Assembly: GCF_945956965.1 (NCBI RefSeq) | Contig: NZ_CAMFJS010000017.1 | Location: forward strand, 65,644 to 105,174 | Origin: an uncultured Roseateles sp. | Lineage (GTDB): Bacteria; Pseudomonadota; Gammaproteobacteria; Burkholderiales; Burkholderiaceae_C | Direction of reading: 5' to 3' | DNA length: 39,531 nt | Shown here: positions 1 through 39,531 of the stretch, piece by piece | Numbering within the stretch: position 1 is the stretch's first letter | Layout: each line of letters starts with the position of its first letter | Made by a program: the position numbers and the translations under genes | The notes under the pieces: generated by a model | The model's database searches: none | Seen by the model: only the letters and a program-made list of their open reading frames with translations | What the model was told of the DNA's origin: nothing

Positions 1-1827
1 CGTGATGATGATCATGTCGAGGTCCTTGATCAGGTCGGCGATGTAGAACAGCAGTTGCCGTGCCGCCCATTCCCGCGCAATGTGCTTGTAGTCGGCTTTG
101 CTGCCTTCTGCATTGGGTGGGTACCTGGCGGCGATCTGGGCCGCGATGTCGGCGCTGGAAATGGACGCCAGATCGTTCTCGGCCAGGTTCAGGAAGTTAT
201 TGATGTCATTTGAAAGCAGCAGCAGGGCCGTCGCCAGTTCATCGGCCGTCTTGGCTGCCTGGTAGATATCCTTGGCGGCCATCACCCCTTTCTTGGCCTC
301 GTTGACGGCGCCCGCTGTGGCAAAGCTGCCTATCATCATGGCCGAGCTGACCACCATATTGCTGATGGTGTTGACGCACTGGTTGGCATTGCTGGCGCAG
401 GCCGCCGCACCACAATCAGCAATGCCCGCGGCGCAGCGCTGGTTGCAGTTGGTGACGTTGCACTGGTAACCATCGCGCGGCTTGACGTAGCACAGGCCGG
501 CCTGCAGCACGCGATTGGAATTGCAGGACTTCAGCAGGCTGCCGGCACCGTTCTGATAGGAGGCCTTGTTGAGCCAGCAGGTGGCGATGCGGTCGCTGGT
601 GTAGCCGTCCTTGCAATCGTTCATCTTCCAGGCCCAGCAGGTTCCCAAGGCGTCACGTGCCGTGCAACGGTTGCCGGGCTGATAGGACAGGGCCTGGTTG
701 CTCCAGCACACCGAGCCAACCGGGTGGTAGCCGCTGCGGCAGTTGCTGTAGCACAAGGCGCCGTCTTGGTACTGGCCGTCGGCGCAAGCGGGCAAGATGC
801 CGGCACCACGGTCGTAGGCCGCAGTTTTGTAGCAAAACGGGGTGCTGCTGATCGAGGTTTCGCGCTGGATCCAGTTGACGATCGTATTGACCTGGCCATT
901 GCTCAACTTCTGGCCCGGCACATAGGTGGTGGGCTTGTCGGGCACGCCCTGCGGCCAGGTGCTTGCCACGATGCTGCTGGTGCTCCAGTACTGGGACATA
1001 TTGCCGGCATCGCAGGTCTGAAGGTCGACGCCGGCTCCTTTTTGACTCAGGCACAGGCCACTGGCTGACTTAATGCTCGAGTTGCTGCCACGCGTCCACT
1101 TTTGGTTGGCTGCGGGCGGCACACCCGTCTCGCCGCAGCTGCCTAAGCTGACCGGCGTGTCAGCACCTGCCGGTGCCGTCAGGCAATAGCCATTCAACAC
1201 GATAGAGCCCTGGTTGGTGAAGCGGAAATACTCGCTCTTTGCCGTGCCCGCACATGCCGTCACTGTCAACTTGCTGGCCGACAGCGGGGATGTGAAATCA
1301 GTCTGCTGCAAGCAGCTTCGCGTGCTGCTCTTGACTTGCGTCTTGCTGGGGTCGGCCACGTCGACAGGCAGGGGGTTGGCCAAGGTCCACTTCTGGTTGG
1401 CCGCCGTGGCCGAGCACAGCGCGAGTTCGGCGCTCAACACGCCTGGCTTCACAGTGCCCACCAACTGCCAAGACAAGCACATGGCCGACATCGCCCGCGA
1501 TTGGCTGAGTTGCAGTTGATTGCCGCCGGGGCGGCTCCAGTAGGTGCTGGCATTGCCGGTGGACAGCGCGGTGCTGAAGCTGACCGTCTTGCTCGCAAAC
1601 AGATTGCCCTGCAAATAGCGCTTGCCGTCGCTGCCGGGCAGATAGACCGTGCCGTCAGCGCCGAAGACGAAGCGCTGCTCGGTCTTGCCGCATGGGCTGA
1701 GAACGCCGCTGCTGTCCAGGCATTGGCCGTTGCTGGCAACGACGTTGTAGGAGGTATCAGCGGCGTGCGCCGACGCGAAGGCGCCGGTCGCCAGCAGCAT
1801 GATCAAGAAGCGAGAAAACCAATTCAT
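1..1827 (-). CDS. Secreted Cys-rich protein with lectin-like repeats (partial, C-terminus off window)
   Basis: The frame is open from the ATG at 1827 to the left edge, giving 609 residues with no stop, so the gene is incomplete. GGAG lies 8 nt before the start. Residues 1-23 are a Sec signal peptide (basic N-terminus, LIMLLATGAFA core, AHA-A cleavage). Residues about 27-285 hold repeated units with paired cysteines and two NQKWT motifs (144-148, 241-245), like QxW motifs of ricin-type beta-trefoil lectins. Residues about 330-485 are Cys-rich with CYxxC and GYxxxGxxCW-type repeats; I count 27 cysteines overall. After about 486 comes a hydrophobic then helical segment without cysteines. The gene starts 34 bp after the DsbA-like gene on the same strand, which fits a secreted disulfide-rich client. 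Carbohydrate binding is inferred from the motifs; the Cys-rich and C-terminal parts have no function I can name. Confidence 0.8.
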   Translation of the reverse strand, partial: MNWFSRFLIMLLATGAFASAHAADTSYNVVASNGQCLDSSGVLSPCGKTEQRFVFGADGTVYLPGSDGKRYLQGNLFASKTVSFSTALSTGNASTYWSRPGGNQLQLSQSRAMSAMCLSWQLVGTVKPGVLSAELALCSATAANQKWTLANPLPVDVADPSKTQVKSSTRSCLQQTDFTSPLSASKLTVTACAGTAKSEYFRFTNQGSIVLNGYCLTAPAGADTPVSLGSCGETGVPPAANQKWTRGSNSSIKSASGLCLSQKGAGVDLQTCDAGNMSQYWSTSSIVASTWPQGVPDKPTTYVPGQKLSNGQVNTIVNWIQRETSISSTPFCYKTAAYDRGAGILPACADGQYQDGALCYSNCRSGYHPVGSVCWSNQALSYQPGNRCTARDALGTCWAWKMNDCKDGYTSDRIATCWLNKASYQNGAGSLLKSCNSNRVLQAGLCYVKPRDGYQCNVTNCNQRCAAGIADCGAAACASNANQCVNTISNMVVSSAMMIGSFATAGAVNEAKKGVMAAKDIYQAAKTADELATALLLLSNDINNFLNLAENDLASISSADIAAQIAARYPPNAEGSKADYKHIAREWAARQLLFYIADLIKDLDMIIIT

Positions 1828-1861
1828 GGTGATGACTCCGATGAGTGCAAGAGGGTGAGGA

Positions 1862-2686
1862 TCAAGTGGGGCGCGCCACGCGGCGGCTATCAGCCACCGG
1901 CTTGTTCCCCGCCTTGGCTGACTTGGCCGACTGGGCTCGCCTCGCCGCGTCGATCGCTGCGGCGAGTTGCTCGGTGCCGACGGCCCCACGGAACATCACA
2001 TCGCCGACGACGATGGCCGGCGTGCCCTGGATGCCCAGCCGCTCGGACAGCACGCGCACTTCACCGAGCTGGCGGTTCACTGCCACCACGTCCACCGGTT
2101 TGAGGCCGAACTGGCGGCCGATGGCCTGCAGGCTGGCGGCGTCAATGGCATCAGCGCTCAGCAAGGCCTTGTGCACCTGCTGGGCCGTGGCGCCCTGGCC
2201 TGCCGACAAGGCCAACTGCGCCGCCGCAATCGACTCAGGCCCGAGGATGGGCAGGTGCTTGACCAGCACGCGCAGCTGACTATCGCGCTGGATCAAGGCC
2301 TCGATGCTGGGGGCCAGCTTCTTGCAGTAGCCGCAGTGGTAATCGATGAACTCCACCAGCGTCACATCGCCGGCCGGGTTGCCTAAGACCGTCGCGTCGG
2401 AGGCGTCATCCATCGCTTTGGCAGACGCGGCGAGGGCCTTGCTTTCCTGCTGGGCATGGCCCGCCAGCTCGCGGCGCTGCAACTCGTCCAGCGCTTCGCG
2501 CACCAGCTCGGGCCGGCTCTTGAGCAGCTTGATGACGACTTGCTCGATGGCCTGAGTTGAAGGGGCTGACTTGGCTGGCGCGCCGGTCTGCGCGACGGCC
2601 GCGCCGCCCGGCAGCGCCAGGCAAAGTACCACCAGCAAGGGCGCGCTCAGCCTGCGCGCGGCAGGGCTTGTTGAAAGTGAAAGCAT
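1862..2686 (-). CDS. Periplasmic DsbA/ScsC-like thiol:disulfide oxidoreductase
   Basis: This 274-residue protein has a Sec signal (hydrophobic core about 15-32). A helical, charged segment (about 44-95) follows, like the oligomerisation stalk of ScsC/Com1-type proteins. The thioredoxin fold begins at VEFIDYHCGYC, with active-site cysteines 118 and 121 in a CGYC motif, and the cis-proline loop is GTPAIVVGD (Thr222-Pro223). The family oxidises or isomerises disulfides in the periplasm. The start has a strong AGGAG 6 nt upstream. The gene sits 71 bp after the PEP-CTERM gene and 34 bp before the Cys-rich secreted gene, all on the minus strand, so a role in folding that neighbour is likely but inferred. 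The acting partner (DsbB- or DsbD-like) is not in the window. Confidence 0.9.
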   Translation of the reverse strand: MLSLSTSPAARRLSAPLLVVLCLALPGGAAVAQTGAPAKSAPSTQAIEQVVIKLLKSRPELVREALDELQRRELAGHAQQESKALAASAKAMDDASDATVLGNPAGDVTLVEFIDYHCGYCKKLAPSIEALIQRDSQLRVLVKHLPILGPESIAAAQLALSAGQGATAQQVHKALLSADAIDAASLQAIGRQFGLKPVDVVAVNRQLGEVRVLSERLGIQGTPAIVVGDVMFRGAVGTEQLAAAIDAARRAQSAKSAKAGNKPVADSRRVARPT

Positions 2687-2723
2687 GGCAGCTCCTGGCT
2701 GGCAAGGGTTGTCTGGGATGGAT

Positions 2724-2740
2724 GGGCCGGCTGCCGGCCC
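2724..2740 (-). terminator. GC-rich hairpin after the PEP-CTERM gene
   Basis: Arms GGGCCGG and CCGGCCC flank a CTG loop in the 71-bp gap after the PEP-CTERM stop. No T-tract follows on the minus strand, so it is not a classical intrinsic terminator. It could slow or partly stop transcription before the DsbA-like gene, or do nothing. Confidence 0.25.
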
Positions 2741-2757
2741 TGGAGGTCAACTGAGCA

Positions 2758-5700
2758 TCAGCTCAGCTTGCGGCGGCGCCAAGCCAGCATGACCAGCCCA
2801 GCCAACATCAAGGCATAGCTCTCGGGCTCGGGCACCGCAGCGGCCACCACCTTGATTTCGCCGTTCGTGTAGAGCTGGCTGTAGTCCAAGGCCGTCCCCG
2901 CAGCGAGCTTGAAACCGCTGGCATCGATGTCGGCAAACGTGCCGGTCACCGTGCCCCAGTCCAGCAGGTCGAAGCTCTGGCCCTTTTGCGCCACAAATCC
3001 GTTCCAAGACGTCAGCTTGAGCGTGCCGTTCAAGCTCAGATTGCCGGCCACGATGTACTTGTCGAAGCTGCTGTTCTTGAACGCCTCATCGCTGCCGCAG
3101 CGCAAGGTGCAGGCGGTGATGCCGCCAATCTCGGCCAAGTAGGTGCTGCTGTCGCCGAACTCCACATCGCCCTCATCGCTGCCCAGGCCTGGCGATGCAC
3201 CCACCGTCAGCGTGCCTTCGAAACGCTTGGCGCCCGCACCGCTGAACTTGGCGCCGGTGCGCTGTTGCACGGTGCCGAAGAAGGTCGCGACCGAGCCGGT
3301 CGACACGCGCAACTCGGCGCCGCTTTGCACATCCACATTGCCGTAGAAGGTGCTGTTGCTATTGCCAGAAAGAATGATCTGACTGGCAGCGGTACTGAGC
3401 ACGTCAGCGTAGATCGTCGAGTTGCCGCCGCTCAGCAAAATCTTGCCGTTATTGCTGAGCAGGCCGCTGCGCACTTCACCGAAACCGCTGATCACGCCGG
3501 TGGCCTGATTGAGCAGGGACTTGCCGTTGTTGTCGAAGCTGCCGCCGGCGAGTTGGATCTTGCCCGTGTTCGGCTGCAGGCCCTGGGTCAGGAGCAGGGT
3601 CGCGTCGCGGCCCACAGTCAGCGTACCGCTATTGCTCACCGCAGCGGCGAGCGTCAAGGTGCCGCCCTTGGCGCTGACCAAGCCTTGGTTGTTGATGGCA
3701 TTGCCGATCTGGCCCAGACCTTCGATGCGGCCCGTGTTGTCGATCGCCCCGCCACTCAGGCTGGCGATGGGCGAAGTCAAGAGGATCTGGCCGCCGTTGG
3801 CAAAGCTCTTGTCGATGGCGAGCTTGCCACCATCGACGATCAGGCTGCCCTGGTTGGCAAACTTGGCGCTGATGACGCCGTTGCCGCTGATCGTGCCGCT
3901 CGCGTCATTGCTCAAGACGCTGGTGGCATCAAAAGCGCCGATGCTGGCGCCGGCCAAGGTCAGCAAGCCCTGGTTGTTCAGGTTGCTTGATCTCAGTTGG
4001 AGGGCGCCGCCCCGGCTTAGCGCCCAAACGCCTGTATTGACATTGCTGCCTGAATTGGCCAGTTCAACATAGTCACCTTGGTCAAACCGGCCGCTGTTGG
4101 TGAAGCCTGCCTGAGCCGCGTTGGCGCGGATAGTGCCCGAGCCGGTCATGGTGCCGGCGTTGAGCAAGGCGCCGCTGACTGAGCCACCGTCCAGCTTCAG
4201 GCGGCCGTAGTTCTTGACGGTGTTGGCCGCCAGGCTGCTGGCGCGGCCCACGGTGGCGGAGGCATTCACATCCATTTGGAAATCAAGCGCCTGCAGCACC
4301 CCTCCCGCGAAGGTGAGGCTATCGCCCGAGCCCACGCGAATCTGAGCGTCACCCTTGAGGACCTGGCCGGCACTGAGCACCATGTCGTGGCCCAGAAAGT
4401 CGCCCGTGGCGTAGTTCGACTTGAAATTGAGCGTGCCAGACTCCCAGTTCAAGGTGCCGGTTATCTTGCCGGTCCCCATCTTGAGGAGGCCGCCCTGCAG
4501 ATTGACAACGCCCAGATCACCGACCACCAGTTGCCCGACATCGACAACGCCGCCGCCCAGAACATCCAGCCGACCGGCGCCGACGGAGCCCACGGTGAGG
4601 GTGTTGGTAACGCTCAATAGCGCGCCGCTGCCGCCCACCGCGGCCACGAAGCTGGAGTCCCCAGCCTGCCCCATCGTCATCCAATCCGACACTTGAAACT
4701 TGGCCCCGTTGGAAACGTTCAAGAGGCCTGCATTGCCGCTGAAGCGCTGGGCTTTCAAGGTGGACCCAAGTCCTGTCGCTTCCAGCACGCCAAAGCCGCC
4801 AGTACCGTTTTCCCCTATGAAAAGATTGTTGATGTCGGCAGTCGCGCCCTTGCTAACCTGCATCAGCCCGTTGCCTTTGGTGCCCAGATAGAAGCCTATG
4901 CCTACCTTGAACAGCGTGCCTGTGTCCTTCACCGTGACGCTGGAGTTCACATTGGGCACGAAGCCGGGACCCATATTGCCGGTGGCAGTGAAGGTGCCAC
5001 CGCCCGAAACGATCACATCGCTGTTGTTGTACAACACGCCGACAGTGCTGAAGCTCGATTTGGTGCCGTCCACCGTCAGCTTTGCAGTCCCGGTTCTTCC
5101 CATATTCACGGTCTGGCTGGAGGCGCTGGCGCCGGAGTCGATCAGCAAGGTGCCGGTGCCGACGTCGCCCAGGCTCAGATCTGTGCCGACGACCAAGCTG
5201 CTGTCCGAGCCGCGCACATTGATGGTGCCGCTGCTGGATGGGAAGCCGCCGCCGAGGGCGAGGGAGCCCCCGGTGCTGTAGCTGCTGGCGGAATTGATCG
5301 TCAGGCTGACGTTCGAATTGGGGTCGTCGCCGATCGAGGTGGAGTCGAGATTCTTGTAAACCACCTTATTGGACAGAGTCAGATCACGCTGCTGGTCCAT
5401 GCCACCTGTGATGGTCATGCCGGCGGTGCCGCCGTCCCAGGTCTGGTTCGCGCTGATGACGAAGCCCGCCGAGTTGCCCCAATCGAACACCTGCTTATTG
5501 CTGCTTCTGTTGACGATGCCGTTGGTGAGCCCGATGTTGTTGCCCACGCCCTGCAGCGTGTAGGCACTCGCACCGGTCTCGAAGGAAATCTGGTTGTAGA
5601 CGCGGTATCCCAGGTCATTGACGACGACCAACCAGTTCGTATTGCCAAAGTGGAGGATGTCCCCTTCCGCCGGCTGGACGTTCTGGCCCTGCCAATTGCT

Positions 5701-5886
5701 GTTGAAGCTCATGCGGCTAGACCCCGCAGGATCACCGGCTGCTTTGTTGCCGCCTGCCCAGACCAAGTCTCTGGCTTCGGCGAGGCCCGTGCTGCACAGG
5801 GCGGCGATGGCCAAGCACAGCGGCAATGGGCGCGGCAAGCCGGTGGCCCTGGTTGACTGACGAAGGTGCAATGTTGGCTTGTTCAT
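2758..5886 (-). CDS. PEP-CTERM, autotransporter-like beta-repeat surface protein
   Basis: The ATG at 5886 is chosen over an upstream extension to 6039 because AGGGAG sits 7 nt before it and the protein then starts with a clean signal peptide (cleavage near AEA-RD, about residue 38). The product is 1042 aa. The body is a long series of Gly/Ser/Asn-rich short beta repeats (GTL-VG, G-I-G-G type) as in the passenger domains of autotransporter adhesins, with an opening DLVWAGG and GNTNW block typical of that class. There is no C-terminal beta-barrel. Instead the last 25 residues are a PEP-CTERM sorting signal: VPEPES, a hydrophobic stretch, then WRRRKLS. Such proteins are processed by an exosortase, which is not in this window. 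A role as an adhesin or exopolysaccharide-associated matrix protein is inferred. It is divergent from the LuxR regulator. Confidence 0.9.
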   Translation of the reverse strand: MNKPTLHLRQSTRATGLPRPLPLCLAIAALCSTGLAEARDLVWAGGNKAAGDPAGSSRMSFNSNWQGQNVQPAEGDILHFGNTNWLVVVNDLGYRVYNQISFETGASAYTLQGVGNNIGLTNGIVNRSSNKQVFDWGNSAGFVISANQTWDGGTAGMTITGGMDQQRDLTLSNKVVYKNLDSTSIGDDPNSNVSLTINSASSYSTGGSLALGGGFPSSSGTINVRGSDSSLVVGTDLSLGDVGTGTLLIDSGASASSQTVNMGRTGTAKLTVDGTKSSFSTVGVLYNNSDVIVSGGGTFTATGNMGPGFVPNVNSSVTVKDTGTLFKVGIGFYLGTKGNGLMQVSKGATADINNLFIGENGTGGFGVLEATGLGSTLKAQRFSGNAGLLNVSNGAKFQVSDWMTMGQAGDSSFVAAVGGSGALLSVTNTLTVGSVGAGRLDVLGGGVVDVGQLVVGDLGVVNLQGGLLKMGTGKITGTLNWESGTLNFKSNYATGDFLGHDMVLSAGQVLKGDAQIRVGSGDSLTFAGGVLQALDFQMDVNASATVGRASSLAANTVKNYGRLKLDGGSVSGALLNAGTMTGSGTIRANAAQAGFTNSGRFDQGDYVELANSGSNVNTGVWALSRGGALQLRSSNLNNQGLLTLAGASIGAFDATSVLSNDASGTISGNGVISAKFANQGSLIVDGGKLAIDKSFANGGQILLTSPIASLSGGAIDNTGRIEGLGQIGNAINNQGLVSAKGGTLTLAAAVSNSGTLTVGRDATLLLTQGLQPNTGKIQLAGGSFDNNGKSLLNQATGVISGFGEVRSGLLSNNGKILLSGGNSTIYADVLSTAASQIILSGNSNSTFYGNVDVQSGAELRVSTGSVATFFGTVQQRTGAKFSGAGAKRFEGTLTVGASPGLGSDEGDVEFGDSSTYLAEIGGITACTLRCGSDEAFKNSSFDKYIVAGNLSLNGTLKLTSWNGFVAQKGQSFDLLDWGTVTGTFADIDASGFKLAAGTALDYSQLYTNGEIKVVAAAVPEPESYALMLAGLVMLAWRRRKLS

Positions 5887-5919
5887 GTCGACTCCCTGGA
5901 TAGAAACTGCTTGATTGGT

Positions 5920-5931
5920 GGCACGCGTGCC
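5920..5931. promoter_or_regulatory. Perfect 12-bp palindrome in the divergent promoter region
   Basis: GGCACGCGTGCC reads the same on both strands. It lies 34 bp upstream of the PEP-CTERM start within the 235-bp gap (5887-6121) shared with the LuxR regulator gene, and is bracketed by ATTGG and CCAAT. A second small dyad, CTTGG-AC-CCAAG, is at 6058-6069, 53 bp before the regulator start. LuxR/NarL regulators bind dyads, so these are candidate operators. I could not place a convincing sigma-70 promoter by eye. Confidence 0.4.
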
Positions 5932-6121
5932 TGTGCCAATACCTGTGCTCTTGCGCGTGGTGGAGTGGCTCGGGCGCTGCATTGAATGGGCAGGCTCTGC
6001 CTGCTTGGCTTCAACGAGCGCAAGTTTCAAATCTCGCAACTACTCGCACAATCGGACCTTGGACCCAAGACTTGGTCTCGGGACCTACTCAGCCACTGCG
6101 TCGGCTGCTAGAGTGAGCCGC

Positions 6122-6757
6122 ATGAAACTCTTGCTCGTCGATGACCACCCCCTGGTGCGTGCCGGTGTCGTCGCCGCGTTGCAAAGCCTGGGAGCGCCCG
6201 AGCTGATCCTGGAAGCCAACGACGGAATCGCCGCCATGGACTGCCTGGCCCAGCACCCCGATGTGGACGCCGTGCTGCTGGATCTGCGTATGGCCGGCAT
6301 GGCCGGCATGGCCTTGCTGGAGCAGCTCAAACGCCACCATCCGCTGCTGCCCAGCTTGGTGCTTTCATCGTCGGAAGATCCTGCCGATGTGCGCCGCGTG
6401 CTCAAAGCCGGCGCACGAGGCTATTGCCCCAAGTCCGCCAGCCCGGCCACCTTGCTGGCGGCGCTAACGCTGGTGCTGGGCGGTGAGATCTATGTGCCGC
6501 CACTGATGGCCATGGCGCCTGACGTCGGCCCGGCCGAGCCCAGCCTGGACGGCTTGACGCCACGCCAACGCGAAGTCTTGCAAGAGCTGTGCAATAGCAA
6601 ATCCAACAAGGAAATTGCGCGCGAGTTGGGCATGGAGGAGAAGACCGTCAAGGGCCATGTATCGGCCATCTTCAAAGCCCTGGGTGTGGTGCACCGCCTG
6701 CAGGCCGTGGAGGCAGCCCGAGCGGCTGGCATGGTCAGTCAGACGATGTCGTACTGA
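6122..6757 (+). CDS. LuxR/NarL-family response regulator
   Basis: The 211-residue protein has a receiver domain (1-120) and a LuxR-type helix-turn-helix (about 140-205). The receiver has the acidic pair Asp7-Asp8, phospho-acceptor Asp54 in VLLDLR, a conserved Ser near 81 and Lys in YCPKS. The DNA-binding part starts LTPRQREVLQ and contains NKEIARELG and EKTVKGHVS, classic for the family. The ATG at 6122 is chosen because the receiver begins MKLLLVDD; the longer frame upstream is not conserved-looking. The gene is divergent from the PEP-CTERM gene and convergent with the hybrid kinase, sharing 23 bp at their 3' ends. The kinase is its probable partner, and the PEP-CTERM operon its probable target (inferred). 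Confidence 0.93.
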   Translation: MKLLLVDDHPLVRAGVVAALQSLGAPELILEANDGIAAMDCLAQHPDVDAVLLDLRMAGMAGMALLEQLKRHHPLLPSLVLSSSEDPADVRRVLKAGARGYCPKSASPATLLAALTLVLGGEIYVPPLMAMAPDVGPAEPSLDGLTPRQREVLQELCNSKSNKEIARELGMEEKTVKGHVSAIFKALGVVHRLQAVEAARAAGMVSQTMSY

Positions 6758-8546
6758 TCGCGATAGGCGTGTGAATAGGCCGCAAGGCCTGGGTAACTGC
6801 CGTGCGCAACTGCACTTGCGTGAGCGGCTTTTGCAGCAAGGTCAGCCCCTGGTCCAGCGCCTCCTCTGTGCGTGCGGTGCTGGTGTCACCGCTGAGCAGC
6901 ACGGCCGGGATATCGCTGTTGAACAGTTCGCGGAGCCGGGCAATCGCGCCGCTGCCGGTGTCGCCGCCGCCCAAGCGGTAGTCGCACAGCAGCAAGCGTG
7001 GCACAGTGCTCACGTCCATCAGCTGAGGCATCAGCTCGTCCACATTGGAGGCGCTGATGACGCCCAGGCCCCAGGCTGAAAGCAGGGTGCTCATGGCCTG
7101 CCGAATCTCGGCGCTTTCATCTAGCACGATGACCAACTCCCCGCCTAGTTGGGGCTGCGCGAGCGGGCTTGGCGCTGCAGCCGCCCCCTCGTCGTGCGGC
7201 GCCAGCATGAGCGTGAACAAGCTTCCCCGGCCCGGCCGAGAGCGCAAGCGCAGCCTTAAGCCCAGCAGGCCGGACAAGCGATGAACAATCGCCAGCCCCA
7301 GGCCGAGGCCTTGACCCGACTCATGCAGTTGCACGAATTCATCAAACACCTCGGCGCGGCGCGCCCTGGCAATGCCCACCCCGCTGTCTGCCACTAGAAG
7401 TTCAATGCGGCCATGCCGCTGGCGGGCCCGCAGCAGCACGCCGCCCTGCGCGGTGTAACGCAGCGCATTGGAGAGCAGATTGCGCAGCACCCGTTCCAGC
7501 AAAGCTGGGTCGCTGCGCACCGTCAGCGCCGCCGGTGAGGCCTGTGCCCCTTCAGAAGGTGGAAGATCGCAAACAAAGCGCAGTCCCTTGGCCTGCGCTT
7601 GCAAGCTGTGGTCGGCCGACATGCGGGTCAGCAGCGCACGCAAATCCACCGTCTGCCACTGCGGTTGCAGCTGCTCGGCGTCCAGCTTGGAAATGTCCAA
7701 CAAGGCGTTGAACATGGCCCCCATGGCATCAACGGCACTGCTCACATGCTGCAATATCTGCGCTGACTGCGCCGGATTAGAGTTTTGCTTCAGCGCGCCG
7801 ACAAACAGCGAGAGCGCATGCACGGGCTGGCGCAGATCATGGCTGGCAGCGGCCAAGAAGCGACTGCGCGATTGGCTCAGTTTGACGGCCAGGTCCTTCT
7901 CCTGCTTCAAGCTTTCGCTCAGATGAGCGAGCTGATGGGCTTGGCGCAACGAGTCCCACAGCAAGCGCCGCAGGGAAACGGCAAAGTGAATGTAGAGCGT
8001 GGCGCCGAGTAGCAGCACGGCCAAGACGGCCCAGGTGTCAATCGCGCCGTGCACCAGCACGGCCAACAACAGCCCCAGCAAGACCGGCCCCACCATGGCG
8101 AAATAGGCCGGCAAGTAGGCATGCAGCGAATGCAGCGCAGCCGAACTGATGCCTATCATCCAAGCCCATAGCAACATGCGCTGTGCATCGCTGCCACCAA
8201 GCCAAAAGAGATGAATCGCCACCAGCCACAGCAAACCGTTGATCCCTGAGGTGCGCGTCACCCGGCGCAGCCAGAGCGGCGCATTGCTGATCGTCAGCGG
8301 GCTGCGCAACCAGCGCAGGCCCAGCCAGAGGTGAAAGGCCATGTTGACGAACTGCAAGCCCAGCCAGCAGGCCACCCAAGCCGGCGGCGCTGCCTTGTGC
8401 AGGCTGCCCGCAACCAGCAGCGCCAGTACGAAATTGCCCACGGTCAGGCTCAGATCATTGCTGCGCAGGCGCTGCGCCACGTCCAATCGAACGAAGGCTT
8501 GCAGGCGCGTCTCTTCATCGATCGATATGGCGGTGGGTGTGGGCAT
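6735..8546 (-). CDS. Membrane hybrid sensor histidine kinase with receiver domain
   Basis: The 603-residue protein starts at the ATG at 8546; a TTG at 8654 would add 36 residues without clear purpose. About six transmembrane segments fill residues 34-192. The dimerisation domain has AASHDLRQPVH with His236. The ATPase domain has an N box at LLSNALRY, G1 at DSGVGIA (388-393) and G2 at GQGLGLGLA. A C-terminal receiver (about 470-595) has phospho-acceptor Asp522 in LLLCDYRLG and Lys in LLQKPL. The architecture predicts sensing through the membrane portion, with no large periplasmic domain, and phosphotransfer through the attached receiver. The convergent 23-bp overlap with the LuxR regulator gene suggests they work as a pair although they are not co-transcribed. 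The signal is unknown. Confidence 0.9.
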   Translation of the reverse strand: MPTPTAISIDEETRLQAFVRLDVAQRLRSNDLSLTVGNFVLALLVAGSLHKAAPPAWVACWLGLQFVNMAFHLWLGLRWLRSPLTISNAPLWLRRVTRTSGINGLLWLVAIHLFWLGGSDAQRMLLWAWMIGISSAALHSLHAYLPAYFAMVGPVLLGLLLAVLVHGAIDTWAVLAVLLLGATLYIHFAVSLRRLLWDSLRQAHQLAHLSESLKQEKDLAVKLSQSRSRFLAAASHDLRQPVHALSLFVGALKQNSNPAQSAQILQHVSSAVDAMGAMFNALLDISKLDAEQLQPQWQTVDLRALLTRMSADHSLQAQAKGLRFVCDLPPSEGAQASPAALTVRSDPALLERVLRNLLSNALRYTAQGGVLLRARQRHGRIELLVADSGVGIARARRAEVFDEFVQLHESGQGLGLGLAIVHRLSGLLGLRLRLRSRPGRGSLFTLMLAPHDEGAAAAPSPLAQPQLGGELVIVLDESAEIRQAMSTLLSAWGLGVISASNVDELMPQLMDVSTVPRLLLCDYRLGGGDTGSGAIARLRELFNSDIPAVLLSGDTSTARTEEALDQGLTLLQKPLTQVQLRTAVTQALRPIHTPIAISTTSSD

Positions 8547-8905
8547 GGGCTCGGCGCGGATTGTGCACGCTGGGCCAAAAAAACGCGACAACTGTGAAGG
8601 AGCGGGTACCAAACCCTGGGACGGCAATGTCGGATTTGACAGACTCGCAGGCAATGGGATGAATGTCCCTTCCGCAACGAGCGCAACATGCCGGCGAGGA
8701 AATGTCGGGCAAGCACTTCAACTGAGATGTGCATCCGCAATGAATCTTGTGGCGCTTGAATGACTGCAGTTGAGCAGTACGCCGAGCGCAGCGAGTGACA
8801 GCTTTAGGGCCATCAGCTGTTTGGTGAATGCTGGGCGCGAATGTGTGTGGTGGACACGAAGCTGCCCCTCTATCGTCGAGTGTGAAAGGCAAATCGCTCG
8901 GATGG
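8547..8905. other. Intergenic region, no gene recognised
   Basis: This 359-bp stretch separates the hybrid kinase start from the antitoxin stop. Open frames cross it but none looks like a known protein, and no RES-type toxin domain is visible where one would follow the antitoxin. The kinase promoter should lie here; I see no convincing -35/-10 pair by eye. Confidence 0.5.
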
Positions 8906-9331
8906 CTAGCCGTAGGCTCCGCTCTGCATCCGAGCAACAACGACGGAGACCAGAGCTTGGCCATCAAAGGTGTCCATCAGTTCCATGGGGCGGAGCCAAC
9001 CTAGCGCCGGAACTGGGCGATTGAGCCAAGCGGCAGTCCACTCCGCCGCGTTGAATCCTGCAGCGTTCCCAGATTCCTCGACCATCACTTGCACTTGGCC
9101 GATCAGGCTACCAATTCCAAGCACTCGGGAGCTTTCTTCAATGGACAAGGGCTTGTTTTGGCGCACTTTGCGATTGACGGCGGCGCGTGACAGCCCAAGC
9201 ATCCTTACGAGGTGCGCCTCGGGAACTGCCATGCGCTTTGCAATGACGCGAACTGTCTTGGCGGACATGCCTTTCTTGACTAGCAAGACGCGATCAGCTG
9301 GCGCGGTCCGGAACATGTGCGCAAAGTTCAT
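8906..9331 (-). CDS. Orphan Xre/MbcA/ParS-family antitoxin
   Basis: The 141-residue product from the ATG at 9331 has a helix-turn-helix (about 22-75; LVRMLGLSRAAVNRKV and the ELSIEES-like LSIEESSRVLGI) followed by the toxin-binding domain formerly DUF2384. The end of that domain, AWLNRPVPALGWLRPMELMDT, matches the family pattern ALGG-TP-ELLDT. These proteins normally neutralise a RES-domain toxin encoded immediately downstream. Here downstream is 359 bp of unassigned sequence and then the hybrid kinase, so the toxin is missing. An upstream extension to 9409 is open but unlike the family. It may be a relic, or a stand-alone regulator or anti-toxin. Confidence 0.82.
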   Translation of the reverse strand: MNFAHMFRTAPADRVLLVKKGMSAKTVRVIAKRMAVPEAHLVRMLGLSRAAVNRKVRQNKPLSIEESSRVLGIGSLIGQVQVMVEESGNAAGFNAAEWTAAWLNRPVPALGWLRPMELMDTFDGQALVSVVVARMQSGAYG

Positions 9332-9837
9332 AGTTAGCACCCAAACGCCCACGGGTGAGGGCAGCAAGAAAGTGCAGGCGTAACGAGCAGCCAGCGCTGC
9401 TTGGATCAATCAATATACGCGACGGGGCCAGAACCTGCCAAGAATTCAAGCGGATGCCTTCAATCAGGCCGTTCAGCAGCGCCCCTGGTCGGACCAGGCT
9501 AAATTTTCCGGGGGCGGCCGTCATTGTCGGTGTGGACGCAAGGCCAGGTTCGTAGAGCCATGAGCAAAGGTAGAGGCTCTATGCCCAGTTGGCTGGTTCG
9601 ATCGTTTGACTACGAGGGCAAAGACCTGAAACAGGCGATCACACCTTGCTGGCAAATTGAGCGTGCGCCGCAGAGCACTGAAGTGAGATTTTTGATGAAG
9701 GCCAGTTTGCTGGGAATTGCAAATGAGGGAGCATTGAGGTTACACAATCTCAAACCAAATAGGCCCCAATAGGGACTCGACATGGCCAAGATCACGTCAA
9801 GACTCGGCATGGTCGACATAAGCTGGGAGGCTTAAAA
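9332..9837. other. Gene-poor stretch
   Basis: About 500 bp without a supported gene. A plus-strand frame at 9524-9772 (TTG start, 82 aa) has no recognisable domain, no good ribosome binding site and probably is not a gene. The stretch may be debris from the rearrangements suggested by the neighbouring MocR fragment and orphan antitoxin. Confidence 0.4.
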
Positions 9838-10212
9838 GTGACCTTGCCACATGAACGTATGCGTGCCTTGCGCTGGGGTGCCGAATTGCTGCCTATGATC
9901 GAAAACGATGGCTCTGTGCCCACTCAGTTTGGGGAACGGGCTGCGTTGCTCCGGCGCAAATACCCGGAGCCTTTGCGGTTGCTTGAACTCGTGCAAGGGG
10001 ACGCGCCGGCTATGCCTTTGGCTTGGGCCGAAGCCATCGACGACGCGCGTCAGTTGTTCTTGGATTTGGCGCGAACCGGTATGGGTAGCGAAGACCTTCG
10101 TAGCCACCTTTATTACACTCGGCGGCATTTTGCGGAGCCAGCCTTGCTGCGTTTGTGGACCCAAGCCAGGCATGGCATCACGGTACAGCACTGGTTGAGG
10201 CCCGAACTGTGA
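9838..10212 (+). CDS. BPSL0761-family small protein
   Basis: The 124-residue protein starts at a GTG with GGGAGG 8 nt upstream. Its opening, MTLPHERMRALRWGAELL, followed by ARRLLR-like AALLRRKYPEPLRLLEL, matches the pattern of the small BPSL0761 family of betaproteobacteria (MTMPxERTRAVLxARxFL...LRHYPxPxDL). No function is known to me for the family. The usual core is followed here by an extra C-terminal part, including MGSEDLRSHLYYTRRHF, that I do not recognise. Its stop codon abuts the MocR fragment. Confidence 0.65.
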   Translation: MTLPHERMRALRWGAELLPMIENDGSVPTQFGERAALLRRKYPEPLRLLELVQGDAPAMPLAWAEAIDDARQLFLDLARTGMGSEDLRSHLYYTRRHFAEPALLRLWTQARHGITVQHWLRPEL

Positions 10213-10580
10213 GTCGCAACTGGCCATGGCGGCCAACCTAGAGACAGGCGGATTTGACCGGCAGTTGCGCCAGATGCGTCTGCGCCTGCAGGACAACGCC
10301 AGTAAGGCTATGCAATGCACTTCCCGCTACTTTCCAAAAGGCAGCAAAGTCCCACGACCGCCAAGGCGGCTGTTTTTTATGGGTGGCGCTACCACCTGAC
10401 TTCGATGCACTGGCTTTGCATCGATGGGCGGCAGACGCAGGGATTGGCGTGGCGCCTGGTCAGTTGATTTCTGCTGACCAACGCTTTCATCATGACCGGC
10501 GATTGAACTTCGGGTGCTACAACGGTGGTGAATTGGCGAATGCACTTCAACAGCTTGGTGCTTTGCTTATGTCGCCTTAA
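10205..10580 (+). pseudogene. C-terminal remnant of a MocR-type (GntR/aminotransferase) regulator, frameshifted
   Basis: Two overlapping frames together give the end of a MocR protein. The first frame (about 10205-10366) reads LETGGFDRQLRQMRLRLQ...YFPKGSKVPRP. The second (about 10366-10580) continues QGGCFLWVALPPDFDALAL...GIGVAPGQLISADQRF...RRLNFG. MocR family members read GGYDRHLRxLR...FPxGxxVxRPxGGxFLWVELP...GIxxAPGxLFS...LRLNYG, so the join is at the expected place and needs one extra base near 10365 (CCGCCAAGG). The winged-helix and PLP-lysine portions are absent. It begins where the BPSL0761-like gene ends, marking a recombination boundary. Confidence 0.78.
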
Positions 10581-10696
10581 GACGCACGAGCGCTAAACAT
10601 CGCGCAGGTCAGCCCTTTGCAACGATGCACAAAAGTCGCGACTCAGGTTCTCTGCACCGCAATGACGTGGCGCACCCGAGGGCCAAGCGCAAGTGC

Positions 10697-10737
10697 AAGC
10701 CCTTAGCTTGGCGTCATCCCCAAGGTGTTTAGGGCTT
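10697..10737 (-). terminator. Imperfect hairpin downstream of the giant operon
   Basis: AAGCCCT (10697-10703) pairs with AGGGCTT (10731-10737), with inner CTTGG/CCAAG pairing. It lies 37-77 bp past the stop of the last giant gene. No T-run follows on the minus strand, so termination is only a guess. Confidence 0.25.
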
Positions 10738-10773
10738 TGGCTTGATGCCGCAATCGCGGTGCTTCGCCATGGC

Positions 10774-12711
10774 TCAGTTGATGGCCGAGCGCTTTTTCAG
10801 GGTGTCGAAGCTCAGGCCGCTGTTGGATTCACCCGTGCCGGTGGTCTTGGCGCGGCCAATCCAGAGGTGCGCGCGGCCATCCCAGGTGCGTGCGTACTGA
10901 AAGCTCCGGGTTACGATAACGCCCGCGCGTGGCACTTCTTCTTCCTTCACATCCAGGCTGTCGGCGCCCAGCGCTAGACCCTTTGCCTCGGGGTTGACCT
11001 TGAGCAGGCGCCCGCGCGGGTGCATCACGAACATCTGGATGCCGTTTTCCTGCGAGCCTTCTTCAATGAAGTCCTTTTGTTTGCCCAGCAGTTCGATGAA
11101 GGCCTGATAGTTCTTGTCGGCGAGCAGTTCGGGCGCCAGGGAGTAGAAGCGCGCCATGCCGCCACGCTGCAGCGTCACACTGAAGTTGTTGGCGCCGCCA
11201 TGGCCTTTTGGCACCAGGGGAATCCAGTTGGCAGGCACATGGGTGGCCAGGCGGTAGACGAGTTGCGGGTCGTTGGGCGCCTCGGGCAGGCGTTGCCTGA
11301 AGGCTAAGTGGTCGGCTTCGAGCTTGCGGTCGAGTGGCTCGCCGCTGCTGCCTTGCACCCGCCGCTCAATCCCCCAGGCGAGGTTGGCCATTTCGTCGCG
11401 CACCAGCAGCAGCTCTTCGAGCGGCGCGCCTTCGAGCGTGCCGGTCAGGGTGTCGGTCAGGCAGAGCGTGTCGCTGACCTCAGCCGCGACCTTGCCGCGC
11501 GTGGCCAGTTCGAACATGCGCCACGGCGAGGCGGGCGGTGGCAGGCGTGCGTGGTCAGAAGGCTGGATGCTCGCCGACACGCCAAAGGTGTCGCGCACCA
11601 CGAAGCCGCTGAGGTCGTAGAGCGCGCCCACAGGCAGGTCAATGGGCAGCATGAACCAGTCGTTGCCATAGGCGAGGCCAAACTCGGTCATCACCATGCG
11701 CACAATGCTCGATGGCGAAGCCTCGATGCCCGCAAAGTTGACGCGCGCGTCTTCAAACTCCCAATAGCGGTCGGCCGGCATGCCGGGGTAGCGCACGGGC
11801 ACAGGCAAGGTCTGGCGGATTTGAATCAGCGGTTCAGGCGCAGGATCGGCACGTGGCGGGCCTTCGCCTTCGGCCACGAAGCTGTGCCAATCGACGCGGC
11901 CATCGGTGTACTCGTCGGCGCGCAGGGCCACGTCTTGCGCACGGCCCTTGGCGTAAAGTGAGAATGCGTACTCAAAGCGCTGCGCGCGCCAGCTGGGGTT
12001 GTTGGCGGCGCCTTCCACCACTAAGGTATCCAGCCAGGCCAACCAGACGCCCAGCACTTTCAGTGCGGCAGCCTCTTCGCCCGCTGGCGACAGCGCAGGC
12101 GGCAAGGCCACGAGCTGGCCATCGACATCGCGCCCGGGCGCCAAGGCGGCGGCTACCTTGTGCGCGCTGATGCTGCGCCCAGCCAACAAGAGGTGCCACT
12201 GCTGCCCATGCACATCGCTTTGCGGGTCTTCGGGCGGTGGCAGTTCCAATTCAAAGGCGGGCGCGCGCAAGGCGGCCACCAGGCCGGGCAGGGCGCTTGC
12301 GCGGGCACGGCGCAGCAGGTTCAAGCCCGCTTCGCCGTCCAGCCTTGGGTGCACGGCCAGGGCGGGTTCGGCCTCAACGCGCACTTCCACGGGCAGGCCA
12401 CCCTCAATCAAGGCCTCGGCATCGGCCAGTGTCGCGTCTGGGCCTGCCGCGAAGCGGTCAATCGGTGAAGCGTTGACGTCGAGGTCGGCGCTGACCGGCG
12501 TGCCGGCGTCTTCGCCGCGCAGTTCGTTGAACTGCCACTGGCGGCCCATCAGCCAGAGTGGGTCGGCCAGCGGGGCGGACAGCCCGTCGTCGAGCTGGGG
12601 TGAGATGGGCGAGGCTTCAATCCGCGAAAAGCCGGTGATGCTCGGCTTGACTGGCGCGATGACGGCCTGCAGGTTCAGCGCGAAAGAATCTTTGGGCAGG
12701 TAGTAAAGCAT
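10774..12711 (-). CDS. Uncharacterised giant-operon protein D (645 aa)
   Basis: The ATG at 12711 has GAAGGAAG about 7 nt upstream; the frame stays open to 13074 but that part overlaps gene C and is a shadow. The protein has no signal peptide or membrane span. Recognisable segments are DPLWLMGRQWQFNELRGED near residue 50, NDWFMLPIDLPVGALYDLSG and FVVRDTFGV in the middle, RDEMANLAWGIERRVQG, and YRLATHVPANWIPLVPKGH toward the end. I have the impression of similar blocks (LWLLARQWQxGEFxGEDAGSP; NDWFxxPLxLPxGS) in unannotated proteins of other phyla, but I know of no assigned function. No catalytic signature is evident. It is the last gene of the four-gene block, 13 bp after gene C. Confidence 0.85.
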   Translation of the reverse strand: MLYYLPKDSFALNLQAVIAPVKPSITGFSRIEASPISPQLDDGLSAPLADPLWLMGRQWQFNELRGEDAGTPVSADLDVNASPIDRFAAGPDATLADAEALIEGGLPVEVRVEAEPALAVHPRLDGEAGLNLLRRARASALPGLVAALRAPAFELELPPPEDPQSDVHGQQWHLLLAGRSISAHKVAAALAPGRDVDGQLVALPPALSPAGEEAAALKVLGVWLAWLDTLVVEGAANNPSWRAQRFEYAFSLYAKGRAQDVALRADEYTDGRVDWHSFVAEGEGPPRADPAPEPLIQIRQTLPVPVRYPGMPADRYWEFEDARVNFAGIEASPSSIVRMVMTEFGLAYGNDWFMLPIDLPVGALYDLSGFVVRDTFGVSASIQPSDHARLPPPASPWRMFELATRGKVAAEVSDTLCLTDTLTGTLEGAPLEELLLVRDEMANLAWGIERRVQGSSGEPLDRKLEADHLAFRQRLPEAPNDPQLVYRLATHVPANWIPLVPKGHGGANNFSVTLQRGGMARFYSLAPELLADKNYQAFIELLGKQKDFIEEGSQENGIQMFVMHPRGRLLKVNPEAKGLALGADSLDVKEEEVPRAGVIVTRSFQYARTWDGRAHLWIGRAKTTGTGESNSGLSFDTLKKRSAIN

Positions 12712-12724
12712 GTGTAGGCTTCCT

Positions 12725-15700
12725 TCAGATCTTGCCCAGCGCCACCACGGCACCGCTTTGGCGTGCGAACTTGCTGGCCATCTGCCACAGCTCGACGCTG
12801 GGAATCTCGGCGCCAAAGTGCTGCGGCAGAAAGTTGCCGGGTAGCACGGCGCCGAGCCCATTGACGAGGTCTTTGGGCCGCACGCAGCGCAGTTGCGCGA
12901 GGTCGAAGGCCTCGTGCACGGTGGCCAGCACGTCGTCGAAGGTCCAGTGCGTCTGGCCCAGGCGCGGGGGGACAGCCAGCAGCACCGATTGCGGCGGACG
13001 GGCGCCCGGCGCGTCGTAGTGAAATGCCACAGCGGTGGTCTGGATGCGGTCGGGGATGACCTCCTGCCACTCATCGATCTGCAAGCCGGCCAGCGGGGTG
13101 TCGGCGCTCAGGCCCAGCAGCGCATCGGCGCCAGCAGCAACCACGGCCAACTGTGGCACGAGGTTTCGGATGCTCGGAGCTCTGCCATCGGGGCCAGGCG
13201 GCGGCACCCAGGCCTCAGGCCGCGCGGCCCAGGCCTTGCCACTCACATGGGGCAACTGCCACACGGCCAGGGTGTCGGCCAGGCTGTCTTCATGCAGGGC
13301 TTCGTGGGCGGTGAGGGCGGCATCTAGGCGGTCAGCCCCTTCGCGCACCCGCGCCAGCTTGGGCAGCCAGCCCGCCACCATGAAGGGATCACTGCCGATC
13401 AAGGCTGAACGGTCCGCAAGTGAAGCTGCCACTGAGTTGGAATATGGGCCGAGCGTGAAGGTGGTGAGCACCGGGAAGTGCTTGCCAAACACGAGCTTGA
13501 TGCGGTCGATAGCAATGCCGATTGATTCAGGCAACGTGGGCGCGCGCAACACAGGCGGTGGCGGTGGATCGGGCAAGGGCTCGGCTGCCGCCAGGGTTGG
13601 CAGCAGGCGCAAGGCGGCGGTCTGGCGTTCGGCGATTTCAAGCAACACGCGCTCTCGGCGTTGGAGGTGATCCTTGTGCCAGATGGCCAGGTGCTCGGTG
13701 TTGGCCCCTAAGGGCACAGGCTCGGGCTCGGCTTCGCGCAAACCGAAAGGCCAGCAGGCGCGCAAGGCGATGGTGATGGCCTCGTCGTCGGGCGCGGCTT
13801 GCAGCGCCACGCGGGCGTTTTCAAGCAGGCCCAATGCGGCTTCACCACGCGCCACGATCTCGGGGGCATCCACGCCGGCATATTCACCCGCACTGATCGC
13901 TTGCGCTTCTTCAATCTCGTCCTGGGGCACCACCAAGTCATGGCGGGTGAGTGAACGCACGCCCGCGATCAGTTCTCGCAAGGTGGTGGCCAGGGCTTCG
14001 AACTCGGCCAAACCGGGTGGCTCGCCCTCGCCATTGCGCTGCAGGATGTCTAGCCTCAAGCCTGGCTCAGCAGGTAGCGCACGTTCGAAGGCCTCGACCA
14101 GCCAGCGGCGCAACGGTGTGGTCATGGGGCCGCCATCGTCGGCTTGGGCGGCCACACCCAGCACCAATGAGAGCGCGCCGCGTTGCAGGTCGGTGGGCCT
14201 GAGCAGAACCTCGCCGTCCAGCGCATCATTGCGCACCTTCAGGGCCTTGAAGGCAAAACGGGAGGGGTCGCCCAGCTGTTGCGCGAGCCAGGCGTCCAGG
14301 CGCGGCTCGATCTGGCTGCGCGGGTCTTGGGCGGCGGCGGCCTGCCATGCTTCGAAGGCGTAGCCGCCCTGGCAAAGCAGCACCAATCGCTGGGCATAGG
14401 ACACGCCCGAGCGAGCCGTTTTCGTCACCTGCGGCGAGATCGGGGTCGCGTGGGCATCGAGCATGGCAGCGGCGGCAGCCGAGCGCTCCAGATTGTTTTG
14501 CGCGAGTTGGTAGACGCTCTCGGCCACCATCACGTCGCTCACCGCGTCCCAGGTCTGGGCCAACTCATTCAGCAGGGCCGTGACCATGGGCCCGTCGGGC
14601 GCTGCGACCGAGGCGAGCACCGTGGCCGCCGGGCCCACGCGCCAGGCATCAAGGAGGGCCAGGCCATCGACCACATCGCGCGCTGAAATGCTTTGCTTGG
14701 GCTCGGGGCCGAGGTCCTTGCTGTCCGGGCGCATGGGATAGCGCAGGCGGAAGTCGAGAATGTACTTGGCGCCGGCGAAGTCCTTGGTGTCGCGCAGCGC
14801 GCGCTCGAAGCGGTAGCCCAGCAAGGCGGCGGGGCTTTGGCCCCGCCCCACGCCTTCGATCAGGCCGCGCGCCTGTTGCACGCGGGCCGAGCTGAGGTCG
14901 ATGTTGAAGGCCTCGCCGCCGCGCTCCACATTGGCCAAAAAGCCGCTGCGCAGCATGGCCGCCGCCGCAGCCTGTGTGAGCGAAGGCGCGTGGGTGTAGC
15001 CCAGGCTGTCGCCTTGCGTGTCGCGGTGCAGGTCTTCCACAAAGCCATAGGCGCCAATGTGCAGGCCAGCCGCCTGCCCGGCTTTGGCTCGGCGCTCGCG
15101 CACGGCTTCAAGCCGCTTGCTGGCCAGGCCGGTGATCCAAGCGTCAAGCCGGTACGAGAAGGTGTCGAGCGTGAGGCGAAAGGCGGTGTCGAGTTGGCCC
15201 ACATTGAGTGGCGCCAAATAGAGAAGGCTGGCCTTGATGCTGCCGAGGTCGCGCCAGGTGAAGGGCAGCAACTCGCCGTATTGGCTGAACACCGACGCGA
15301 CCGAGTAGGCCGCCACAGCCTGATCGAATGCTGGCGCGGCCGCCACCGAGGCCGACAGGTGGGCCTCGACTGTAAGACTGCCGGTGACCGCTGGGATCTT
15401 TATGCTGGCCAACGCCCTTGAATTGGCTACTTCAAGGAAGGCGCTGGGCGCGCTGCTCGGCGCGATATTGACAAAGGCCGGCGTGGCGCGTGAGAGCGCC
15501 AGGCTGGTGTAGGACGCGGCATGGGTGCTGTTACGCAAGACCTGGTCGACGAGGCGAAAGCCGCTCTTGTCGAGCTCTTCTTCGGCAGAGAAGGCCAGCA
15601 TGGCTTCGAGCAGCGAGTCACCATTCTGATGCGTGGACAGCTGCGCCTTGGCTTGGTTGCCCTGGTCGAGTGCGCCGAGAATCTGCGCGATATAGGGTGG

Positions 15701-17566
15701 GTCGAGGGGTTCGGAGGGCGCGCGTGGATTCTTCTTATCCGCGGGGGCGGCCTGCACCCAGGGCACATAGCCCAGGTCGTGCGCCTGCACATCATGCACC
15801 ACCGTTTCAATCTGCAGCTGAACGGTTTGTTGAATGCCAAAGGCTTTGAGAAGGTTGAACACGATGGGCGACTTGGCGCTCGTTTGTACCTGGCCGTATT
15901 GGTCGGAGATGCCGCTGAGCTTGACCGCCATGTTCGGGTTCTCCATATTGCGGAACTGGCTCGTCACCGACCAGGGCCCGCTCTGGATGAGTTCGCGCAC
16001 GTCGGCCAACTGGCCGCCATCCACCCGCGGCACGGTGCCCAGGGCCTGGCGCCATGAGGGCCGCAAATGGCTCAGCACTTTGGCAACGCCGATTTCGGCT
16101 TCGCCCTCAGGCACAAAGTTCGCAGTCACCGGCAGCACCCCGTAAGGTTGCTTGCCAATGCGCAACAGCGGCAGCGGTCCGCCCGGGCGCACCCAAGCCA
16201 CGGCGAACTGCCGCGCCACGTTGATGGCGCGGTCGGTCACATACTCGGTGTTCACAATGGGCACGTTCCACAATTCGTCGAGGTAGCGCCCGAAGGTGCC
16301 GCGCCACAGCGCATTGATCATGTGCATTTGCGTGCGCTGCTCGGCCAGTTCGGCGCCGGGCACCATGGTGGGCAGCAAGGCCTGGCCCTTGAGGCCCAGG
16401 GCGTGCTGCAGCAAGTCGTAGGCGTCTGTCGAGCCCGAGGCGGGCACGGGCTGCTCATCGGTGGGCAAGGGCGGCACCACGCCGCTATTGAGTGCCGAGG
16501 CGCCACGGCCCGTGTTATTGGTGGCCGTGCCCAGTGGCAAGAAGGCCATGCCGTTGCTTTGGGCATGGGCTTCAAGCAGGTCTTCAAGCGCATCGGCGCC
16601 GGAAGATGCGTCCAGCGTCCAGTCCACACCGAGCACCACGAGGCGCTCCAAGGGTGAGCCGAAGGCAAAGGGCTGCGGGTCATGGCGCTCGGCGAGCCGC
16701 TTGCGCACATGGTCGTGCGTGACCTGAATGGCCATGCCAGCCTCGATGGCGGCGTTGAAGTCGAACATCCAGGCGCGCTCCTTCCCGAACAGGGCGCCCT
16801 GCGCTTCGTCTTTCTTGGCGAGCGCGGGGTCCAGCTCAGGGCTCATCGGCAAGATGTCGGGCACATTGCGGTCGGCCCAGACGCGAAACACCTCACGCCG
16901 CCCGGCCGCATAGCCCACGGCGCAGAAGCGGTCGGGCAGCAGCATCGCGTAGGTCTGGCGCGACAGCGCGCTGACGGCCTGCACCTCGTCGGGGTTGGCG
17001 GGGTCGGTGGCCCGCACCACGAACTGTGCACGCGCAGCGCGGTAGGCGGCCACCATGCGTCGCCACACGGCCTCTTCGCCGCCTTCGCCTTGCGCTACCG
17101 CAGCCCAATATTCCAGGCCTGCACGGCGCTCGGGTTCGGTGAGGCCGCGCACATGGCGCATCACATGAATGGTGTCAGGATAGATGCGGATCGCCAGGCG
17201 CTGGCCGGCGTCGAGGTAGCGGGTTTCGATTCGCAAGGGCAGCAGGGCAATGGGCACCTCGCCTTCGAGCGCTTGCACCATGTCGGCCAGATCGCCGTTG
17301 CCCAGCAGGCGGTCTGATTGGGTGCGGATGGCGTCGATGAGCTGCTGGCGCCCGCCATGGGCCACTTTGAGTGCGGCATCACTGGCGACGGCCGCTGCTT
17401 TCAGCGCGTCAACGCGGTGTGCGGCATCCCCCTGCGCCAGGGCCTGTGCCAGTTGGGCACGGTGGAGCGCCGCCTCAACCCGCGCGGCTTCGATCTGACT
17501 TTGGGTGCCGGCCAGGGCCTTGCGCAATTCAGTAATGGGGCCACGGTCGATGGGCAGCAAGGGCAT
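12725..17566 (-). CDS. Uncharacterised giant-operon protein C (1613 aa)
   Basis: Starts at the ATG at 17566 with GGAG 6 nt upstream. The first about 80 residues are helical and Ala/Gln-rich, probably coiled coil. Then come blocks with a conserved look: LLPLRIETRYLDAG and IYPDTIHVMRHVRGLTE (about 105-145), LLPDRFCAVGYAAGRRE, NGMAFLPLGTATNNT, and LLRIGKQPYGVLPVT (about 470). The C-terminal half is Ala/Leu-rich and mostly helical with scattered WD/LD motifs. No signal peptide, transmembrane segment, nucleotide-binding loop or protease triad is visible. The combination of PVRxETR, GTPTNNT and QPYGxLPV-like motifs recalls unannotated actinobacterial and myxobacterial proteins, an impression that needs a profile search. 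Thirty-six base pairs separate it from gene B. Confidence 0.85.
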   Translation of the reverse strand: MPLLPIDRGPITELRKALAGTQSQIEAARVEAALHRAQLAQALAQGDAAHRVDALKAAAVASDAALKVAHGGRQQLIDAIRTQSDRLLGNGDLADMVQALEGEVPIALLPLRIETRYLDAGQRLAIRIYPDTIHVMRHVRGLTEPERRAGLEYWAAVAQGEGGEEAVWRRMVAAYRAARAQFVVRATDPANPDEVQAVSALSRQTYAMLLPDRFCAVGYAAGRREVFRVWADRNVPDILPMSPELDPALAKKDEAQGALFGKERAWMFDFNAAIEAGMAIQVTHDHVRKRLAERHDPQPFAFGSPLERLVVLGVDWTLDASSGADALEDLLEAHAQSNGMAFLPLGTATNNTGRGASALNSGVVPPLPTDEQPVPASGSTDAYDLLQHALGLKGQALLPTMVPGAELAEQRTQMHMINALWRGTFGRYLDELWNVPIVNTEYVTDRAINVARQFAVAWVRPGGPLPLLRIGKQPYGVLPVTANFVPEGEAEIGVAKVLSHLRPSWRQALGTVPRVDGGQLADVRELIQSGPWSVTSQFRNMENPNMAVKLSGISDQYGQVQTSAKSPIVFNLLKAFGIQQTVQLQIETVVHDVQAHDLGYVPWVQAAPADKKNPRAPSEPLDPPYIAQILGALDQGNQAKAQLSTHQNGDSLLEAMLAFSAEEELDKSGFRLVDQVLRNSTHAASYTSLALSRATPAFVNIAPSSAPSAFLEVANSRALASIKIPAVTGSLTVEAHLSASVAAAPAFDQAVAAYSVASVFSQYGELLPFTWRDLGSIKASLLYLAPLNVGQLDTAFRLTLDTFSYRLDAWITGLASKRLEAVRERRAKAGQAAGLHIGAYGFVEDLHRDTQGDSLGYTHAPSLTQAAAAAMLRSGFLANVERGGEAFNIDLSSARVQQARGLIEGVGRGQSPAALLGYRFERALRDTKDFAGAKYILDFRLRYPMRPDSKDLGPEPKQSISARDVVDGLALLDAWRVGPAATVLASVAAPDGPMVTALLNELAQTWDAVSDVMVAESVYQLAQNNLERSAAAAAMLDAHATPISPQVTKTARSGVSYAQRLVLLCQGGYAFEAWQAAAAQDPRSQIEPRLDAWLAQQLGDPSRFAFKALKVRNDALDGEVLLRPTDLQRGALSLVLGVAAQADDGGPMTTPLRRWLVEAFERALPAEPGLRLDILQRNGEGEPPGLAEFEALATTLRELIAGVRSLTRHDLVVPQDEIEEAQAISAGEYAGVDAPEIVARGEAALGLLENARVALQAAPDDEAITIALRACWPFGLREAEPEPVPLGANTEHLAIWHKDHLQRRERVLLEIAERQTAALRLLPTLAAAEPLPDPPPPPVLRAPTLPESIGIAIDRIKLVFGKHFPVLTTFTLGPYSNSVAASLADRSALIGSDPFMVAGWLPKLARVREGADRLDAALTAHEALHEDSLADTLAVWQLPHVSGKAWAARPEAWVPPPGPDGRAPSIRNLVPQLAVVAAGADALLGLSADTPLAGLQIDEWQEVIPDRIQTTAVAFHYDAPGARPPQSVLLAVPPRLGQTHWTFDDVLATVHEAFDLAQLRCVRPKDLVNGLGAVLPGNFLPQHFGAEIPSVELWQMASKFARQSGAVVALGKI

Positions 17567-17602
17567 GGGGATCTCCGATTTCTGGGGCTGGTGAGGCTGC
17601 GT

Positions 17603-20600
17603 TCAGGGCATCAGGTCCGTGCCGATGAAATACGCGCGGAAGGGCCGCTGCAACAGCGCCTGCGCCACTTGCGCGGCGTGTGCTGCCGGCGGCAGCGCGC
17701 TCAACCAGTGAGGCTTGGGCGGCACGGGCGTGACCAGATGGCTCAGGCGCAAGAAGGGCCGCGCCAAGTCAGGCGGCATCACCTGATCCCAGTTGACGTC
17801 CTTCCAGCCCTTGGGGCCATCAGAAGGCGTGGCACGCGTGCGTTCAGGCGCATCAAAGCCAAAGCGTGGCTCGGTCATTTGCTCTTCGAGCACAAAGCAC
17901 CACTTGGCCACTTCTGCCTTGGCCGCCGCGGGATCATCGATAGGGATGTCAAAGCCCACGTAAACCAGATCTGGCGAGAGCGGGCCTGCAAACACGGGCC
18001 GCTTGATGATCATGGCCAACTCGGCGGGCAGGCTGATGCCGGGCTCGGCCACCGTGAAGTCACTGGGGGCCGCCAGCTTGTTGGTGTCGGGCTTGCGACG
18101 CTGCGCGTAAATGGTGAGGTTGGGGTAGCGTTTGATCAGGCTGGCGCGGATCACGAGCACCAGCTTGTCGCCGGCCGGCCCGCCGCTGGGCGGGGGCTGC
18201 TTGCCCAGGGCCTTAAGCGGGTTCCACAGATGCAGCTCGTTGATGTCGGGCTGGTCATCGAGGCGATCCCAGAAGTGGCGCATGGGCGTGCCGCGCTGGT
18301 CGGTCGGAAAGCCTCGCCACAACAACTCTCGCGCCATTTCCTGGTTGACGCCCACCATGAACGATTCAACGAAACGGTTGTTGGTGCGGGCCAGCACCAG
18401 GAAGTCGTTGGGGATGGCGTTGGCGCCCGGCATCATCGACTCTGTATCCATGCGTGCCAGCCGGATGCTCATGGGCTCTTCGAGCTTGGGGTAGGCCATC
18501 ACGCGGTCGAACAGGCGCGAGACGATGAAGCGCACATCGGTGAACAAGGCGGCGCTTGGCAGGGAGAAAGACAGGAAGGGGCTGCTCAAGGTGCGCGTGA
18601 CGGCATCAAAAGCCAGGGCGCTACCGCCAATCGACAAGGTGGCGGCCAGCCGTGCGGGCACTGTCAGTTCGGGGTCGGTGCGACGGCGCATATTGGCGGC
18701 CACGGCCGCGATCGGGAAGTCCACCGGCTTAACGCTCACACCTGCCACATCGAGTGGCGAAAACCACAAAACGTTGTAGGCCTTGAGCGCCTCGCCAAAG
18801 CGCGACAAGGTCGTTTTATCGCGCAGCGGCGCTGGCAGGGTGATGGTGGTCACATCGGGCACGCCGGCAGCACCCTGGCCGCTGAAGAGGCCCGCCAATG
18901 AGGAGCCCACTTTCGATGAAATGGCCACTGGCCCGACATCAGCCAGTTGCCGCGCCGGCAACGTATTCACAGGCAGCGAGGCAAACACCGCGCTGTTGCC
19001 GAATTGGCCCACTTGCTGCCGCACCACTTTGGCGAAGGTAGTGCGCGGCAGCTCATCGCCACGCTGGGCCAGGGTCTGCATGGCGCCGGTGCGGCCGTCA
19101 ATGCGCAGTGGCGTGATGGCGGCTTCGGCCAAGCCTTCGTTTCGATCTTGCTGCGTGTTCAAGGCCATCAAGAGGCCTTCGCTAGTTCTAACGCCAGGCG
19201 TGCGTTGCACCTGACGTGCGAGGCCGGAGATCGACAACGGTGTGCCCGCATTGGTCGCCACAGCGAGTTGTGAGAAGCGAATGAAATGTTGCTCGGTCAG
19301 CAGCCCTTGCTCCCGCTGTGGCTTGAGCTTGGGCCGCCACGCCTTGCCTTCGCCGGCAGACTTGGTGTACCAGGCCCGCGCTGCGGCGCCCTGGTTCTGC
19401 AAGGCTTGCAAGGCATCGGCTCGGATCTCGCCGCTCAAGCCCATGGGCGAAAGGTCGACCATGGCGGCAGGGTTCCCGGGAACGACCAGCTTGTCGAAGC
19501 TCTTGCTGCCGAGAATGCCGTCGGGAACGTAGCGATTGGGGTCGATGGCATGCGGGTTCAGGCTGGCCTTGGCCAAGCTATTGACCATGCCCGCCACCTG
19601 TGTGGCGACGGACACGCCGGCCCCGCCCGCCACGCGCCGCACCGCTGCCTTGAGCAGGGGGCGTTGCGCGCTGGTGAGCCGGCGCAGGGCCGGATCGGCA
19701 ATCGCATTGGGCACGCTGGTGTTCCGGATGCGCGCCAGCACCGTTTCATCAGCACCCAGGCGGATGCGCGAAGCAGCCGGGCCTGCAATGGCCAAAAAGC
19801 GGTCATCGGGCAGTCGCTTGAGCTTGTCGTGCAGCACGCGCTGCACTTGCTTGGCCAGGGCCGCGCGAGCCAGGGCGCGTTCGGTGCGCAGCACCTCACC
19901 GACCTGGCCCCAGCTTGCGTCCATGAATGCCTCTTGGTTGGCTCGTACAAGCTCGGTGCCTTTGCCCGCTGCGGCACGAAAGCGGGGGTCGCGGTTCAAG
20001 TCATTGAGCCAGCGGCCCTTGGTGGCGTCGATCACATGCTGGCGCGCATGCCAAGCGCCGTAAATGGGCGGCGCCACCGTGGGCGCGCGCTCGGCAGCGG
20101 CTGCATTGACAAGCTGGGTCTGCGGCGCGTTCACGATGGTCTGCAAGCGGCTAGCCACGTCGTTGCCGGCACTTGCTGCGCTTGAGAAGGTCACCGAGGT
20201 GAGGGCGCCTTCATACAGCTGAGTCACCGGCTGTGCATCCACCGTCAGCAGGCGGTCGCCATCAATCGACATGGGCACCGTGCCCAGGGTTTGCAGCCTG
20301 GCCTTGATCTCGTCGCGTTGTTCGGGGCTGAAGGCGCTGTCTGGTCCATCCAGGTCTCTGGGGGTGTTGATGCGCCGTGCCAGTGCCTCGAAGTCGCCTT
20401 CAGGGCCGGTAGAAAATTCCCAATGAAAGTACACCGGCAGCACCACGTCGCCCGCAAAGGGCGCCGTCCATGCAGGATGCAGTTGCAAGGGCGCATCGGG
20501 GGCATCAGTGAGAGGGAGATCCAGGCCACGCCTGCGGCCCACTTCGAAGGCAGGCACGAGGCAGGCAAAGTAGTTGCGCGAGGGCTTGAGGCGGCGCGGG

Positions 20601-21181
20601 CTCAACAACCGCGACACATTGCGCTCGGGCTTTTGCATCAGCTCGGCTTCCAGTTGCGCCTCCGTGGCTACGGTGGATGCCGTCTGCGCATGCGCCCACA
20701 TCCATGATTCATCGAGATCAGGCAACTCCTCGCTGGCCACGGCCATGGGCACTGTCACGCGCGGCAGCGGTGCGCCGGGCGTCATACTGGGCAGCCGCAC
20801 ATGGGCGAGGTCGAATACCACGAGCACTAGCCACGGCCGCAAGCGTTGTGCCTGGGCTTGGGCTGGCGTGAACATCCATGGGAAGTCGGGCGGGTCGAAA
20901 TCAATCAGCGCCAGGTAGTTGGGCTCGAAAGCCGTGACATGGGGCTTGGGGTCAGTGCGCAGGATCAGACGGGTATCGATGCCCACCACATCGCAGGGGC
21001 CAAACAGGCGCAGGCCGACCTGGCCAGTCACGGGCGCAGTGGCCTGGCCATCCTGATCGGCGGCAATGGTGAGCCCAAGATTGATGGCTGGGCGCGCCGC
21101 AATGCCCAGCGCATCGGGCGTGGTGATGGCGCGCACGAGGCCACGGCGTGCCCAGGGAACGAAGCGGTAGTCAATGGACAT
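17603..21181 (-). CDS. Uncharacterised giant-operon protein B (1192 aa)
   Basis: Starts at the ATG at 21181 with GAGGAAG upstream, 12 bp after gene A. The N-terminal 150 residues look beta-rich and contain FEPNYLALIDFDPPDFPWMF followed by RLRPWLVLVVFDL. The C-terminal third carries NRFVESFMVGVNQEMA, ARELLWRGFPTDQRGTP, LVLVIRASLIKRYPNLTIYA, and near the end CFVLEEQMTEPRFGFDAP. These segments look conserved and recall unannotated bacterial proteins (ELLWREYPTDQRG; LLRRYPxxxVYA; EPRFGLD), without a function I can name. A long central region (about 350-750) is Ala-rich and helical. No export signal or enzyme motif is seen. A structural or scaffold role is possible, given size and lack of catalytic residues, but unproven. 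Confidence 0.85.
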   Translation of the reverse strand: MSIDYRFVPWARRGLVRAITTPDALGIAARPAINLGLTIAADQDGQATAPVTGQVGLRLFGPCDVVGIDTRLILRTDPKPHVTAFEPNYLALIDFDPPDFPWMFTPAQAQAQRLRPWLVLVVFDLAHVRLPSMTPGAPLPRVTVPMAVASEELPDLDESWMWAHAQTASTVATEAQLEAELMQKPERNVSRLLSPRRLKPSRNYFACLVPAFEVGRRRGLDLPLTDAPDAPLQLHPAWTAPFAGDVVLPVYFHWEFSTGPEGDFEALARRINTPRDLDGPDSAFSPEQRDEIKARLQTLGTVPMSIDGDRLLTVDAQPVTQLYEGALTSVTFSSAASAGNDVASRLQTIVNAPQTQLVNAAAAERAPTVAPPIYGAWHARQHVIDATKGRWLNDLNRDPRFRAAAGKGTELVRANQEAFMDASWGQVGEVLRTERALARAALAKQVQRVLHDKLKRLPDDRFLAIAGPAASRIRLGADETVLARIRNTSVPNAIADPALRRLTSAQRPLLKAAVRRVAGGAGVSVATQVAGMVNSLAKASLNPHAIDPNRYVPDGILGSKSFDKLVVPGNPAAMVDLSPMGLSGEIRADALQALQNQGAAARAWYTKSAGEGKAWRPKLKPQREQGLLTEQHFIRFSQLAVATNAGTPLSISGLARQVQRTPGVRTSEGLLMALNTQQDRNEGLAEAAITPLRIDGRTGAMQTLAQRGDELPRTTFAKVVRQQVGQFGNSAVFASLPVNTLPARQLADVGPVAISSKVGSSLAGLFSGQGAAGVPDVTTITLPAPLRDKTTLSRFGEALKAYNVLWFSPLDVAGVSVKPVDFPIAAVAANMRRRTDPELTVPARLAATLSIGGSALAFDAVTRTLSSPFLSFSLPSAALFTDVRFIVSRLFDRVMAYPKLEEPMSIRLARMDTESMMPGANAIPNDFLVLARTNNRFVESFMVGVNQEMARELLWRGFPTDQRGTPMRHFWDRLDDQPDINELHLWNPLKALGKQPPPSGGPAGDKLVLVIRASLIKRYPNLTIYAQRRKPDTNKLAAPSDFTVAEPGISLPAELAMIIKRPVFAGPLSPDLVYVGFDIPIDDPAAAKAEVAKWCFVLEEQMTEPRFGFDAPERTRATPSDGPKGWKDVNWDQVMPPDLARPFLRLSHLVTPVPPKPHWLSALPPAAHAAQVAQALLQRPFRAYFIGTDLMP

Positions 21182-21193
21182 GGTGTGGCTTCC

Positions 21194-24100
21194 TCAGATC
21201 AACGCTTCGAACATTTCAGCCACCTGGAAGTCGGTCCCGTCCAATATGGCGGCCTGGGCTTTGGCATTGAAATAGGTGCTGCTGGCCGCGCCGGCCACGG
21301 GCTTTGCACTGTTGCGCCCAGTCACATGAAAGCCCGGGTTCGCCACCTCAGCCTTGGCCAACACCCTGGGTTGCAGGCGCTGGCGCAGATCGCTGCGTGC
21401 CGCGGCACCAAAGGCAACCACCCAGCGCGTGTCGTCCAGCAAGCCCAGGTGAGAGACGCTGACGATGCCCGGCTCAGGGGTTGACAGGTTGACCTCTTCG
21501 AAGTCAAAAGTCTCGCTCACCATTTCGCCGGTGTCGAAGCTGTCTACCGCCAGGGTGACGCCGGCGTCGTATTGCTCAAACGAGGGGCCTTGCAGGCGAT
21601 CGCCTTCACTCACATCAAAGAACTGCGCGGCCGCGAAGTGATCCTTGACGCTGCTGGCCGGGAAACCGCCCGTGCCATCGGGCAGCACGAGCGCAGGCAC
21701 GCCAAAGCGGTTCGCGTTGAGTGGCCGCTTGGTGCCCAAGCGCTTGAGCGGCGCGCCCAGCGGGATGTACTTTTGGCGGAAGGTCAGCGGGCTGCGCGGG
21801 TGCGCCAGCAGGCCGGTGTTGCCCTCCACTTTGGCCAGCGTCACCAAGGCATCTTCTGCGCGAGGCAACTGCGCCGACCAGTTCTCGACCTTGGCAATCG
21901 TGTTTTTCAGCTCGGCCGCCACATCTTCGGTCGGACGGGGCGTGTCGGGAACGCTGCCCCAGCGTTCGTCGAAATCAACGCTGTGCTCGCCGAAGAAGCC
22001 GAGGTCCACCGTGGCCAGACCGGCTGCTCGCCAACTGCCCGGCCCACTCAGCAGGCCTTCGATGCGAGCACCAAGGGTGAAGCCCAGTATGTTGAGCTTG
22101 GCCCAGATGCGCATATCCGCTTCAAAGTAAAAGCGCGGCTCCAGGTAGACGATGACGTCGTAGCCAAAGCCACCTTCGAAGCTGGCTATGCCCACATCGG
22201 CCCACACACGCAACTCTGAGCCCGCCTGCACGGTGGCCGAGGTGATGGCGAAATAGCCCTCAAACTTGACCCCCACAATGCCAATTGAAAAGCCCGCGCC
22301 AATGCGGTCCATGGCGGGCACGTCTTCGGGGATGTCCTTGAAGCGTGGGTGAAACCCGCCGGCGCTGAGCAAAAAGCTTGGCTTTGCGCCAAAGCTTGCG
22401 CGAAAAGCAAAGCTGCCGGTGAGGGTGATGAAAAGCACACGGGAGTCGCGCAGCTTGCCGTCCAGGCCCAGCTTGAAGGGATCGAAATAGATGTAACCCA
22501 CCACATCGATCTGCAAGCGCAGGATCGCAAGCTCCTTACTCACCAATGGCGGCAGCTGAACGATGGCCTGCCCGACGATGCTGAGCTTAGAGGTCTCGAT
22601 CAAGACGCCGATACGGACGGTGACCAGGCTGGGCGTGCCCCAGCCCACTTCGAGCATGGGCCCGATGATGAAGCCACCGGGTTTGGTGGCGAACAGGGTG
22701 CGCAGGGTGTTGATGATCTGCGGCGCATCGCCCACCGGGTTGGCCGGAAACAGTATGGCGTCGAGCGCGCCGCTCGCCATGCCTTTGGCGAGCGCATCGG
22801 TGCTGGTGGTGTGCTGCAGGCCAATCAGGCCGCCCAAGCCGGTCAGCGTGAAGCCAAACGAGAGCTGGATCGCGGGGAAGTTGCCAAAGATCAGCAGCAA
22901 GAGCGACCAGCCCGCATCGGGCATCTTGGTGTTGAGGATGGCAATGGCCTTGATGCCAATGGCCATCATCTTGAGCTCCAGCACCCCGGCGTACTCGCCT
23001 TTGGCCGCGTCGAGGTAGATGTAGCCGCCCCCCTTGACCACGCCTGCATCCAGCGACAGGCCCATGCCATTGGGTGGCTTGATGCCAAACTCTACGGCGG
23101 GGTTGCCATCGAACAGGTCGCGTAGCTTGAGCGACACGCCCAGCCGGTCGACCGAGCCCTTGAACGGCCCCAGTTCGATGGCAAACGAGGCCGATAGCTC
23201 CGCGTCGATGTTGGCAAACTGCCCATTGAGAGGCTCAATGCCCAAGTGAATGAGCTGCAGATTGAGTGGCCCGCTCGGGATCTTGGGCACCGGCAGCGAG
23301 ACCCGCAGCCCCGTGCCGTCCTGCAGATGCAGCTTGCCCTTGGCGTCGATCTGCGCGGCGAGGCCAAAGTCAACCGTCACATCACCGGACAAGACTTCCT
23401 TGAGGAGCCCGTCCTGGATGCTGAGCTTGATCGCGCCTTCACGCAAGAACACATCGAAGCGCGGCTCAATGGACTTACCTGCGGACTTGACGGCCAACTG
23501 AATGGCCGCGCCGATCTCCTTGAGTGTGAGCTCGGCAGAGCCGAAGCTGCCCAGCGCTAAAGGCCCCAATTTGAGCGCGAAGCCTTCGGTCTGTTTTTTG
23601 GACAGCTCCAGGCTGATAGATGGATCTGTGCCCTCAACTTTGGCAGCTCCCGGCGGTAGCAAAGGCTGATAGACCTTGAGTGCAGCACTGCCCTTAAGCT
23701 TGATCTTGGCCGGCCCGGCGCTGGCCGTGGCGTTGAGGTTGAGCGCGGCATCGAACTGTGCGCCGGCGTTCACGGGCGGATCGGCCACCAGCAACATGGT
23801 CAGCCTGGCCGGGCCTGCCGCGTCGCCAAAGGCCACGCTCACAGGCCCCAGGGCGCCGGCCGGTACGGCGGCCGCCATGCTCTGCGCGGTCCAGCCGAAG
23901 CCTGGTGCGTCCAGCGCCTTGGCAAAGCTCTTGTCGATCAAGGCCCCCATGAGCGCTGTGAACAAGCCCAGCGCCGAGGCGGCATCATCAATCTGGGCTT
24001 GCGTGGGCGCGCCGCCAGCGGGCACCTTGGTGCTGCGCGCGACGAAATCTGCAAGTTGCTGGGCGTGCGACTGTCCGGCGGCGATGTTGGCGCGTGCATC

Positions 24101-24565
24101 ACCCGACATCGTGAGGAGCAATTTGGCCAAGCCAAAGGCACTGGGGTAACGCGCCGCAGCATCCACGCCTTGGACGATGCTGCTGAGCTGCTTGACCACC
24201 TTGCCGACCACGACAAAGACCTGCTGCCTGGCGGCCGTGCTCATGACGCCGTCGGCGACTGCTTTGACGGCATCAACCGCCGCCTTGATGGTGTCGAGCG
24301 CCACCAGAAACTCAGAGGCGATCAGCGCCGCAAGCGCGATGCCCTCAGCCGCCGCGCCGCCGCCTTGAAAATCTTCCAAAGTGATGGCGCTGCCGGCAGG
24401 TGGGGGGCTGTTGGCATTGATGCGGCCTAACAACTGCCACAGCAGGGCCTCGGCACGGGCCTTGTCAGCTGCAATCGGCCAGGGCGTGGCGTTCAGCGCG
24501 TGAGAAACGGCCTCACGAAACCACTCATAGCTCTGCACAAATACCGGATCGGGCTGAGTCGCCAT
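21194..24565 (-). CDS. DUF6603-like giant-operon protein A (1123 aa)
   Basis: First gene of the block. Residues 1-250 are helical and Ala-rich, with a hydrophobic but not signal-like start. Residues about 270-900 are a long run of alternating amphipathic beta strands. That part contains LGGLIGLQHT, a LDAILFPANP segment, FIIGPMLEVGWGTPSLVT, AGGFHPRFKDIP and EGLLSGPGSWRAAGLATVDL, then DFDERWGS. This order (GGxxGL, ILFPxxP, GPxxxxxWGTP, GGFHPxF, LxGPxPWxxxG, DFDxxWG) is the pattern I associate with DUF6603, a widespread family without assigned function. The last 200 residues form a separate tail. There is no Sec or lipoprotein signal, so the beta-rich body is either cytoplasmic or exported by another route. 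The ribosome binding site is weak (AAGG). Confidence 0.85.
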   Translation of the reverse strand: MATQPDPVFVQSYEWFREAVSHALNATPWPIAADKARAEALLWQLLGRINANSPPPAGSAITLEDFQGGGAAAEGIALAALIASEFLVALDTIKAAVDAVKAVADGVMSTAARQQVFVVVGKVVKQLSSIVQGVDAAARYPSAFGLAKLLLTMSGDARANIAAGQSHAQQLADFVARSTKVPAGGAPTQAQIDDAASALGLFTALMGALIDKSFAKALDAPGFGWTAQSMAAAVPAGALGPVSVAFGDAAGPARLTMLLVADPPVNAGAQFDAALNLNATASAGPAKIKLKGSAALKVYQPLLPPGAAKVEGTDPSISLELSKKQTEGFALKLGPLALGSFGSAELTLKEIGAAIQLAVKSAGKSIEPRFDVFLREGAIKLSIQDGLLKEVLSGDVTVDFGLAAQIDAKGKLHLQDGTGLRVSLPVPKIPSGPLNLQLIHLGIEPLNGQFANIDAELSASFAIELGPFKGSVDRLGVSLKLRDLFDGNPAVEFGIKPPNGMGLSLDAGVVKGGGYIYLDAAKGEYAGVLELKMMAIGIKAIAILNTKMPDAGWSLLLLIFGNFPAIQLSFGFTLTGLGGLIGLQHTTSTDALAKGMASGALDAILFPANPVGDAPQIINTLRTLFATKPGGFIIGPMLEVGWGTPSLVTVRIGVLIETSKLSIVGQAIVQLPPLVSKELAILRLQIDVVGYIYFDPFKLGLDGKLRDSRVLFITLTGSFAFRASFGAKPSFLLSAGGFHPRFKDIPEDVPAMDRIGAGFSIGIVGVKFEGYFAITSATVQAGSELRVWADVGIASFEGGFGYDVIVYLEPRFYFEADMRIWAKLNILGFTLGARIEGLLSGPGSWRAAGLATVDLGFFGEHSVDFDERWGSVPDTPRPTEDVAAELKNTIAKVENWSAQLPRAEDALVTLAKVEGNTGLLAHPRSPLTFRQKYIPLGAPLKRLGTKRPLNANRFGVPALVLPDGTGGFPASSVKDHFAAAQFFDVSEGDRLQGPSFEQYDAGVTLAVDSFDTGEMVSETFDFEEVNLSTPEPGIVSVSHLGLLDDTRWVVAFGAAARSDLRQRLQPRVLAKAEVANPGFHVTGRNSAKPVAGAASSTYFNAKAQAAILDGTDFQVAEMFEALI

Positions 24566-24643
24566 GGGCGTGCCTTTGCGTAGCTACCGCTCTGGCGCCG
24601 GTCTCCATGCAAGTCGAGACGGGTCAGCGCATTCCCGAAGAGA

Positions 24644-24686
24644 AGCAGGTTCGCGGTAGACCTGCTCCAGCGCATGCTAGGTGCCG
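24644..24686 (-). promoter_or_regulatory. Possible sigma-54-like promoter and dyad before the giant operon
   Basis: Read on the minus strand, 24686-24672 is CGGCACC-TAGC-ATGC, against the sigma-54 consensus TGGCACG-N4-TTGC. It keeps the GG and GC pairs at correct spacing but matches only 8 of 11 defined bases. It would start RNA near 24660, about 95 nt before gene A. A dyad AGCAGGT-N9-ACCTGCT spans 24644-24666 over that start. In GC-rich DNA such matches arise by chance, so this is weak. Confidence 0.3.
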
Positions 24687-24751
24687 GGTGGGGGTGGACC
24701 TATCCCTAACTTCTTGTGAAAGTGCCATCGTGCTTTCCTTGATGGCGCAAG

Positions 24752-26227
24752 CTAAGTGCGCCCCGTCTGCTCGGCCTGAGGGGAGTTGCCAAAGCTCAAG
24801 ATGGCGGTACAACCCCGTGCCATGCCTTCCGACCCATCGCGCCGTGCTTGCAAGATCAGGCTGCCTTGATGAGCCTCGGCAATCTGGCGCGACAGCAGCA
24901 GGCCGATGCCGGTGCCATCCGGCTTGGTGCTGTAGAAGGGCACAAACAAGTTGTCCGGGTTGGCCAGACCCGTGCCCTGGTCCAGCACCGTCAGGCGCAG
25001 CGGTTGCAAATGGCAGCGCAGTTCCAGTGGCGCGCCGTCGGCCTCAATACCGTTCTTCAGCAGATTGATCAGCAACTGCTCGATCTGTACCGGGTCACCA
25101 AAAAACGGGATCTCAAGTTCGGGCGGCAGCGAGGCGGCCTGCGGGGCTTCGTCTGCGGGAGAGTTGTTGGCTTCCAGGCTGAGCTGTAGGCGAGCCTGAG
25201 GCAGCATGGTGGGCAAGCGGCGCAGCAAGCCCGACAGGTCGAAGACGCGCTTGTGTGGTTCGGGCAAACGGGCCAACTGCGCATAGCGGCGCACAAACTC
25301 GGCCAAATGGATGGCCCGCTCATGGATCAGGCTCAGGCCTTCGTCCAGGTCCGCCAGCTCTTCCTCATGGCGGGCATCCACCTGCTTGCTGTGCATCGAG
25401 GCCAGGCTTTTGCGCAAGGTGTCGCTGAGGCTGGAGATGGGCACTAGCGAGTTATTGACCTCGTGGCTGAGCACCCGCAACAAGCGGCGCCAGGCTTGCA
25501 TTTCCTCACCGCGCAGCACCTGCTTCAGATCGGTGACGAAGAGCAGCGTGTGTTCGCGGCCCCCTATGGCACCTTCTGCGGCACCTTCCACGGCATAGTG
25601 CTGCCGGCGCAGCTGCCACAGGCCGGCTGCACCCGGAAACACATGTTGGCTGAGCTGCCCGGTGTCGGCGCTCAGCAGTTCGGCCAAACCGAGGTCTGCG
25701 GCCGAACGGCCGATGACGGCGGAGCCGGGCTGGCCCAGCAGGCTGAGTGCGCAAGGGTTGGCCAGTTGCAAGTGGCCCTGCGCATCAAAGGCGAAGATTG
25801 CGACATCAATGCCTTGCATCACGCTGTCCGCCAGACTCATCGCTTCTTTGGCCTGCAGGCGCTGGCGATGCAGGCCGTCGACCAGCTGATTGATTTGCAG
25901 ACCCAATAGATCATCAGGCCCGGCCCGTCGCAAGCGGTGGCTGTAGTCGCCGCCAGCAATGCCCTCGACCAGGTTGCCGATGGTCTGCAGGTGAAATTCG
26001 GCCCGCTTATAGATCGCTCGCGCGGCGCCTAGCCAGGCCAGGCTCAAGAGCAAGCAGAGCAGCAGCTTGGGGTAGATCAGCCAGTTCTGTTGCCAGACCC
26101 AGAAATTGGCGGCAAGCATGGCGGGCGCGCCACCGGCCAAGGCCAGCAAGCCCATTTGCCCGGCAAAACCGAAATGATGCGGGCGTGGGGCCGGCGCGTG
26201 ATTCGGTCGAGATGAGCGGTGCTTCAC
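24752..26227 (-). CDS. NtrY-like membrane sensor histidine kinase
   Basis: The 491-residue kinase starts at a GTG at 26227 whose last bases overlap the TGA of the activator gene (GTGA), so translation is coupled. The longer open frame upstream (to 26476) is a shadow. Two transmembrane helices (about 23-42 and 50-72) with almost no periplasmic loop lead into a HAMP-like linker and a PAS-like domain (about 130-235). The phospho-acceptor region is VLSHEVNNSLVPI with His255. The N box is INLLKNGIEA (about 387-396), followed by LDQGTGL and GTGIGLLLSRQIAEAHQG. The SHEVNNSL form is typical of NtrB/NtrY-like kinases that serve sigma-54 activators. A cytoplasmic or membrane-derived signal is likely. 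Confidence 0.92.
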   Translation of the reverse strand: MKHRSSRPNHAPAPRPHHFGFAGQMGLLALAGGAPAMLAANFWVWQQNWLIYPKLLLCLLLSLAWLGAARAIYKRAEFHLQTIGNLVEGIAGGDYSHRLRRAGPDDLLGLQINQLVDGLHRQRLQAKEAMSLADSVMQGIDVAIFAFDAQGHLQLANPCALSLLGQPGSAVIGRSAADLGLAELLSADTGQLSQHVFPGAAGLWQLRRQHYAVEGAAEGAIGGREHTLLFVTDLKQVLRGEEMQAWRRLLRVLSHEVNNSLVPISSLSDTLRKSLASMHSKQVDARHEEELADLDEGLSLIHERAIHLAEFVRRYAQLARLPEPHKRVFDLSGLLRRLPTMLPQARLQLSLEANNSPADEAPQAASLPPELEIPFFGDPVQIEQLLINLLKNGIEADGAPLELRCHLQPLRLTVLDQGTGLANPDNLFVPFYSTKPDGTGIGLLLSRQIAEAHQGSLILQARRDGSEGMARGCTAILSFGNSPQAEQTGRT

Positions 26228-27633
26228 AGCTGGTGCTTTTCCAGCCGGCGGTAAAAGGCCGAGCGGCTCAGGCCTAACGCTTGGGCGGCCAATTGTGCGT
26301 TGCCGCCGTTGCGGCGCAGGGCGGTGCGGATCAAGAGCTTTTCGGCCTCGTCCAGCGTCAGCTCGGCGGGAAGCAAGGCCGGTCCGGCGGTCGCGGGCGC
26401 GGCGGCGGGCTTCAAGGCCAAGTCGCCCGGGTTGATCTGCTCGGCCGGTGCCAGCAGGCAAACCCGCTCCATGCAATGCGCCAGTTCGCGCACATTGCCC
26501 GGCCAGTCATGCGCCAGCAAGGCCGCGCGGGCTGCGTCCGTCAGCGGTTTGAGCGGCCGTTTGTAGCGCTGCGCAAACTCGGCCAGGTAATGCTGGGCCA
26601 GGGCCAGGATGTCTTCGCCGCGCTCGCGCAGCGGCGGCAGTTGCAGCTGCACACTGTTGAGCCGGTACAGCAGGTCGCGACGAAACAGCCCTTGTTCGAC
26701 CATGGCGTTCAGGTCTGCATTGCTGGCCGCGATCAGCCGCACCTGCGCGCGCCGTGGTCGGGCCGACCCAAGACGCTCGAACTGACCGCCTTCCAGCACC
26801 TGCAGCAATTTGGCCTGCTGGGCCAGCGGGATATTGCCGATTTCATCCAGAAATAAGGTGCCGCCATCGGCCAGCTCAAAGCGGCCGATGCGGGCCTGGC
26901 GGGCATCGGTGAAGGCGCCTTTTTCGTGGCCGAACATTTCGCTTTCGAACAGGGTCTCCGGAATGGCTCCCATGTTCACGCTGATGAAAGGCCCCTCGGC
27001 ACGCGCCGACTGACGATGAATGGCCTGGGCCAGCTGGCTTTTGCCGCTGCCGTTCTCGCCGGTGATGAGCAGATTGACGTCGGCCGGCGCCACCGCCGCC
27101 ACCTGCGCCATCAAGGCCTGCATGGCAGGCGACTGGCCAATCCAGGCGCGTTCAGCGCTGCCGGCCAGCAGCAAGGCGTTTTGCGCCGCCAGCTTTTGCG
27201 CGCGGCGTTGACTCTCGCCCAGCGCCAGTTGGGTGCGGATCAGACCCGCGAGGCGGGTGTTGTCCCAGGGTTTCTCGATGAAGTCGCTGGCCCCGCCCTT
27301 GAGTGCCTGCACCACCAGCGGCACGCTGCCCCAGGCCGTCATGGCGATGATGGGCAGATGCGGGTCGAGAGCGCGGGCGCTCTGGATCAAGTCCAGGCCT
27401 TCCTGGCCCGAGGTGGTGTCACGGCTGTAGTTGAGGTCGGCCAGCAGCAGACCGAACTCACCTTGGGCGAGCGCCGTTAGCGCCTTCTCTGGTGAGTCTG
27501 TCAGCTCACAAGCCCAGCCCTCGCTCTTGAGGAACAGGCGCAGGGCGCTGCGCACCGCCGCGTCATCGTCGGCCACCAGAATGCGCAGGCTTGCGCTTGG
27601 GGTGGAGTGCGCATTGAGGGGCAAGGGATTCAT
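26224..27633 (-). CDS. Sigma-54-dependent response regulator (NtrC family, GAFTDA variant)
   Basis: The 469-residue protein has a receiver (16-130; acidic Asp22-Asp24, phospho-acceptor Asp66 in LLLADLN, Lys121), an AAA+ domain (about 160-400) and a C-terminal Fis-type helix-turn-helix (NAQLAAQALGLSRSAFYRRL). Walker A is GENGSGKS (192-199) and Walker B is TLFLDE (259-264). The loop that touches sigma-54, normally GAFTGA, reads GAFTDA (239-244) here, with an Asp codon (GAT) in the sequence. Forty base pairs separate it from the permease gene upstream, and it overlaps the kinase gene by 4 bp. The probable targets are the promoter at 32280-32294 and its upstream palindrome. Confidence 0.93.
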   Translation of the reverse strand: MNPLPLNAHSTPSASLRILVADDDAAVRSALRLFLKSEGWACELTDSPEKALTALAQGEFGLLLADLNYSRDTTSGQEGLDLIQSARALDPHLPIIAMTAWGSVPLVVQALKGGASDFIEKPWDNTRLAGLIRTQLALGESQRRAQKLAAQNALLLAGSAERAWIGQSPAMQALMAQVAAVAPADVNLLITGENGSGKSQLAQAIHRQSARAEGPFISVNMGAIPETLFESEMFGHEKGAFTDARQARIGRFELADGGTLFLDEIGNIPLAQQAKLLQVLEGGQFERLGSARPRRAQVRLIAASNADLNAMVEQGLFRRDLLYRLNSVQLQLPPLRERGEDILALAQHYLAEFAQRYKRPLKPLTDAARAALLAHDWPGNVRELAHCMERVCLLAPAEQINPGDLALKPAAAPATAGPALLPAELTLDEAEKLLIRTALRRNGGNAQLAAQALGLSRSAFYRRLEKHQL

Positions 27634-27673
27634 CGACGCTGGCTAGTCATGGCCCGGCCATTCTCGCCCAGGC

Positions 27674-30136
27674 TCATGGGCTGTTCAGCGCAGCGGTGGG
27701 CGACTGACGCAGCGCTCGGCGCGCCGGCAGCCAGGTCGACAGCAGCACCAGCGCCGAGATCAGCGCCGCCACCGTCGTGACGCCCAAACCCAGCGGCAGA
27801 CCCGGTCCAACGTCATCACTGAGCACCAGCGCGCCGGCGATTAAACCCAGCGGCAGCGTGAGGGCCAAGAGGCGCAAGGCCTGGGCCAGCAGCAGACGCA
27901 TCAGCTGCGCATCGCTGGCGCCGACGGCTCGGCGCACGCCGATTTCCTGGTTGCGCAATTGCACCGCCCGGCTGGTCACACCGTAGATGCCACTGGCGGC
28001 CAGACCCAAGGTCAGTAATCCGAGCACCAGGCTCATGGCCGCCATCACCTCTTCGCCACCATGCGCGATGCGCTGGCGCTCTTCGGCGTTGAAGACCTGC
28101 TCCAGCGCTAGGCCAGGGTCGGCCTGCGCCACGGCCCGGCTCAGCAGCTCGCGGCTGGCGGTGTTGTCGGGCACGCCAACCAGGGCGATGCCCATGTCGG
28201 CAGGGGCGGTCTGGCTGATCGGCAGGTAGAAGTTGGCGGCGCGCAGGCCGCGTTCTCGGCCTATGCCTTGCAAGACATGGGGCGTGACGCCGACCACGGT
28301 GATCCAGGTGCCGACGCTTTTCTTGGCGCTGTCTTCGACGATGGCGAAACGCTTGCCCAGCGGGTCTTGGCCCGGCCAATGTTGTTGGGCGAAATTTTGG
28401 TTGATCACCGCCACCTTGAGGCTGTCGGCGCGGTCCTGCTGGCCAAACTCTCGCCCGGCCAGCAGCTTCACTTCCATGGCCTGAAAGAAACCTGCGTTGA
28501 CGCGGTAATTGCCACCCATGGGATAGCGATCGTCTTGCACCGCCATGCCTTCGGGCAGGATTTCGTCGGTTTCAATCATGCCGCCGCCGGGCAGGCTGGT
28601 GGACATGGCCACGCGCGCGCCGGTGCTGTCGGCGACCTGGCTCAGGCGGGCCTCCAGGCGTGTCCACAGGGCGGCGCGGGCGGAGTGCGCCACTTCGCCG
28701 TCGCCCAGATATTCGGCTTGGCGCGGCGCTAAGCGGGCAGTTAACACGCCAACCATGCGGGCACCGGTGCCGGCCGTCAGGCGCTGATGCACGGTGTAGG
28801 TCTGTAGGCCCGAGGCCAGCAACAAGAGGCTGGCCAGCGCAATCTGCACCCACACCAGCGCCTGGGCAAAGCGGCCACTGGCCCGGCCCTGGCTGCCTCG
28901 GCCATCGCGCAGTACGGCGTTGAGGTCGACGGCAGACGCCCGCCAGGCCGGCAGCAAGCCCGTGGCCAAAGCGGTGAGCACGGTCAGGCCCAGGCCCACG
29001 AGCAGGGCCTGCGGACGCATGGTGAACTGGATCCAGAAAGGCAGGCGGCCGTCCGCCGTGGCTTGCACCGCCAGCTGGGTGGCGTCGAGCGCCCAGGCGC
29101 TGAAGAACACGCCGAGCGCGGCCGCCGCCAGACACAGCAGCAGGGTTTCGCTGAGCATTTGTAGGATCAAGCGGCCGCGCGGTGCACCCAGCGCAGCGCG
29201 AACCGCCAGCTCTTGCCGACGCTCATTGGCGCGCACCAGCAGCAAATTGCTGGTGTTGATGCAGACCAAGGCCAGCAGCAGGGTGGCCGCGCCGGCCAGG
29301 CCCAGATAGATCATCTCCACATCCGGCATGCCCCAGGCCGCGTAGGGCAGAACAAGGGCGCCGACATGGGTGTTGTTGGCCGGAAAGGCCTGCGCCAGTT
29401 GTTGGGCGACCAGCTTCAGTTCGTTCGCGGCTTGAACACTGCTTGCCCCTGCTTTTAGTTTCCCCAAGGCCAGCACATGTTGCGGCGTACCCATCGATTG
29501 CCCATGGCCGCGTGTCAGCGGGCCCGCAGGCGGCTGAAAAGGCAGCCAGAGTTCTTGCGTCATGGGGAAGCGCAACTCGCCAGGCAGTACGCCGACGATC
29601 TCGGTCTCGACGCCGTTGATCTTGACCCGGCTGCCGATGATGGCCGGATCGGCCGCCAGAAAACGGCGCCAGATCTGGGCCCCGATGACGGCCACCGGCG
29701 CTGCGCCGGGTAGGCTGTCGCTGGCCTGCAGAGCCCGGCCCAGCTCGGGCTTGGCCGCTTGGCCCAACCAGGGCCAGATCTCGGCCGGCACATAGGCGGC
29801 TTGGAAGTTGGCCGGGTATTGCTGATGGCCGCCCAGGGTCACGGTCGCAGCTTGAATCGGCTGCAGGCTCTCAAAGCTGGGCGTCTGGCTTCGGTATTCG
29901 AGCAGATCGAGGTAGTGCACACTTTTCGCCTGGGTGCGCTCGCCATCACGGCTGGCCTCCACTGCGAGCAAGCGGTCGGGATCGGGAAAGGGAATGTCAC
30001 CAGCGCTGAAGCTGAAGTAAACGCCCGCGGCGTAAATTGCAAATCCCAGCCCGCAGCTCAGGGTCAGCAGGCTCAGCAAGGCGTGGCCAGGGCGGCGCAG
30101 CAGGGCCTGGACGGAGTGGCGCAAATCGTCCCACAT
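27674..30136 (-). CDS. MacB/FtsX-family ABC transporter permease (ADOP-like)
   Basis: The 820-residue permease has eight predicted membrane helices in the duplicated MacB/FtsX arrangement: one at about 18-40, three near 275-405, one near 435, and three at the C-terminus. Two large periplasmic domains lie between. It has no ATPase domain of its own, which separates it from fused MacB. The sequence IGVRRAVGA before the last helices and the NELKLVAQQLAQAFP region fit the duplicated-permease (ADOP) type. The ATG at 30136 overlaps the ATPase stop as TGATG; a GTG one codon upstream is an alternative. With the adaptor and ATPase it should form an inner-membrane exporter of the mechanotransmission type. 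The substrate is unknown and no TolC-like partner gene is present here. Confidence 0.9.
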   Translation of the reverse strand: MWDDLRHSVQALLRRPGHALLSLLTLSCGLGFAIYAAGVYFSFSAGDIPFPDPDRLLAVEASRDGERTQAKSVHYLDLLEYRSQTPSFESLQPIQAATVTLGGHQQYPANFQAAYVPAEIWPWLGQAAKPELGRALQASDSLPGAAPVAVIGAQIWRRFLAADPAIIGSRVKINGVETEIVGVLPGELRFPMTQELWLPFQPPAGPLTRGHGQSMGTPQHVLALGKLKAGASSVQAANELKLVAQQLAQAFPANNTHVGALVLPYAAWGMPDVEMIYLGLAGAATLLLALVCINTSNLLLVRANERRQELAVRAALGAPRGRLILQMLSETLLLCLAAAALGVFFSAWALDATQLAVQATADGRLPFWIQFTMRPQALLVGLGLTVLTALATGLLPAWRASAVDLNAVLRDGRGSQGRASGRFAQALVWVQIALASLLLLASGLQTYTVHQRLTAGTGARMVGVLTARLAPRQAEYLGDGEVAHSARAALWTRLEARLSQVADSTGARVAMSTSLPGGGMIETDEILPEGMAVQDDRYPMGGNYRVNAGFFQAMEVKLLAGREFGQQDRADSLKVAVINQNFAQQHWPGQDPLGKRFAIVEDSAKKSVGTWITVVGVTPHVLQGIGRERGLRAANFYLPISQTAPADMGIALVGVPDNTASRELLSRAVAQADPGLALEQVFNAEERQRIAHGGEEVMAAMSLVLGLLTLGLAASGIYGVTSRAVQLRNQEIGVRRAVGASDAQLMRLLLAQALRLLALTLPLGLIAGALVLSDDVGPGLPLGLGVTTVAALISALVLLSTWLPARRALRQSPTAALNSP

Positions 30137-30921
30137 CACAGGGTCTCCGCCAGTGTGGCCGCTGCTACTGCAGCTTGCGAGGCGCTGGGGCGGGGGTGGA
30201 TGGCCGAAGTCGGCAGGTCAGCGACCACGCGGCCGTCGAACAAGGCCACAGTGCGCTGGGCCAGCGCGGCATAGCGCGGGTCGTGGGTGACCATGCACAA
30301 GGTGGCACCCTTGGCATGCACGCTTTGCAGCAGCTCCATCACCAGCTCGGCATTGCGGGAATCGAGGTTGCCGGTCGGCTCATCGGCCAGGATCAAGCTG
30401 GGTTGGCCGACTAGTGCGCGAGCGATGGCCACGCGCTGCTGTTGGCCGCCCGAGAGCTGCGCCGGGTAGTGGCGCGCACGGTGCGCCATGTCCACATGGT
30501 CCAAGACTTCGGCGACGCGCTCGCGGCGCTCGGCACGGCTCATTTCTGAGCGGTAGCTCAGCGGCAGGGCGACGTTGTCTTCGACCGTCAGGTCGCCGAT
30601 CAGATTAAAAGCTTGAAAGACGAAACCGATCTGGCGGTTGCGTAGCAGGGCGCGGGCGCGGCTGTCGAGTTGTTCGACGCGCTGGCCGTTCAGCAAATAG
30701 TGGCCTGCGCTGGGGCTGTCCAGCAGGCCGAGGATGGCCAGCAGGCTGGACTTGCCGCAGCCCGAGGGGCCGCTGACGGCGAGGAACTCGCCGCTGCGAA
30801 TCTCCAGGCTGACCTCGTCCAGCGCGCGAGTTTCCAGCTCGTCGCTCAGAAAGCTTTTTTTGATGCCTTGCAGGCGAATCAAGGGCTGCTCCGGCGTCGG
30901 GATAGGGCTCATCGTTGTCAT
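30136..30921 (-). CDS. ABC transporter ATP-binding protein (LolD/MacB type)
   Basis: The 261-residue ATPase has Walker [10 protein letters not shown], a Q-loop in [18 protein letters not shown], signature LSGGQQQR, Walker [13 protein letters not shown] and the H-loop VTHDPR. The QxFNLI and EPTGNLD features are those of the MacB/LolD subfamily, which powers permeases of the FtsX fold. The start is one of two ATGs, 30921 or 30912. The frame extends to 31158 but that section overlaps the adaptor gene. It lies 70 bp after the adaptor stop and its stop overlaps the permease start, a standard co-translated pair. Confidence 0.93.
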
Positions 30922-30991
30922 GGCGGGGCTCTTTTCTCGTGGCGATAAATGTAGGGCTGAAACTTGAGGCGCTGGGGTAGGGGAGACGGCC

Positions 30992-32266
30992 TCAACGCAG
31001 GCGCACGCGCTCGGCCAAGCGCCAGCTGCTGGTGTCCGAGACGACGATGCGGTCCCCCGGTTGCAGGCCGCTCTGGATGGCGATACGGCTGACCGAAGCG
31101 GGGCCAAACTGCACCGAGACCCGTTCGGCCAATTCATCGCTGACCATGCGATAGACACTGCTTTGGCTCATGGCCTGGCTGAAGACGGGACGCTGGACCT
31201 GGATGGCGTCGCTGATGCGGTTCAAGGCGATGCTGCCGTCAATGCTGAGGTCGGGCCTTGCGCTCTGCGGCAGCGGGTCAAGAATGCGCAGGTCAACTTT
31301 GAGCAGGCTGTTGCTGACCCTGGGGGCGACCCGGCTGACCACGGCGCGCAATTGGCCCTCGCGGCCGCCGGTGCGCAGATCGACCTGGGCTTCTTGGCCG
31401 AGGGCGATGTCACGCGCTTGCGCCTCCTGCACCTGGATTTCGGCATAGAGCGCCCCGGCGCGTGCCAGCTTGGCCAGCGGCGCGCCGGCCGCCACGCTTT
31501 GGCCGGGCTGCAGGGTCAACTCTTGCACCACGCCCTCTTCGGGGGCGCGCACTTGCAAGGCCTCTACCAACTCAAGATCGCGCTGCCAGGCCTTTTGCAG
31601 ACGGGCCAGGGCGGCACGTTTGGCATCCAGCTGAGCCTGCATGGCGGCGCGGTGCTGCTGAAGCAATTCGCGCTCGAGTTGCAGGGCTTGGCCGGCCTGC
31701 TCAACGCTGAAGCGGCTGCGCTGGAAGGCGAGTTTGGAGATCATGCCGTCCTTCAGCAATTCCTGGTCGGCCTGCCATTGCAGCTCGGCGCTGCGGGCAC
31801 TGAAGTCGGCGCGTTGGACAGCGGCTTGGGCGCTCATGACCTGGCTGTCCAAGCTGGCTTGCAAGGCCTTGAGTTCGGCTTGCGCTTGCTCCAGCTGCCA
31901 GCGGCTTTCCTGGGCCCGTTGGAGCAACTGAGGGTTGTTGAGCACCATCAGCAACTCGCCTTGCTTCAACTGGCTACCCGCCTGCGCCAGCAGGCGTTCG
32001 ACCCGGGCCTCGCTCTGCGCTGCGACCCAACGCAGTTCGCTGGAGACCAGCACGCCGCTGCCGCGCACGTCGAGCGCCAGGGGGCCTTGCTCGACCTTGG
32101 CGTAATTCAGGCCGCGGGCGGAGACCGTGAGTTCGGCCGGCTCGGCTTTCAGGCGCAGCGCCAGCAGGCCTCCGACCAAGAGCAAGGTCAGCAAAACAAA
32201 TAGCGCCGGGCGGGCCGCGCGACGGCGCCAGCGTTGCCCAGGGGTGAGGGATCTTTGTATGTCCAT
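30992..32266 (-). CDS. HlyD/MacA-like periplasmic adaptor protein
   Basis: The 424-residue adaptor has a short basic cytoplasmic tail, one membrane anchor (about 21-38), a lipoyl half (VLVSSELRWV...GELLMVLNNP), a long alpha hairpin (about 120-260; Gln/Ala/Leu-rich) and then the second lipoyl half and beta-barrel (APEEGVVQELTLQPGQSV, AEIQVQEAQARDIALG). MacA/HlyD proteins link an inner-membrane transporter to an outer-membrane channel. The MDIQRS start at 32266 fits the family; an ATG at 32314 would run across the sigma-54 promoter. No Shine-Dalgarno is visible, and the predicted RNA start is 2 nt away, so the mRNA may be leaderless. First gene of the exporter and two-component operon. Confidence 0.92.
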   Translation of the reverse strand: MDIQRSLTPGQRWRRRAARPALFVLLTLLLVGGLLALRLKAEPAELTVSARGLNYAKVEQGPLALDVRGSGVLVSSELRWVAAQSEARVERLLAQAGSQLKQGELLMVLNNPQLLQRAQESRWQLEQAQAELKALQASLDSQVMSAQAAVQRADFSARSAELQWQADQELLKDGMISKLAFQRSRFSVEQAGQALQLERELLQQHRAAMQAQLDAKRAALARLQKAWQRDLELVEALQVRAPEEGVVQELTLQPGQSVAAGAPLAKLARAGALYAEIQVQEAQARDIALGQEAQVDLRTGGREGQLRAVVSRVAPRVSNSLLKVDLRILDPLPQSARPDLSIDGSIALNRISDAIQVQRPVFSQAMSQSSVYRMVSDELAERVSVQFGPASVSRIAIQSGLQPGDRIVVSDTSSWRLAERVRLR

Positions 32267-32279
32267 GCTGGGAATGAAC

Positions 32280-32294
32280 GCAGGATGCGTGCCA
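32280..32294 (-). promoter_or_regulatory. Sigma-54 promoter of the exporter operon
   Basis: Read on the minus strand from 32294 to 32280 the sequence is TGGCACG-CATC-CTGC. The -24 element is a perfect TGGCACG, and the -12 element matches TTGC at three of four bases, with the invariant GC at the correct distance. Transcription should start near 32268. The operon encodes a sigma-54 activator, which supports the call. Confidence 0.75.
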
Positions 32295-32363
32295 GTCCCT
32301 TCCAAGCATGGCATCGGCCTAAGTGCTTGATTTGATGGCCGCCGGAGCCCGGCATCGGCCTTG

Positions 32364-32424
32364 GTCCCGATGCAAGGATTTCGAAATCGGGACGAAGCCG
32401 TATTGACTCATCCCAGTTATGGGA
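32364..32424. promoter_or_regulatory. Probable activator-binding palindromes upstream of the sigma-54 promoter
   Basis: GTCCCGAT (32364-32371) and ATCGGGAC (32386-32393) are perfect 8-bp inverted repeats separated by 14 bp, so half-site centres are 22 bp (two helical turns) apart. The dyad is centred near -110 from the predicted start. A second dyad, TCCCA-GTTA-TGGGA, is at 32411-32424, about 39 bp farther. Positions and symmetry suit an NtrC-type dimer, most simply the activator encoded in the same operon. Confidence 0.6.
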
Positions 32425-32506
32425 CGGCGCTGGACTGTCGCAACACTGTCAGAGTAGTGGGCCTCACGGGAATGACTCGGTCCAGATGCCGTCCCGCCCA
32501 ACGTCC

Positions 32507-32920
32507 CTAGTCACCTGCCGTTCTTCCCGGTTCTCCTTCCTCAGCTCTGACATCATGAAGCGAAACAACTACGCGGGCCCCGGCATGCACCGTGTGTTGT
32601 GAAATTCTCCGGGGATATAAGCCTGAACTTGGCCAGGCCGTACGCGCGTTGAGCCCCTCTTCACGAACTGTACGGTCCCGTCGGGCGTAGGTGCCCAGCT
32701 CGATTTCTCCTTGCTGGAACCGCGTAGAAGACCCATTCCATGCCGTGGTCAAGAGGCGGTGTATCGAGGCCTGTAACTGGACATGATCACGGTCATGCCG
32801 ATCAAGCAATGACCATCCTTTCTTCTTCATGCGATAGAGGTCTTGGTCTGCCAGTTCGAATAGCCTTGCTGGCCATGAAGTCGAACTTGCAAGAGACAGG
32901 CTGACCTTGCACACCCACAA
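32507..32920 (-). pseudogene. Possible GGDEF (diguanylate cyclase) C-terminal remnant
   Basis: A 137-codon frame with a TTG start begins VCKVSLSLASSTSWPARLFELADQ and continues DLYRMKKKG. The end of a GGDEF domain reads VTLSIGVA...LLxxADxALYxAKxxG, so about 32 residues fit. The GGDEF catalytic loop is absent, and what follows (to 32507) is not recognisable. The frame starts at the 5' edge of the carboxypeptidase gene. It is probably a broken piece, not an expressed protein. Confidence 0.5.
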
Positions 32921-32928
32921 TGACGCAT

Positions 32929-34083
32929 ATGAGTCAACTTCACATCTCCTCCTCTTTCGATGGCGGTGCCATCGAGGTCATCAGCGTGGCTGATCCGCAT
33001 GACCTCCAGGTCGCCATACGAAAGGACAACGCGGCCGAGTTTGCCCAGTGGTTTTATTTCGCCCTACACGGCGCAGCCAAGCTGGCGGTTACCGTCCGGT
33101 TCATGAATGCGGGCGCCAGCGCTTACCCGGATGGCTGGGCCGGATACCGCGTGGTGGTCAGCTATGACCGCCGGCACTGGCATCGCATCGATACCGCCTT
33201 CGACGGCGCGGTGATGACCGCGCGGCTGACTCCCGAGGCGGGCTGCGTCTACTTCGCCTACTTCGAGCCGTACTCCTTTGAGCGTCACCTCGATCTGCTG
33301 GCTTCGGTGTGCACATCGCCGCTCGTCCAGCAGGAGCGCCTGGGCGCCACGGTAGACGGCCGGGACATGACGCTGCTGCGTATCACCGGAAGTGGCGACA
33401 ACGTCGCAGAGCGAAAGAAGATCTGGTTGATCGCCCGCCAGCACCCCGGCGAAACCATGGCTGAATGGTTTGTGGAGGGGTTTCTGAAGCGCATGCTCGA
33501 CCCCGATGATCCCGTGAGCCTTGCGCTGCTGCAGCAATGCGTGTTCTATGTCGTGCCCCATATGAACCCCGATGGCGCGGTGCGGGGCAACCTGCGGACC
33601 AATGCCGTGGGTGCCAATCTGAACCGCGAATGGGCTGCGCCCACGATGGTGCGCTCTCCGGAGGTGTTCCTCGTACGGCAGAAGATGCTGGACGTGGGCG
33701 TCGACCTCTGCCTTGATGCCCATGGCGACGAAGGGCTGCCTTACAACTTTGTGGCCGGATCGGAAGGCAATCTCGGCAATACAGAGCGCCAAGCTAAGCT
33801 TGAGCTTGATTTCAAGACGGCGTGGCTGGCGAGTTGTCCGGATTTTCAGGACACCCACAACTATGGCCGCAGCGAACCCGGCACTGCCAACCCGACCATC
33901 GCCACCAACTGGATCGCGCAGCAGTTTGGCTGCATGGCACTGACGATCGAGATGCCATTCAAGGACAACGCCGACCATCCAGATGTCGTGACAGGCTGGA
34001 ACGGCGAGCGCTCCATGAAGCTAGGGGCCAGCGTGCTGCAGCCGCTGCTGGTCGTGGCCTCAGGGTCTGGGCGTCTTGAGTAG
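32929..34083 (+). CDS. M14-family zinc carboxypeptidase
   Basis: The 384-residue protein has an N-terminal beta-rich domain (about 1-125, opening with HISSSFDGGAIEV) and a peptidase domain. Zinc ligands are His172 and Glu175 in RQHPGE, and His265 in CLDAHGDE. The substrate-binding Arg/Asn region is GNLRTNAVGANLNREW, and the catalytic Glu is in LTIEMPFKD near the end. This layout is that of the cytosolic CCP/AGBL-like M14 peptidases, which trim C-terminal residues from proteins or peptides. There is no signal peptide. I start at the ATG at 32929 because the family begins M-x-I-SSxFDSGAIEV; an in-frame ATG at 32920 is an alternative. The neighbours suggest no pathway. Confidence 0.92.
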   Translation: MSQLHISSSFDGGAIEVISVADPHDLQVAIRKDNAAEFAQWFYFALHGAAKLAVTVRFMNAGASAYPDGWAGYRVVVSYDRRHWHRIDTAFDGAVMTARLTPEAGCVYFAYFEPYSFERHLDLLASVCTSPLVQQERLGATVDGRDMTLLRITGSGDNVAERKKIWLIARQHPGETMAEWFVEGFLKRMLDPDDPVSLALLQQCVFYVVPHMNPDGAVRGNLRTNAVGANLNREWAAPTMVRSPEVFLVRQKMLDVGVDLCLDAHGDEGLPYNFVAGSEGNLGNTERQAKLELDFKTAWLASCPDFQDTHNYGRSEPGTANPTIATNWIAQQFGCMALTIEMPFKDNADHPDVVTGWNGERSMKLGASVLQPLLVVASGSGRLE

Positions 34084-34090
34084 TGAACGG

Positions 34091-34134
34091 GTTGCGCTTC
34101 AGCGCAACGGACGACAGCTCCGGGCACGGAGCTG
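34091..34134 (+). terminator. Two perfect tandem hairpins after the carboxypeptidase
   Basis: GTTGCGC-TTCA-GCGCAAC (34091-34108) is followed 6 bp later by CAGCTCCG-GGCA-CGGAGCTG (34115-34134). Both stems are perfect with 4-nt loops and begin 8 nt past the stop codon. There is no T-tract, so they may stabilise the 3' end of the mRNA or pause polymerase as well as terminate. Confidence 0.55.
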
Positions 34135-34530
34135 CCCATCGGCCAGCTGCCTCGGAATAGCGCGGCTTAGTGCTATCGGGCAGGTCGTAGGCGCTCCTCA
34201 AAGCCGCAACTCAATGGGGAATAGTTGCTAGCCGAGGTCAATCCGCAAGCGATCTACACGGGCGGCCAAGTCGATGGCAAGAAAGAGGGTCAAGACTTTG
34301 ACGCAAGGCCAATCGGCAGACGCAACACTGCAATTACCACCTGAAGCATCGACAAAGTTGATTATGTCTAATGACGTATTTCAATTTTGCACAAACCGCC
34401 GGTTTGACTTCTTAATCTGAGCAATCGGATATCCCTAGTCCCGCGCACATGCCCATCAAGGCCATCGTGTCCGTCCAAACTTCCGACTGATCGCGCTGAC
34501 CTTGGTCTGTTCAGAGGAATCAGGGTGCCA
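34135..34530. other. Intergenic region, no gene recognised
   Basis: About 400 bp between the hairpins and the hipA stop. The right half becomes more AT-rich (34320-34420) than its surroundings. I see no convincing open frame, repeat or promoter. Confidence 0.5.
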
Positions 34531-35784
34531 TCAACTCGCCGGCAGTTTTGGCGAGCGCGCCAGAAACTCCGCCCGCTGCGTTTTCAGCAGCGGTCCATCG
34601 ATGTATTGAGCCAATAGTTGTAGATCCTTGTCGGCAACACCATGAGCTTGAAAGAAATCCTTCCAGCGGTCGACCGCACTGGCGATCCGTTTAACCGACT
34701 CAACCGCAGCGTCTTTCTTGAGTCCAAAAGCTTGTGCTTCAGACAACGCGTTCTCAATGGAGGATTCGGCCTCACCCTTACCGACCCGGAGTTGTTGCTG
34801 ACCGAGTCCCTGAACGGATGGCACGACGTCATAAGCGGGGGACAAATCGTAGAACCCATCCGCTGCGCGAATGAAAGCATGGTTCTTCTCATGGTCGTCC
34901 GTGTTGTCCATCAGGATGTTGAACACCATCCGTTCGAACAACTCTTTCTGATGTCCCCGAATGGCCTGTGGCCGGCCGATCCGGCGCAGGCTTTGCGCCA
35001 ATTCGGGATAGCCCATAGGCAGCCCGTTGGCGCGCAGCACGGAATTCGCAGAGATGACATGTGATCGTTGTTGACCCTCACGGTCGAAGCGCTTGACCGC
35101 GACGGCATGGCCTCGCGCAAGTTGCAGCGCACGGGTTTCGGCCACATCCAAGCCACACTCCGCCGCCAGGCGCATGGTGGCATGTTCAACCAATTGGGTA
35201 TCGAATTCCTCTCCTTCAGAGAACTTCACCACCCACTGAGACCCGTCCATTTCGATCAAGGACTTTGGACGAGCCCCGCCAAAGGATGGGCCGGGCTTGA
35301 CCAGCCGAACCAGTCTCTCATCGAGTTTCTCATCGGCCATGACCGCCGCAATAGCCTGCTCCATCTCAGGAAGGTTGGCTAGCTTGGCCATAGCCCCTCC
35401 TCCGCTCGGTCGGTAGTCGCCGGCAGCCCGCGAAACACCCAAGGCACCGAAGCGGTCGTCGCCCGCGAAGTACAGATACTCCAGCACCGACAACCTGGGC
35501 GGCCGGTACAGGTTGCGAATCACACGCTCGCCCCAACGGTCTGGTCGCGCGTCGTCTACCGCGCCGACCGCCATGTCTCTTTCCTTGGGCAAGAAGACAC
35601 CGCGGGCCAAGGGCAAGTCCTCGCTCAACGCGAAGCCCTGCTGAAGCCACGTAGGCGAATACTCCAGCCCGACCTTGCGGTTGCCTTCAGCCAGAAAGAC
35701 TTGCCCGATCAGCGTGGGTGACTTGATCCCCTGCCCAAGCCACCAAAGGCTCAAAGCGTCCTGCGGCTTGTAGGTGTCATCCAT
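34531..35784 (-). CDS. hipA: HipA-family toxin kinase
   Basis: The 417-residue protein carries the full HipA kinase signature. The Gly-rich ATP loop is PSFGGARPKS (about 166-175), the catalytic segment NTDDHEKN (294-301, Asp297 the likely base), and the metal-binding DLSPAYD (313-319). The N-terminal HipA domain (about 20-125) is intact. HipA kinases phosphorylate a tRNA synthetase and halt translation until restrained by HipB; which synthetase is targeted here cannot be told. Its ATG overlaps the last 8 bp of hipB, so the two are translationally coupled. Length and motifs suggest it is functional. Confidence 0.94.
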   Translation of the reverse strand: MDDTYKPQDALSLWWLGQGIKSPTLIGQVFLAEGNRKVGLEYSPTWLQQGFALSEDLPLARGVFLPKERDMAVGAVDDARPDRWGERVIRNLYRPPRLSVLEYLYFAGDDRFGALGVSRAAGDYRPSGGGAMAKLANLPEMEQAIAAVMADEKLDERLVRLVKPGPSFGGARPKSLIEMDGSQWVVKFSEGEEFDTQLVEHATMRLAAECGLDVAETRALQLARGHAVAVKRFDREGQQRSHVISANSVLRANGLPMGYPELAQSLRRIGRPQAIRGHQKELFERMVFNILMDNTDDHEKNHAFIRAADGFYDLSPAYDVVPSVQGLGQQQLRVGKGEAESSIENALSEAQAFGLKKDAAVESVKRIASAVDRWKDFFQAHGVADKDLQLLAQYIDGPLLKTQRAEFLARSPKLPAS

Positions 35785-36103
35785 GGCGACGCTTCCCCGC
35801 GTTCTGAATCACCAGCATCTCTTGCGCCAAGGCCTGTGCATCGTGTTCCGGGGCCGCCAGTTCCCGCAACGCGTCGTCTCGTCCCATCAGCCAAAGTGCT
35901 GTGGCGTACACGCCCATGCTGACGCGGGGATCGCCCTTCTCCATCGCCGACAAGGTCGGCACGGAAACGTCCATGCGCAGCGCCCACGAGCGCAGAGACT
36001 CCTTGCGGCGCTTGCGGCCCAAGCGTAGGTTATTGCCCAGCACTTCCAAGGAAATTTGGACTGAACTGGGCAAGCTGGTGACAGAGTTAGCTGCTTTTGG
36101 CAT
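35777..36103 (-). CDS. hipB: HipB-type XRE antitoxin/repressor
   Basis: The 108-residue protein has an XRE helix-turn-helix (about 24-80): NLRLGRKRRKESLRSWALRM, then SVPTLSAMEKGDP. It is followed by a Glu/Ala-rich tail that may contact HipA. HipB proteins neutralise HipA and repress the operon with it. The ATG at 36103 fits the domain; only a poor ribosome binding site precedes it, and the predicted RNA start falls at about the ATG, so a leaderless message is possible. The dyads at 36112-36154 are the probable operators. Confidence 0.9.
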   Translation of the reverse strand: MPKAANSVTSLPSSVQISLEVLGNNLRLGRKRRKESLRSWALRMDVSVPTLSAMEKGDPRVSMGVYATALWLMGRDDALRELAAPEHDAQALAQEMLVIQNAGKRRHG

Positions 36104-36109
36104 CTATCA

Positions 36110-36154
36110 AGATTACACAAAATAGAGATTTTGTGCAATTTTGATTGCACAAAT
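36110..36154 (-). promoter_or_regulatory. hipBA promoter and operator
   Basis: ATTACACAAAAT (36112-36123) and ATTTTGTGCAAT (36128-36139) form an inverted repeat with 11 of 12 pairs around AGAG. A third half-site, ATTGCACAAAT, is at 36144-36154. On the minus strand TTGCAC (36138-36133) and TAATCT (36115-36110) are spaced by 17 bp and make a plausible -35/-10 inside the dyad. Repressor bound here would block the promoter, the usual autoregulation of hipBA. Confidence 0.72.
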
Positions 36155-36357
36155 GAACACTTAATAGATCTGGGTCGAAAGAATTCGAGTCAGCGACTAC
36201 CGGGGGCAACCGGATCGACCGCTCTGACGAAGTGGTTGGCAGTTGACCGCCGTGATAAAGCGCGCTGATAAGGCGAGGTGTCTGGGATCGTTCTATGGAA
36301 CTAGCTGTTGTTCACTCGTCAGAGACTCACAAAACTCCTTCTCACCAGTTATAGCGC

Positions 36358-38859
36358 TCAGAAGCGACGGGCGAGAGTCCAGCAGTGTGTCACCGGGGCA
36401 AGGCGAACCCCAACCCTGATCGACGCCCATCGAATGCCATATGGACCGTCCGGCCTCCCAGTTGCTCGGCGACCTGAGCAACAATGGATAGGCCAAGCCC
36501 GCAATGACTCTGTCCGCGGTGCGGCGGTCCCAATTGCACGAACGGCTTGAACGCATTCTGGAGGTCGCACTCTGCGATGACCGATCGCATCTAGGTCTGT
36601 GCGGATCGCGTTGTCGGACTTCACGCGAATGGCGATCTGCCGCTGCGCAAGATTGAACTTGGGCATCTGTGCCGAGTAGTCACCGTTCGTCGCGACCCGC
36701 AGCACGTTGGCGATGGCGTCCGTCGTCACGCCCTGCTCGGCCATGCGCACCGGGTCGGGCTTGACCTGGATCTCTGGGCGTTGCAGGGCCGAACTGTCCG
36801 ACACGTTGCCGATACCTGGGATGCCGCGCAAGTCCTTCAGAACCGCCTGGGTCGTCTTCGTCAACTCGGCCGCATCATCGCTGGCGAGTGTGACGTCCAG
36901 CGTTTGGCCATTGCCTTGTCCAATGACCGAGGTGCGTGTAGCAGGAAGTTGTCGAAGTAGCGAGCGGATCTGCTCCTCGATGTCGGACTGACTCTTGGAC
37001 CGCTCACCTCGCGGGCTCAGGATCACCGACAGCGTGGCCTTGTTGACCTCACTGCTGCCGGAGTTGGCGCCTGAGTCGCCGATGGTCATGAAGACACTTT
37101 GCACCTCGGGCAGACCGTGCACAAGCCGGCTCGCCTGTTCGGCGATGCTGCGGGTGGCTTCCAGCCGCGTGCCGGGTTCGAGCGTGAGGGAGATGGTTGT
37201 CTGGCTGCGGTCAGAGCCTGGAACGAAGGAGGACGGCAGCAGCGCGAGCAGGCCCAAGGTGGAGAAGAAGAAAGCCGCAGACAGCGTCAAGGTCGTGCGT
37301 CGGTGCATTTGGCACCAGCGGGCCGCGCTCAGATAGGCTCGCATGAGGCGGCCATCGGCTTCGGCGCGTGCCGCATGCGGCTTCAAGAGGTAGGCGGCCA
37401 TCATGGGCGTCAGCAATCGGGCCACCAGCAGCGACACCAAAACAGCAGCCGATGCAGTAACGCCGAATGGCGCGAAGAACTTCCCGGGAACGCCGCCCAT
37501 GAATGCTGTCGGCAGGAACACCGCAACAAGGGTGAATGTCGTTGCCATGACGGCCAAGCCGATCTCGTCAGCAGCCTCCATTGCGGCCTGCCTCGGCGTC
37601 TTGCCCATGCGCAGGTGCCGCACGATGTTCTCGACCTCGACGATGGCGTCATCCACCAGAATACCCACCACCAGTGACAGGGCGAGCAAGGTGATCAGAT
37701 TGAGTGAGTAACCCAAAGCGCTCATCAACGCGAAGGTCGGAATGATGGACAACGGCAGCGCGATTGCCGACACGAACGTTGCGCGCCAGTCGCGCAGAAA
37801 CGCCCATACGACGATGATCGCAAGGAGCGCGCCCTCATAGAGCAGGCGCATCGAGCCGTCGTAGTTGTCCTGAGTTGGCTGCACCGTGTTGTAGGCCTCT
37901 TCGATGGTGACCTGCGGGTGCGAGGCTGCGAAGGTGGCGACCGCCGCACGCACCGCAGCAAGCACGGTGATCTCGCTGGTGCCTCGCAGGCGCTCGACGC
38001 TGAAGGCCAGCACGGGCTTGCCATCCAACGCCGCGTAAGTAGAGCGTTCCTCAGTGGTGTCGCTGACCCGTGCGATCTGGTCCAGCCGTACCGCAGACTT
38101 AAGCCCGCTGGCCGACGTCACCGGAATAGTGAGCGCCCCAAGATCCGCCGGCGTCTCAAGGCGTCCGAGCGTACGCACCGCCTGGTTGGCCGCACCGATC
38201 TCGCCACGGCCGCCGGATGCATTGGTCTGCACTGCGGCGATTTGTGCTGACACGCTGGCCGGCGTCAGCCCCAGGCCGGCCAGCGCTGCAGCGTCGAGCT
38301 TGACCTGGACTTCGCGCTCGACACCGCCCAGGCGATTGAATGCGCCCACGCCTTTGACACCGCGCAAGGACTTGGCCACGTCGTTGTCGATGAACCAGGA
38401 TAGGTCGGCCTCGCTCAGGTTCGGCGCCTGCACGGTGTAGGTCACAAGCGCTTCGCCGGTGCGGGTGACCTTGGCAACAACCGGTGCCGCCATAGTGGCA
38501 GGCAGGTCAGCACGCACCCCGTCGACGGCATTTCGCACCGCGCTCAGCGCTTCTTCGGGGTCGGTGTCGACCTCGAAACTGACACTGATGGCGACGACGC
38601 CATCGGTGATGGTGCTCGTGATGTGCTCGACGTGCCCAAGTGTGGCAACTTTGTCCTCGATCTTGCGGGCGACCTCGGTCTCGAGTTGGCTAGGCGCGGC
38701 GCCCTCAAGCGTGGCGGTGATCGAGATGGTCGGCGTGTCGAAGTCGGGGAAGTTCTGAATTGGCAACTTGTGCAGGCCGATCAGGCCCATGAGCGTGAGC
38801 ACCATGAAGACAAGTAGCGCGGGGACCGGGTTACGGATTGACCAAGCGGAAACGTTCAT
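36358..38859 (-). pseudogene. RND efflux pump permease, 3' truncated and fused out of frame
   Basis: The first about 759 residues are a good HAE1-type RND pump. There is an N-terminal helix (VPALLVFMVLTLMG), the first periplasmic domain, membrane helices, and GILVDDAIVEVENI in TM4 with the proton-relay Asp pair. At about 36583 homology stops, and 74 unrelated residues follow that are another gene read in the wrong frame. RND pumps are about 1030 aa, so about 270 residues, including the last membrane helices, are missing and transport is unlikely. The ATG at 38859 overlaps the adaptor stop (ATGA). A functional pump would need the lost half. Confidence 0.85.
36390..36590 (-). pseudogene. C-terminal remnant of a histidine kinase (ATPase domain end)
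   Basis: In a different frame from the RND fragment this stretch encodes NAFKPFVQLGPPHRG, then GLGLSIVAQVAEQLGG and a final GRRSGLGFALP, ending at a natural stop. Kinase ATPase domains end FEPFxQ...GxGLGLSIVxxxAExxGG...GLxFxLxLP. The His box and most of the ATPase domain are gone. It is joined directly to the truncated RND gene. Confidence 0.75.
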
Positions 38860-39313
38860 GATTTCTTACCGGTGGCGGCGACTTCGGCCGGTTTGGAGTG
38901 GTCGCGCAGCTCGACAAGGTCGCCATCCTTCAAAAAGCTGCCGCCTCCGTTAACGAACCGGCTGCCAGCAGGCAGCTTGTCCAGCACTTCGACCTGCTCT
39001 CCTAGGCGGCGACCGGTCTGCACTTGCCTTTGCGCGACGTGCGCGCCGGCGTCAATCTCGAAGACATAGCTATTGCCATCGCGCAGCGTGATGGCCGTCG
39101 ATGGCAGCACGGTCGCGCTAGCAGCGCCCGTACCGACCTCGCCGCGCACGTAAACGCCTGGGCGCGCTCCCGTTGCCAATGCGCTGGCAGGCAGATCGAA
39201 ATAGGCGGTTCCGAGTCGCGTATTGGCATCTAGCGTCGGCGCCACCAGGCGCAGGCGTGCGTCGATCAACTTGCCATTGGGCAGGGTGACGCGGGCTTGC
39301 TGACGGTTTGCTG
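38856..39313 (-). pseudogene. C-terminal remnant of the RND periplasmic adaptor
   Basis: From about 39301 to the TGA at 38856 the frame reads QQARVTLPNGKLIDARLRLVAP, then TRLGTAYFDLPAS, ATVLPSTAITLRDGNSYVFEI and a final KDGDLVELRDHSK. This is the beta-barrel and membrane-proximal end of an RND-type adaptor. The N-terminal lipoyl and hairpin portions (about 200 residues) are missing. The stop overlaps the RND start by 4 bp, so the original operon order is preserved downstream of the join. Confidence 0.78.
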
Positions 39314-39531
39314 GTACTCGGCCAGCGCGATGGCATAACTCGCCTCGGCTGAGCGCACAGAGGCCTTTGCAGCCCCGCCATCGAACAGCGGCAACGACAA
39401 GCTGGGGCCGAAAGACCACGGCGAGCTCAACACCTGGCCATTGCCCGGAGCCAAGACACTGCGCGAAATCGACCCGCTCAGCGAGAGGCGCGGATAGCGC
39501 GCGGCCTCGGCCACGCCGATGCTGGCACTTG
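39266..39531 (-). pseudogene. Outer-membrane efflux factor (NodT/TolC family), truncated at the left end and off the window at the right
   Basis: In frame to the right edge, the sequence reads ASIGVAEAARYPRLSLSGSI, then SLPLFDGGAAKASVRSAEAS and ALAEYQQTV. This is the middle of a NodT-type outer-membrane lipoprotein (ASIxVAxAxRYPxLSLSGS; PLFDGGxxxAxVxxAEAxYxxAxAxYxxTV). After QQTV at about 39303 homology ends, and 11 out-of-frame codons follow to a stop at 39266. The protein would lack its C-terminal third. The 5' part lies outside the window. Confidence 0.78.

What the first reader, a model, noticed from the sequence alone, without database searches (positions are those of the whole stretch)
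10774..24565. Four-gene operon of giant uncharacterised proteins
Genes of 1123, 1192, 1613 and 645 codons run on one strand with gaps of only 12, 36 and 13 bp, each of the last three with a good ribosome binding site. Together they encode over 4,500 residues with no signal peptide, transmembrane helix, nucleotide-binding loop or protease motif that I can see. Each carries strongly worded conserved-looking segments (for example WGTP/GGFHP, PTDQRG, QPYGVLPV, GRQWQ). Packing and unusual size imply a large multi-subunit assembly. Whether it is structural, a secreted complex, or a lipid-handling device is open.
Basis: partly seen in the sequence, partly recalled or inferred. Interest (0 to 1): 0.9.

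Follow-up and report, generated by a model that had tools for sequence, protein, structure and literature searches.

The report
Four-gene giant-protein cassette, function unknown
Four neighbouring genes for very large, uncharacterised proteins turn out to be a real, mobile gene set that travels as a unit between bacteria and salt-loving archaea, often next to genes that look like proteases, other hydrolases or a possible pore-former, so it may be the core of a still undescribed molecular machine used in conflicts between microbes.

Summary
Genes A (1123 aa), B (1192), C (1613) and D (645) lie on the minus strand with gaps of 12, 36 and 13 bp. A carries Pfam DUF6603, a family without known function. 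B, C and D gave only chance-like hits in Pfam, NCBIfam, PHROGs, PADLOC and PDB sequences. The set is a conserved cassette. Of 21 loci with this type of A, 17 have A-B-C-D in order; of the other four, two end at a contig edge. Hosts include Pseudomonadota, Actinomycetota, Gemmatimonadota and haloarchaea. The four proteins have correlated histories, and a Paraburkholderia/Nocardia pair groups together in all four trees. A second type (12 loci) shares only A and B with the first. Five viral-contig scans found no relative. Eleven of the 21 loci carry, beside the cassette, a protease, another hydrolase or a possible pore-former, some on weak evidence; no enrichment test was made. A has the strongest amphipathic-beta periodicity among the own-genome ORFs sampled, about equal to TamB, but shows no homology to TamB. 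Both structure predictions failed. Best guess (0.4): the core of an assembly with exchangeable effector-like accessory proteins. Function is inferred, not shown.

The parts
21194..24565 (-). Gene A, 1123 aa: helical N-terminal part (about 1-235, by periodicity), amphipathic-beta core with DUF6603 (431-987), C-terminal tail
   Evidence: Pfam PF20248 E 2.2e-113; periodicity; relatives in 21 type I loci counting this one
17603..21181 (-). Gene B, 1192 aa, no named family; about 150 columns in its N-terminal part are shared with the B' of type II cassettes
   Evidence: no family; B1 vs B2 probability 98.4, E 8.2e-15; invariant residues
12725..17566 (-). Gene C, 1613 aa, no named family; contains the conserved QPYGVLPV stretch
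10774..12711 (-). Gene D, 645 aa, no named family; contains the conserved GRQWQ...GEDAGTP stretch
   Evidence: (38 invariant columns over 10 sequences)
24566..24751 (-). 186 bp between an upstream histidine kinase gene and A; a promoter here or co-transcription with the two-component genes are both possible. No consensus promoter was found

Best explanation
SHOWN: A-D form a conserved, horizontally moving four-gene cassette, unrelated by sequence to any family searched except DUF6603. Its neighbours are variable, and in about half of the loci they include hydrolases or possible toxin-like proteins. INFERRED: A-D build one large complex, with A as an extended amphipathic-beta (groove- or tube-like) body and B the partner kept with it in both cassette types. 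C and D are type-specific parts; B, C and D can carry extra surface-type domains. The complex carries, processes or presents exchangeable effector proteins encoded before A or after D (PhoD-like phosphoesterase, possible pore-former, trypsin-like, subtilase, caspase, papain-like, alpha/beta hydrolase). It would therefore work like a toxin/effector platform in conflict between microbes, released without a Sec/Tat signal, perhaps by lysis.
For: Conserved core. Co-occurrence. Moves as a unit: distance correlations 0.93-0.98 over 14 loci (0.65-0.90 without L002 and L003), and Paraburkholderia L011 + Nocardia L038 are sisters in all four trees with support 0.999-1.0. Before A: PhoD-like in L004 and its relatives in L009 and G1341; a family with a very hydrophobic segment in L036, L006 and L100, whose best PDB profile hit is the colicin A pore domain, E 0.018; trypsin-like in L011 (over cut-off) and L010 (below cut-off); metallo-beta-lactamase fold upstream of A' in type II L041 and G214. 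After D: abhydrolase in L002; caspase about 20 bp after D, then papain-like, astacin-like and amidase genes in G671; subtilase in L038. Extra domains: lamin tail in L004 D, FG-GAP in L009 B, PG-binding beside the L009 cassette; 'BGTF surface domain' in L004 and L036 C by annotation only. Caspase-like, papain-like and subtilisin-type peptidases are listed as processing enzymes in polymorphic toxin systems (PMC3482391, passages).
Against: Hydrolases are common genes and no enrichment test was made. 10 of 21 type I loci, including this window, show no recognised effector next to the cassette. Some of the 11 rest on weak evidence: L010 is below Pfam's cut-off; in L011 the gene touching A itself has no Pfam hit and the scored trypsin domain is one gene further; L009 is called only by its similarity to L004; L006 by E 2e-4. 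The colicin hit is not significant alone: another profile gave a chance-looking hit at E 0.029. No immunity gene, secretion signal or lysis gene was identified. The hydrolases might be passengers. Complex formation is untested, and both AlphaFold runs failed (mean pLDDT 28.1 and 37.5).
Confidence: 0.4

Rival explanations
1. Intracellular immune or cell-death scaffold: the giant proteins sense invasion and activate the neighbouring protease or hydrolase.
For: Caspase, papain-like, trypsin-like, MBL and abhydrolase neighbours; patchy, mobile distribution; no secretion signal seen by eye; trypsin-like proteases are repeatedly acquired by antiviral systems (PMC12799240, start of abstract in the listing).
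Against: No PADLOC hit for A-D; no nucleotide-binding switch in A-D; Amidase_2, PG-binding, lamin-tail and FG-GAP domains point outward.
Confidence: 0.2
2. Hydrophobic conduit: A is a bridge-like beta groove that moves lipids or other hydrophobic molecules, with lipase or phosphoesterase helpers.
For: The best 300-residue stretch of A scores above all 166 background ORFs sampled from the own genome, the next being TamB, which was included on purpose; the two haloarchaeal and two actinobacterial A tested would rank 2. Abhydrolase and PhoD-like neighbours.
Against: hhalign of A vs a TamB profile: probability 0.4; no Pfam AsmA/TamB hit; present in one-membrane organisms; no strong membrane segment; protease neighbours unexplained.
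Confidence: 0.15
3. Extracellular multi-enzyme or scaffold complex for polymer breakdown.
For: Exchangeable hydrolases; D' of type II looks like a beta-propeller by eye, though Pfam and PDB searches of one D' found nothing; lamin-tail and FG-GAP domains.
Against: No carbohydrate-active or dockerin domain among the Pfam hits of A-D or the neighbours scanned; a caspase does not fit; four conserved giant parts are far more than a scaffold needs.
Confidence: 0.12
4. A phage tail, virion or contractile-injection part.
For: One record labelled 'Bacteriophage sp.' carries the cassette. The window's own genome also has, on another contig, a sheath-like protein (29.9 bits, just below the cut-off of 31.4).
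Against: No PHROG hit better than E 0.19; 5 pattern-based scans of 2.9 million viral contigs found no relative; only that one unverified record of 50,697 phage records; T6SS sheath in 0 of 6 carrier genomes, phage-type sheath in 1 of 6.
Confidence: 0.04

Closest known systems
DUF6603 (Pfam PF20248)
   Same: A is a clear member (379.9 bits, cut-off 27)
   Different: The family has no function; no paper in the library searched holds the word 'DUF6603'
Tc (insecticidal) toxin complexes, TcA/TcB/TcC
   Same: A few very large proteins from neighbouring genes, no classical signal peptide needed (recalled), variable toxic part (PMC7861908, passages)
   Different: No Tc domain in Pfam and no PDB sequence match beyond chance-like hits of C; four core parts; no RHS domain; found in haloarchaea
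Polymorphic toxin systems and their delivery routes, including PVC/eCIS
   Same: Constant core with exchangeable hydrolase or toxin genes, proteases among them; PVC-type systems also occur in haloarchaea (PMC3482391, passages)
   Different: Pfam shows none of the trafficking domains in A-D; a sheath is not a constant partner; effectors are separate genes, not C-terminal tips
AsmA/TamB bridge-like proteins
   Same: Long amphipathic-beta periodicity of A
   Different: No homology by profile-profile comparison; no strong membrane segment; different phyletic range

Membership tests
DUF6603 | Match to PF20248 above the curated cut-off | tested here: met
   379.9 bits vs cut-off 27, residues 431-987 of A
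Tc toxin complex | TcA/TcB/RHS domains or similarity to solved Tc chains | tested here: not met
   Pfam: DUF6603 in A, nothing in B and D, a chance-like E 0.77 in C; PDB profile searches of A, B, D empty, C only chance-like hits to unrelated enzymes
Contractile injection system / phage tail | Tail or baseplate homologues among A-D | tested here: not met
   PHROGs: one chance-like hit E 0.19 for B; viral scans empty
Contractile injection system / phage tail | Obligate presence of a sheath in carrier genomes | tested here: not met
   T6SS sheath 0 of 6; phage-type sheath 1 of 6, the window's own genome, just below cut-off
AsmA/TamB | Sequence homology to TamB/AsmA | tested here: not met
   hhalign probability 0.4; no Pfam hit
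AsmA/TamB | Elongated beta groove fold | tested here: inconclusive
   Periodicity fits; structure prediction failed
Polymorphic toxin system | Exchangeable toxin modules beside a constant part | tested here: inconclusive
   Hydrolase or possible toxin-like neighbours in 11 of 21 type I loci, some weak, no enrichment test
Polymorphic toxin system | Cognate immunity genes | not tested
   None noticed; not searched
Known anti-phage defence system | PADLOC model match | tested here: not met
   0 matches at E<=1 for A-D

The most novel reading that the evidence does not exclude
A-D are the core of a previously undescribed class of giant protein machine, shared by bacteria and haloarchaea, that carries or activates exchangeable effectors (pore-former, phosphoesterase, protease, lipase) and is neither phage-derived nor related to any known secretion or toxin system. 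A second lineage (type II) kept only A and B and evolved other partners.
Probability: 0.33. Interest if true: 0.92.

Novelty: categorically new. Interest (0 to 1): 0.72.

Why it matters
More than 4,500 residues of conserved protein, moving as one unit across phyla and found in both bacteria and archaea, with no described family but a DUF, is unusual. If it is an effector platform, it is a new route of microbial antagonism that also works in archaea, where classical polymorphic toxin systems are scarce (PMC3482391, passage). If not, it is still a large conserved machine without an assigned role. The proteins, partners and loci named here make it directly testable. Caveat on the novelty rating: a known fold hidden below sequence detection cannot be excluded, because structure prediction failed.

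Tried and rejected
Structure: AlphaFold of A (three sequences) and of B 1-340 (three sequences) gave mean pLDDT 28.1 and 37.5. No fold search was run on them because such models give meaningless matches.

Viral origin: five viral-contig scans, each with two to six short peptide patterns, found nothing. Contractile or T6SS sheath as a constant partner: rejected. TamB homology: rejected. PDB sequence relatives of A-D: none; the two weak hits of the C profile (E 0.029 and 0.4) fit chance. Anti-phage library: none. Homology of B's C-terminal half to the small third protein of type II: co-linear but not significant (hhalign probability 1.5). Foreign codon usage: not seen. Pre-toxin-like and nuclease-like readings of the two extra genes in G988 (by eye) gained no support.

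Left out of the counts: G559 (DUF6603 hit below the cut-off, no match to my profiles); G167 (same score as G214, not fetched); a second Embleya, two further S. longwoodensis plasmids, Natrinema caseinilyticum, and two type II B' hits (Streptomyces sp. NBC_01276, Paenibacillus sonchi), none of them fetched. Type II neighbours were scanned with Pfam only in G070, L041 and G214.

Full report
OBSERVATION. They are real genes: against Rubrivivax relatives the third codon position changes 1.8-3.5 times as often as either of the other two, in all four. A contains DUF6603. B, C and D match nothing in Pfam, NCBIfam or PHROGs beyond chance-like hits, nothing in PADLOC, and no solved chain by profile search beyond chance-like hits of C.

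CONSERVATION. Two Rubrivivax assemblies hold the same cassette (C 68% identical over its best segment; A, B, D 72-78%). In 72,556 plasmid records tblastn (E up to 1e-5) found A in 15, B in 13, C in 13 and D in 15 records; the same 13 (11 species, three records being Streptomyces longwoodensis) hold all four. A without B-D was hit in two Embleya records, of which the one fetched is a type II cassette; D alone was hit in S. anthocyanicus and Natrinema caseinilyticum. Carriers include Streptomyces, Nocardia, Rhizobium, Paraburkholderia, Gemmatirosa and haloarchaea. In my final table (35 loci), 21 loci have a type I A. 17 show A-B-C-D in order on one strand (in L008 A is cut by the record end; in L007 B and C, and in L010 B, are split into two ORFs). 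G562 and G1272 end at a contig edge within C. L006 has A-B-C, with A and C in two ORFs each, and a further C and a D elsewhere on the plasmid (L039). G988 has B-C-D, two other genes, then A. The other two rows are L039 and the orphan D of L035. These loci were partly found by searching with B, C or D. The less biased part is the six type I loci of whole genomes found with DUF6603 alone (this one, G671, G562, G988, G1341, G1272): all six have B and C, and the four not cut by a contig end also have D.

A SECOND TYPE. Twelve further loci have A'-B'-C' in order, with D' in 6 of 12. A' reading frames run up to 3,518 aa. Profile comparison gives A~A' at probability 99.9 (504 columns) and B~B' at 98.4 (149 columns); C and D show no similarity to C' or D'. 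So A plus B is probably the older core and the rest is type-specific.

DISTRIBUTION. DUF6603 occurs in 9 of 397 Pseudomonadota genomes, 1 of 18 of the genus, 6 of 399 of the order (5 over the cut-off), 3 of 357 of another class and 6 of 350 of the own class. These samples overlap and most include the own genome. D was found in 1 of 397, the own genome. Five viral-contig scans were empty; one unverified 'Bacteriophage sp.' record of 50,697 carries the cassette.

HISTORY. Over 14 loci the pairwise distances of A, B, C and D correlate at 0.93-0.98, and at 0.65-0.90 without L002 and L003 (0 of 2000 permutations reached any of these). Paraburkholderia L011 and Nocardia L038, from two phyla, are sisters in all four trees (support 0.999, 1.0, 1.0, 1.0). 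Other placements, for example of Rhizobium L007, differ between the four trees, some with good support, so exchange of single genes is not excluded. At least in the L011/L038 case the cassette appears to have travelled whole. Its codon usage in this genome is ordinary.

NATURE OF THE PROTEINS. A's best 300-residue stretch has a higher amphipathic-beta share than all 166 ORFs sampled from 380 kb of the own genome (0.78; next TamB, included on purpose, 0.77; 50 shuffles of A mean 0.57, maximum 0.67). The seven A and A' relatives tested would rank 1 or 2. Profile comparison shows no TamB homology. By the same measure D ranks 3, B 4 and C 77. There is no strong membrane segment. AlphaFold failed twice.

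NEIGHBOURS. Before A: a PhoD-like protein in L004 (Pfam E 2.3e-10), with relatives in L009 and G1341; a family with a very hydrophobic segment in L036, L100 and L006, best PDB hit colicin A pore domain E 0.018 (suggestive only, compare the chance-like 0.029); trypsin-like in L011 (over cut-off, one gene away from A; the gene touching A has no Pfam hit) and in L010 (below cut-off); MBL fold upstream of A' in L041 and G214. After D: abhydrolase in L002 (first Met about 50 bp after D); caspase (first Met about 20 bp after D), papain-like, astacin-like and amidase genes in G671; subtilase in L038; WD40 in L005; pentapeptide repeats in L037. That is 11 of 21 type I loci with a hydrolase or possible toxin-like neighbour (L002, L004, L006, L009, L010, L011, L036, L038, L100, G671, G1341). 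None was recognised in the other 10, this window among them. Not every neighbour of every locus was scanned, and no enrichment test was made.

MECHANISM. I commit to an effector platform, probability 0.4: a constant A-B core, type-specific C and D, and exchangeable effector or processing genes at its ends. The assembly, the release and the target are all inferred. Precedents for caspase-like, papain-like and subtilisin-type proteases in such roles come from PMC3482391 (passages); for Tc complexes from PMC7861908 (passages); for pore-forming T6SS effectors from PMC12909789 (passages), to which the hydrophobic family was compared only by eye.

LITERATURE. No paper of the library holds 'DUF6603'. 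Five other searches were for context only, so 'not described' rests and the family libraries.

Noticed in passing
window 24752-32314: Upstream on the same strand: HlyD-type protein, ABC ATPase, MacB/FtsX permease, sigma-54 response regulator and histidine kinase. A sigma-54 regulator also lies beside the cassette in G562, and a related regulator gene in L003; link unknown.
   Followed up: partly
window 8906-9409: Xre/MbcA/ParS-type antitoxin gene downstream of D; no toxin partner recognised.
   Followed up: no
window 34531-36103: HipA-like kinase with a small gene weakly matching a helix-turn-helix family (below cut-off), perhaps a HipBA-type pair.
   Followed up: no
window 32920-34083: M14 peptidase with a cytosolic-carboxypeptidase N-terminal domain; such proteins are better known from eukaryotes (recalled).
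   Followed up: no
L101 6787-8730 (own genome, contig 3): A sheath-like protein of a possible contractile injection system or prophage, on another contig than the cassette.
   Followed up: partly
L100 1074-21969 and L040: Natrinema gelatinilyticum's megaplasmid carries two complete cassettes with different upstream genes.
   Followed up: yes
L092 (G988), joined coordinates 21279-26128: Two extra genes between D and A; by eye one ends in a pre-toxin-like stretch and the other has a nuclease-like stretch. Searches gave no support.
   Followed up: partly
L030 13062 onward, A' of type II: By eye, the giant A' contains an alpha/beta-hydrolase-like stretch with a degenerate nucleophile elbow; Pfam reports nothing for the scanned part, which stops before most of DUF6603.
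   Followed up: no
L035 17944-19749: Orphan D gene in Streptomyces anthocyanicus without A-C nearby, next to a convergent alpha/beta hydrolase.
   Followed up: no
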